Source: Odiellus spinosus
Taxonomy: Eukaryota > Arthropoda > Arachnida > Opiliones > Phalangiidae
Assembly: GCA_963920705.1 (NCBI GenBank)
Contig: OY987234.1
Coordinates: 7,979,907 to 8,043,906, forward strand
Length of the DNA stretch: 64,000 nucleotides
Reading direction: 5' to 3'
This document shows, piece by piece, positions 1 through 64,000 of this stretch; position 1 is the stretch's first letter, and each line of letters begins with the position of its first letter. Position numbers and translations under genes: made by a program. The notes under the pieces are model-generated. The model saw only the letters and a program-made list of their open reading frames with translations. It had not been told where the DNA came from and did not search any database.

Positions 1-3000
1 GAGGAAGTTAGAGGCACGCTGGCTACAATCCCCTATACCTCTCCTTCCCTTATACCCTCTGGTTTTATGATGGGCGCAATTCATATAAATGTATATTGTG
101 AATCGCGGAAGGGTCTCTCCTTTATGGTCTCCGAAAGTGCATTGTTGCCTCGCTATTGCTTATAAACTGGGAGTGGATTTAAAAAACTAGGGGGAAGGGG
201 ATAGAAGGAAGCAAACTTGAATTGTGCGTATGGATTTATATTTAGGCACATTCAAGAATGGTTTTCAACAGGAACGAAGTTTACCGCTTTCTATTTCTAT
301 CACATTAGAAATTATTATACCAGGTTCCTACACGACTTTGGAAATTATGTCAGGGAATTGGAAAATGGGCCCAATAGGTCAGGGAAATGTTTTATGATAA
401 GTTAATATTTTAATTGTTGAAAATATATATATATATATTTAGTTCTGAAAAAAATTCTCTTAGATTCCATTTTTTTCTCATATTCCGAGAAAAATATCGA
501 CCTTGATTAATAAAATGTGTCAACAGTTACCTAATATCAATAGTCTTGTAAAATATGAAATATTTTTCATTTTAGAATTTTTTCATTTATATATGATCAT
601 ACGAAACAAACGAAATTTCAACGAAATAGGAAAATAATAACCCATTCTCCCCGGAAGATAGTCATACTTAAAAAACCATAGACTAAAATGTCAGTGTAAT
701 TTACTGGGAATAAAATCTTGATGATTTTTTAAATTGGTTTTAATATTAAGGGAAAGATAAGGAATTTTTCTAGATAGACCCACTATCAGAGGGAAACATT
801 AGGGAATTTTATACAGACGCAAATATCAAGGAAAAGATGGGGGCTTTTAAAAATAAATCAAATAGCAGGTATAATTTGGGAAGATGATTAAAACTTGGAG
901 GGGGAAAATTCAGTCACCAAATTTGAACTGGGTCCCAAGAAAGACAGGCCACCCTTAGAAGCCGAATCTCGTTCTAAGCTTCATTGTTATTGGTCAAATA
1001 GAATGTTAGCTACAATCGTAAGGCCATGTCCTAACATAGCTGGCGATAATTGGTGGCACACCTAGTGACAACTAAGTTGTTTAATATAACACATTAGCTA
1101 TGGAATTTTTCCATACATAACACTCCATCCTCCAAGACTAAAATATCTCAAAATAACAGGAGCATCCTGCGGCTCATTTTTTAAAATGATCAAAATTTCT
1201 TCAGTTCATTCTCCCTTTAATAAAAAGAATAGGTTCGGTCTTAATGTAAATTCAGTTTGAAGAGATTTAAGAGTAGAATGAATTGTGGATGGGAAGCTAT
1301 GGGTGGGAGAGGACGAATTTTGCAGCATGAGTCACGCGCGTGCCAGCTTCATCATCTCTCGTCATGTTGCATCGCCTCCTCCACTATATACGTCCTAACC
1401 TAGCTCTTTCTCCATCGCCCCCTACGAGGGGATTTTTCCCTTGGAACTACCCTCCTCCTCCCGTTTTAAGATTTTTTTTAACCATCTCTAGCTACCCTCT
1501 TCCACGTATTACGTCACTAATTCTAATTGTATCCAAGGGGGGTACTTGCTGGGATGATTGTATATAATATGTATATGGTCCCAAAGAAAGACGGGTTTAC
1601 TGTTGTTCGCTATACATAACTAGGATGACAACGATGGACGGGGTTAAGGAACACATCGGTCACCCCTTTTCTTTACCGACACACTTTCTTTCTTTAGATC
1701 TCTTTTTTTTTGGGGGGTGGCGAATGATAAATCATTAGTCAATTAAGCGACGCGTCCTTGAAGAAGAAGTATAAAATAATATAAAGAACCACTTCTGTTC
1801 CCTTAAATCGCCCTCGCGTATGGCGAGCCAATCTATTTAGCTAGTGACACGGAGAAATTAACACTCGCGGACGGTTTTAGGTCTCGCAACCTTGAAAATA
1901 GTTTTAACACTCGTTGCTAGAAGTGTAAGATACTAATCTTCGTACTTGAGTGTTCCTATTGAAGGAAATTAACCGTCAGTGGGAAATAATACTTTATTAT
2001 GTAGGGTTACCTACCTATATTTTATGTTTTTCTGTAACGTCTTATAATTTAGACTATATATTTTACTTTTTCAATATTTCTTTCCAAAAATCACAAAATT
2101 TAAATATATGTTAAAGAAAGATATTCCTATAATATCGATGGAATTGGATTGAGTTTTTATTGTGGTCACCTGCTAATGCTTTAGTTGCGTTGAAATTAAG
2201 TAAAATTTGTACATAATCCCCGTATTGTTGGTTTTCCTACTAGACAGATCTGATTCCCAACGAAGAAATATTTAGTTCATTAATTTGAAATTGGTATTGA
2301 AACGGAAATGGTTTTATAATTTCTGTGTGCCAAAGAACAATAAATTTGCAGTAGTTATGAACTATAATTGCTCTAAAATTAGATCAAATTAAGATGTAAG
2401 AATTAACGACCGACAACGTAACTAAAACATAGCTAGAAACAAACTCCAGTCAAAATTAACCCATTTGATTTAATTGGTTTATTGCTAGTGCCACGTTTCC
2501 AGGCTCTCTTCTTCTGTTATCTACTTCCGATATCATTCGATATAAAATTTTCGTAATTTTAACCGTTATAAATAATAATAGGCGAGCTGTTGTACGAACG
2601 GGGCCCTTAATATCTTTTTATAAGCGTATAAATATATATAAATAAAAAAAGACGGTGAAAGCGGCGACGTCGGTTAGGAGGGAGGAAGTAGTTTGGGATG
2701 AGGAAGTGGCGAGGGGGGAAGAGAGAAGGAGAAGGGGGGAGAGGGTGCGCGTTCGGTAAACAGTCAATAACGCCCATCTGGGCATTGTTTGTGCTCGCGA
2801 CTGCGCAGTCTCGTTGATGGGCAAAAAAGGCCCCCTTCTACCTTCTTTTCCACCCTCTGACTCTCTCTCGCTCTCTGGCTCCTCGCGTATATACCCTAGT
2901 CATCGTAAGAGCTTGGCGCTTGGGTAAATAAAGCCATCTGCCGTTTCTAAGGGCCTTTCGTCCACGGATATGTAAGAGTTAGTTGGTCGGGGGTGTCCAG

Positions 3001-3606
3001 GGATGAACGCGCGGCGCTATTGGGATGGGATGGAAAGAAAAGATGCCGTTTAGGATGCCGCGTTCTCCTAGTATAGCTTCCTCTCCTCCTCTTCATCCTC
3101 TGTTTTTTCTTCCCCTCCCAGCATCTCAGCATCCGCATCCCATAATTTAGTGAGAGAGAAAGGGACGAGTGGGGGAGGATGGAGGGAGATAGTAAGGAAA
3201 GAGTAGACGCCCTGGTAAACAATTCCCATCCCTTCCCTTTCTCTATTTCTCCTCTTCATCTTTATTCTACCTCATCTTCTCCATCCTCTCTTCGTCCTCT
3301 TCCACATATTTCGGATATTATTTCACCGTCCCTGTTTTTTTTATTTTTTACTTTCTACCCTTCTACATCCCCATCTTATTCATCCTTTCTTTTAAAGGAA
3401 CAGTGAAATTTCAGCAAACAAAAATATTTCTGGATTTAATTTTATGAAAGTAACCCTAGAACTTAGGAAAATGGAATTAATGAGATGTTTTACTTACCCA
3501 TTGTATTCAATCTCCTCTCTTAACCTGGCTTATGAAGACCAGGTTACGTTATTTACATACTAATATAGGTGTACATTGTTAATAATCCAAGTTCGCGTCC
3601 AAATTG
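1..3606. other. Intergenic DNA with low-complexity blocks
   Basis: I see no supportable gene here. ORFs are short, unrelated to families I know, and mostly run through composition-biased sequence. A purine-rich block lies at about 2640-2760, and purine- and pyrimidine-rich tracts lie at 3060-3400. Decayed copies of a dispersed 'CAGGGAA'-type repeat lie at about 340-960. A short TA run occurs near 425-440. Confidence 0.6.
340..960. repeat. Decayed dispersed repeat with TCAGGGAA-like motifs
   Basis: Motifs such as GTCAGGGAAT, CAAGGAAAAG and 'CACCAAATTTGAACTGGGTC' recur here and again near 44430-44530, 47255-47560 and 61700-61990. Similar spaced 'TCAGGGAA(TTT)' motifs are common in old invertebrate repeats. 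Copies are too diverged for boundaries or class to be fixed by eye. Confidence 0.35.

Positions 3607-3634
<28 letters not shown>
3607..3634. repeat. Poly(A) tract
   Basis: 28 consecutive A residues. No retroelement 3' end is evident just upstream, so it could be a simple repeat or the tail of a decayed retrosequence. Confidence 0.8.
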
Positions 3635-3637
<3 letters not shown>

Positions 3638-3936
3638 TTAAGCCTAATTCTGGCGTAATTATTATTTCACTTTCCATTTGTGGGTTCTGGTTAGGCCTCT
3701 TATTTCTACGCAATGTTTTTTATATTTATGTTTTAAGTAATTCTGAAACAGCTAGAGCTAAGTATAGAGAAAGTATACAGAGATAGAAACAAGATGGTCA
3801 AGCCCATAGAATAGCTAGACCCATGACATAGTAAAAGAGGCTGAAAAGAATTATGCTATAGCAGGGGCTTGTTATGCATGCATAAACGCTCTTTGAACAA
3901 TTTGAATGGCGTTTCTAGATCCCTTTAAACACGAAG

Positions 3937-4788
3937 TTTTTCAAATCATGTTTTTCAAATCATGTTTTTCAAATCATGTTTTTCAAATCATGTTTTTCAA
4001 ATCATGTTTTTCAAATCATGTTTTTCAAATCATGTTTTTCAAATCATGTTTTTCAAATCATGTTTTTCAAATCATGTTTTTCAAATCATGTTTTTCAAAT
4101 CATGTTTTTCAAATCATGTTTTTCAAATCATGTTTTTCAAATCATGTTTTTCAAATCATGTTTTTCAAATCATGTTTTTCAAATCATGTTTTTCAAATCA
4201 TGTTTTTCAAATCATGTTTTTCAAATCATGTTTTTCAAATCATGTTTTTCAAATCATGTTTTTCAAATCATGTTTTTCAAATCATGTTTTTCAAATCATG
4301 TTTTTCAAATCATGTTTTTCAAATCATGTTTTTCAAATCATGTTTTTCAAATCATGTTTTTCAAATCATGTTTTTCAAATCATGTTTTTCAAATCATGTT
4401 TTTCAAATCATGTTTTTCAAATCATGTTTTTCAAATCATGTTTTTCAAATCATGTTTTTCAAATCATGTTTTTCAAATCATGTTTTTCAAATCATGTTTT
4501 TCAAATCATGTTTTTCAAATCATGTTTTTCAAATCATGTTTTTCAAATCATGTTTTTCAAATCATGTTTTTCAAATCATGTTTTTCAAATCATGTTTTTC
4601 AAATCATGTTTTTCAAATCATGTTTTTCAAATCATGTTTTTCAAATCATGTTTTTCAAATCATGTTTTTCAAATCATGTTTTTCAAATCATGTTTTTCAA
4701 ATCATGTTTTTCAAATCATGTTTTTCAAATCATGTTTTTCAAATCATGTTTTTCAAATCATGTTTTTCAAATCATGTTTTTCAAATCA
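3937..4788. repeat. 14-bp minisatellite, 60 perfect copies
   Basis: The unit TTTTTCAAATCATG repeats 60 times over 840 bp (3937-4776) with no visible variant, followed by a 12-bp partial unit. A 14-bp unit is not a multiple of three, so the plus strand reads a repeating 14-residue peptide in all three frames. The unit has no stop in any plus frame, which produces overlapping pseudo-ORFs of about 280-330 codons. The minus strand is closed by TGA in each unit. The perfect homogeneity suggests recent expansion or an assembly-simplified array. There is no sign of a real protein gene. Confidence 0.97.
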
Positions 4789-5243
4789 AATATTTTATTT
4801 CTGACATACTCAAACCCAACACGCATAAGCTCCCTTATTATCTCGTTCGCGACGACTTGTTTGTTGTTTTTGAGTTTTCATTACTGACAGACTAGAACCG
4901 AAACCTTCATAAGCTACCTTTTATCTCGTTCTCGACGACCCTTTATTAACAACGACTTGTTTTCTGTATTGTATATCTATGAAGATATAAGGAGTTTTTC
5001 GCTAAAGTTTAACCAATTACCCGTGGTAACGAGGATGAGCGTCCAACTCTCGATCGTAAAGCTATGAAGCTTCGAGCGCGACGCGGTTTTTTCCGAAATT
5101 CGGGAGACCACTTGGTGGAAAATCGATATCTTAAAAAAAATAGATATTTTAAATTTGTCTGGGACATCACGTATTGACGTCTGGTGGATAAGAAACGAAT
5201 GTTTTTTCGATACGATGACGTTTTTCGTCATTTCTGGGACACC

Positions 5244-5317
5244 GACTTCAGACTTCAGACTTCAGACTTCAGACTTCAGACTTCAGACTTCAGACTTCTG
5301 ACTTCAGACTTCAGACT
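5244..5317. repeat. 7-bp tandem repeat (GACTTCA)n
   Basis: About ten and a half copies of GACTTCA, with one variant unit (TCTGACT) near 5297. It lies about 450 bp downstream of the 14-bp array. Confidence 0.9.
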
Positions 5318-5925
5318 ACCAGCACGACTCAAAACACTAGCTAGAACCTATACAAGTATAGGGTCTAGCTAAAAAGGGTTAACTAGTATTCGACTTTAGT
5401 TTCAGGAGGGTAAAAAAACCATGAATTTTATTTTTTTTTCCTTCTGAGAACTTAACCCTTCGCGTATAAGAATTATTGCTTTTAGTGTAAATGTACTGTT
5501 TTTCGGTGTGAGACTCAAAAGGATGGGGAGAAAGCCATTGAAATAAAAGGTTCAAGTTTCCTTCCTTTTTCTTCGGGTCGTTGTGTAAATGTTTAAGAGA
5601 GCCCAAAGACCCCGAAAAGAATTTTGCACGTGGTTGCGATGCTCTCTATGGCTAGCATTTCCAAGAAACGTTCCTTAAAAAAAATTGAAAAGCGTGGGTT
5701 CTCTCACATTTTAAAAAGAAAAAATACTTCACACTTTAATTTTCCCACGACGTAATCCCCATATACCCGAAGACCCGATATTATTACATCTAAAGCTAGG
5801 CCTTTTGCCTACTGTATTTTAATTTGCGAACGTAACTCGAATAGATTAAATAGCCATTTAAATATTTTTGAAACGGTTTTAAATAAATTTTGATTTTCAA
5901 AACCAAAAATAATAAATTATATTTT

Positions 5926-6435
5926 GAAGTGAGGCTATCAAAAGATTTTTCATGAAGTCGAAATGGAAATGAGTAGCATTTAAGGAAATATCGTTAAAAA
6001 TTATTCAATATACATATGTCATAGAAAACATTATCGCAAAAATAAAATACATATTTTCTAATCGCCTTTTTCTAAATTTTTAAACTAAAATTCCCCGAAA
6101 TACCGAGGGGTCCGACACTCTTATGGTCACGTGGCTATTGTAAAGCCTACAGTTAATTCTCGTACGTTCTAGAATCAGTGATAAGGTCGCTTTCGCGCTG
6201 TCTTTTTCGTAAAAGTACTTAAACCAGAATGACCTACCTTTCGTATGAAAATTATCGTTAATTACATTCCAGAAATAAACTACGTCATGTCGGAAAAAAA
6301 ATTACTTGTATACTTTGACATTTTTTAGAGTTCCAACGCGCTAGTAAACTATTTTGAATATGGCGTTTAAATAGTACGATAAAATTAAAAATATAGTCCA
6401 TTCATTTGAAGAAAAATTGTGACAGCCGAACTTTA
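5926..6435. repeat. MITE-like element, GGCTGTCAC family, copy 1
   Basis: The ends read GTGAGGCTATCA on the left and GTGACAGCCGAAC on the right, roughly inverted. The interior carries the diagnostic core GGTCGCTTTCGCGCTGTCTT followed by TTCGTAAAAGTACTT. The same core recurs near 9200 (inverted), 11465, 40600 (inverted) and 58425. No coding capacity, so probably a non-autonomous DNA transposon. Boundaries are approximate. Confidence 0.55.
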
Positions 6436-8976
6436 ATTTATAAAATTACTCTCTGCTAGCTAAATTGCGGCGAAGGTTTTGTATAACTATGGAGTATTTT
6501 ATGTACGGTCCCTCTTTATATATACTTTGAGAGTTTATCAGTAGTTCTCCAGTCATGTCGAATTCGTTGAAAAAGGGGTGCTCGTATAGAGATATAAAAC
6601 CCCTGATGGAAAATGACGTCATCATCCACCTTTTTGATCCACTCATTCTATATGTTGGATATATTGGTAACATTCTACTCCATTCTACTCCCTAAAATAA
6701 ACCTAATATACAAATATGTTCGGGGGTTATAATATATAGGCTATAAATTTGAAATCAGCCCTTTCAAGCATAATCTCTATTACTTCCTTCTAAACGGACA
6801 GAGTAGATTATCTTTTCGTTTTATTTTCGAACTCTTAACATTTTAACTTTAAGAAAATAATAATACTATAATTAAGGAATGCAAGCGTATATTTATAAGG
6901 AGTTATCTTTGATACCAACCTCGGCGAATTTCTCTTTCCCTTAACTTTCCTTCACTGCTTTAATCCAAATTGAACGAACTGTAATAATACCCTATGTCTA
7001 ACCATCTCGCGTTGATACAGTTTTCCAGTTAAAATCCCTGTTTTTAAATAGGATAGAAGATTGTTTCTAAGGTTGAGATATGGTTATATGCTTAGGGACA
7101 AAGTGTATTTTTTAACTAGACGGAGGTTGTTTTCATTGTGAGGCCCCTTTGCCTTTATTTCTCTATCCCTAGCTCGGAAGAGCGTGTGTACTTTTTCATT
7201 TAAAAAATCTATCTGGTGAGGGTGTAAAAATGTGGCCCAAGGGGAGGAGGGGGTGGATTAGGGGGAGGGTAGGAGACAACCGGATGTTGGAAGCCGTAAA
7301 TATATCTAGCGCCCTTTTTCTCTCACTTTTTTTATAATTTTTTTATTCTAGGGCCAATTTTTTCCACTAATAAAAACAAACGTTGCTGCTAAAAAAGGCG
7401 CGAAACTTCTATATCCCCCTTTATAGCTATAGGTTGACTCTCTTCTTTTTCACCCTTCGAGGTTTTTGTTTTCTTAAGCAGTTTGGACTTAATTAGGCTT
7501 ATCGCGGACCGCGAAATTCTTTCATTTTCAAATACCCTACTCTCTCCTCCTCCCATAAAGTTGATTGCGATTGGAGCGTGATCCGTTCGAGTGCAATATA
7601 CTTATATCCCTGCCGATAATGTCGCGTTGACAACAACATTAATTAGTCGCGATAATTATAGAATGGTTGTCACGTTTCTAAGGGTTTTTAATTTTTACCA
7701 ATTAGATTAAAGTAAGAGATAACGATGACTGAAAGTTTCAATGTAGGCTAAATTCGGACCAATCATATTAATTCAACATTAATTGCACTATTGTGACTAC
7801 GTTTCTTTCGAAAAAAATCGCTAAATGACGAGAGCGATGCCGTTTTTGAAATGGGAAAATTTTTTGAAGGCTGGGTTCCTTTTATTGATTCATCCGATTG
7901 ATTTGATTTTAAACTCTAACGTAACCAAATTTTAGAACAAAAATTTAAACCATTTTAAGGTATTTAGTTTAATTTTGGCATTGAAATTATAAAACCATTG
8001 TTTTCCGAAAACTATCTTTAAGTAAACTTATAAGCGAAATACGCGAAGGTATTCTCAAATATTCAAATATACCTTCAAACAAGTTTTATAAGATACTTAA
8101 AACCTGGGAAAACTAGTAACAAGAAAGATTACTAGCAATATTTACGTAACAAACCACAATTTCTAAAAAAAAATTCGCTTTAAAACCTGCTGAAAACGAT
8201 GCTACCTCAGTTAAGAACGTTCGAATTTCGCGCACTGTTTTTGGCGGGAGAAAAGCCCGGGAAGCTCCGCGGAGAGTGACTCCACCTATTGACGGAAAGC
8301 TGAAAACGAAAACTAGATTACGCGGGGGAATTCAATCGTAGATTTCAACGCGCTCTTTATAATCTTATCTCTCCCTTTTTTATCTGCCTATAAATCCCTA
8401 TCGCGATCATACGCGAATGAAATCGGTGTAGCCTTTATACGCGCTGAAATCTTGAATTAAAACTCCTTCGAGTGAAAGTTTATGATAATAATTTATAGTC
8501 ATACTTAGTTAACAGCGGGTACAAAGCTGAGTCCCTTTTTATTTCTATTAAATCATTTATCTACCGATTAAAACGATTATAGCTTTGTACGTACTGACAA
8601 TTAATGACGATATAAATTTATACCGGAGTAGTTTGCGTAATAATTGAAGTTAGGGCATATTTATACACAATGTAAAACTCCATAGAGATCGTAAAAATAG
8701 TTTCATTAAGCCACGATTTAATAAGATTTCCATGAAAAAACGAGATTATATTAAAGATATACTATAGACTCTGGAAAAAAGTTATTTTTTTAATCCATGT
8801 AAATGGTTAAAATATGTCCAAAACGTTATCAAAACGCTCTACAAAGGTTTTATGCTAATTTTGCGGTTAATTATGAAAGGTGCCAAATTAGGCTCGAAGT
8901 AATCGAAGATTTATTTCAAAAGGACTTAATTGTTGCTCCAGCCAATGATAGTTCGTCTTTGAAATGGCGCCTGAAT

Positions 8977-9474
8977 TAAAGTGAGGCTGTCACTATTTAT
9001 ATCGAATGAATAAATGCTTATGAATTATATGAATGACGCGTTCTTAAAGCTTCAAAATGAAAATGCCAAATAAATATAGGTAATTTTTTTACCTATAATT
9101 AACGTAGTTTATTTCGAGAACGATAATGGACGATTATTTTCATACGAAAGGTAGAACTTTCTGTGTTAAGTACTTTTACTAAAAAGACCACTCGAAATTG
9201 ACCTCATCACGTGCGGGAATCAACTTTAGGCTTTACAATAGCCACGCGACCATACGTGATGACGTAGTATTGCAGAAAATTTTTATTTTAAAAATTTCGA
9301 AAATGGCGATTATAAAATGTATTTATGATATTTCATTTTCATTTGATAATTAATTTAAATTACTGTAAATTACTGCAAAACCTTCGGTGAATTTTGATAT
9401 AATGTTTAGACATATTTTAACAATCCAAATAAAAGTATTGTATCCCTTTAATTTTAACCTTCACAGCCACGTAA
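8977..9474. repeat. MITE-like element, GGCTGTCAC family, copy 2
   Basis: Begins near GTGAGGCTGTCACTATT and ends near CTTCACAGCC. The core is inverted relative to copy 1: AAGTACTTTTACTAAAAAGACC, read in parts, matches the reverse complement of the copy-1 core. The segment CTTTACAATAGCCACGCGAC pairs with the copy-1 segment CGTGGCTATTGTAAAG. Boundaries approximate. Confidence 0.55.
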
Positions 9475-11233
9475 TTTAAAAAAAAAATTAAGAAAAAAAA
9501 ATCCTTCAGAATTTTTAATATATTCATTTCTATCTAAACTAACGGATGTAAAATAATGGGGTAGGTTGCTGAAATAATGGTTAGTAGGGTGAGGTTTTTT
9601 TTCGTCCACTTTTTTTTTAATCCCCGTTTCTTAGTCAGTTGGGCGCGCGTTGGTCACCCCACCCATAATATTTTTGGGAACCCCACCTTTTTCATCAAAC
9701 CAAGGCTTAACAATAGTTAACCCTATCCAATACCTATTACACTCTCTCGCTATTATATTATTTTTTTTAAGCCAAGTTGATTCTCTCCCCCAATATATAG
9801 ATATAGCGTGGCAGGGTTTATTAAGAAGAGGTCCTCCTATAGCGGAAGAAGTAATTGGTATTAAAACAGCCTGTTTCGAACCACCATTCGCCACCTAAGA
9901 GTTTCACAAAGGGAGGATGAAAGAAAAAAAATCTATATAATAAAAACCACCCCGTTTTTTTTCTTCTTTTCGTTCTTACGCAGGGAAAGATTTTCGTGTT
10001 AGGAATACACTCTGACTGTATGATTAAATTAAATCGGGGGTTTGTAACCCATTTTTGTTTTATTATAATTAGAATTAAGTTAAAATTTAAAAGCCCGATT
10101 TGGTATTGTTACAAATGCTCTATAGTTTCGTTAATTTTATTCGTGTAATATACTCTTCAGACGAGGAGTAATTATCCATGGTTTAATAAGATTTAATCAT
10201 GGTTTACATAGCCTTCTCAGTTCAATAAACATCGGTTAAATCTGATTAGACCGCCTGAAAATAGTGTTAGGCATGCATTTTAGTTTAAAACGATAGAAAA
10301 CAGCCTAATTTTAAATAATATAGCGATTATAATATTATTTTAAGAATCTTTCCAATAATCGCGTATAAAACTCGATCAATTTTAATTTTCTTTCACTGTC
10401 CCTTTAAAATAAATTCAGAGTTAAGGTCATATGTGGGGGAAGGGGGTGGAAATACTCTTGGGTTAGGTGGGAAATAATTTCATAGGGTGCGCGATCCTTA
10501 TAATAAAAAGATAATACATCAAGTGAGAACTGGAATTAACCACGTTCAATAAAGGTTTAAAACTTACCTGAGGGAGACAAAGGGGGATATAGCCCCTCTG
10601 GCGCAACCTTTAGTATAAAAAAATAACCCCTCACTCGTGTCAGGGGTAAAACTTATTAATAAGTCAGCGATAGGGTTCTATTTTTTTAATACGAAAAAAA
10701 AGTTTAATTATTTTTTGTAAGGGGGTAACTTTAATATTTAAAAGAGATGAGGTCCCAAAGGTGTTAAAATCGATACAATAAGATTGGGCGAATGAAACCG
10801 TCTTAGGGGAAGGAGAGAAAGAAGGCAATGTTATAAAAGTACATAATATAACCATAATTTAGGTTCTAACAGCGTTCCAATTTGGTTTCCAGAAATAAGT
10901 GACTTTAGGGGGTGAACTACGAACGAAAAAAAATTAAGTTTTTTTTTTATATTTCAACTTTGAGTAGATGGTGTAAGTTTTTAAACGAATTTTTAAACCT
11001 TAAATCCGCAAATCCCTCACTGTGTGTTCTTTGGAAAGATCCAGTTTTACTTTTTAGCTAGTTTAGAAAGACAGACACGTTGAATTTTCAGCGCAGTTAA
11101 GCCCATAGACTCCTTTATCACCCAATCATATTACATCATTAATTAATATTTCCGTTGATTATTTTAGATTTCATCCGAATTCTTAGTCTTATTTCTATTT
11201 TATTATTGTTTAAATTTAATTTATTAATTATTT

Positions 11234-11584
11234 AAAGTGTAATTGTCACTTCTTTTTCAAGAGCTCCAAATGGAAATTGAGTTACATTTTCGGAAGATCG
11301 TTAAAAAACGATTCAAAATATATTTACATATGTTATAGAAAAAAATACATATTTTATATTCGGCATTTTCGAAATTTTTAAAATAAACATTCCCCGCAAT
11401 ATTACGTCATGGCACTCTGGTCGCGTGGCTAAAGTTGATTCTCACGCGTTCTGGCACCAGTGATAAAGTCGCTTTCACGCGGTCTTTTTCGTGACAGTAC
11501 TTAATCGTTAATTACGTCATATATCAAAAAAATATTTTTGACTTTGAAGTTTCTTTCTTACAAATGGTGACAGCCTAGCTTTAA
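11234..11584. repeat. MITE-like element, GGCTGTCAC family, copy 3
   Basis: Same orientation as copy 1. The left end is AATTGTCACTTC and the right end GGTGACAGCCTAGC. It shares CATTCCCCGCAATA..., GGTCGCGTGGCTA and the AAGTCGCTTTCACGCGGTC core. It is shorter than copy 1, so internally deleted. Confidence 0.55.
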
Positions 11585-12658
11585 CGTTTACGTTACGTAT
11601 CCATCCGCCGTATTTGCCGCTAAGCTTTTATTCACGTGAACGAAATAAATATCAAAGATAAAATTTATCTTAGCTTTAAAGCGTATTGAAAACTGAAACT
11701 GAATTCTATACTCTTTAAGTTTTGTTCGTTCAAATAGATTTAATAGAGATACGTTATAAAAAGGGAGAGATAAGCGATAGTGATTTTTCGTATCTATAGA
11801 AATAAACCACTTATGTCGTCGCCTTTCGGATAAACTCGATCTAATAAAAAAAAAAGCCTAGGTAGTGATTGGCGATTTTGCGAAACGCGCGCGGCGATCT
11901 AAAAGGATTAAAGTTGGATTATCTTTCTAAAGTCCACAAGTCCTAGGGATAAAGCCGCCACCAGCTTCGTGTCTAAAGTGGGTTTTTAAACCGTTTCGCG
12001 TTCGGGATTTTCCCGTCGCTTCAAGAGAAGAAGAAGAGTATAGATAGGAATTTTTATCGCTACTTCACCCCTATACATAAGCAACTTTTAAAAATCAACG
12101 TAGATGATAAAGAGGCTTTTCGCGTTGGCTAGCTTTGCTTTTTGATGATGGAGGGGATTTAGAATTTTGCTCGCGAACTTTTATTAGCACTGAAAATGTA
12201 TTTTTTGTCCTCTTTTCAATCGGGTTTTGATGTCGTTAAAATTCTCGTCGTTTTAGTCAACGAAAAATACGTTTTAGATTTTATCTTCGACGTTATTATA
12301 GTCATAATTTAGTATCTGGATAGGGTTGGCTTTATGAAAGTTAAATCGTTTTGTTTCCGACCTTAGCTATATAGTCTTGTAGATAAAGATCCGATGTACT
12401 TGTCCGCCTTAAGCTCTAAGACACGTGGATTTGTGGTAGAAATTATTTCGTTTTAAGTGCCGCTTTTGACAGAGCTTTTTATCCATTAATATCTCCGTTA
12501 TTATTAAAAATTATATTACAATTTTTTATAGTTCGCGAATTGACTGTTTAAGCCTAGTATTTTATCAAAATTATGGAAATTTAGATTTTGATTTTTGTTA
12601 AAATTGGGGAGGGGAACTATAGCATTGTAAGGTATACAAAGAAATAACTGCAATCAGT

Positions 12659-12736
12659 CCTGTATTTTCCTATTATTGTAGTGTTTTCTCCATTATTTTC
12701 CTGCAATTTTAGTGTTTTCTCCATTATTTTCCTGTC
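12659..12736. repeat. Minisatellite (left part, split by retrotransposon)
   Basis: A ~32-bp unit containing TTTTAGTGTTTTCTCCATTA is repeated about two and a half times up to the retrotransposon insertion. The array resumes at 17975. Confidence 0.8.
12732..12736. other. Target-site duplication of LTR element (left), CTGTC
   Basis: CTGTC directly precedes the left LTR and is repeated at 17975-17979 directly after the right LTR. A 5-bp duplication fits a Ty3/Gypsy-type integrase. Confidence 0.9.
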
Positions 12737-12962
12737 TGTTGTAGTTTGTTTTAAGATAGTTTAATCCATTTGTACTCAATTAATAACTACGTCTTTATTG
12801 CCGCTTTCTCCGATGAGTTTACAATCACTAATGACTACTATTAGTCTGGTAGGTCGAAGGTCAGCTTCTATCAGGGAGGGGGAGGTATAAATAGAACTTT
12901 AGATTGTTTATCTTTGTCTCCCTTATCTTATCTGACCTACGCCTAGCCAGACCTATACAACA
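12737..12962 (-). repeat. LTR (3' LTR in element sense)
   Basis: Starts TGTTGTAG and ends ATACAACA, 226 bp, identical by eye to 17749-17974. On the element's sense (minus) strand, an AATAAA polyadenylation signal lies at 12794-12799. Confidence 0.95.
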
Positions 12963-12990
12963 AGTTTTTTTTTTTTTTTTTTCGAACAAG
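12963..12990 (-). other. Polypurine-tract-like run before the 3' LTR
   Basis: On the minus strand a long A run ending in ACTT abuts the 3' LTR, where the plus-strand primer of an LTR retrotransposon is expected. Unusually it is nearly pure A. Confidence 0.5.
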
Positions 12991-13095
12991 AATTTCGTGA
13001 ATGTTTAACTACATTGTTTTGCTCTACATTTAAAGGAAAACTAATACATTTCAATTAAGTACCTATTTTATATATAGATATATTCTTAAATAAAT

Positions 13096-16000
13096 TCATT
13101 GTGTTGGTTCGTAACGATCTGGTCTTGCTAGCAGACGTCCGTATGACGATCTCACAGGGAATGGAGGTGGTGTTGGTGGTCTGCATGCGCCTGGTGGTCC
13201 ATGTTTATGGCCTGGAGTTCGAGATTTAGATCTTTCTTGCTGCAGTTGCTTGCTGCCATTCTGTTTCACAGTGGGCAGTGCTTCCACTTCTGTTCCCGTA
13301 GTTGGGGTCGTTAATTGACTCACATTGTTGTTTCGAGACGCGAGGCTGGGTGTATGCGGGTTATTTCTTTGGTAAGTCGTTTTGTGCCGTAGGTCTATTT
13401 GTACATTTTCCTGGACGTCGATCGGTTGATCTTCATTTGAATTTCCATGGCCATTGTCAGGTTTTGATCCATATGTGATTATTCGTGCGGGTCTCTCATA
13501 TGTCGTATACGTGTTCCGAGGCTTGTCTTTTGGAATTGATTTGCTGTTGTTGGCCATTTGTGCTGGATGGAGTGGCACGTTTCGTTGTCTCAAGTGAACC
13601 CTCGTTCGTCGCAACCTTTTGTTCTCGTCGTTCAATATCCAATAAGAGTCTGGCGTGTCTGCATAGTGTGTTATTCTTGCAGGTTTCCATTTCCGTGTGT
13701 CCGTTTGGTACCAGACCTTGTCCCCTTGTTTTAGTGGAGTTAATAGCTTTTGTGGACGTTTCATCGATTGGTCAATCATCTGTTTCTGCCGTTGATGTAA
13801 TGCCGCTGTAATTTGTTTTGTCGGGTAGTTCGGTTTGAGCAGTTTTGTATTGTTGGTAAGTGGAGTACGCAGCTTCCGACCCATAAGCATTTCCGCTGGT
13901 GTTAGGAGGTTTGCCAAGGGAGTAGAGTGATATTCCAACAGGATGTGGTTAATGTCTTTTCCGTCGGTTTGGGCCTTTGTCATGAAATTCTTGAGTGTTT
14001 GAACCATCCGTTCTGCTAACCCATTACTCTGTGGATGGTAAGGACTTGCGGTGACCTGTTTAACACCCCAGTTTTGGAGGAAGGTTGTTAGCATGTATGA
14101 TGTAAACGGTGGGCCGTTGTCGGATATGAGCGTTTGAGGTATTCCGTGTCGGGCGAATTGCGCAGCCATGAATTTTATTACGGACTCCGCGTTTGTTGTG
14201 GAAAGTTGTTGTACTTCAACAAACTTTGAGTAGTAGTCAATCATCAGGATGTAGTTTTTCGAATTCCACTTGAATAAATCAGTTCCAAGGGTTTGCCATG
14301 GGAGACCTGGAACTTCCATGGGGCGCAACGGGAGGCTGGTGTTTGCCGCATCTCGTTGTCGACATGATGAGCAGGTTCTAATGTAGTTGGTGATATCAGT
14401 GGACATCCCAGGCCAATATACGTGTAGCCGCGCTTTGCTGAGACACGCAGATACACCCTGATGAATCCCATGAATCTGTGTCATGATGTCTTTCCGTTGT
14501 GTAAGAGGGATGATTAGTCTATCGCCTCTGTATGCCAAACCCTGATGTTCATGAATTTCTTCTTGCAGTGCCCAATAGGCTCGTACCGTCGGTGATTTTA
14601 TTGCAGAGCTGCGTGTGGGCCAGCCATGTCGTACATATTCCAGAACATGCTGTAGGTCGTGATCGGCTGCGGTGGTTTCTTGCATTATCTGCTTGCGGTC
14701 CTCGGATAGTGCTACCATAGAATAGATCGTGGCTGTCGGACCTTCCATGAAGTCTGTGTTCATTGTTATTTTGTGACTTGGTGCGCGCGATAAAGTGTCT
14801 GCGATATATAACCTGGTACCGGGAACATATATCAACGTCGGGTCATACCGTGCTAATCTCAATGTTAGTCGTTGCAGACGTGGTGATAATAAATAGAAGG
14901 GTTTTCGGATGATTGCTAGCAATGGTTTGTGGTCGGTTTGCACGGTTACTGGTCCAGTGGCTATAAAGTAGTTGAAGTGTTCGCATGCAAAGTATACCGC
15001 CAGCAACTCCTTCTCTATTTGCGCGTATCGTATTTGTGTGGGTGAAAAGGTCATCGACGCATACTCGACTGGCCTGCCCTCCTGTAGCAGGACTGCTCCA
15101 ATGCCATGCTGGCTGGCGTCTACTGATATAGTATTCGGCGCAGATGGGTTATAAAATGCCAGGACCGGGGCGGTTGATATTGCCATCTTCATGTCATCAT
15201 ACGCTGCTTGCGCAATAGCGTCCCAGTGAAATATAACATTTTGTTTCATCAATGCCCGTAATGGAGCGGCTCTTTCCGAATATGCTGGTATGAATTTGGA
15301 CAGGAAGTTGATCATGCCCAGAAATCTGAGCAACGCTGGCTTGTCCGGAGGTGGCGGTAGGTCTAGAATGATCCTGATTTTTGCTGGGTCCGTTGCTATT
15401 CCGCTTGGAGTGATTATATTGCCCAGATACACTATTCGTTGGACGGCAAGCTGCATCTTCTTCGAATTGAATTTTAGGCCCACCCTTCGAGAGCGTTCAA
15501 GTACTTGGTAGAGCGTTTTTAGATGATCTTCGTTGTTTTTGCCGTGTATTAAGAAATCATCGGTTGAGATGTGCTTGTTTCCAATTCCCGCGAATGTTTC
15601 ATTCATGATACGCTGACAGTACTCCGATGCGGTCGCGATCCCAAATGGAAGTCTTGTGAACCGGTATTTGCCAAAGGGAGTGGCAAACGTGCAGAGATAC
15701 GAGCTTTTCGTTGTTAATTCGATCTGCCAAAAGGCGGATTTTACGTCTAGTACGGAGAAGACTGTTGCGCCTGTCAGTTCGGCAAAGATCTCTTGTGCCG
15801 TTGGCATTGGATAATTCTCTCTCCTGATGGCCTTATTTAAATTTCGAGGATCCAAGCATATCCTTAAGGCTGGTTCAGGTCTCGTTCCTGCTTCTCGCGC
15901 TATCTCCGTTTTCCTGACGACTACCATTGGGTGTACCCAATCCGTGGCTTCTGTAACGGGCACGATGACACCTGCTGCTTCCATTTTCTGCAATTCCGCT

Positions 16001-17637
16001 TGTACCCGACTACGTAGCTGTATTGGGATCTTCCGGGCATTGACAATAGTGGGCATGGCACCAGGTTTTAGTTTTATTTCATAGTGTCCTGGAAGCTTAC
16101 CAACAGTGTCGAACACATCCGCGTAATGTGCAACGAGGGCCTGCGGTGACATTTGGCGCAACGCCGTAGGAATTGTTAAAGTGTGGATTTTGCGTGGAGC
16201 CGTGTATCGCAGGTCCCTTGGTGTGACAGCTTTATTTTCGCAGAGGTTGTTTGGTAGACGAGCTATGAGTCCTAGTCGGCGTGATGCTTCTCCTCCAATG
16301 ATGGGTATTCTGTAATTTGATGTGACATAGAACGTTAATGGTATCGTGGTCATCGTGGACGAACAGAAGACCTGTATCATTCCTCTCGTATCAACTGAAT
16401 GTCCGGAATAGGCTTTTATCGTGTGAGTTGGGGCACTAAGCGGTGGTGGATTGGCCATTTCCTTGTAGATGTATTCCGGAATAACATTTACTTGAGAGCC
16501 TGTGTCAATTTTGAATATGTACTCTTGGTCGTAGAGTTTGAGCGGGGCCTTCCAAGTATGTTCCTGATTCCATGCTGTATGTTCGTCTGGTATCGTTGAG
16601 TATAGCGTTAGAGAGTTAAGGTATAAATAGTCCGAGTCGTTATCCATTATGGTGGAGATCTGAGGTTGAGCGTAAGGGACCGTCTCAAGTTGCTCGTGAT
16701 GCTCAGTATATGGTAGGTACGTTTCGAGAGTGTTGATCGCGCGACATACTTTGGCCCAGTGGTTCGGGCCCCCACAGGCGCGGCAGGTAGATCCCCTAGC
16801 TGGACATGATTGAGAGTGGTGAAGGTGCCCACACCTGTTGCATGGTGGAGTAGGACCCCCGAATCGTGCATGCGTTGGCATCGTGGAAAGAGATCTGGCT
16901 CTAGGTCGGAAACCGTGTTCTGTGTTTGCTGCTCGGTTGTGTGTACCTCGTGATCGAGTTCGGTTGAAAGAAGAGCTTGGTCTCTGAAACGGGCGCGTAT
17001 GTGAGTAATCACGTCCGGGACGTCGGTTTGAATTAGCCATGATCGCATCGACAGTGATTGGTGGGGAGTCTGATGCCGTGAATGCTGATTTCGTTGGATT
17101 CATTAGCTGGGCCTGCGCTGTGGATGTTTCTTCCGCTTGGGCTATCGTTATTGCATCGGGGAGCTTCAGGTCATTTATTTTCAAAAGTAGGCGGCGGACT
17201 TCCGGATTGTTGGTTCCGACGGCTATTTGAGTGGCTATCAGCGAATTCTTCAACGTACCCAAATTGCAGCCCGTTGCCGTTGTCTGAAGCTGCATGAGGA
17301 AAGACTCGAACGATTGGTGTGGAGCTTGTTTGCTGGTGATGAGATTGTAGCGCGACATTGTAATGCTCTGGTACGGTTGGTAGAATGCGTCGAATGCTTT
17401 GTAAATAAGTTCCAGAGTGAGGTTCGCTTCTGGTACCGTGAACGAAAGGGTTTTATATATCCGGAGGCCTTCGATACCTATTACGTGTTTAAAAACGTTG
17501 ATTTGGTGCATGATGTCCTCCTGAGTGAGTTTAGTGGCGGCGGCGTAGAGTTGAAAGCGTTCTTTATACTCCGCCCATGCCTCAGCTGGTTTAGATCCGG
17601 GCGTAAAGACGTCTGGGCTTTTAAAAGATGTCGTCAT
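13096..17637 (-). CDS. Gag-Pol polyprotein of Ty3/Gypsy-type retrotransposon
   Basis: A 1,513-residue single frame carrying all replication functions of the LTR element. I start at the ATG at 17637 (MTTSFKSP); the frame is open further upstream but has no ATG there. Gag occupies residues 1-300, with two zinc knuckles at about 266-298; the second is a canonical CX2CX4HX4C. The protease has DTG at 378-380. RT shows LDVKSAFWQ near 640 and the catalytic STDD at 691-694, where many relatives have YXDD. RNase H spans about 840-950 (ISVDASQHG, QTDHKPL). Integrase has an N-terminal zinc-binding region at about 1055-1092 ending CSSC, and a DD35E core of D1120, D1173 and E1209. No frameshift or stop is seen. 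Gag and Pol are fused with no visible frameshift site, so their ratio must be set by processing or another mechanism. Confidence 0.95.
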   Translation of the reverse strand: MTTSFKSPDVFTPGSKPAEAWAEYKERFQLYAAATKLTQEDIMHQINVFKHVIGIEGLRIYKTLSFTVPEANLTLELIYKAFDAFYQPYQSITMSRYNLITSKQAPHQSFESFLMQLQTTATGCNLGTLKNSLIATQIAVGTNNPEVRRLLLKINDLKLPDAITIAQAEETSTAQAQLMNPTKSAFTASDSPPITVDAIMANSNRRPGRDYSHTRPFQRPSSSFNRTRSRGTHNRAANTEHGFRPRARSLSTMPTHARFGGPTPPCNRCGHLHHSQSCPARGSTCRACGGPNHWAKVCRAINTLETYLPYTEHHEQLETVPYAQPQISTIMDNDSDYLYLNSLTLYSTIPDEHTAWNQEHTWKAPLKLYDQEYIFKIDTGSQVNVIPEYIYKEMANPPPLSAPTHTIKAYSGHSVDTRGMIQVFCSSTMTTIPLTFYVTSNYRIPIIGGEASRRLGLIARLPNNLCENKAVTPRDLRYTAPRKIHTLTIPTALRQMSPQALVAHYADVFDTVGKLPGHYEIKLKPGAMPTIVNARKIPIQLRSRVQAELQKMEAAGVIVPVTEATDWVHPMVVVRKTEIAREAGTRPEPALRICLDPRNLNKAIRRENYPMPTAQEIFAELTGATVFSVLDVKSAFWQIELTTKSSYLCTFATPFGKYRFTRLPFGIATASEYCQRIMNETFAGIGNKHISTDDFLIHGKNNEDHLKTLYQVLERSRRVGLKFNSKKMQLAVQRIVYLGNIITPSGIATDPAKIRIILDLPPPPDKPALLRFLGMINFLSKFIPAYSERAAPLRALMKQNVIFHWDAIAQAAYDDMKMAISTAPVLAFYNPSAPNTISVDASQHGIGAVLLQEGRPVEYASMTFSPTQIRYAQIEKELLAVYFACEHFNYFIATGPVTVQTDHKPLLAIIRKPFYLLSPRLQRLTLRLARYDPTLIYVPGTRLYIADTLSRAPSHKITMNTDFMEGPTATIYSMVALSEDRKQIMQETTAADHDLQHVLEYVRHGWPTRSSAIKSPTVRAYWALQEEIHEHQGLAYRGDRLIIPLTQRKDIMTQIHGIHQGVSACLSKARLHVYWPGMSTDITNYIRTCSSCRQRDAANTSLPLRPMEVPGLPWQTLGTDLFKWNSKNYILMIDYYSKFVEVQQLSTTNAESVIKFMAAQFARHGIPQTLISDNGPPFTSYMLTTFLQNWGVKQVTASPYHPQSNGLAERMVQTLKNFMTKAQTDGKDINHILLEYHSTPLANLLTPAEMLMGRKLRTPLTNNTKLLKPNYPTKQITAALHQRQKQMIDQSMKRPQKLLTPLKQGDKVWYQTDTRKWKPARITHYADTPDSYWILNDENKRLRRTRVHLRQRNVPLHPAQMANNSKSIPKDKPRNTYTTYERPARIITYGSKPDNGHGNSNEDQPIDVQENVQIDLRHKTTYQRNNPHTPSLASRNNNVSQLTTPTTGTEVEALPTVKQNGSKQLQQERSKSRTPGHKHGPPGACRPPTPPPFPVRSSYGRLLARPDRYEPTQ

Positions 17638-17730
17638 TGCTGCTGTCGTTGTACACGTCGTTTGTAATCCGTTTTCAGTTTGATTGAACTTCGTTTGTAG
17701 TAAAAGGAGAACAATCCGTTGATTTAGTTT

Positions 17731-17748
17731 CACGCACTTCTGGCACCA
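17731..17748 (-). other. Primer-binding site next to 5' LTR
   Basis: Directly inside the 5' LTR the minus strand reads TGGTGCCAGAAGTGCGTG. TGG at this position is the expected complement of a tRNA CCA end. I cannot assign the tRNA with confidence. Confidence 0.65.
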
Positions 17749-17974
17749 TGTTGTAGTTTGTTTTAAGATAGTTTAATCCATTTGTACTCAATTAATAACT
17801 ACGTCTTTATTGCCGCTTTCTCCGATGAGTTTACAATCACTAATGACTACTATTAGTCTGGTAGGTCGAAGGTCAGCTTCTATCAGGGAGGGGGAGGTAT
17901 AAATAGAACTTTAGATTGTTTATCTTTGTCTCCCTTATCTTATCTGACCTACGCCTAGCCAGACCTATACAACA
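17749..17974 (-). repeat. LTR (5' LTR in element sense)
   Basis: 226 bp, TG...CA, no difference from 12737-12962 found by eye. Transcription of the element would start here on the minus strand. The AATAAA signal copy lies at 17806-17811. Confidence 0.95.
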
Positions 17975-18555
17975 CTGTCATTTTAGTATTATTACTCCAT
18001 TATATTCCTACCATTTTAGTATATTACTCCATTATTATTCTACTATTTAAGTGTTATTTCTCCATTATTTTGCTATCATTTTAGTGTTATTTCTCCATTA
18101 TTTTTCTACCATTTTAGTGTGATTTTCTCTGGTATTTTTGTATCATTTTAATGTTATTTCTCCGGTATTTTCCTATCATTTTAGTGTGATTTTTCTCCGG
18201 TATTTTAATATCATTTTAGTGTGATTTTTCTCCTGTATTTTAGTATCATGTTAAGTGTTATTTCTCCGGTATTTTAGTATCATGTTAAGTGTTATTTCTC
18301 CGGTATTTTCCTATCATTTTAGTGTGATTTTTCTCCGATATTTTATATCATTTTAGTGTGATTTTTCTCCGATATTATCATATCATTTTAGTGTGATTTT
18401 TCTCCGATATTTTATATCATTTTAGTGTGATTTTTCTCCGATATTATCATATCATTTTAGTGTGATTTTTCTCCGATATTTTCAAATCATTTGAGTGTTA
18501 TATCTACTATATATTTTTCCTATAATTTTAGTGTTATTGTTCCTATAATTCATCT
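17975..18555. repeat. Minisatellite (right part)
   Basis: About 18 diverged copies of a ~30-33-bp unit built around CATTTTAGTGTGATTTTTCT and CCG(G/A)TATTTT. It continues the array at 12659-12736. Higher-order duplication is visible at 18340-18480, where TTTATATCATT and TATCATATCATT variants alternate. Confidence 0.9.
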
Positions 18556-21500
18556 GTGAATTTACCATTTTCCCTATAAAAAATTCAATGCATTTCCCTG
18601 GGCGATAAGGCTGCATTCTCTAAGGAGCGTAAAGCTGAAAATTTCCCTATCCAAGACATGGTTAAATTCCCAGCTTTCCTCTCCGTTGCGAGAATCAAGC
18701 TTAAGGTAGAAAAGCTTGTCTCTATGTCTGAAATCCACTGGGCGCCTTCAACCCTGAAAATTAATGTTTTAAGGTTCAGTGGGAAGAACAACTCCTCGAA
18801 GGCGAAGGGGGAGGGTGGTTGTTGAAATTAAGAATTTAAAAGCGAAACAATTATTGCAAACTCTAGGGCTTCTAATTTAGTCCGCGCTCTGTTTAGAAGA
18901 TGAGCTTTAACTATTAATATTCTAATTTAGGATCCCCGGAAAAAATACTTTCAACACCGTAAACAAGTTGAAACGCGTGCGCTTTTTGGTCCGTGTTCTT
19001 ATTAATTCAAAATGCATTTAGTTTTTAGCGAAAACGTATTATTTAGTAAACCTATTTTAAGCTTAATCAATTTTAATTCGTGGTACTTGCGTGGAAAAGC
19101 CGTCTAAAACCTCCGTTAAATGTAATTTATAATAGGGAATTAAGAGATGAAAGCATCTCTTATAGCTGAATCGGATAATGAATAACTAAGATATTTTAAT
19201 CTCGGATAAATTGTTTGTTAATATAAAACCACAAATTATATATAAACAGACGCGTATGAAATGGATACGAATTATTCGGAGATAAGTTTTAAACTTGATT
19301 AATAAACAAATTACGCGTTTATTCAAACGGATAACTCGAAGATAAAAATTTAACGTTTCTCGAAATCCTTTTAGAATGAAATATAATAATTATATTTTAA
19401 TCTAAGTTGATAGGAATCGACTAAATTACTACGTTCTTTAGTTTCGAGATCTCAATTTGGCTTAAAATCTACGAAGAAACTCGAGTTTCAAATACGTTAA
19501 CTCGAATAATAAATGGATATTTTTCGCAAACGGATAATATCTATTCGATTATCAAAAGTTAACCGTAAATGAAAACTGCGATTGATTCTGAATAAAATCT
19601 TAGGATCTGTTTGTTTTATCTAAGTTAACGAAACGATGTAAGAAGGAAGAGAATTATAGGAAGAATATTTCATTAGGTAATAGACTCACTCTCTAGTTTT
19701 ACGCGCGTTGTTTCGTTTTAGTCAAATAAATGAAAAAGTAAAATTATGGATTTTTCGTTATTTTAGCCGCTTAATTGTGTTATTAAACTGGAGTTTAGTT
19801 TCTGAACTAAAACAAAAACAGTGTACGTGGCGCGACATTGCGTTGCAAAAATATCACGCTATCTTAATATGGTTTTGTTTTCAAATTATGAAATGTAGTT
19901 TTGCGCGTGAATTTAGGTAACTTTAAAGGCTGTCTTTATGATCATTATTTGGTTTGTATTCAGAATTTTATTCCATTTAAAACACGCAAAATTTTGTTTT
20001 GTTTGTTGGTTAGTTCATAAAGGGATTGATTAGGAACTACGGTTTTAAAGGGTCTGGTTGGTTCTTCCCAACTCTGTATTGAATAAAACTATTTTTAACA
20101 TATTATCAAAAGTAAATATGAAATTTTACATAAATATATTATTTTGATATTACGAATTCCGCGCCCCTTTTTATAATTTATATAAAGACAAATCGTTTTT
20201 GTTACTTTTTTTGTAAACCTTTGACACTACACTAATGTTTTTTATTTTTTCGCAAAAAAAAAAAACGGTAAAATTTAAAACAATGAAAAATGAGGAAAAA
20301 GGCGGAAAAACGATTTATTCCAAATAATATCAAAAGGCAGTGGCTGGGTTTTTTTCTCCCCAACTCAGTATATATCGTCACTATCCAAAATCCGTCGTTA
20401 CTCGTCCTCTCGGCACCTTAAATATTAGCTTTAAACGCACGCTCCGTAATACTGAACGGTAATAACATCATATACGAATATATAAGGTTAAAATTGAAGA
20501 TTGGTGATCTCGGTATGTTAAATAGGTTCAGAAATAAACAGGCGTGTCGTGTCAATGTCAATTTATCATTTTTATTTTCGTTCGTATATCGTGACGTTTT
20601 GTGTCCAATTTAGAATGTTTTCTCTCTCTCTTCGCTTACGTATGTAACAGAAGCATATAAGAACCGTAGTACAAATGCTGGCCCTTTCCTAAGAAATTTC
20701 GGGCACCTTCAGTAGAGGTCGGCTTTTGAATAACATAATTCTGATTATGTTTTATATATCCACAGAAAATCTATGTAGTATATGTCTTGATACGTTAACT
20801 GATTATCCAATCATATGTGGCTTATTTAGTCCAAAAGCCGATCTATCTTTAACTGTAGTAAAAGTGATGACGTTACTGATTACCTATTTATCATTACCAA
20901 AGGCTATCGTAATCATTACGATGCGGTCACTCTTCCAAAAGCGCGGAGTTTCTTCTCCCTACTTCCATTGTCCTCCAATACCTTTCCCGAATTATATAGT
21001 AAATTGTGTACTTCAAGTATCATACGCTTTTGTATATACTAATATAGCTTGCCTTATTTGCATAATTTTGTTTCGCTGTTTGAACGCGGAGGTTGAATTC
21101 GAGAAAATGTTCTTTTAGGCAAACTTTTTTTCTTCGCATTCGCCGCGAAAACAGCAAAATAAACCGAAATTGATCGTTTATAATATAAATTCGTATTTTT
21201 CATAAGTAAAAGTTTAGGAAATAATAAATTATATTCCAACCCCGATCATTTTCGATATTAATTCGATATATTATCCATTTTCTTTTTTTTTTTCTTTTTG
21301 TGTCTAAACTTTTCTCTTTCGCGAGTTGGAAAAATATAATCGGGTGCGCTTTGTTTTCTCCTCCTTTTTTGTATTTGTAATTTCTTTTCTTCTTTTATAA
21401 GTCGAGCTAAATTTTTGATTTTGCATAAAGAAGTTGTTAGATAATCTAAATATTAACTTTCAAAAGTTGTATTTGTATTATAAGAGAATATAAGAAATCC

Positions 21501-22088
21501 CGATTTTTGCCGGCACCTCATTTGCATATTGCGCTAATAATTCGATAATATTGGGTGTATATACTTTCTATTTCGTATTATAAATTGTCGTTAAATGCCG
21601 CCTTTTTCTTTTATGGCGCTTTATTTCCAAATATTTTCCAAATTCGCGAACCAACCCACTTTAAAGAGATGGTGAAATACCAAGTTTGTTTAATAAATCT
21701 ATCAATTATCGAATAATTTCTCGAGAACTAACTCTGACGAACTTAATATTCAAGGTTCATTGTTAAGATAGATATAGATAGAAATATAATATTATTTAGT
21801 CTTTTGATCAGATGTGAAATCCATAAATTTATTCTGATTGGTCGTGTAGGTTCTTTACCTAAAATAATCTTCAAATATTATTTCTTCCAAGAGTTATATT
21901 GAAACTATCAAGGAATGATATATATTATTTTAATTTAGTAAGGATGGACATTTTTTTATAATTTATTGATTGTAGAGTTAAGTTTATATCAAATCTTTCA
22001 ATATTAAATTTAAAACTATTAACTATAATTAAAAAAATAATAACAATACCATTACCATAATAACTTTACTGGTTTGACTCGAATCTAA
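18556..22088. other. AT-rich DNA without recognisable genes
   Basis: Only short, unrecognised ORFs occur, for example 130 codons at 20726-21118, with no splice or family support. Nothing structured was seen beyond simple A/T runs. Confidence 0.55.
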
Positions 22089-22090
22089 TA

Positions 22091-22483
22091 ACGAGTGGTT
22101 TTTATCGATTCCTTATCGTTTAAATATATATAATCCACCAATAAAAAGTTTACAAAACAAATATTAAATTAGAAATAAATTTAAAATTTACATTTAAAAT
22201 AGACTTAGCGGGATTCATGGAGATCCTGAATTGCCTTCGTGTAAGGTCTAGCGACCAATGAGCAAAGGCCCGTCGTTCACGCGAGATCTTCACGAGACTT
22301 ACAATCGAATTCGATTGGTCGCTAGACCTTATACGCGAGGAAATAAGGATCTCCATGAATTCCGCCAAGCCTATTTTCCGGGTAAGTTTTAAATTTATTT
22401 ATATTTTAGTATTTATTCGTAATTTTTTTTACTAGTGGATTAGGCCTATTTAAACAATAAGGAATCGATAAAAAATCACTTGT
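22091..22483. mobile_element. MITE with TA duplication and nested hairpin, copy 1
   Basis: A non-coding 393-bp element flanked by TA (22089-22090 and 22484-22485). The terminal inverted repeats read ACGAGTGGTTTTTATCGATT on the left and, reverse-complemented from the right, ACAAGTGATTTTTTATCGAT. Homology continues through CCTTATCGTTTAAA. Inside is a second inverted repeat: GGAGATCCT/AGGATCTCC and GGTCTAGCGACCAAT/ATTGGTCGCTAGACC. A TA duplication suggests a Tc1/mariner-type mobiliser, which is inference. Confidence 0.75.
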
Positions 22484-23407
22484 TACGTTGCATTCTCCCT
22501 TTAAATAAATCTGACTCCGACTATAATTTAATTAATATTAAAATATTTTTTCCACGAGAAGTTCTTATAAGTACTTAACAAAAAACTTTATTAAATTAAT
22601 TTCGGAGTCAATTAATCCATCATTAGGTCATTCTCTCCTGACCTGATTATGTAGTAATTAGCTCAGAAACATTGTCTTTCTATTAAGTACTTGCAGTGAC
22701 TTCTTGTGAAAAATGTAAATATACGCATACAATCTGCCATAGAAAATATTATGAATTAATTTAAATAATTGAATATCTTAAAATTGCGTTTTCTTTTTCC
22801 AAGGGGGATTTACTCTCCCTTTAAAATATTAATTATTAAAAATAGGAGTTTATTTAAATGAATATATGTGGAATTGGTGACCCGCCTGCCCCAGGCGGTT
22901 TAGGGGGTTTTATCTTTCATTTAGATTTTATCATTTTAAATAAAAAATGAAGCGATCTCTGCAGTTATCATAAATGGGGGACCTTTTTTTCTCTCTTTAG
23001 ATAAATACCGTATATTGCTTAATATATAATTCTATGAAAGTTTAATGCGGGGTGATGGGCCGCGTTTATTCTCGGTAGTGTTTACTCAACGTGCATGTCG
23101 AAATTTTTGCAGCCTTTTTTGTTAATAGAGATCTATAAGAATTGCTCCTCGCGATTTAAATCTCTTGAAATATTCAGATATTTCGTTTTGTTTGTCGCGG
23201 CTTTTGGATTTTTATGACTTTACCCATCCATATATTTTTTTAGGCCTTGGTTCTATTTGTCCAAGCTAATTCTGAACTCTTTCGGGGTTTAGATCATTTA
23301 AAGGGATAGTGGAATGTACTTAATAGAGGCGGATCAATAAGAAAAATGAATTATTACACTAGAATTATATATTTTGATAAGCCTTATTAAAGGAAGAATA
23401 CAACATA

Positions 23408-23727
23408 ACAAGTGATTTTTTTTTATCAATTCCTTGTTGTTTAAATAGCCATAATTCAACTCTAAAAAAGCTACACTAATATTAAACTATAGAATTAAAT
23501 TTAAAAATTAACATCAAAATAGGCTTAGCTTGATTTATGGAGGTCCTGAACTCCCTATATAAGGACTCGACACCAAAAGTCACCAATGACATTAATTGAT
23601 GGCCCTTATATGAGTAATGCCGCTAAGCCTAATTTAAATTAATTTCTAGTTTAATATTTGTTTGTAATTTTTTTACTCTTGGATTAGGGCTATTTAAACG
23701 ATAAGGAATCGATAAATAATCACTTGT
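23408..23727. mobile_element. MITE with TA duplication, copy 2
   Basis: A 320-bp relative of the element at 22091, flanked by TA (23406-23407 and 23728-23729). The termini are ACAAGTGATTTTTTTTTATC and the inverse of AATCACTTGT. The subterminal TTTAAATAGCC/GGCTATTTAAA repeat is conserved, while the internal hairpin is more decayed (GGAGGTCCTGAACTCC). A further half-copy, rich in matches to the right end, appears to lie at about 23860-23960. Confidence 0.75.
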
Positions 23728-24519
23728 TATTAGGTTGCATTCTCGTTTTAACTCTCGTGAAGACATATTAAGCTAGAAATCAATATTTAACTTACCCTAG
23801 GGTGTATGAAGTTTCCTATTTAGTTGTTTAGTATAAAAAAATATATTTCTAGTTTAACCTTTGGATTGTAAATTGTTTTTACTAGTAAATTAGGTTTATT
23901 TAATTTAAGATAATGAATCTATAGCTAATTACTCGTCGTTGTGCTTCATTATATCTTTAATTAGTCGTAGTTCGTCATCCTATCCACGCAGCTAAACAAC
24001 GTTTTACGATATAAAAATATTAAAAATACTTTTATGAAAAATTTCCTTTTTTCTCTTTATTTTTTATTTTTATTTTTCGTGGATCAGCTTTCCCTAGATC
24101 CGCTCGCGTAGAACGCGTCCCGTCTTTATTATCCTACATTTCCCCCTTTTGTTTACAGCTTTTTCCCGGACTTCCTTCGCTTCCTCCCACGCCCTTCCCC
24201 CTCCCCCCACAGGATTCTTTTCCTTCAATCGTTGGTTCGTTCTTCTTTCCCCGAAATGGGGGCGCATCCCCTCATCTCTTCGTCCGATTTATAGAAGCGT
24301 TGCTTTCATAACGACTATAGTAAAAGAAAAGGGGGAGGGGTATAGGTACGGTATCCAAAAACTAGATGAAACCAACACACACAACGCGCTTTTAAAGGGC
24401 GGATGAAGAGGAAAAAAGTGTTTTTTTTTATTTATTGATTATTCTTCTAAAAATAAGACGGAGTGTATACTTGTCTAAATTGTACGAGAAATTGGAAACC
24501 TGATTTTGGTATTAATTAA

Positions 24520-24748
24520 TTAAAAGGAGAACTTCCGACCAATCAAAAGACGCCACTGTTCCCTAGATGTAATAAAATCCCAGTGACACGTGAAACGCCA
24601 TTCACTCTTTGAATCGAACTCTAAATCTCATCATTGATTATTCTCACGCCCAGAATCACGCGCGTACGACAGCACGGGTCGCGGATATTTTTACTTTCGG
24701 CCAAAGGTACAAAAGCCCTTTTGAGTAGTTGAAGGTTCTCCTTTTAAT
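24520..24748. repeat. Inverted-repeat element, GGAGAACCT family, copy 1
   Basis: Left AAAAGGAGAACTTCCGACCA and right GAAGGTTCTCCTTTT form an inverted repeat; ATCAAAAGACGCC on the left pairs loosely with the right side. Non-coding. It matches 49429-49617 and 51662-51877. Similarity seems to extend ~100 bp to the left (TTTTGGTATTAATT here and TTTTGGTATTCAATT at 49416), so the true element may be longer. Confidence 0.55.
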
Positions 24749-25179
24749 TATTGATGTCAAAAGAATATTTTTCACAATTTAGAGATATAATCTCGATTGT
24801 TTTACTACGCTAACGGTTCTTGCATTTAACAATAGAAGCGATAAGAATCATTTAATTTTCTTATTCACCCTCTATTTAAGAAAAATCAATATAAAGTGAG
24901 CTAGCCAGACCAAGACACCCACCCCTTTTTAATACCACTCCTAAGATCACAAGTGCACAACGAAATAAAATGAAGTTTGCCAATTTAGAATATTATATCA
25001 ATAATAATTTTAATTCTAAATTCTCATGAAGATTTGAGCCTCTTCTAAGATTGTAGCGCACAATAAATCCCATTCGAGAAAAAATAATTTAAAGGTGTAA
25101 TGAAACTCAAAGTCAAATCGTAATAAACTTAGATAGAAATATTGAAACAATTCAATTCTATAATTGGGAAATAATTTCC
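24749..25179. other. Left flank of the palindromic element
   Basis: AT-rich DNA without a gene or obvious repeat. It is not mirrored on the right flank of the palindrome, which shows that the mirror symmetry stops at the element ends. Confidence 0.6.
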
Positions 25180-25185
25180 TGTATC
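25180..25185. other. Target-site duplication (left), TGTATC
   Basis: TGTATC immediately precedes the element's first base and recurs at 39304-39309 right after its last base. A 6-bp duplication is a hallmark of Polinton/Maverick integration. Confidence 0.9.
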
Positions 25186-25191
25186 AGTAGA

Positions 25192-25199
25192 TATAAAAG
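25192..25199 (+). promoter_or_regulatory. TATA-like motif at the element's left terminus
   Basis: TATAAAAG lies seven bases from the outermost base, pointing inward. The mirror copy is at 39290-39297. It could be a core promoter or simply part of the terminal replication/integration signal. Confidence 0.35.
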
Positions 25200-25214
25200 G
25201 GGCGTTCAAGCACA

Positions 25215-25280
25215 GGAGGTGCCAAGAGGTTCCGGAGGTGCCAAGAGGTTCCGGAGGTGCCAATAGGTTCCGGTGGTGCC
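25215..25280. repeat. 19-bp subterminal tandem repeats (left)
   Basis: Three and a half copies of GGAGGTGCCAAGAGGTTCC, the last ones slightly varied. Mirrored at 39209-39274. Their position just inside the terminus suggests a replication-origin or protein-binding array. Confidence 0.85.
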
Positions 25281-25324
25281 CATTTTGAATTTTTCAAAAT
25301 TTTTTTTTTTTTTTTTTTTTTTTT

Positions 25325-25393
25325 CATCCGGGTTTCGAACCTGGTACCCAATGTATGTGAGTTAAGTACATTAGCAGACTACGCCATCTCCTC
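25325..25393 (-). other. tRNA-like sequence with poly(A), left tip
   Basis: Read on the minus strand, an A-box-like TGGCGTAGTCTG (25386-25375) and a perfect B-box-type GGTTCGAAACC (25341-25331) are spaced as in tRNA genes. They are followed by a 25-base A run. The T arm pairs CCAGG/CCCGG with one mismatch and the other stems are poor, so this is a tRNA-derived relic or SINE head rather than a working tRNA. The same unit sits in the other tip. Confidence 0.6.
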
Positions 25394-25409
25394 TTATCAA
25401 CTTTTAAAA

Positions 25410-25450
25410 TAATTTCCATCCTTATCTATAATTTCCATCCTTATCTATAT
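25410..25450. repeat. Direct duplication of ~20 bp
   Basis: AATTTCCATCCTTATCTAT occurs twice in tandem. The mirror copy is at about 39040-39080. Confidence 0.8.
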
Positions 25451-25941
25451 TCTCAGTTCTTATCTCTATGTTCATATATCACTGAAAGTTTAAATGATAA
25501 GGCGCCAAATCAAATGTGAATCTATAACCTATACTGAAACCTCTTTAAGCCTTTACCTCTTTCGAATTTCGCGCGGTTCTCCTATCAGTAGTATCATGTT
25601 ATCGACGAAAGTCTTTGCGTGTCCTATCTCAAAACACATCAGATAAATTGATGGATATTCAAATATCTTAACAAATAACTAGAAGAATTTCTCCAAGTAA
25701 ACATAACTATAAATTTAAACTGCAAATATACGAATATTATTATAAATCAATATAGTAAATGCGGAAAAATACCCAAACAAGTTGGTGAACACCACGTTAT
25801 CAAATTAAAATTGAAAAGTTAGGCCTAATTACAACGTGTATGAAATACCCTAGTGATATATACAATTAAAGCTAGTGGTTAAACCCTACGCGTCATTGGT
25901 AAAAGCTATTTCACAACTTCAAACACGGACATAACACAGGG

Positions 25942-25948
25942 TATAAAG
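25942..25948 (+). promoter_or_regulatory. TATA box of small gene (left arm)
   Basis: GGGTATAAAG lies about 80 bases upstream of the split start codon. The polymerase gene has the same GGGTATAAA context. Confidence 0.6.
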
Positions 25949-26022
25949 CTAGAATTAGTTATAGTTATAGTCATTTTAAGTTCCCTTCAATCGTATTCCA
26001 GTCATCCACAAGAACACTAAAA

Positions 26023-26759
26023 ATGTAAGTACCATTTCGCTCTTAAAATTAACTTAGAAACTATTTCTACCGCCTTAAAAACTTTGAAATTATTAATTTA
26101 ACCTAAATAACACGATACCCTTCTAAATAACTTAGTAATTTTTCTTCTTAATATCTTATTATTATAAACCCCAATTAACTTAGTCGATCATTTGCAGGGA
26201 CAACACAAACGTATTCGAGATCTCGTCAAGCAAATCAGTTACCGTCACCCCTGACTGTAAAATTAGACTTGGATTTACTGAAGGGTACACTGGAATCAAT
26301 CTCAGCGAGGAGGAGTACATTCAAATATATCGAAGAAATCTCTCAATACTTTCAAAACGAGGACGCAAGCCCCTCATCGGTTTTCCTCGAAGGATCAAAC
26401 CATAAACAGGTGGAACAGTTCTATGGGAGAAACTCTTGGAACAACATCATCAAGTCGAGATCATGCTTAACGAAACTAAGAAAGTCTATCAAGCTATTAA
26501 GGAAATCGTCATTCTACAGCTAACGGGACTTATCAAAAACTCTTGCAATGGTTGTCTCATTGACCATCCATCGCAAAACCAACATGACTGCATAATACAT
26601 GATTGGACAGAACGGGTAGAAATTAACTTTTCAAATGCTGTAAATAATTTAAATATCCAATTAATTACCGAAATCTTTAATAATTCAACTTTTTTAAGTT
26701 TCAATTTTTGTAAGCAAATGGTGACTAAAATTATTTGTATTTCGAAACAATATTTGTAA
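26023..26759 (+). pseudogene. Small two-exon gene with in-frame stop (left arm)
   Basis: The start codon is split: AT at 26023-26024, a 173-bp GT-AG intron (26025-26197, donor GTAAGT), then G at 26198. The frame runs 69 codons to TAA at 26403-26405 and, in the same frame, another 117 codons to 26759. The first part (residues about 20-55, KIRLGF and NLSEEEYIQIYRR) is loosely like PC4-type single-strand DNA-binding domains, which is a weak call. The second part has a C-X2-C-X3-H-X5-H-X-C candidate zinc site around CNGCLIDHPSQNQH. One original reading frame broken by a stop is the simplest view. Two separate proteins or readthrough are alternatives. The other arm carries the same stop. Confidence 0.6.
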
Positions 26760-27025
26760 ACAAAGAAAACTCTAAATTTCAAACTCACAAAATATGTCAT
26801 TTCTTAATATTGATATAGTAAGCAAATAAAATTGAAAAATGTTTTTCCATATTCTGCTAAGGGAATAATTCACTGGGATAGGAGTCAATTATATATTTGT
26901 TTTCTCATCGTTTATTTCAAAATGGCTGCCGTAATTTCTAATCAAGGATCGATATTTCCAGAGTGTGATAAAGGCTAGGGTTTTCCCCAATTAATCAGTG
27001 ACTCATTGTTTAAGATAAGAAAGGG

Positions 27026-27033
27026 TATAAATA
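27026..27033 (+). promoter_or_regulatory. TATA box of polymerase gene (left arm)
   Basis: GGGTATAAATAC lies about 120 bases upstream of the polymerase ATG, leaving a plausible 5' UTR of about 90-95 bases. Confidence 0.6.
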
Positions 27034-27151
27034 CTAAATTTTCCAAATCGAAAACATTACAAGTTCCTGCTCTCTACAAGCAACATCATCTCCTCTGGTA
27101 ATATTACAAGTCTTTAATTTTAAACCTAGTTACTTAGAAATTAGCTACAAA

Positions 27152-30100
27152 ATGGTCATCTGCCATATTTGTGGGGCTAAGTTCGCCCATAGTAAAAGTT
27201 TACTTCGCCATGAACGAGAAAAACACGGAGATATTAAATATCCGTGTAGTATTTGCGCTCTGACCTTCACGAGGAAGGAGAACCTCGCCCGACATACCCT
27301 TACTCACCATGGAGCAGGTCTGCCGCAAGTAGCCAGCCCGAAACGTCGCTTGGACACCGTCCCTATGAAGGACGTTAAGAAGGCGAAGACAGACGAATCT
27401 CCACCATGGACCATCGCCATAATGCCTGCTTCCCGCCCGGTTCCTGATACCAACACCGTCCCGTCAACGATCACCGACCCGTTAACTTCCGCTCTATCTA
27501 CCAGGACTAACGCCACATCTGACACGACTGCCGCTACATCCGCCACGAACGTTCCCGACGATCTAGAGAGAGGATTTCTGGAGAGCCAAAATGACGCGGG
27601 GCTCAAAGAATTTCTCGACGACGAGGATTTCCCGATGGGCACTCTTAGCGACCAGGAGAACGAGAAGTTACAAAACTTCATGAGGGTCATGGAAGACCGT
27701 GAAGTAGATGCCCTTCCGCTGCCAGACGTCGCTACAGAGGATAGATCCCGAGTCTTCGACCAGTTGGAAGAAATGATAGCGTTACGAAACGCTATTTTCT
27801 GCGCGCGCTTCACACCGGAAGCTTTGGAAACTGACGTGGAAGTTTACACAAATCGTCATAGGGTAGCCCTCTTAAACTATCTGCAGACCAAGTTAGCTCA
27901 TGATAAGGGAATTAAATGGTATTTAACCATGCGAGTACGGTACGTCCGCGAACTCAATACGGGCGAGGAAGTGGAGTTTATCGCGTATCATAATAGTAAC
28001 GTGCAAATATCTCTAACGGTAGACACTATTAATAGACAAATTGACGCTTGTATGGAAACGTTAAAAAGGAAAATTGAGGAGTTTCAAAAACGCGGAAGTG
28101 GATGGACCATAGACAGGATCTTATTCATGCAAGTTAATATAATCACGTATTTACCTCTCGTAGGTGGAACTTTTATCGAGCTACCCAAGGTACTCGCCGA
28201 TAAAAAGGCTATCACGAACATTAAAAATGTGGACAATAGATGTTTCCTATGGTCCATTTTAGCTCATCTACATCCTGTAAAGATTAATCCTAATCGGGTG
28301 CAAAAATATATCAGGTTTCAGGACGAATTAGACTTGTCAGAAATAACATTTCCTTTTGAGTTTAATTCCGAGAAGCTAAAGAAGTTCGAGGAAAAAAACA
28401 ATCTCTCAATTAATATCTTTTGCTACGAAAAATTCGTCTACCCCCTATACATTAGCGAGAATAGAATCGAAAAAGCCCGCGAAATTGACCTTTTACTAAT
28501 CACGAAAGGAGAAAAAAGACACTTTTGTCTAATTCGTAGCCTGAGTCGGCTACTCAGTAATTTCACGAAGCATAATCCATCCACACATTACTGTCGGTAT
28601 TGCTTACATCGATTCTCGGGACCCAACTCTGAACGTAATCGCGATGAACATGTGAAAGAGTGTAGTATTCATGGACCTCAGAAAATTATCATGCCTAATA
28701 AAGAACCGGTTTTGGAGTTTCAAAAATTTGGATGGCGGCAAAAAGTAAGTTTGAAATTTCGCTACGTATATTTTAATTTATTTCTAATAATTTTTTTTTC
28801 TTTTATAGAACAAGTTTGTTATTTTCGCCGACTTTGAGGCTATCCTCCCCAAAGTCTCAACGTGTATGCCCGACTCAACTCTCTCGTCCTCGACCACGCT
28901 GGCTCATCACGTGTCGTGTGGATTCAGCTACGTGATTGTAGGCCCGGACGGAACACCATCGGAACCCGTGACGTATCGGGGTAAAGACGCGACCGAGAAG
29001 TTTCTCGAGAAACTTTTAGCTGAGGAAAAGATTTTAGCCGCGAAAATCAAAGAAAACGTCCCGATGTGCCTAACCCCGGCGGAAGAAGTTACTTTCCTGA
29101 CGTCATCAACGTGCTACGTCTGCGGTAAAGGTTTCACCGTAACCGACAACAAGGTTCGTGATCACGACCATACCGACGGATCGTTTCGAGGAGCCGCCCA
29201 CAACTCCTGCAATCTGAAATTAAAGGCGCCAAAGTTCATCCCGGTCTTCCTACATAATCTTTCCAAGTAAATATTTTTAATTTAATTTTTCAAAGTTATT
29301 TTTATTTATTTATGTTTTCTTTTCAGTTACGATGCCCATTTAATAATGGATAAAATCGGGTTAATTAAGGAGCACGAGATTAAATGCATACCCAGCTCCT
29401 CAGAAAAATATATAAGTTTTTCACTTGGCGGTCTAAGGTTCCTTGACACTATTAGGTTCATGCCCGCGTCCTTGGAAACCTTGGCGTCAAACCTCGCTAA
29501 AGGCGGTATGGATAAGTTTCCATGCATGAACCGTATCTATCAGCCGGACGAAGTTCAACTCTTGCTTCGAAAGCAAATCTACGCCTACGATTACATGGAT
29601 AGCGAAGCGAGGTTTGAGGAAACAGAACTGCCGCCCAAGGAAGCTTTCTTCAACACCCTGACGGACGAACACATCTCTGACGAAGACTACGTCCACGCCC
29701 AGAATGTATGGAGAAAATTCAACATACAAAATCTAGGTAGGTTAAATATAATGCTGAGTTAGGTTAAGAAATAATATTTTTTTTCATATATTTTAGGCGA
29801 GTATCACGACTTGTACGTGCAATCGGATGTCATACTCTTGGCGGACATTTTCCAAAACTTCCGGTCCATGTGTATGGATTATTACAAACTCGACTGTACA
29901 CACGCCTTCACTGGTCCGGGATTCGCTTGGGAAAGCGCCTTGAGTATGACGGGCGTCAAGTTGGAGTTACTTATTGACCTCGATATGCACCTTTTCATCG
30001 AGAAAGGAATACGGGGAGGAGTCGCCATGATTAGTCATAGGTTCGCTAAAGCGAATAATAAGGATTTGCCGGAGACGTATGACCCGACAAAGCCTAAGAG

Positions 30101-31496
30101 CTACATCGCGTACTTGGGTAAGTTAATAGATAATTATAATCTGGGTAAATAATAAATAAATTTTTTAGATTGCAACAACCTGTACGGTAAGGCGATGTGC
30201 GACTACCTTCCGATAAGCGGCTTCAAATGGATTCAACCTTGCCCAGATTTCACAGAGGAAATTATCCTCAATCATCCCGACGACGAAGAAATCGGCTATA
30301 TCCTAGAAGTCGACCTAGAATACCCGGAACATCTACATGACGAGCATAACTGCTACCCGTTGGCACCCGAAAAACGAGTCATCAAACCCGACGAACTATC
30401 TCCATACTCCAAAGACCAGTTAAAGGAACTCGGGTTAAAGGAGAAGGATAGTTTTCCGAAACTCGTGCCTTCCCTTTATAAGAGGGAGAAATACGTCATC
30501 CACTACAGGAATTTACAATATTACGTCTCCAAGGGGATGGTTATCACTAAAATCCACCGTGTTTTAACATTCACGCAAGGACCGTGGTTGAAACCCTTCA
30601 TAGATTTTAACACGGAGAAGAGGAAGATGGCCACCAACGACTTCGAGAAAGACTTCTTCAAGTTGATGAACAACGCAGTCTACGGTACGTGACCTAACCT
30701 AACCTAACCTAACCCAACCTATTTAATGATTTTTGTTTCTTTCACAGGCAAGACGATGGAGAATTTACGTAATCGCATCAACTTCGACCTCGTACAGACG
30801 CCGGAACGAGCCATCAAAAAAGCCAGTTCGCCGACATTCAAGCGTTTCACCGTATTCAAAAACGACTTGGTCGGGATTCATCGATCCCACAAGGCTCTCG
30901 TTCTCAACCGCCCTATCTATACGGGATTCGTCATTTTGGACCTATCCAAACTTCTGATGTATCGTTTCCATTATGACGTCATCAGAGCTCAATACGGGAA
31001 TGCGGCGAAATTACTCTTCACCGACACCGACTCCCTAACCTACCAGATCGAGACCGAAGACCTCTATCTGGACTTTGCTGCAAAGGCTGACTTCTACGAC
31101 TTTTCCGGCTACCCTAAGGACCATCCGCTTTACAGCGACGTCAACAAGAAGGTGCTGGGAAAGTTTAAAGATGAACTTGACGGCACTCCCGTCCAGGAAT
31201 TTTGCGGATTACGCCCTAAAATGTATTCGATGCTCTCAGCCAAGGGAGAGAAGAAGACGGCAAAGGGAATCTGCCGAAGAGTCGTCCAGAAGAAAGTGCG
31301 ACATGCTCAATATCGCGAATGTCTTTTGAAGAGAAAACTGACGGTAGAGGAGATGAAGCGTATCGTAAGCAACCGACATGAGCTTACCACAATAAGGCAG
31401 ACTAAACTCTGCCTTAACCCTTGTGACGATAAACGTTACGTCGTTGATGGGATCGCTACACTAGCCCACGGTCATTTCAAAATTCCTAAGGAATAA
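27152..31496 (+). CDS. Family-B DNA polymerase, protein-primed type (left arm)
   Basis: Six exons: 27152-28744, 28809-29266, 29327-29736, 29797-30117, 30169-30684 and 30748-31496. All introns are 50-65 bp and GT-AG, and phases are consistent, giving 1,348 residues. Two C2H2 zinc fingers lie at about 4-55 and a CX2C...HX3C cluster at 481-504. The exonuclease has ExoI DFE at 539-541, ExoII NYDAH at about 684-688, and ExoIII Y827/D831. A CYVCG...CN endonuclease-VII-like zinc region lies at 633-665. Polymerase motif A is DCNNLYG (928), motif B KLMNNAVYG (1092-1100), and motif C FTDTDS (D1192, D1194). All catalytic acidic residues I looked for are present, so it may be active. The family replicates linear genomes by priming from a terminal protein. 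The closest type is that of Polinton/adintovirus-like elements. Confidence 0.93.
30685..30747 (+). repeat. Intron with CCTAA telomere-like repeats (left arm)
   Basis: The fifth polymerase intron is largely (CCTAA)n-like, matching the arthropod telomere motif and the tracts near the palindrome centre. Confidence 0.7.
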
Positions 31497-31667
31497 TATA
31501 TATATTTTTTTCTTTTATACTCGAGTTATATAATTGTGTTATTTTTGTTTTTGTATAATTGAATTTTTAGATCTTTTTAAAGAGTAATTGACTTTAATTT
31601 TTTTTTTTAAATTGAATATTTAAATGTTTTTATTTTTTATTATTATTATTTTTTTTTTTTTACCAAT

Positions 31668-31673
31668 AATAAA
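31668..31673 (+). terminator. Polyadenylation signal AATAAA (left polymerase gene)
   Basis: The sequence TACCAATAATAAATAATTG about 170 bases past the stop contains AATAAA; T-rich sequence precedes it. The mirror is at 32817-32822. Confidence 0.5.
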
Positions 31674-31735
31674 TAATTGTGAATCTAAACTTTGAAATTA
31701 TTTTTGCCTATTATTCATACTTAAGCCTAAATCAA

Positions 31736-31870
31736 AGGTCAGGGCGAAGGGGGTTGCCGCGCCTACCACGCCGCGACGCGTTTAACCGTGCGTGTTTGAA
31801 ATTTGAATCGCGTGCAACCCGCGACTACCGAACATTGCCGCCCTCCCGTCAATTATATGAATGGAACTTA
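31736..31870. repeat. GC-rich repeat unit, left-arm copy
   Basis: A GC-rich block in very AT-rich DNA. The stretch 31762-31828 matches the 65-bp palindrome spacer at about 85% by eye. Its right side, CCCTCCCGTCAATTATAT, equals the sequence flanking the spacer. Two imperfect inverted ends (TAAG... and ...CTTA) suggest a short inverted-repeat element of about 130-150 bp. Confidence 0.7.
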
Positions 31871-32016
31871 AGTGACATAGGATAATATAGAAACTATTTA
31901 TGAGAGATGCTTTAGACCCTGATTATAGTCAAGAACTACTTCAAGATCATTAAAGATAAAATAATGACATAGACGTAGAAACAATTTTTGGAATAAGTCT
32001 ATTAAGTGTATAGGAT

Positions 32017-32170
32017 AACACCTAACTTAATCTAACTTAATCTAACCTAACCCAACCTAACTTACCCTAACTTAACCTTACCTAACTTAATAACCTAAGC
32101 TAACCTAACCCAACCTAACTTAATCTAACCTAACCTAATATAATATAACCTAACCTAACCTAACCTCACC
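32017..32170. repeat. Degenerate CCTAA tract, left of centre
   Basis: About 150 bp of CCTAACTTAAT/CCTAACC variants, a degenerate form of the TTAGG-type telomere motif. The mirror on the right (32320-32473) reads TTAGG outward. Confidence 0.85.
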
Positions 32171-32318
32171 TAAGCTCCATCCATATAATTGACGGGAGGG
32201 TGGGCATGCGCGCCTACCACACCGCGACGCGTTTAACTGCGCGCGTTTGAAATTTGAATAGCGCGCCCCGCGACTACCGCGCATGCCCACCCTCCCGTCA
32301 ATTATATGGATGGAGCTT
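32171..32318. repeat. Palindrome centre: hairpin with 65-bp spacer
   Basis: Inverted ends TAAGCTCCATCCATATAATT and the GACGGGAGGGTGGGCATGCG stretch surround the asymmetric spacer 32213-32277, which begins CCTACCAC and ends GCGACTAC. The whole unit is a relative of the GC-rich repeat at 31736-31870, here with better-preserved inverted ends. Confidence 0.85.
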
Positions 32319-32319
32319 A

Positions 32320-32473
32320 GGTGAGGTTAGGTTAGGTTAGGTTATATTATATTAGGTTAGGTTAGATTAAGTTAGGTTGGGTTAGGTTAGCTTAGGTTAT
32401 TAAGTTAGGTAAGGTTAAGTTAGGGTAAGTTAGGTTGGGTTAGGTTAGATTAAGTTAGATTAAGTTAGGTGTT
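32320..32473. repeat. Degenerate TTAGG tract, right of centre
   Basis: Mirror of 32017-32170. The two tracts read CCTAA then TTAGG across the centre, the opposite polarity to two chromosome ends fused end to end. Confidence 0.85.
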
Positions 32474-32619
32474 ATCCTATACACTTAATAGACTTATTCC
32501 AAAAATTGTTTCTACGTCTATGTCATTATTTTATCTTTAATGATCTTGAAGTAGTTCTTGACTATAATCAGGGTCTAAAGCATCTCTCATAAATAGTTTC
32601 TATATTATCCTATGTCACT

Positions 32620-32754
32620 TAAGTTCCATTCATATAATTGACGGGAGGGCGGCAATGTTCGGTAGTCGCGGGTTGCACGCGATTCAAATTTCAAACACGC
32701 ACGGTTAAACGCGTCGCGGCGTGGTAGGCGCGGCAACCCCCTTCGCCCTGACCT
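32620..32754. repeat. GC-rich repeat unit, right-arm copy
   Basis: Mirror of 31736-31870, with CCGCGACTACCG-type sequence read on the minus strand. Confidence 0.7.
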
Positions 32755-32816
32755 TTGATTTAGGCTTAAGTATGAATAATAGGCAAAAATAATTTCAAAG
32801 TTTAGATTCACAATTA

Positions 32817-32822
32817 TTTATT
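32817..32822 (-). terminator. Polyadenylation signal (right polymerase gene)
   Basis: TTTATT on the plus strand is AATAAA on the minus strand, about 170 bases past the polymerase stop. Confidence 0.5.
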
Positions 32823-32993
32823 ATTGGTAAAAAAAAAAAAATAATAATAATAAAAAATAAAAACATTTAAATATTCAATTTAAAAAAAAAAATTAAAGTC
32901 AATTACTCTTTAAAAAGATCTAAAAATTCAATTATACAAAAACAAAAATAACACAATTATATAACTCGAGTATAAAAGAAAAAAATATATATA

Positions 32994-35900
32994 TTATTCC
33001 TTAGGAATTTTGAAATGACCGTGGGCTAGTGTAGCGATCCCATCAACGACGTAACGTTTATCGTCACAAGGGTTAAGGCAGAGTTTAGTCTGCCTTATTG
33101 TGGTAAGCTCATGTCGGTTGCTTACGATACGCTTCATCTCCTCTACCGTCAGTTTTCTCTTCAAAAGACATTCGCGATATTGAGCATGTCGCACTTTCTT
33201 CTGGACGACTCTTCGGCAGATTCCCTTTGCCGTCTTCTTCTCTCCCTTGGCTGAGAGCATCGAATACATTTTAGGGCGTAATCCGCAAAATTCCTGGACG
33301 GGAGTGCCGTCAAGTTCATCTTTAAACTTTCCCAGCACCTTCTTGTTGACGTCGCTGTAAAGCGGATGGTCCTTAGGGTAGCCGGAAAAGTCGTAGAAGT
33401 CAGCCTTTGCAGCAAAGTCCAGATAGAGGTCTTCGGTCTCGATCTGGTAGGTTAGGGAGTCGGTGTCGGTGAAGAGTAATTTCGCCGCATTCCCGTATTG
33501 AGCTCTGATGACGTCATAATGGAAACGATACATCAGAAGTTTGGATAGGTCCAAAATGACGAATCCCGTATAGATAGGGCGGTTGAGAACGAGAGCCTTG
33601 TGGGATCGATGAATCCCGACCAAGTCGTTTTTGAATACGGTGAAACGCTTGAATGTCGGCGAACTGGCTTTTTTGATGGCTCGTTCCGGCGTCTGTACGA
33701 GGTCGAAGTTGATGCGATTACGTAAATTCTCCATCGTCTTGCCTGTGAAAGAAACAAAAATCATTAAATAGGTTGGGTTAGGTTAGGTTAGGTTAGGTCA
33801 CGTACCGTAGACTGCGTTGTTCATCAACTTGAAGAAGTCTTTCTCGAAGTCGTTGGTGGCCATCTTCCTCTTCTCCGTGTTAAAATCTATGAAGGGTTTC
33901 AACCACGGTCCTTGCGTGAATGTTAAAACACGGTGGATTTTAGTGATAACCATCCCCTTGGAGACGTAATATTGTAAATTCCTGTAGTGGATGACGTATT
34001 TCTCCCTCTTATAAAGGGAAGGCACGAGTTTCGGAAAACTATCCTTCTCCTTTAACCCGAGTTCCTTTAACTGGTCTTTGGAGTATGGAGATAGTTCGTC
34101 GGGTTTGATGACTCGTTTTTCGGGTGCCAACGGGTAGCAGTTATGCTCGTCATGTAGATGTTCCGGGTATTCTAGGTCGACTTCTAGGATATAGCCGATT
34201 TCTTCGTCGTCGGGATGATTGAGGATAATTTCCTCTGTGAAATCTGGGCAAGGTTGAATCCATTTGAAGCCGCTTATCGGAAGGTAGTCGCACATCGCCT
34301 TACCGTACAGGTTGTTGCAATCTAAAAAATTTATTTATTATTTACCCAGATTATAATTATCTATTAACTTACCCAAGTACGCGATGTAGCTCTTAGGCTT
34401 TGTCGGGTCATACGTCTCCGGCAAATCCTTATTATTCGCTTTAGCGAACCTATGACTAATCATGGCGACTCCTCCCCGTATTCCTTTCTCGATGAAAAGG
34501 TGCATATCGAGGTCAATAAGTAACTCCAACTTGACGCCCGTCATACTCAAGGCGCTTTCCCAAGCGAATCCCGGACCAGTGAAGGCGTGTGTACAGTCGA
34601 GTTTGTAATAATCCATACACATGGACCGGAAGTTTTGGAAAATGTCCGCCAAGAGTATGACATCCGATTGCACGTACAAGTCGTGATACTCGCCTAAAAT
34701 ATATGAAAAAAAATATTATTTCTTAACCTAACTCAGCATTATATTTAACCTACCTAGATTTTGTATGTTGAATTTTCTCCATACATTCTGGGCGTGGACG
34801 TAGTCTTCGTCAGAGATGTGTTCGTCCGTCAGGGTGTTGAAGAAAGCTTCCTTGGGCGGCAGTTCTGTTTCCTCAAACCTCGCTTCGCTATCCATGTAAT
34901 CGTAGGCGTAGATTTGCTTTCGAAGCAAGAGTTGAACTTCGTCCGGCTGATAGATACGGTTCATGCATGGAAACTTATCCATACCGCCTTTAGCGAGGTT
35001 TGACGCCAAGGTTTCCAAGGACGCGGGCATGAACCTAATAGTGTCAAGGAACCTTAGACCGCCAAGTGAAAAACTTATATATTTTTCTGAGGAGCTGGGT
35101 ATGCATTTAATCTCGTGCTCCTTAATTAACCCGATTTTATCCATTATTAAATGGGCATCGTAACTGAAAAGAAAACATAAATAAATAAAAATAACTTTGA
35201 AAAATTAAATTAAAAATATTTACTTGGAAAGATTATGTAGGAAGACCGGGATGAACTTTGGCGCCTTTAATTTCAGATTGCAGGAGTTGTGGGCGGCTCC
35301 TCGAAACGATCCGTCGGTATGGTCGTGATCACGAACCTTGTTGTCGGTTACGGTGAAACCTTTACCGCAGACGTAGCACGTTGATGACGTCAGGAAAGTA
35401 ACTTCTTCCGCCGGGGTTAGGCACATCGGGACGTTTTCTTTGATTTTCGCGGCTAAAATCTTTTCCTCAGCTAAAAGTTTCTCGAGAAACTTCTCGGTCG
35501 CGTCTTTACCCCGATACGTCACGGGTTCCGATGGTGTTCCGTCCGGGCCTACAATCACGTAGCTGAATCCACACGACACGTGATGAGCCAGCGTGGTCGA
35601 GGACGAGAGAGTTGAGTCGGGCATACACGTTGAGACTTTGGGGAGGATAGCCTCAAAGTCGGCGAAAATAACAAACTTGTTCTATAAAAGAAAAAAAAAT
35701 TATTAGAAATAAATTAAAATATACGTAGCGAAATTTCAAACTTACTTTTTGCCGCCATCCAAATTTTTGAAACTCCAAAACCGGTTCTTTATTAGGCATG
35801 ATAATTTTCTGAGGTCCATGAATACTACACTCTTTCACATGTTCATCGCGATTACGTTCAGAGTTGGGTCCCGAGAATCGATGTAAGCAATACCGACAGT

Positions 35901-37338
35901 AATGTGTGGATGGATTATGCTTCGTGAAATTACTGAGTAGCCGACTCAGGCTACGAATTAGACAAAAGTGTCTTTTTTCTCCTTTCGTGATTAGTAAAAG
36001 GTCAATTTCGCGGGCTTTTTCGATTCTATTCTCGCTAATGTATAGGGGGTAGACGAATTTTTCGTAGCAAAAGATATTAATTGAGAGATTGTTTTTTTCC
36101 TCGAACTTCTTTAGCTTCTCGGAATTAAACTCAAAAGGAAATGTTATTTCTGACAAGTCTAATTCGTCCTGAAACCTGATATATTTTTGCACCCGATTAG
36201 GATTAATCTTTACAGGATGTAGATGAGCTAAAATGGACCATAGGAAACATCTATTGTCCACATTTTTAATGTTCGTGATAGCCTTTTTATCGGCGAGTAC
36301 CTTGGGTAGCTCGATAAAAGTTCCACCTACGAGAGGTAAATACGTGATTATATTAACTTGCATGAATAAGATCCTGTCTATGGTCCATCCACTTCCGCGT
36401 TTTTGAAACTCCTCAATTTTCCTTTTTAACGTTTCCATACAAGCGTCAATTTGTCTATTAATAGTGTCTACCGTTAGAGATATTTGCACGTTACTATTAT
36501 GATACGCGATAAACTCCACTTCCTCGCCCGTATTGAGTTCGCGGACGTACCGTACTCGCATGGTTAAATACCATTTAATTCCCTTATCATGAGCTAACTT
36601 GGTCTGCAGATAGTTTAAGAGGGCTACCCTATGACGATTTGTGTAAACTTCCACGTCAGTTTCCAAAGCTTCCGGTGTGAAGCGCGCGCAGAAAATAGCG
36701 TTTCGTAACGCTATCATTTCTTCCAACTGGTCGAAGACTCGGGATCTATCCTCTGTAGCGACGTCTGGCAGCGGAAGGGCATCTACTTCACGGTCTTCCA
36801 TGTCCCTCATGAAGTTTTGTAACTTCTCGTTCTCCTGGTCGCTAAGAGTGCCCATCGGGAAATCCTCGTCGTCGAGAAATTCTTTGAGCCCCGCGTCATT
36901 TTGGCTCTCCAGAAATCCTCTCTCTAGATCGTCGGGAACGTTCGTGGCGGATGTAGCGGCAGTCGTGTCAGATGTGGCGTTAGTCCTGGTAGATAGAGCG
37001 GAAGTTAACGGGTCGGTGATCGTTGACGGGACGGTGTTGGTATCAGGAACCGGGCGGGAAGCAGGCATTATGGCGATGGTCCATGGTGGAGATTCGTCTG
37101 TCTTCGCCTTCTTAACGTCCTTCATAGGGACGGTGTCCAAGCGACGTTTCGGGCTGGCTACTTGCGGCAGACCTGCTCCATGGTGAGTAAGGGTATGTCG
37201 GGCGAGGTTCTCCTTCCTCGTGAAGGTCAGAGCGCAAATACTACACGGATATTTAATATCTCCGTGTTTTTCTCGTTCATGGCGAAGTAAACTTTTACTA
37301 TGGGCGAACTTAGCCCCACAAATATGGCAGATGACCAT
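32994..37338 (-). CDS. Family-B DNA polymerase, protein-primed type (right arm)
   Basis: Mirror copy of the left-arm gene. Exons on the minus strand: 37338-35746, 35681-35224, 35163-34754, 34693-34373, 34321-33806 and 33742-32994, 1,348 residues. All motifs are as in the left copy, including the zinc fingers, DFE exonuclease site, endonuclease-VII-like zinc region and FTDTDS. The only coding change I found is Asp for Val at residue 179 (left 27687, right 36803), in a linker upstream of the catalytic domains. The two genes converge, so long transcripts from both arms would be complementary. Confidence 0.93.
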
Positions 37339-37456
37339 TTTGTAGCTAATTTCTAAGTAACTAGGTTTAAAATTAAAGACTTGTAATATTACCAGAGGAG
37401 ATGATGTTGCTTGTAGAGAGCAGGAACTTGTAATGTTTTCGATTTGGAAAATTTAG

Positions 37457-37464
37457 TATTTATA
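37457..37464 (-). promoter_or_regulatory. TATA box of polymerase gene (right arm)
   Basis: Mirror of 27026-27033 (GGGTATAAATAC on the minus strand). Confidence 0.6.
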
Positions 37465-37730
37465 CCCTTTCTTATCTTAAACAATGAGTCACTGATTAAT
37501 TGGGGAAAACCCTAGCCTTTATCACACTCTGGAAATATCGATCCTTGATTAGAAATTACGGCAGCCATTTTGAAATAAACGATGAGAAAACAAATATATA
37601 ATTGACTCCTATCCCAGTGAATTATTCCCTTAGCAGAATATGGAAAAACATTTTTCAATTTTATTTGCTTACTATATCAATATTAAGAAATGACATATTT
37701 TGTGAGTTTGAAATTTAGAGTTTTCTTTGT

Positions 37731-38467
37731 TTACAAATATTGTTTCGAAATACAAATAATTTTAGTCACCATTTGCTTACAAAAATTGAAACTTAAAAAA
37801 GTTGAATTATTAAAGATTTCGGTAATTAATTGGATATTTAAATTATTTACAGCATTTGAAAAGTTAATTTCTACCCGTTCTGTCCAATCATGTATTATGC
37901 AGTCATGTTGGTTTTGCGATGGATGGTCAATGAGACAACCATTGCAAGAGTTTTTGATAAGTCCCGTTAGCTGTAGAATGACGATTTCCTTAATAGCTTG
38001 ATAGACTTTCTTAGTTTCGTTAAGCATGATCTCGACTTGATGATGTTGTTCCAAGAGTTTCTCCCATAGAACTGTTCCACCTGTTTATGGTTTGATCCTT
38101 CGAGGAAAACCGATGAGGGGCTTGCGTCCTCGTTTTGAAAGTATTGAGAGATTTCTTCGATATATTTGAATGTACTCCTCCTCGCTGAGATTGATTCCAG
38201 TGTACCCTTCAGTAAATCCAAGTCTAATTTTACAGTCAGGGGTGACGGTAACTGATTTGCTTGACGAGATCTCGAATACGTTTGTGTTGTCCCTGCAAAT
38301 GATCGACTAAGTTAATTGGGGTTTATAATAATAAGATATTAAGAAGAAAAATTACTAAGTTATTTAGAAGGGTATCGTGTTATTTAGGTTAAATTAATAA
38401 TTTCAAAGTTTTTAAGGCGGTAGAAATAGTTTCTAAGTTAATTTTAAGAGCGAAATGGTACTTACAT
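37731..38467 (-). pseudogene. Small two-exon gene with in-frame stop (right arm)
   Basis: Mirror copy of the left-arm gene: AT of the start codon at 38467-38466, intron 38465-38293, second exon 38292-37731. The same TAA occurs at 38087-38085. Because both arms share the stop, it arose before the inverted duplication, or gene conversion spread it. The candidate zinc site and the weak PC4-like N-terminal part are unchanged. Confidence 0.6.
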
Positions 38468-38541
38468 TTTTAGTGTTCTTGTGGATGACTGGAATACGAT
38501 TGAAGGGAACTTAAAATGACTATAACTATAACTAATTCTAG

Positions 38542-38548
38542 CTTTATA
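38542..38548 (-). promoter_or_regulatory. TATA box of small gene (right arm)
   Basis: Mirror of 25942-25948. Confidence 0.6.
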
Positions 38549-39096
38549 CCCTGTGTTATGTCCGTGTTTGAAGTTGTGAAATAGCTTTTACCAATGACGC
38601 GTAGGGTTTAACCACTAGCTTTAATTGTATATATCACTAGGGTATTTCATACACGTTGTAATTAGGCCTAACTTTTCAATTTTAATTTGATAACGTGGTG
38701 TTCACCAACTTGTTTGGGTATTTTTCCGCATTTACTATATTGATTTATAATAATATTCGTATATTTGCAGTTTAAATTTATAGTTATGTTTACTTGGAGA
38801 AATTCTTCTAGTTATTTGTTAAGATATTTGAATATCCATCAATTTATCTGATGTGTTTTGAGATAGGACACGCAAAGACTTTCGTCGATAACATGATACT
38901 ACTGATAGGAGAACCGCGCGAAATTCGAAAGAGGTAAAGGCTTAAAGAGGTTTCAGTATAGGTTATAGATTCACATTTGATTTGGCGCCTTATCATTTAA
39001 ACTTTCAGTGATATATGAACATAGAGATAAGAACTGAGAATATAGATAAGGATGGAAATTATAGATAAGGATGGAAATTATTTTAAAAGTTGATAA

Positions 39097-39165
39097 GAGG
39101 AGATGGCGTAGTCTGCTAATGTACTTAACTCACATACATTGGGTACCAGGTTCGAAACCCGGATG
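39097..39165 (+). other. tRNA-like sequence with poly(A), right tip
   Basis: Plus-strand mirror of the left-tip unit. The A-box-like TGGCGTAGTCTG is at 39104-39115 and the B-box GGTTCGAAACC at 39149-39159. An A24 run follows at 39166-39189. It is not a foldable standard tRNA; a tRNA-derived SINE head is the likely origin. Confidence 0.6.
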
Positions 39166-39208
39166 AAAAAAAAAAAAAAAAAAAAAAAATTTTGAAAAAT
39201 TCAAAATG

Positions 39209-39274
39209 GGCACCACCGGAACCTATTGGCACCTCCGGAACCTCTTGGCACCTCCGGAACCTCTTGGCACCTCC
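39209..39274. repeat. 19-bp subterminal tandem repeats (right)
   Basis: Mirror of 25215-25280 (units read GGAACCTCTTGGCACCTCC). Confidence 0.85.
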
Positions 39275-39303
39275 TGTGCTTGAACGCCCCTTTTATATCT
39301 ACT

Positions 39304-39309
39304 TGTATC
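39304..39309. other. Target-site duplication (right), TGTATC
   Basis: Matches 25180-25185. Beyond it the flanks are unrelated. Confidence 0.9.
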
Positions 39310-40505
39310 TGTTTAATTATATACCACTTATAAAGAGCAGACCGTTATATCATTGGTTAACCCAATTGAAGTCGTCGTGAGACGACTACGGCTTTGAGAA
39401 ATTAAGAGCCGCCTACAATTTTTTATCCCCTACTAGTGAAAGATTTAACTGGGCATAATTAATTTAATTAATACTCTATGAAATTAAAATATTATTTCCC
39501 CAGTCGAAGGAGAGTAGTAGGCCGTATAGCATAAATTAATTCTGCCAGTACCTGAGATAAAATTTTGTTTTTCCCCTAAATATACCAGTTTGCCCCTTTA
39601 CAGAAAGATGCCCCCTTAATGGAATATTTCTGACAACGGGGCCTGCCTTATTATTCATTTCTTCTGCCTTGAGCCCTATTGCTTTAAAAAAATAGTAGAT
39701 GAACAATATCGTGTAGAGCGGCTTGAAGTTGTCTTTTTACGCCCTCTTAAAGATAGAGGCCCCATCCTTCGTTCATCCTCATCCTCCATACTTTCTCCAT
39801 CATTCCTCTCAGCGCCCCTTTTTATTTTTACTCCTTTGCACCGTGTACTCGCTCTGTTTCGATCCCTGATGTTCTGTTTGTCTATTTACACGCTATCGCG
39901 TATACACAAAACGTGTCTTAATGCGCTAGCGCAGTTCCGGAGTCGTTGGTTTCCCAATAGCTTTTCTGTCCTATACTTAATTCCATACAAGAACGAGGCT
40001 GTCTGCGCAGTCCTCTCTTCGATACCTGGATGGAACCTCGGGTATTTAAAGGCTTGTATCGGTAAGGGAGAGCTAGGAGAGGGGATAAATCTAGGGGATG
40101 GGAATAATATTAAGGATAAGGAGCGTAGCTGGAAGGCGTACCGACAATTAACAAGTTTTCACGCCCAGTAAATCCGTAATTGGATGAAGTCGAGGAAATT
40201 TATTTTCCGCTGCTCGATATTTGTTTTAATCGAAAAAGAGCGCGCGATTGCCGAGTCGTATACTTTGCTTGAATTATTGCTTCATTCTTTATTTTATTAC
40301 TCGTAAAATCATCTTTTTATCAACCTTTTGAAAGCTTACTGCCCATTTAATTTAGTCCCATCTTAGTGGCAAGATAATTAAAAAAAATAAATACGAAAAC
40401 TTATTTGTTCTAAGTGTCTTTATTAAAGACGTTTTATTTTTGTCAACCTTATTAGAGGCAATATAATTAAAGACGTGGACAATAGATAAGTTGTAGTCTG
40501 CACTA

Positions 40506-40830
40506 CAAGTTAGGCTGTCACCATTCGAAATTTTATACCTCTGGTTTGAGGCATTCTTAAGAAACTTAAAAATTAAGTACTTTTACGAAAAAGACCGCGC
40601 GAAAGCGACCTTTGCACTCGTGCCAGAACAATAAGAATAAACTGTAGGCTCTACAATAGGCACGCCATATTGCCGACGTAGTATTGATGGGAATGTTTAA
40701 AGATATACTTTAATATACTTAAAATAAATATTATAATGAGCTGTAATTAAATCCGTTATATAAAGATCCTTAAATATTTCTTAATTTCATTGAAGCTTCG
40801 GTGAAAACAAATCCCTATTGTAGTGAATGT
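40506..40830. repeat. MITE-like element, GGCTGTCAC family, copy 4
   Basis: Inverted relative to copy 1. It starts AGTTAGGCTGTCACCATTCG and contains AAGTACTTTTACGAAAAAGA and GCGCGAAAGCGACC. The right end is decayed and not clearly visible. Confidence 0.5.
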
Positions 40831-42271
40831 CCTTTTTTTCTTACCATCGGTATATAAGCATCATCTTCATCTTTACTCTTTCTCTCTCTTTCTACATCCT
40901 CTTTAATATATATATGTAAGACGTCTACGCCGTTTTATGCTCAAACGGCTGCGGTCTGAAGATAAAAAAGACTCCGAAACACAAAGAGAAAAAAAAAAAG
41001 ACCCTATGAGAAAAAAAAGGACGAAATAAAGAACACAGCAACCTCTAAACACTTTCTATATCAACCGAGATTCTTTACCACGCTCCAGACCCCAACCCCC
41101 ACTGCGCCACTCTTTGAATAAAAAAAAGGCAGCAACCTATACCATCTTCTGTCCATCACCGAAGATTGAATAGAGTTTGAAAGAGGAAAGAGGGAGCGAT
41201 GACGCTAATCACTAAACAAAAGCTTAGTAGCTTTCTTTTCTATACTTAAAGGGTAGATGAACGATAAATATTAAAAAAGATACAATATTTTAAAGAAAAA
41301 TTAGCACAAGCAATAAATGAGCAACTTGCAAACACAAATAAAATATGTTCGTGGCTGCTTAAAAGAACACATACAATTTAAATCTCCTTTGCGTCTAAAA
41401 ACAATATAAGTCATATCTAGGATATTAAGATTGATGTCCATTTTAATTGTTTCTAAATCAAACGAACTAAATCAACCACTTAAAATATAATTAGCTTAGG
41501 CTTAGTGTAGTTCCAATTAAGATTTCAGAATCTTTCTATTAATTTTAGAGGTCGGAGTTTTGACAAGATAATCCACAAATATTTGGATAGTAAGTTTAAA
41601 TTGAATTTATCATAGACTTCCCCTGGATAATTTCAAATTATGAATATAGATAATGAATAATTATAAATAATTTGTCCAAACCCCGACATCTAATTAAATT
41701 AAAATTAAACTTAACGTTGGTAAAATTCGAAATTAAACTTAACGCTGGTACAATCCGAAGATGATTATAAATAATAATTTTAAAGTTCAATGACAACCGG
41801 CGATTTTTTGGTACGATTCATCCTCACTTTAAGAGTAGTTTTATTCGCTCTTGTTTCTTGTACAGAATATATTGCAACCCCATCTTACCCCGACAAGTAT
41901 CTCGTGGGTGTTGGGGGATAGAGGTGTTAAAAAAAAGAAGCGTTTCTTTATATCTTAAGCTCGGATTGAGGCAAAAACACTATACGATCACTTTTTAGCA
42001 ATGGGTGAAGTGGAACCACGGAGGAGGTCAGCCATTTGAACTTACTCACTATACGTAGAAGCTTATTTACTATCTATCTCTTAATACGAAACAACTCGGT
42101 AAACCCTACTAGTTTTACTCGGGATTCAATGAATCTTCGGAGTGATTTTTACTTTATATATAAAAAAAATGAAAGCAGCGAAAAAGCAGGCATCCACTAC
42201 TCTCCTTTTACTGTACAACGAACGATATAGTTTTTCTTTTTGACTGTTTTTTTCTTCTTACGTCTCTTACT

Positions 42272-42288
42272 CACACACACACACACAC
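42272..42288. repeat. (CA)n microsatellite
   Basis: Eight CA dinucleotides within a pyrimidine-rich stretch. Confidence 0.8.
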
Positions 42289-42563
42289 TTTTTCTCAGTG
42301 TGGGTGCGTTTTTTCTCTCTCTCTCTCAAAAAAAAAAGCATTAAATTTTCATCAGCGTTTTAATGTTGATTTATTCAATAGTCTCGAAGAAAAAGCGAGT
42401 AAGCGAGCTCAAAATTTTTTACTCTGTTTTGCTGTACGGTATTACCTCTTCAACCATCCCCACCCCGTTTTAAAACGTACCCCACCCCTCAAACTTCGCG
42501 CGATTGCGTCAATCGGGTTAAGATCGCATTTGACAAAAATTGACAAAAATTTCCCTTCTCCCC

Positions 42564-42570
42564 ATATACA

Positions 42571-42593
<23 letters not shown>
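42564..42593. repeat. (TA)n microsatellite
   Basis: About 14 TA dinucleotides, followed by a T run. Confidence 0.8.
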
Positions 42594-42601
<8 letters not shown>

Positions 42602-45600
42602 TATTTTTCATTTCTATAAAGGGTTTGTTAATCTTGAGTTTTCAGTATGTTTGACTCTTGAACACCCTTATAACTCTAAGATAAAATTGATAGAGATAGA
42701 TATAAATTTGAAGAATAAATATTTATTAGCTCTCCATTAAATACGAAATGGATCCCTTTTATAACATGGAGGAACGATTAATTAGAAAAAAATTTAAAAT
42801 ATTAATAAGTTAGACAGCGCAAAGTGAACACGCGGCAATGTTTGTAAATTTAGTTTTTATTTTGATTTTGTCCCGAGCCTTAGAAAGCTCTACCGAAGGT
42901 GAATTTATTTGACTTTTCCTGATGGTAAGACAGTATTCTTGCACAGAATTATTTGGTGTTTAGAGAGAGGACTTAATTGAAATACTTCGTTTATCACTTG
43001 CTTTGTGGCGTGTTTTGAGAAGCCGAATTACAGGGTTTGAAAATCTAATGCTTTTTCAATTGGCCCCTGTAGAAGTGTTTTACCTGCCGCGCTTTGATGT
43101 TCAATGAGAGGCGAGCTTGTAGGGGCAAAATTAATTTACTATTTGTTCTAATTATTTTTTTATTTTTTCTATTTTAATTTTTATTGTATCCTGTTTTTTC
43201 CGAGCTCCCATTTAAGGATCCGCCCTGATTCAAAAGGGTGTACCAAAGGGTACAGAACCCAAACAAACCTGTGAACCTAAGATTTAAGAATATTAAATCG
43301 ACGATTTTTTATTATTAAAATATAATTAAAAAAATAATTTTAGAGCTTAGGGTAGTTATTGCAACTTTCGATATAGAAGGCTTTATCACTTATAAACCCG
43401 ATATTTCTTATCCAACGTCGCGATTCGGTTATGATTTTAAATTTTGAATATATACATACATAAGCTTTATAGTTTAAACTTGTGGCTATAATTTCTGAAA
43501 CATGCTTGGCGTTTTGTAAAACGCGAACGGGGCTTAAAAATCTTTAAAAAATGGGTGAAAGGGAGGTGGATAGCTGGGTGTTTTGAAGGGAGGTGGAGGA
43601 ATTGGGGGGACGATTGGTTGCTCGCTGCTTTCTATGTGTTGCCTTATATTTGCCTCCTTTTTTTTCTTCTTCTTCTTGGCTGGGCGCTTGTATATGTCAA
43701 TACGCGGGACCCTGGCGGTTCACTTATACGCTCGCTTTGCTCTCTCTCCTCCCCATCTTCCTCTTCTCCATCCTCTTGGATCGAAACGGCATAAAAACCA
43801 TCCGAGATCTGCTTACGATCGCGGAAAAACCCTCTTTTTTATTTTTTTTCGCGTCCCTCTCCTCCCCCACACTCGGGAACCCTTCATCCCCCAGCATCCC
43901 AATTTTTTACTCCTCTCCTACTTTGCCTCTCTCTCCCCTTCTGTTAACCTCTCCACTGGTCTTTTCACCTTTTGAAAGCGCTCTCGAGGGAAATAACAAC
44001 TATACAAGACTGACCGACTTTACTCGTGTCTGTTTTCGAACCAAACTGGATTTTATTGGCTTTAGTGTTTGAAATATTTGCAACGTAATCTTGAGTTAGA
44101 CGTTTAAAATATGTTTTCAACGTGTACGTGTACTTCCAGTACTTGTAATTTGTGATATAAGTATTTCGTGTCTTTGTTTTTATGGAACCAATGGTCCATT
44201 ATGTGACTGAGGATTCGAGTTCTGTAAATATAAATTATAAGATGACTTACTTCTTTCGTGACGTAGTTCAAATTATATAGAAATTAATTTTGGAAATCCT
44301 AAGTTAACTACTTGTACATGAAAAATTTACGCTCTTTAGGATTCTTTGGTGACGTAGTTTAGGTTTAGTTGAGGTTGACTTGTACTTGTAAAATTTAGCC
44401 TCTATGCCTGGGATTCTTTGGTGAAATAGAGTCCTAGTATTCCTGTAATACCAGGAAAATTGGATCAAAGGGTTAGTGAAATGTCACGAATTTTCAAAAT
44501 TCAGCTAAAATCTCATAAATTAGTTGAGCAATTTTGAAAATTAAGTATAAATGCCACGGGAAAGCCCAGTTAATTCTAGAATTAAAATAAAATATTATAA
44601 AATCCAGCGTATTTATATATTTAAGCTAGTACATTATAGAAAAGTTCAGATAATTTGAGTATAAGTTAAATCTAATCGAGTAAAAATTAAGACGTTAGTC
44701 GGCTTCATTATCCCTTCAAATATATATATATTTTTTTCGTAAATACGATTTCTTTTCATATTATTAATTAACATTTTAACCGCTCGAATAATTCCCAGCA
44801 TATACTATGGATAATTTCTATCAAAAAAGCAAATGCAAAAATCTTTCAAATAATTCGCTACCTATCAAATTAAGGTAATTCGATAGATGGGTGGATGGGG
44901 GAAGCGGAACCCTATAAGCACCCACCCGTTTATAAATGGGGGGAATAGAGAAAGAGAGAGAGAAATTGAGGCATACACAAGCATCGTGCAACGATGGGGG
45001 AATTTTGCTCTCGAACTCTAGGTATATATAGCGTCATAGAGGATGTAGGAAATGGCCAAATCTTTTAACGAGGCTATTAAAGGCTACCGTCTGTAAATGT
45101 GTCGAGTCAGCGAATCCCCTTCCCCCACTCACTAATACCTAACCCTCCTTCCCATATAGTAATGCCGGAAAGTAACCCGGGATAAACTAAAGACTAGTTC
45201 GAACCCAAGGGGGAGGGGAGAAAGTTTATCGGGGAATAGAAACTAGAAAATACCCCCAACTAATATATATATATACTGTTCAAGTTCAGTTTGAAAAAAA
45301 AAACTACATTTTAACCTATTACTGTTAATATTATGTTTCAATCCGCGTGTACCTTGGCTACATTGTCAACTATTAATGAAAAAAAGATGGTTATTCGTGC
45401 TACTATAAGAATTGTTTTTCTTGAGATCTGGGTCGAAAAGATCTTTAAGAGAAACAGTGGATTTAAACGAAAAGGTGTTGTAATTTGGTTGGCTTCTATA
45501 GAAGCTTCTATAGTTCATATATATGCTTATTTATACACAATAAGAAATATCGCTAACATGAAAGAGAATTTTTTACTTATATTTTGAAATTATTGCCCTA

Positions 45601-46080
45601 ATTATTTAAATATCAAACACATTTAGCGCTTAATTAAATGACAATCTAAAGAATCTACTAATTTATAAAATAACCCTAATATCTAAAATTTAAATAGTGT
45701 AGCTTGGTTTTAAATTAAAATTTCAACCAAGTTTCTAGAAAGGCCTTCTACACATTGACCTGTTTGATAACTTCATTGATAAGCTCGTGATCTCAAATTA
45801 GCTCACGTGACGCGATAAAACTTCTTAGAACATCATCATCGAAACGGGCTTAAACTTTTTAATTTTAGATATATATTTTCCCATTTAATATTATATGCCT
45901 TCTAATTATTAATTTAATTATCTCGGAACTTAATAACTATCAAAAGAGGGAGTTTCCAATCATTAAAATTGACAACTGATAATATTTGCGCCTCTGAATT
46001 TCCATATACACCAAACAGACTCTCATCACTCGGTAATGTTGAAATGTTTTGAACTCTTCCTATAGACGATAAATCTTGTT

Positions 46081-46115
<35 letters not shown>

Positions 46116-47254
46116 TATAACCCCGGCTTGCTCTATTTTGAACCTCCCGATTTGATTCAAGATGGAATCTTGATATAAAAGGTGGCAGTCGCCTATTGGC
46201 CCATTCTAACGCTTTACGCTTCTCAGAAAAAAGGCGAATTGGGGGGAGGGGATGAGAAATAGGTGTAAATTTATATATACTAAATTTCAACCTTGTAACA
46301 AACATCATTTATCTATAAAAAACTGATTTTACAGTTTGAAAATATCGAAAATATGTCTTTTCTAAGAATGCGAACGGAGTTAAGTTTATTTTTACCCTTA
46401 TTCGACAACGTGTAGAATACTAGAGTATCCCCTTATTGCTTTTATTTGTTTATACTAAGATTTAAAGCGACCTTGGCTTCAATCGTAGTATCAATAGAAA
46501 TTGAAATTTGTTATACGAGTTCTGCAGTAGAAGAAGTAAAGTAGCGGGCGTTGAAAAATAAGGCGATTTAATTTTAAGATTTCATTGGCTACGACTCTAC
46601 AATCCCTGTCGAGTTCAAAGAAATAGTCATAAGGATTTGATAAGAAAAATAGGTTTATACTCGGTGCAAACTCCCGATTTTTATTCCCAGTATGATAGTG
46701 CTTGGCGTTTGGTTCTCAGCCGGGTCGTTGGGGCATAAGGATCGAGACTAGTATGGGTGGGCGTAGAAGGGGGGCATAAATCGGTACAGGGTGGGGTGAG
46801 GTGGGGCGAGACTGTTTGATGCTCGCGCGCGGTTTTTCGCTGAGTCAGCATCGCGGTAAACGGCAACGAAGGTTTTTCGGCATCAGCTTATATAGCCGAG
46901 GACGTAAACTGCGACGGGCCGTAAACAGAGGATCACCGCCCACCCACTCGCCCCACTCCAGCCCACCCGTTCGCCTCTCAACCCCATCAGCAACATCGTT
47001 CTCCCGCCGTTTTCTTCATCCCACCTCTTCTCTCCGGCTTCTCGGGATCACCCTAATGTTCACCGATCCAAGAATGAATATAGAAATGTTAGGGGAACGA
47101 TACAAATCCAGTAAACTTCCTCCGTTACTAGTATAGCCTTCAGTTTCGTTACCAATCCATCATTGGATAAAATACGTTGTCAGTATCAAGAAACATTCGC
47201 GAATGAAACGTCGGTATTGTTGGTAGAAATAAAGCTCTATTCACACGTATATTG

Positions 47255-47560
47255 AGTTGCCAGCCAAGGGTCAAGGAAAACTTGTAAAACCTGGAAAGTC
47301 AAGGAAATTCAAAGGTTAAATAAGGACAGGAATTTAAAAAAAGGTCCCATAAAGTCGTGGAATTTTATCACCAAACTTCGTATCCCTGTAAAAAAAAAAG
47401 CTCGCGTACGATGAAGTAATGCTAAAATGTTTAATATAATAGGCCTAGTCATTGGTCAGGCAAAATGTTCAAAGATGGTCAGTGAAAACCTTGAAAAATT
47501 AGGGAGTTATAAAATTGCCAAGTTTTGTGATAACCACATGTTAAACCTTCTATATATAGC
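47255..47560. repeat. Decayed dispersed repeat with GTCAAGGAAA motifs
   Basis: Spaced motifs GTCAAGGAAAACTTG, GTCAAGGAAATTCAA and AATTTTATCACCAAACTT resemble those at 340-960 and 61700-61990. Too decayed to classify. Confidence 0.35.
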
Positions 47561-48261
47561 AGTTGTATTTCCGGTAGTTGTTTTACTTCCGTTATCGTAG
47601 TTCGATAGTTTTTTATCTGTCGGAAGCATTCTCAAACTGTTCGAATTTTAAACAGAAATTTAGCTCCATTAACAATTAAATTATTTAAAAATGTGGAATC
47701 TCGCGAAAGGGCTTTATAATATAAGGTTACGGTCTATAGTTTCGTTTGTTAGTGATAAAAAAGGTTAGCCTAGCTTTGTACTCGCTGCAAAGTATTGTTG
47801 AAATAATCTAATACAGGGATTGATGGAAACAAAAAGGTATAAACTGCGCTTAAAATCATTTCTTCCTCCTTTTCATTCTTATTCGGTGTATTTGGGTGAA
47901 CGAGCCATATAGTATTCAGTGCTCTTTCAGTATTTTTTTCTCCGGAATCGATGTATACAAGCCCCTATTTACTCCCTTCCTTTCAAGCGGGGGTCCCGAG
48001 CGCGGGTTTCAAATCACCCTGAGAATGCGGTGAACACGAAGCTCTAAAGTTGCTCCTCTCTTAGGATTTGATATCTACGAATACGCGAGTTAAATCGTTA
48101 TAGAATGTCGTTGAAATTTAAAGATGATTCTCTTCGGATCGTTGTGTATGGAGTATACCTAGGCGAAGAAGGAGATGGCGAGTGAGAGATTGAGACGGAG
48201 GGAGCGAAAGCCACAAGCTCAGCGCCTGCCTATAAAAAAGTACCAGTGAAAGAGAGACGCC

Positions 48262-48283
48262 GGAGAGAGAGAGAGAGAGAGAG
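48262..48283. repeat. (GA)n microsatellite
   Basis: About ten GA dinucleotides. They lie 30 bases downstream of a TATAAAAAA motif near 48231, but no gene follows that I can recognise. Confidence 0.75.
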
Positions 48284-49428
48284 CATCATCCAGACTAGAG
48301 CTTGAACCTCTTCTTATCCTTCTAGATACGTTCGCACTAGATGTTTACACTTTGAAAATACGGTTTCAAAACAATTTAGAATATTGGTGATGCTTGGTTT
48401 TATATTACAAACGTGAGAAATCTGAAATTACTGGGAACATTACCTCAAAGTTGATGAAACCCCCGAAAATAAATAGTTTACGTAGGCTAATTAATTCAAT
48501 CAAAAGTTCATCACTTTATTCCTTAAAGGTAAACGTAAAAATAGCCAAAAAGGTCATCACCCCGGTGGGGCTCTTGTACTTTGGACTCTTCTTCAATATT
48601 TTGAGTCACGAGAGAGGGACGGAATTAAGGCCGGCTTCCCTGCCTACTCCGAAATTTCTCTAAAGAGTGGCGCTTCCAATTTCACTATTTACACCGTCTG
48701 CGGTTAATTACGCCTCGTCTAAAGGGGTATTAGGCATTCGAAAAAAATCTTGACAGTCTCACTTAAAGTTATGTTTGATACTATAGTATGAACGGGGCTT
48801 TGTTGGGCCACGTTTTTTGTTGCCCTTTTTCTTTCTCTCTACCCCGATCCACGCTTCTTCTATTTCTTGGCAATTTCTTCGCCTTTTTCTTTTTATTATA
48901 TCAAGACGCGAGAAAAGTCCGTTAAATCTGACTAAATCTGCGAGCTGCATTTTTGCACACCGTTTTTTTCATCTTATATATATATATATACCACCCCCTT
49001 GATCTTTTCCTATTTCTCTCCGCAACTACGTCTAAAGTCTTCCGACATCTTTGTCGCCATTGAAATTCCCTTTTCTCGCTTTCATATAACTATATATAGG
49101 AAGCTTACTCTTTAAAGGCCCGGGTTATAAGCGAGTTTTATGAAAAATAATATTCATTGTCGAGAATTTTTCTCCTTGCTTAGTTTTAATAGATAAAGTT
49201 TCTGGGGCAGGGAATGGAGTAGAAGTATGCCCCCCCCCCCCCGCTCTCTCTCAATCTCTGTCTCTTACCAAAAATACTTTTAAAGAGAGGGTGAGAAGAA
49301 ATATAAGAGTAATTATCGATTCTACTATTAAAAATAACACTCGTATACGTGTATTAAAACAATTGGAAAATGTACTTGCCTGAATTGTGCATAAACAATA
49401 GGAAAATATTCGGATTTTGGTATTCAAT

Positions 49429-49617
49429 TTAAAGGAGAACCTCTGACTAATCAAAGACTCCCCTATATCTGTTGTGCGCGTGATTCTATGCGTGAAACGA
49501 GATTTAGCGTTCGATTCGAAGAGTTAATGCCGCGGCGCGTGTCGCGGGGATTTTATTAAGCTAAGGGTACGGCCCGTACGGGAGTGTCTTTTGATTCGTC
49601 GGAGGTTTTTCTTTTAA
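49429..49617. repeat. Inverted-repeat element, GGAGAACCT family, copy 2
   Basis: Left TTTAAAGGAGAACCTCTGAC and the right end GGAGGTTTTTCTTTTAA are inverted. ATCAAAGAC/GTCTTTTGAT pair just inside. Non-coding and GC-richer in the middle. Confidence 0.55.
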
Positions 49618-51661
49618 TTTAATTTCAAAATTAGAAGGATTCAGATTTATTTCCCCACAATTCTTAGACACTCTCGAATGTTTTGATATATACACAAACG
49701 TATTTAATTTTTAGAAACAGAATCAATAAAAAACATTGAATTTTCCTTTCAAAGCTTCCCTTTAAACGACTTATATATAAAAGGTTTATACCATAGAGAA
49801 CGGGGAAAAGTTTCTACGAATGTTTTCCCGCCTTTTTGCTGGACTTAAGTTATAATTATATTTAGTTAAATATGTACCGGGTATAGGCGTTTGTTTCTAC
49901 GTTAGTTTTGCTTTTTCGCTTTTTGTTTAGATCGAGTTTAGAATAGTTTGCTATTTATGTAGCCCTGGCTTTCGAATTAATGGCGTAAGAGCTATATAGG
50001 CCTTTCCAAATTGAGGTTGCAACGAATATAAGCCTAAACCTTATTTTTTTAACGATATTAATACGCAGATAGAAAAGTTATAAATTTTAGTTTAAAGTTT
50101 GTTCTAATTGATTAGCTTTTATAACTAATAAAAGCACGTGATAAGATCGATAATGTAGATAATAATTTTTGGTAAAAATATTATTAATTTAAACTTCCCA
50201 ATTGAAAACGGAGTGAGAAACTGTACTTTAAACGATTACGTGTACGGGAAGGTGACTTAAATGGAACAAATTTTATCACGTGACAATAATATTGTTCAAA
50301 GTTCACATACCACAATACAAGATATTATTACTGTTCTAGCTTCTAACCATGATATAACTGAATGTCATCAAATATGAACCAACACATAAGCACCCTCTTA
50401 TGTTTAAGATATAATCCCAACCAATCTTAGTCAATATATCTCACTCATTGAATTTTCATAATGAGACCAACTACGCCTATATATACTTATTACTCGTGGG
50501 AAAACTTGTTTGTATTTAATCTTCCGGTTCATATTCGGTGGCTATATTAGAATGAGAAAAAGGTTTTTATTTTTGTTTCGTTTTCCTTGGCTAAATTCTG
50601 GGCGGGCTATAATTGTCGAACGCGTAGTAGCGTAGCGTCTTCCCCTCTCCCTTGTCCTCTGTCCAAGAACTATAGGTCCTTCTAATAGACTTAATAGCTT
50701 TCGGAGACGTCCATACGACGGTGGTGTATATATATAATACTTTCTCTATCTCTTCTCTCTCTCTCGCTCCGCGAGTATAACCCACTAAAGGGGTTTTCCT
50801 CTCTTTTACTCCAAATTAGGAGCTCTCGGTCGCTAACTGCCTCATCGTTCTCCCGACCCCCTAAACCCCCTTTGACCCCCTCGAGCCGTATATTCTCTTT
50901 TCCACCGTTCTAGCTCGGTGATATTTTTCCTCGAGACCCGTCCGATTTGTCACGCCTCCTAGTGGTCAGTCCGCGAGGGGTTCGAGCAAAATAACGAGTT
51001 AAAGGGGACGATTTCCCCCTACTATAGACGACTCTATATCGTTGATAGAGGTAGGAAGTAGCGAAAATACGTTGTATCATTCGGGCGCGAGATCTCGCCG
51101 GTTAGTTTTCATCTATAAACTACAGATGGCGTCTAAGTTGCCCGTTTTCTAAATTAACTTATTTACTATCTTCTAAGGGATCACACTTCCTACGCAAATA
51201 TAGTTTTTCTACCCTAGAGTTCGGCGGTTTCCAAGGCTGAATGTAACTGTATGTGATATAACGCGGTTTTGTACGAGACGTTTCTATTTTCGCGCCGAGA
51301 GTTTCTTCCGAAATATATGTACCTGAATTGTTTGACAATGGCTCTAGAGAATGATTTAATTATTTTCTTGTCTTCTCACGCTCTGCGGGGATGGTTACTT
51401 TTCAAATCTAGTTACCGTTAAATAACGTTGGTGTGTAATATTTTTGAAAAGAAATATACAATGGGTGTTACTAATTAAACTAAGTTGTAATTTAACACTC
51501 TCGTAATGTTTTACACCTTATAACAAAATCTCTACGGGACGATGAAGCCAAAACACCGAGAAAAATTATTATAGTGAATAAAGGGACGATGAAGAGGAAC
51601 ACTTAGTAATTTTTTTATTGATTCTATATACCTACTATTCAAAATAAGTCTCGGTCGCGTA

Positions 51662-51877
51662 TTAAAAGAAGAACCTCTGGCGAATCAGAAGACTTCCCTT
51701 GCCCCTTTGGCTTTGTAAAATATCCGCGACACGCGCTGTTGTACGCTGAATTTTCCGCTTAAACCTAATCAATTCAAGATTGAGATTTATCGCCATTCAA
51801 ATAGCATGCGTGGGGATTTTATTAAACCAAACTTATACAAGGGCGTCTTTTGATTAGTCGAAGGTTCTCTCTTTAAT
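51662..51877. repeat. Inverted-repeat element, GGAGAACCT family, copy 3
   Basis: Left TTAAAAGAAGAACCTCTGGC and right GTCGAAGGTTCTCTCTTTAA are inverted. AATCAGAAGAC/GTCTTTTGATT pair just inside. The interior resembles copies 1 and 2 (GCGACACGCG, GGGGATTTTATTAA). Confidence 0.6.
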
Positions 51878-52153
51878 TTAATTTTTAGAGTTTAAAATTG
51901 GGGTAAAATGTTTTGCTTTTCACTATATAAAATATTTAGTTGCAAGCTTACTAGTATCTACTTTCCAACCAAAATACTTGATTTTTGTAATCTCGCAAAG
52001 GTTGCTGATTTAGACTTGACTCGGAGAACTGGTTTTTTCATTTAAATTTTGTTTTAAATCGTCATTTTTATTAATTTAAAAAACAGTAAATTAATCGCGA
52101 ATTTTAATTTTTTAAACCAAAGTTTTTCGTTGACCATTGGGTTTTTTTTTATA

Positions 52154-52352
52154 AAACACCCATATTTAAATATAATTCATTTAAAAATAACCGTATTGAA
52201 ATAGATTTAATTAAAAGCAACCATATTTTAAAATAATTCATTTAAAAACAACCACATTTAAATTTAATTCTTATAAAACAAGCGTATTTAAATATAATTC
52301 TTATAAAAACAATCGAATTTAAATATAAATTCTTATAAAAACAACCCTATTT
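52154..52352. repeat. AT-rich tandem repeat, ~32-37 bp unit
   Basis: About six diverged copies of a unit like TTAAATATAATTCTTATAAA followed by AACAACCGTAT. Unit length drifts between copies. Confidence 0.75.
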
Positions 52353-55300
52353 GATTCAAATTTCTTAGGTTGTTTTTATCATATTCAGCCCTGAAATGCC
52401 CAACTTCTCTGCAACCCAAGAACTAGAATACTCGATCCAAATATATCTAATGAGGGCGCCGTTTATCATGTGGAATAAAAGTGTCCCTCGCCCCCGCAAT
52501 GCACCTGGGAGTGTGGGATGGGAATAAGGGGAAAAATTTCCCTAATCTTTTGTTTGTCGAATTTCTTTCTCTTATACGTCTCACACCTGAAAAGAGAATT
52601 GGGGGGAAAATCTTTTCTAAATAAGAACTAATAATTGATGGGGGAAATTGGCGGCCGAAAGAAGCTAAGGTTTATTCTTTCGATGCGGAAAAGCTATTTA
52701 AAGAAACAATTTTTGCCCCAAAAGAAAGGCGTCGACGAATAAAGAAGAGTCTCGAGAGGAAATCTCGGGAAGAGATCGGAAGAAGCTGCGAGAAAAAAAA
52801 AATAAAAAATAAGTTTCGGGCTTTTGTGCTCGATGCTTCGGAAATCTCCGAAGCCAATCTCGTAGCGCGTGTGTAGGAGAAAACTGCGGGGTATATAAGC
52901 TACTTCGACCCCGTTTTGCTGTTCATTCCTTAAACCCCCCGCCCCCGTCTTGCTATCTTTGATTGGGCATACACTCAATCGCGCTAGGTCCTTTTTACTA
53001 CTTCTTTTGGTTCTCAATTTCCACCTTAATTATTATTTGCGTCCTCTTTTTCCCTTACCTTATTTTTTTTTCCTCTCTCTCCTCTTCCGCGAGCATCCTA
53101 CCCATCTTCATCCTCATCCCCCTTCGGACTCCGCATTTTCTTCGACTTCTTCCTGAAGATGTTTTTTCTTTTCTCATTCCTTCTTCTTTCTCCTCCTCTA
53201 TAAGCTCCGTTCTCTCCTCTCCCAGCCTGGTATGGAATTGTCCTTTTTAAAGACAGAAGAGGGTGCAGGGGGCGTGGGGTCCCGAGGAGGAGGGGGGGGG
53301 GTTTGCGCCTGCTGCCGATGATGCCAAACAGTTAATTTTTGCAGATCAAGAGATATTCTTAATCGGGTGCGTGAGGGGTTTTGGAGGTTGGGGGTAGGGG
53401 CACCCAGAATGAAAGAAAAATCGAGTGGGGGGAGTCTTTGGTGTAGAACCCCCCCCCCCCCCCCGACTCTCTCTCGCCTTTTGGACACAGGGAGAGGGAG
53501 ACCTTTCTCCGGAATTCGATATCCCTAAATGCGCGAATAGAAGAGTTCTTAGATTTTGGTTTTTTTCCCTTATTCGGGGGCTCTCCCCCTCCCCTTTCTC
53601 CCAATGCTCGCCCCTTTTAATTTCTCCTACATCTCATAATTTAGCTCAGTGGGGAAAAAGGCAGGAATTTTTCTGGCTTTGGTTTTTGGCGTCTTTTGGC
53701 GAGTCGTTCTTCGAGCTCGTAATTAAAGAAGCATCCAGGCACAAATCTCCCGACGCGCTTATTTCTAACCCTCTATATGATCCCAGACCTTCTTACAATT
53801 TCGCTTTCTTTACCAAAAAATTGGCTGGCTCCCGTTTGTCCGCGTGGCTTACCAAAAGAACAAAAAATTCCACGTTTTTTTTAACGTTGGTGGATGGGGG
53901 AAACTAGGAATTTGGACGATTACTAAATACCAGCTTGTAGTAAACTCGCGTCAGCATCAGAATCAAAGAAATAATAACGAAACGCTGATTTTATGTCGCG
54001 TTGTCATAAGTTTATAATATAGTGTTTGATAAGTGTTCAACTTTAATAAGAATGAGAAAATGTGTTTTTCCCAGTTTTTTAAATAATTAAAATCCTTCTT
54101 TATTTTCTCTTACTTTGAAAGTAGAATGACGTCATTTATCCTTCCATTCATTCCCTAGTGATTATTTTCCTATTGATGACGTCATGGATTCTAATTTCAC
54201 ATTGAGTATTATTATTCGATATTAATAATTTACAGTTAAATATTTTAATATATCGAGGTAATATTTATAACAAACTTTCCAATATTGAAATTCTAAAATC
54301 TTATGGGACGATAGTTTCATGAACACCATTAACTAGAATAGAAAATAATTAGTTAAATTTTTCTACCAATACTAATTAACATACCCATGAAACGATAAAA
54401 GCTGATGATACGTTAAATATCAAAATTAAAATTTCTAAATGTATTTAAACAATAAATTTAGTTTGTTACCGCTAAATGGGTGTAGGGTAGTGAAGGCCAA
54501 AGGTTTACTATTTGGACTCGGTGTAGAAAAAAGTGAAATCGCGTTGAATGACACCAAATTCAAACCATTGGCTTTCGTGGCAGTGTGGAGCACTGGGCAA
54601 CACTATAGTAAAATTTGTTTACACCATCACTGACTATGCGGGGATAGCCCAAGTGGAACCAGTGATTTCCCACTAATATTATTATATTTTAATCTGAACT
54701 ATAATTTATGAGTCATAAAATTTTTACAAATCAATTTCCCTCCAGTTATTTCCATATATAAGCAGCATCGCGATTGCCTTTTGAATTTTATTCTTACCAA
54801 TTTGGTGTGTGGGTATATACTGCTCTAATATTATACTTTTTCAATATCGGTTTGCGTTAAATCAAGCACTAAAGCGAACTAATACCTAATGTTAAACCTG
54901 ACAGTATTGAAAGTAGTTCCTGCAAACTCTAAAAACGGTATATCTTGAAAAGGCGTAGTACTAATAGCAAATAAGGCTCCAGGAGTGAGACCATGCAGTG
55001 GGAGGGATGGAGGTTGGTTATAGTCATCTATAAATGAAGGCTCCTCGCTCGCCTGTCCTTAGTTGTATTAATTTGATGGTCACCCCTTTTTTCCGTGGCC
55101 TTCTTTTGTTAGGGTCCCACTCGAGTTCTGATCAAAAGACGCTATAGTCAATTGCCACCCCCGCCACTAGCACCACTGTCCGAATTGTCGACTGCCTATT
55201 TCCCCTGTCCCCCGTCGAGCGATTGCCCGGCTAATAGCCTTTCACGCTGACCATGGAGTATAACAGGGGGCCACCTACCCCTATATATTGAGATGTATTG

Positions 55301-58300
55301 TTGCGGAACCCCAGGTCCAATTATCGAAGACCCTGCAGCCACAAAACTCTAAATCGCTCGAAATTTCTTTTCCTTAACCGAATGACCATGCACTCGAAAT
55401 ACTTTTCCGATAGTTAAATTAAGTTTCAACGCCGGGTTTACGGTTCTAGACAGGACAATTTCTTAGTTTTAAACTAAAAACGACTTAAACTAGAGGGTGA
55501 AATATAAAAATGTCGTTAAACTTAAGTCCTTCAAAGAGAGGTTGTAAATGTATTTCGAGAAAAATCTTCCAAATTTAATAAAATTATTAACTTTTTCGCT
55601 AACTTCAAATTAACGTTCCATATCAGTTTAATTCGCTTCAATTAATTTGATTTTTTTGTTGCAATTATGAATAAATTATTGTCAACAAAAATTTTAATAT
55701 TTAATTTTAGTCTATAGCTGAGTTCATACTATACCTTGAAATCGACTTAAACGGTTTCAAAAAGATTCGCTTTAGTCGTGTGAACGGGAAAACCGTCTTT
55801 TATCAATTACTTTTCTTGAAACTACTTCGGGAACCAGTTTCATGCCTATTCGGTTTCAACAACCGATAGAAGAAGCTACGATAAATCGATTTATAAAGAT
55901 AATGCGTGAACACGTGACACTTAAAACGATTACTGGAGATTTGAATATCGGTTTAATTTTACCATTTCAAACCGATTAAGAAATGCTTTATAAAACTTTC
56001 TATATCAATCTCGAAACTGGTGTAATCTCTAAAAATCTTATCTAATTATATTGGAATAGTTCGATATATAAATTATATTTAATCCTTTTCAGCTTATCTT
56101 TAAAAAGGACTTAGCTTCTTAAAAACTATTATTTTATTGTTTTAAAGCCAATATAGTTATGTCTTTGGTTCGCGATTCGACAAAATGACTTTTTCTTTTC
56201 GGCACCACCGCCATGGCGCCCCGCGCGCGTTATTTCAATTTACTTTAGAGGCGTTAATTTTTAACGCCGCTCTTTACCTGGTACGCGTAGAGAGGAAGCG
56301 AAAAAACCTTAATCAAAGTTTTCATTTCTCCGGGGAGTTATTCGCCGTTTTCTGAAAAACACACACAGCTCGTTTAATCCTAGCTTTAACCCTTTCCCAC
56401 CTTTTAACCCCTTTCCTCCTCTTACCTTCAAGCCCACCTCATCTCCCCTCTTTTAAATTTCTTTATCAAAACTTCGTTAAAGTCTTAATTTAGTGTTTAA
56501 TTAATGTTCTCGGGAACGGGAGAGAATTTTTATCTGATTTAAAAGGAGCTCGGATCGAAAAGGGAAGAAAAAAAGCAGCTGGAATATAATTCAACCTAGG
56601 ATGTAAGGCAGTTTCGAATCCAAAGGGTTACCGGGCAAGGTTTGGAAGAGGGGAGTTTTCTCGCTTGTTTCTGGTTGGTTCCCCCAGGGGAGATCTTTTC
56701 GCGAGTTTTAATTATTTCAAAGATGTCTGTCATTGGTTGGTTCGCGCTCAATATGGTGTCGATATAACAAAATAAAAAATAACATAAGAGACGTTTTTGA
56801 TTGAAACCAACAATTATTATTTTAACTGGTTTGGTAAAATTTCCAAAAAAGTAAATATAAATTCTGGCCAATCATATTATTTCAGCCTCCTAGCATTGAA
56901 AGAATTGGCCGGCATTTGATGGCATGGTGACTCCGAAAATAAATTCAAAAGCTGTTCCATTTTTAGCTCCAAGTTAAATAACAATTAAAACAAACGTATT
57001 TACGTATGCACCATGAATCTTGGATGGTGTTCACGTTAGTTTTAAAATAAATATTAATTTTAATTTTTTTATATTTAAAAATACTGTAAAAAATATTTTA
57101 AACATTATTTAACATTAATTTTTTCTTTTTTTTTTTTTCTATCGCAGGTGCGTTATCATTTGGAACTACTTGTTTGTTGGATCAACTTTCATCCTGATCC
57201 GGGTTTCATCCGAATATCGAATAGAATAGAAAAAAACTTCCCGTTTGATTTAACATTTATGAGGTTAGTGAAATTCTCTTTTTCCGCTATCCGCGATTCG
57301 TTCGCGCGCCTACTTAAATACATAGTTGAAAAAAGCAAAAAATTCAACAAAAAACCCTACCTCCTCTTTTATAATATATAAGAACAAACATTAGGTATTA
57401 TCATAAGGCGGATTATTACACGATGTTAAACTAAATAGGGTTAAAAATAGTTCTCGTAAAATAACCTCGATTTTTGGGTATTCTCGTATTTAAAGCTCTT
57501 TTATGCCTCCAGAATTTCTTTGGGCAATTTTCAATCGTCGAATACAAGCTAGGAGCAATGAAACGGGGTTGGGGGAGGGGTGGGGCTAAGGGAGAGGCAC
57601 CAGCTTCCAGAATATATGTAAGAAGGGGCGAAGAATTCGTTAGTCCTTCCGGCGGACGGAGATTTCTACTTCTTTTTCTTTTACCTATATTTATATATAT
57701 ATACGATATAGAGATGGAATCTGAATCAGTTTGCATCGCGTTCAAACTTAACCTATTATCTTAAATTCCTGAAGGATATCCATCTCATACTGGAAGGGTA
57801 ACTTGGCTTTGTACTTAATGAAATTTTAGACTGGTTGTGATTCAATATAGTTTTTTTCTTTCTCAATATAAACTCGACGTTTATCGCGGCTTTCCTCTCG
57901 ATTCTAATAATAAATGCGATGTAATACTTCTTCTTCTTAGTCGAGGACCGAAAAATCGGTTGCTTCCTTCTTTAATCCAAGATCCCCTCCCTCTTTAAAG
58001 GAGAAATGAAGCTCTTTTTAATTTAGATTCCTTCCCTGAAACATTTTCCGAATTAGAGATCTTTAGTTGCCCTTTAAATACATTTTTGTGGGTTACAAAA
58101 ACTTTTAAGGCTACTCTTATCGTTCCTGGCACTCTTACAAAAGTTTTTTATGTTCTTTTCGGACTCTGGAACACGTACTACGTCCCAGAGTGATCACAAT
58201 TCGTATATTTGATCATTTTTCCTAAATGTGTTTAAGTTCCTATAAATTCGGGCATTTTCTTTTAATTTTTTCAAGATGTTTTTGGTAGATGGTGCTCAAT

Positions 58301-58404
58301 AACTATAAAATGGAAGTGAAATTATTTTTAGAGATTAGGTCAAGTGTAATCTATTACACTGTTTTTTAGTTTTAGAATTAGAAATAAGGCCTTTTTTTAC
58401 CATT

Positions 58405-58645
58405 CTGGTACCCGTTATAAGATCGCTTTCGCGCGGTCTTTTTCGTAAATATACTTTATTCAGAAAGTTCTACCTTTCGTACTAATATTATCGTTAATTA
58501 CTTCATATATCGGAAAAATATTACTTTTATATTGTCTATTTTTATTTTGAACTACGAACTTTTCAACCTAATATAGCGTTTTATTAGTGTGAAACAACAA
58601 AAAAACAAGTCATAGGCCTTCAAAAACAGTTGGTGACAACTTCAC
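58405..58645. repeat. MITE-like element, GGCTGTCAC family, copy 5
   Basis: Carries the family core ATCGCTTTCGCGCGGTCTTT and the downstream TTCTACCTTTCGTA and ATTATCGTTAATTACTTCAT seen in copy 1. It ends near TTGGTGACAAC. The left part is not clearly alignable. Confidence 0.5.
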
Positions 58646-61600
58646 TTGGAAGCTTTCTTTAACGTTTATTTTTGATTTCGTTCTCCCTTTAATCCGATCC
58701 TTAAGTTTTTTGGCAAAAGGCGTAAACCTTAATTCTTCCCGCATTCCTTATTGGTTCTTTTGGTTAGAGATAGTCCGTCCCTTAAATATACGATGTACAC
58801 TAACCAAAACCCTCTCATTCTCTTCCTTTTTTTTTCCTATTCAAAAAAATCCTTTCGATTTCTAGCTATATAAGATGATATTTTTAAAAAATAAATTTTC
58901 TCAGCCCCGAGGATTAAGGATTCCAACGATAGACTTAAAGAAATAAGGATTTCTATTTTCCGTCGCTACCAAATTTTTAAAGCAAATATTCCCATTCGGA
59001 GGGTTTTTTCTCTACCTTAAGATCTTCCTATTAAAAATTTAATATTCTATCCAAATCTTTATACAAGTATCTATGAAGAAAAGTATTTATTTTGAAAAAA
59101 AACTCCGAGCTTTCGTTCAAATCCGAGTGAATTTTTTTCATCTTAGTTCAGAAATTCAATGAAATTTAAACTAAGTAATTTTAGAGTATTAGTTAAACTC
59201 GAATTAATACGTTATATCTAATTTTAATTGAGACAAATATAAGTTTATTTTAGGATTTACCCCTGTAAAAGTGTTTCAACTGCTTAGCTATGGTGTTCAA
59301 GATGAAGCCGACAATCAGGGGTCAATTAAAAATATATTAATTTCAATCATTTTCCCTTGTAATATTTTTGACGTTTATATCGTCTACGATCTATTTTTCC
59401 CTAGTTATTTGTTTTTAGTGTCATTAAGGATATGTAAGGGTAATTGTCACGTATGAGACACTTCCCCCCTATCAATACAAAATCAAATGGAAAATCGTGC
59501 CAAGAAAAACAGCATTTTTTAGACGAGTGTAGCCGAAATTGTTTATTCAAAAATACAAATTTTGAAGCGTTTGTAAGAGGAACTCGCCATTTAAAATACC
59601 AAATTCAAATGCAAATAGTAGTGTTGTGAATACCGGTAAATTACCTTGAGACTGTTAATTACCGCGTAATTTAGTAATTTCCAAAATTACGATTTATTTT
59701 AGAACTCTTTACTCAAAACCAGTTTTCTATTTAAATATAGATATATATAATGTAGGCTTAATATTGAACTAATTCGTTGTTATTAGTAATAACGTGGCAT
59801 TATTCCATTGGTTTTAATGATTAAAATGTATACCGAGAAAAACTTCTTTTGTCGCTGCTTGAAAAGATCGCGTTCGTTAGTTTGGAAAAGCAAAAAAAAA
59901 AAAAAAACAAAAAACCCTAGCTTTTTCCTCTCATCCCCTCCATTTTCTCCTCCTCTCCCTTCGCGTATGTATACTCCGAGTTGTGTTTGTACTCTTTTTC
60001 TGGCTCGCAACTCGGGCGCTGTTTTCTTTGCCGCCGCCTCCAGCTCGACGACCACCGACGTGTTTGTGTTTCGCCGATGAGTTTTCCAAGAAAACTAGTA
60101 TAGGATATTCCGGTTCGATTGATTCGAAGCAACGAAGTTAAAAGCGTAGAAGTACTTAACGCCATTAATCTCGATACACTCCGATCTCATTGTCTACGAC
60201 TTTAATATCGAATCGTTCGTAATTCGGGGAATCCAACTCGTTCGCTGTTGATTTAGAAAAAAACTGCCATTTCCAAGTTTTGGTTGCCAGGCGTCAAACA
60301 CGTTTATATTTAGACATATATTTCGAGTCAATTTTACTTAAAAGCGCTATCAAAGGGTGCCAGACCTTTATTATTTCCATTATACACTATTGGAAGGTTA
60401 CTTTGACGGGAGAGATTGAGGCAATAATTAGATTCTGAAATTGGCTAACTCTTTTCACTACGCGCGTTTCGTGATATTGTTTTTCTCCGATATTGTTCTA
60501 GACATTTCTTTCGTTTAATGTTTAATTATTAAATCTGATTCGAAGAAATGCGTATTGGAGAGTTTTAAAAATGTTCGATGCCTAAATTCTTTCGGCCAGA
60601 ATGTTTTCTTTTAAAGGGAGAATGCAGATGGGAAGATTAGATTTAAAAAATTTAGGGTCAGCTGTTATATATAATTCTAAATTGGTAATTTAACCTGTTA
60701 TATAACAAGGTAATTTATGATTTATCAGCTAGGGAAATGGTAACTTATGGTTTGTTCCGTTACAAAATTACTAAAACCAACACGATACATTTTATAATTT
60801 AAAATCTTTTGTAAATTAAAAGTCAACAAATTGCTAAAAAGAGGTCAAAGTTTAATCGTCTACGAGTCTACTTTTCAATAGTTAATCGTGTTTGGAGTCT
60901 TTAAGTACATGTTAACGTAATTTTTATCTCTAAGTCAGTTTGCAAACTCAAATGTTTAATCCTATCGTCGAAAAGTATGACTTTTTTAGTTAGAAATAGG
61001 AATTTTGAAATTTATGAAAGAGGAATTCAGAATTTAAAATCACAGAGATTGAAATACAAATCATTTTGTAATTTTAAAAATTACGGTAGACCGATAAGGT
61101 TTATTTAAACCACACAACTATATTATGTTCCAATCTTGAAAGCTATTTAAAATTCCCATAGCGAAACCATGGCGGAACCTCTTTTTATATCATGACTTTT
61201 GTCCCTAGTAAGGCTGTATAACCGAGTAGATTTTTCTTGTCCTATAAATAGAAATTAATGGTTAATAACCAAATCAAACTTATAAAGAAAAAAAAAAAAA
61301 AAATCCCGTTTCTCTTTGAGTTCTAGGATATTAAATATTAATTTTAGTTTTTAATTTGTAAAATAGCTATACATAAATATTTCGGGCTGCCAAACGGTGC
61401 ATTTATTATTTAACGTTTATTCTAACGTATAGAAGAAAGTGGAATCAAATTTGAGGGGAAAGGTTTCGTGAGGGGAGCGAAATGTAAATTAAACTGACTT
61501 TTTCAAATAAGTAAGTCGAAGAAATAGCGGTGCGCAAACATTCTTATTTAAAACCTGCAGATAAAAGTCTCTTTTGATATAGAATAAATTTCTTTTGATA

Positions 61601-61699
61601 TTATATAGGAATAAAATAAATAATTCTAGTGTCCATATGTTCTCGAGTTAAAAGCTTTTCTAATATTGAAACCATAGTCAAAATATTTGTACTTCTTTC

Positions 61700-61990
61700 G
61701 GGATTCATACAAACCTGGATTATCTGGAAGTATCAGGGAATTTGAATATTGATAAAAAAAATTTAAATCGGGAAAATTGTTTAATCTTAAACTTTATTGA
61801 CACTAATTTGGTACTCGGTTGGGACAGCCTTATAATCTGTAAAATTCATACTTTCTTATGAGGGTTTTTTAAAACCTTTTGTGTTGCACCTGCAGAAATA
61901 TCAAGGAAAATTCAATGGTAAAACTGGGAAAATCTGGAAAATTATAGTTTAACAATTGTTGTGTGAACCCTTTTACCACAATTTAGGTAT
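61700..61990. repeat. Decayed dispersed repeat with ATCAGGGAATTTG motifs
   Basis: Motifs ATCAGGGAATTTGAATA, TATCAAGGAAAATTCAA and ACTGGGAAAATCTGGAAAAT link it to 340-960 and 47255-47560. Confidence 0.35.
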
Positions 61991-64000
61991 ATTTTGTGTC
62001 TACGTATTGAAATAATATTATTTTAAATATATAAGATTATTATAATTAATGTATATGTGTCAATTCGATCGTGAACATATTCTCACGTCGTCTGCTTATA
62101 CTCTACGCGTTCAATGCCAATATAGCTGCCTTCACACTACATACTTGGAAAGGTCTAATTATAAAATTTTGGGGTCATCCTTGTAGACCTTTGAACAAGA
62201 AACAAAATTAATATCATTTAAAGTCGATCTGAACATTTGAAACAGTTTGAAAACTGTTTCAAAGTGTCAATTGTGGACGTAGCTTAAAACCAATGAGGTA
62301 AAACTTATAATTATAGAAAGTTATATCTCAAATAATGATTAGAATTACGTATAAAATTACGTGCATAAATTAGCGAGACATAATTAGGGAGAAATAGGAA
62401 TAAACTTATTAATTAGTAAGATAGAATTAAGAAGAAATAAGAATATGATAATGCTTAATACTGAATGGTCTGAGAAGTTTCCAGAACCCAATTAATATTC
62501 ACGAAGTTACTGACAACAACAATATGAGCAATTAAATTCAAATTAACGAAAGACAGTCTTGATATAAACAATACATATCATATTTTTTAGTTTATAATCT
62601 TTCTTGTAGGAAAGAAAATGTTTTTCAATTTTCGATATCGAACGGATATGAGGTTTTATTTATAGGTGGGCTTAAGTTTTTTTCTTCGTTAAGTTTTAAA
62701 CTTTCGAACCCCAATCCTCTCCCCCTTCTTATCATCCCCACTTCTGCTCGTAGATTTTGATTTTTCCCAAAAGTAAATTTACCGTTATTGGAAGATGGAA
62801 AAGAGTTGGGCCGGGGAAAACTTGGAACCCCTACCCCCACCCCAACACCCAGAACCCCTTTATAAATTCACTAGTATCTAACACCTCTACCTCCCCATCT
62901 GGTATATTTTACACAACCTTATATACTTATTTATAAAGTTCGGAGAGAGGGGTTGGGGGAGGGAGCCGAAAGTGTTTAATTAAAGCGGGAGGCGCCGGGG
63001 CGTTTTTAATGATGGGCCCTTGATGTTGGTCTAAGCTTAAAAAAAAGGGGGAGGGGGAGGATTCGTTGCAGTTACTAGGTGCTCGTTGTGTACCAGATAT
63101 TGCTTTCTAGTATAGTTAGCCTAAGGCTCCGTCCTTGTCTACCTTATAACAGCCCCGAGGATTTATATAATACTATATAGACAGTATCTGCCTAAGAAAC
63201 AAGCATAATTCTAGCCCGTTCACGAAATAATGTATTTAGAACAGTTTGTAATAAATAAAAGGCAGGGATTTTTGAGATTGAAGCTTCGACGTAATTACCT
63301 GATTTTCATACCACCCTAGTTTTAAAAGTGTCGCTTCTAATTCAGTAAGCAGACAACCCGATTTGTTAAAGGTACTATGAATGGAAAATTTATTATTATA
63401 ATACAATCTTTAAAATGTAGGCGACATTTTTTCATATTATTAAAATCCTAAGGTTTATGTAGGCAACTCGAATTGCAACACTTTTTACAAATACTTGAAT
63501 AACTTTTAGTTGAATAAAGATAAAGGTATGGTTATTTTTTAATTAAAAATATGGCTCTTTAGACACATTTCCAGCCTAATTTCGACTTTTAAACCTTTTT
63601 ACATTTTTGACAATCTTCATTTTGTCAAATGATGTATTGAAGTGTAACTCTGAACGCCTAGCGCCAACTATGAACACTCGCTGCTATAACTCTAAAAAAT
63701 AAAGATAATGAAAGGCAAAATTAGTTCAAATTCGATGAATTCTCAAAAACCAATTTGCTAGAAATGTTCATATCATTAATTTGACACACTGAGTTGTCTC
63801 GGAAATCGATGAACCTTTCAAACCGCGACGTCAGACGAATAATATAATTTATATTCAATCGTGCGACACTCAAAAAGCGATATTACGTATTTCACTCTTC
63901 CTTTATTAGTAAAAAGCTCGTTTCATTGCAAGGTTGCGACCAACTATAGGTGTATTATAATTAGCATGGCCGGTTGCTCGCCTTCTGAATTATGTAGGAT

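Follow-up and report, generated by a model that had tools for sequence, protein, structure and literature searches.

How does a chromosome come to hold a 14-kb palindrome with a DNA polymerase gene in each arm, and does such a structure stand alone? Both questions arise from contig OY987234.1 of Odiellus spinosus, of which a stretch of 64,000 nt (hereafter the window) was analysed.

Structure of the palindromic element

The inverted duplication spans positions 25186-39303 of the window (Table 1). Compared in register, the arms differ by one base and by the length of one poly-T run. The single true mismatch in the 6929-nt core, T at 27687 against A at 36803 in the mirrored arm, is a Val/Asp difference within the polymerase frame; the six other listed core differences appear because T25 versus T24 in the poly-T run shifts the register, and the arms agree at every position of the outer 138 nt. 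This identity over about 7 kb is not attributable to chance. Arm alignment and reading of the ends confirmed the palindrome with its 65-nt spacer, as first proposed, together with the 6-bp TGTATC that directly flanks both termini as a direct target duplication. Mirrored flanks outside TGTATC would have spoken against this structure; the flanks were read and share no mirror symmetry. ARAGORN and Rfam searches of the window gave no match.

Table 1. Features of the palindrome and its borders, in window coordinates.
Feature	Position	Strand	Basis
Left TGTATC target-site duplication, 6 bp	25180..25185	+	sequence outside left end
Left arm, 7027 nt, 5' start AGTAGATATAAAAGGGG	25186..32212	+	arm alignment
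Terminal direct repeat, 19 bp, 3.5 copies (GGAGGTGCCAAGAGGTTCC)	25215..25280, mirror 39209-39274	+	repeat analysis
Broken PC4-like gene	26175..26756	+	63% identity, 2 stops
Gene with two C2H2 fingers, endonuclease VII domain and family B DNA polymerase, six open pieces	27152..31496	+	frames, domain matches
GC-rich unit A, resembling the sequence between polymerase and protease in full Polintons	31758..31875, mirror 32615-32732	+	sequence comparison
Degenerate ACCTA/TTAGG repeats, left arm	32020..32173	+	repeat analysis
Unit B (86% identity with unit A), running across the spacer and into the right arm for 47 nt	32209..32324	+	sequence comparison
Central spacer, 65 nt	32213..32277	.	arm alignment
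Right arm, 7026 nt	32278..39303	-	arm alignment
TTAGG repeats, right arm	32317..32470	-	repeat analysis
144-nt centre segment, inverted copy in left arm	32471..32614	.	98.6% to C4, only C4 among fetched loci
Polymerase gene, second copy	32994..37338	-	mirror of left-arm copy
Broken PC4-like gene, second copy	37734..38315	-	mirror of left-arm copy
Right TGTATC target-site duplication, 6 bp	39304..39309	+	sequence outside right end

With a second, inverted intergenic unit and the 144-nt segment, the centre is more complex than one fold-back. The locus C4 is collinear with the window across this whole centre, including the 144-nt segment; the full Polinton L032 matches just the first 178 nt of the centre of the window and C4.

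Genes in the arms

The initial annotation credited each arm with a complete polymerase gene and with nothing besides replication genes. The former holds in that the frame contains no stop over 1319 codons, and needs the qualification that it is split into six open pieces by short gaps. These gaps are read as putative introns, because the same positions are interrupted in a full Polinton. The Endonuclease_7 match lies above the curated cut-off, two polymerase pieces match DNA_pol_B_2, both below it, and the catalytic motifs of a family B polymerase were recognised by eye. The product, homologous to the PolB of the C8 Polinton, is predicted to be a protein-primed-type family B DNA polymerase. 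An IMG/VR scan with the last polymerase piece found no relative, a profile scan of IMG/VR returned one Polinton-like contig (L029), and a PDB search with the last piece gave one chance-level match; relatives of the first polymerase piece and of the capsid protein turned up in protein searches.

The second part of the claim was too narrow, each arm also containing an extra, broken PC4-like gene with the same lesions in both arms. An open copy of this gene at locus C17 matches PF02229, the ssDNA-binding coactivator PC4.

Full Polintons in the same genome

In one Polinton of this genome the gene order was read throughout: the same polymerase gene as in the palindromes (PolB), a Peptidase_C5-like protease, a DJR-like capsid protein, an IVa2-like ATPase and an rve+chromo integrase. 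The protease scores 21.0 for Peptidase_C5 against a cut-off of 21.3; a genome-wide search with this family gave no match, and neither did its control. Three other full Polintons, 12.3-13.7 kb long (n=3), have palindrome-type ends with terminal repeats of about 0.4 kb, and 6-bp duplications were present in all three with ends read. On the polymerase side, the three are 97-98% identical to the end of the C47 palindrome over 1015 bp, and the polymerase end of C47 is 99.6% identical to that of C77, where a capsid gene adjoins.

The palindromes correspond to the end-to-polymerase half of a Polinton, present twice, with the capsid/protease/ATPase/integrase half missing, and the proposed Polinton link and snap-back form gain support from the shared end type and polymerase gene. 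Among the matches listed, a capsid gene lay within 8 kb of PolB at 0/9 inverted-pair and 19/28 single loci (Fisher p 0.0004); in these counts, C215 and C210 at least are probably duplicates of each other. The 27 rows compared included no full Polinton from the polymerase clade to which the window element belongs, and no C47-type centre block was seen downstream of PolB in the three full Polintons whose sequence was read at that point. That the window holds an ordinary foldback-type cut-and-paste transposon, with which very long inverted repeats by themselves would be compatible, is highly improbable, as the polymerase, the PC4-like gene, the terminus type and the duplication length all match full Polintons of the same genome.

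Other palindromes in the genome

The same 443-Mb genome contains nine or more additional loci with long inverted arms. A 5'-AGTAG start and a 6-bp duplication were present at 8/8 independent insertion sites with both ends read: the window (TGTATC), C17 (GCTGGA), C2 (AAGCTA), C3 (CATATT), C183 (AATGAA), C47 (GGGGAG), a second C17 element (AACGGA) and C215 (AGACGG). C4, both C5 elements and C1, which offer no complete end pair, were left out of this count, and the three C183 loci, tandem copies about 41 kb apart, were counted as one. C210 appears to duplicate C215. Long-read libraries are known to contain artefactual folded reads, and a read folded on itself could yield such a pattern; an assembly or sequencing artefact is nonetheless scarcely credible when the flanks are unlike each other and share a direct 6-bp duplication at the junctions, the arm end is a Polinton terminus, and the pattern recurs at eight sites, each with a different duplication.

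Palindromes with two types of centre were found at several sites. The 38-nt spacer is identical in C17 and C2, and C3 has the same centre with a one-sided loss. The C47-type centre block also occurs in C17, C2, C3, two C183 copies and one of the C5 elements; C215 carries part of it. C183 was considered as an independent asymmetric fold-back, which was dropped given the centre block in two of its copies; it is now read as a palindrome minus part of one arm. Spacer orientation was likewise abandoned as a sign of flip-flop, a symmetric element being able to insert in either direction. Seven palindromes with both ends read measure 12.2-14.1 kb.

Palindromes with a common centre at other sites (window and C4; C17 and C2; C47, C3 and C215) refute the notion of a one-off captured molecule, the search of the genome for such centres pointing to a lineage. 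The two arms of each palindrome evolve as one: left and right arm of one element were nearest relatives in 7/7 unduplicated elements compared, with sister support weak in C3 (0.77) and C17 (0.74) because few bases differ. In C4 the arms are 97.6% identical over the whole aligned arm and 99.3% in the segment used for this comparison. Stops in the polymerase pieces number one in the C47 left arm and two in the C4 right arm.

Gene conversion after insertion could be an alternative source of arm likeness. A rival explanation has palindromes arise within the chromosome: break repair would overwrite one half of an inserted full Polinton with the other, starting in mid-element and stopping in the short terminal repeat. 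Such copying would keep the 6-bp duplication and make the arms identical, and the roughly 0.4-kb terminal repeats of full Polintons could end the copy tract. It is unlikely all the same: common centres and the same symmetric lesions recur at different insertion sites, so the palindrome itself must move, and the divergence of the C4 arms means that in-place conversion fails to hold arms identical.

Probable dependence on full Polintons

The initial annotation had alternatively suggested a self-sustaining palindromic polymerase lineage. The lineage stands, given the common centres; its self-sufficiency does not fit the gene content. The palindrome stretches searched yielded no integrase, capsid, protease or ATPase gene; there, an rve-type integrase query from L033 had no match, and 0/7 proteins encoded in the remaining half of the C8 Polinton matched. 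In addition, the C17/C2/C3/C5 subfamily is present at several sites without polymerase pieces 2-6. An autonomous lineage carrying all it needs, independent of full Polintons, would accord with the several loci, the open polymerase pieces and the low nonsynonymous/synonymous ratio; in view of both the 0/7 result and the spread of that subfamily, it is very unlikely. The ratio is 0.23 on the window branch after its split from C4, with 60 synonymous and 50 nonsynonymous changes over 1303 polymerase codons; this selection signal could come from unsampled full ancestors, and exchange between palindromes and full Polintons is possible. Because structural and integration genes were not found in the stretches searched and one subfamily lacks the polymerase, dependence is likelier than self-sufficiency, and the palindromes have probably multiplied beside complete relatives on which they depend.

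Proposed origin and propagation

The window element is most probably a snap-back derivative of a Polinton/Maverick, a doubled half belonging to a lineage that now multiplies by hairpin copying and is mobilised in trans. A strand that was displaced or still nascent during protein-primed copying would fold back and copy itself, presumably where a GC-rich gap full of repeats separates polymerase from protease, and the product would have the same priming end twice. This palindromic molecule could replicate as a long hairpin, because its displaced strand would fold back into duplex DNA that has one complete origin end. Hairpin mismatches would be repaired or overwritten, so that both arms would be alike after each cycle. 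The integrase, and perhaps packaging too, may be supplied by full Polintons with matching ends, and after insertion the symmetry of the centre would be lost in older copies. A more specific version, which we advance tentatively as somewhat less than an even prospect, is a satellite-Polinton lineage living as palindromes, with hairpin replication, arms rewritten in every cycle, and integrase and capsids from a helper; the palindromes would then match the helper in length because they are packaged.

To our knowledge, the hairpin or panhandle steps of Polinton replication have been inferred and never observed, and a family in which each arm is rewritten from its partner would be a genomic record of this step. 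Full elements coexist in one genome with palindromes that have the polymerase and palindromes that lack it, so that trans-mobilisation, packaging length limits and interference can be tested. If the proposal is true, satellite palindromes are the transposon counterpart of defective interfering genomes, in a heritable form. Palindromes in assemblies also call for caution, since they may be genuine mobile elements.

Comparison with known systems

Polintons in general have terminal repeats that start with AG and duplicate 6 bp of their target. The window element shares these features with Polinton/Maverick elements (polintovirus, adintovirus-like), along with a family B polymerase and terminal inverted repeats, and both AG-start ends and 6-bp duplications were found in the palindromes. 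Unlike a Polinton/Maverick, it is almost wholly inverted repeat and carries its genes twice, and the integrase, capsid, adenovirus-type protease and packaging ATPase of its relative in the same genome were not found in the parts of the palindromes that were searched. The FB and Galileo foldback transposons also have very long inverted repeats, but they belong to another transposase class and have no polymerase, which the window element has.

None of the papers searched lists a comparable palindromic half-Polinton element. The features of a snapback genome are present: one genome end is doubled, the other half is lost, a terminus stands at each end, and a complete relative coexists. Adenoviruses and linear plasmids are protein-primed replicons whose palindromic defective genomes double one end in the same way; those are known as transient replication products, whereas the palindromes make up a family of insertions that multiplies. 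The priming chemistry of adeno-associated virus (AAV) differs from that of Polinton-type elements. In one AAV study, snapback subgenomes are described as self-complementary, with one genome end doubled, in symmetric and asymmetric forms, and as needing the full virus (PMC8235507). They resemble the palindromes, which double one end and probably rely on a full relative; unlike them, the palindromes are polymerase-bearing genomic insertions with centres common between sites, and they form a lineage.

Structure of the palindrome and other features of the window

The window lies at G000:C12:7979907-8043906 in a genome of 443 Mb and 286 contigs. Sequence self-comparison revealed an inverted duplication whose two arms are identical except for a single base and an extra T in a poly-T run. 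TGTATC directly flanks it on the left and right, and the sequence beyond is not mirrored, in agreement with the palindromic insertion proposed in the initial annotation. Each arm carries a terminal repeat region, a broken PC4-like gene, a gene combining family B polymerase pieces with two C2H2 fingers and an endonuclease VII domain, and, centre-ward, a GC-rich unit as well as TTAGG-like repeats. The DNA_pol_B_2 matches in this gene were both under the cut-off (E 0.002 and 0.009), and the catalytic motifs were seen by eye in the translation. The B-box and poly-T piece of the arm termini is perhaps an old SINE-derived piece; ARAGORN called no tRNA there, and part of the region aligns with the end of a Polinton on contig C8.

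Features of the window and of related loci (C, contigs of the same genome; L017, a fetched palindrome of the C17 type)
Location	Feature	Remark
Window 25186-39303	Palindromic element	65-nt spacer
Window 25300-25395 and mirror	tRNA-like B-box adjoining pure poly-T	Terminal region of both arms, by eye
Window 12737-17974	Retrotransposon-like unit	Gypsy-type by eye
Window 13096-17772, minus	1558-aa frame of this unit	Between two identical 226-bp direct repeats
Window 17975-18542	35-bp tandem array	Directly after the unit
Window 3936-4788	Perfect array, ~61 copies of a 14-bp unit	Three forward frames open
C8:9303000-9322700	Polinton of the palindromes' family	At least 14 kb; right end inside an N stretch
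L017:2627-3346	PC4-like gene (ssDNA-binding coactivator family)	PF02229, E 1.9e-7; here and in relatives adjoins the polymerase or finger gene
L017:3577-4590	Finger domain fused to a protein without clear family	C17-type palindromes, where the polymerase would be
C183:243016, 284370, 324530	Three copies of a single palindrome insertion	~41 kb apart

Full Polintons in the same genome

The C8 Polinton contains a partial match to the PC4-like gene, a finger-endonuclease-polymerase gene with the same six pieces as the palindrome and, next after it, the GC-rich unit with TTAGG repeats. On the strand opposite to the polymerase it encodes a protease that scores 21.0 bits for Peptidase_C5 (E 0.00029, cut-off 21.3), a capsid-like protein (match to DJR-like under cut-off, E 0.06) whose relatives bear the names F54H12.2-like and, once, capsid protein, an ATPase that scores 20.4 for Adeno_IVa2 (E 0.00025, cut-off 21), and an integrase whose rve and chromo domains both exceed their cut-offs. 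Three more elements, on C5 (12.9 kb), C12 (12.3 kb) and C8 (13.7 kb), were also read as full Polintons, and each contains a capsid match and a polymerase match. They start with AGTAG, have terminal repeats of ~0.4 kb and are flanked by the duplications AGCTAT, CTGGGT and ATTATT, respectively. Compared with the end of the C47 palindrome, their polymerase side is 97–98% identical over 1015 bp, whereas the opposite side matches over 392 bp only. A capsid search gave at least 94 matches in the genome (best 89 of 937 candidates), many of them open and 98–100% identical, so movement of this Polinton family has been recent.

Palindromes elsewhere in the genome

Searching the same genome for further copies, as the initial annotation had advised, gave at least 148 matches to the outer 2.9 kb of the arm, many in inverted pairs (best 40 of 261 candidates). 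Long inverted arms were present, besides the window, on C4, C47, C17 (two), C2, C3, C5 (two), C215 and C183 (three). The tandem C183 copies, counted as one insertion, are a segmental duplication that carried the palindrome along, and the second C17 element is known from its ends, centre and one polymerase piece. Paired ends were readable at eight independent sites (window, C17, C2, C3, C183, C47, second C17 and C215), a count outside which C4, both C5 elements and C1 fall, as they yielded no end pair. All eight start with 5'-AGTAG and have a 6-bp duplication, different in sequence at each. Such a duplication is a general Polinton trait, tested here directly on the elements.

Polymerase matches (best 40 of 608 candidates) grouped into at least 37 loci, including C215 and C210, which are probably copies of each other. 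Among the matches listed, none of the nine loci with an inverted partner had a capsid match within 8 kb, whereas 19 of 28 single loci had one 0.5–1 kb past the polymerase (Fisher p 0.0004). Four of the nine single loci devoid of a capsid match (C183 three times, C15) look like palindrome remnants, leaving five others. Seven proteins from the non-polymerase half of the C8 Polinton had no match in the window, in the C4, C183, C17, C2, C3, C5, C258 and C47 loci, or in the segments retrieved from C215, C192 and the second C17 element.

Shared centres

The initial annotation had taken palindromes with the same centre as the sign of a lineage, and two centre types were found, each at more than one site. 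In the first, a 38-nt spacer is identical between C17 and C2, and C3 shares their centre apart from a loss on one side; the C47 centre block recurs in two C183 copies, one C5 element, C17, C2 and C3, with a partial occurrence in C215. In the second, C4 is ~92% like the window, has ~46 of its 65 spacer bases and is collinear with it from the spacer to the GC-rich unit (91.7%). A 144-nt segment between the repeats and this unit occurs, among the fetched loci, in the window and C4 only, and a full Polinton (L032) matches just the first 178 nt of their centre. The recurrence of both types means that the palindrome itself was passed on.

Joint evolution of the arms

In a tree of 21 arm segments (arm positions 261–1646), across which elements diverge by up to 12.6%, left and right arms were mutually nearest in 7/7 cases (window, C4, C17, C2, C3 and both C5 elements), with weak support for C3 (0.77) and C17 (0.74) because few bases differ. 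The C183 copies cluster by side, as expected for segmental copies of one insertion, and C258 has just a single arm. Damage is mirrored as well: both window arms carry a PC4-like gene disrupted in an identical manner, and C17, C2, C3 and both C5 elements retain the finger part only in either arm, polymerase pieces 2–6 being found in neither. PC4-related sequence, open in some cases and broken in others, was present in 17/17 sequences compared (window, palindromes, fragments and C8 Polinton). Similarity between arms is 97.6% over the full length in C4 (99.3% for the part used in the tree) and 97.2–98.1% in C183, so arm identity decays once an element has inserted. In C47-type palindromes (L030, L054-L056), polymerase arms resembling their full-Polinton counterparts are joined to a centre common to polymerase-less palindromes, which looks like a cassette exchange, identical in both arms.

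Polymerase phylogeny and substitution ratios

In a polymerase-end tree of 27 rows, the C47 and second C17 palindromes grouped with full support in a single clade alongside C215 and six capsid-linked Polintons (highest identity 99.6%, to C77), and the window, C4, C15 and C1 formed a clade without a full member among these rows. Window and C47 differ by dS 0.93 and dN 0.077 over 1317 codons; one stop lies in the C47 left arm and two in the C4 right arm. Over 1303 codons with C47 as outgroup, 60 synonymous and 50 nonsynonymous changes fell on the window branch (ratio 0.23), and 57 and 70 on the C4 branch (ratio 0.33). Together with the centre common to both, these ratios suggest that the polymerase was in use during the palindromic state, a reading open to the caveat of exchange with full Polintons.

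Proposed mechanism and comparison with known systems

Polinton replication has been suggested to proceed via a single-stranded intermediate with protein priming (PMC4061559). Probably a strand folded back in the polymerase-protease gap and then copied itself, giving a product with two good ends, copyable as a hairpin, and such copying accounts for the lasting likeness of the arms. Integrase must be supplied by another element, most obviously by full Polintons whose ends match. Packaging in trans is a possibility in view of the sizes: leaving C183 aside, the seven palindromes read to both ends span 12.2–14.1 kb, and the three full elements 12.3–13.7 kb. This agreement may be no more than a result of folding close to the middle, however, and the C183 copies measure less (8.0–9.7 kb). 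Among the openly licensed PMC matches listed by an exact-word search, titles and opening abstracts described no palindromic Polintons. The closest described analogue is the snapback genomes of adeno-associated virus, for which PMC8235507 reports symmetric and asymmetric forms.
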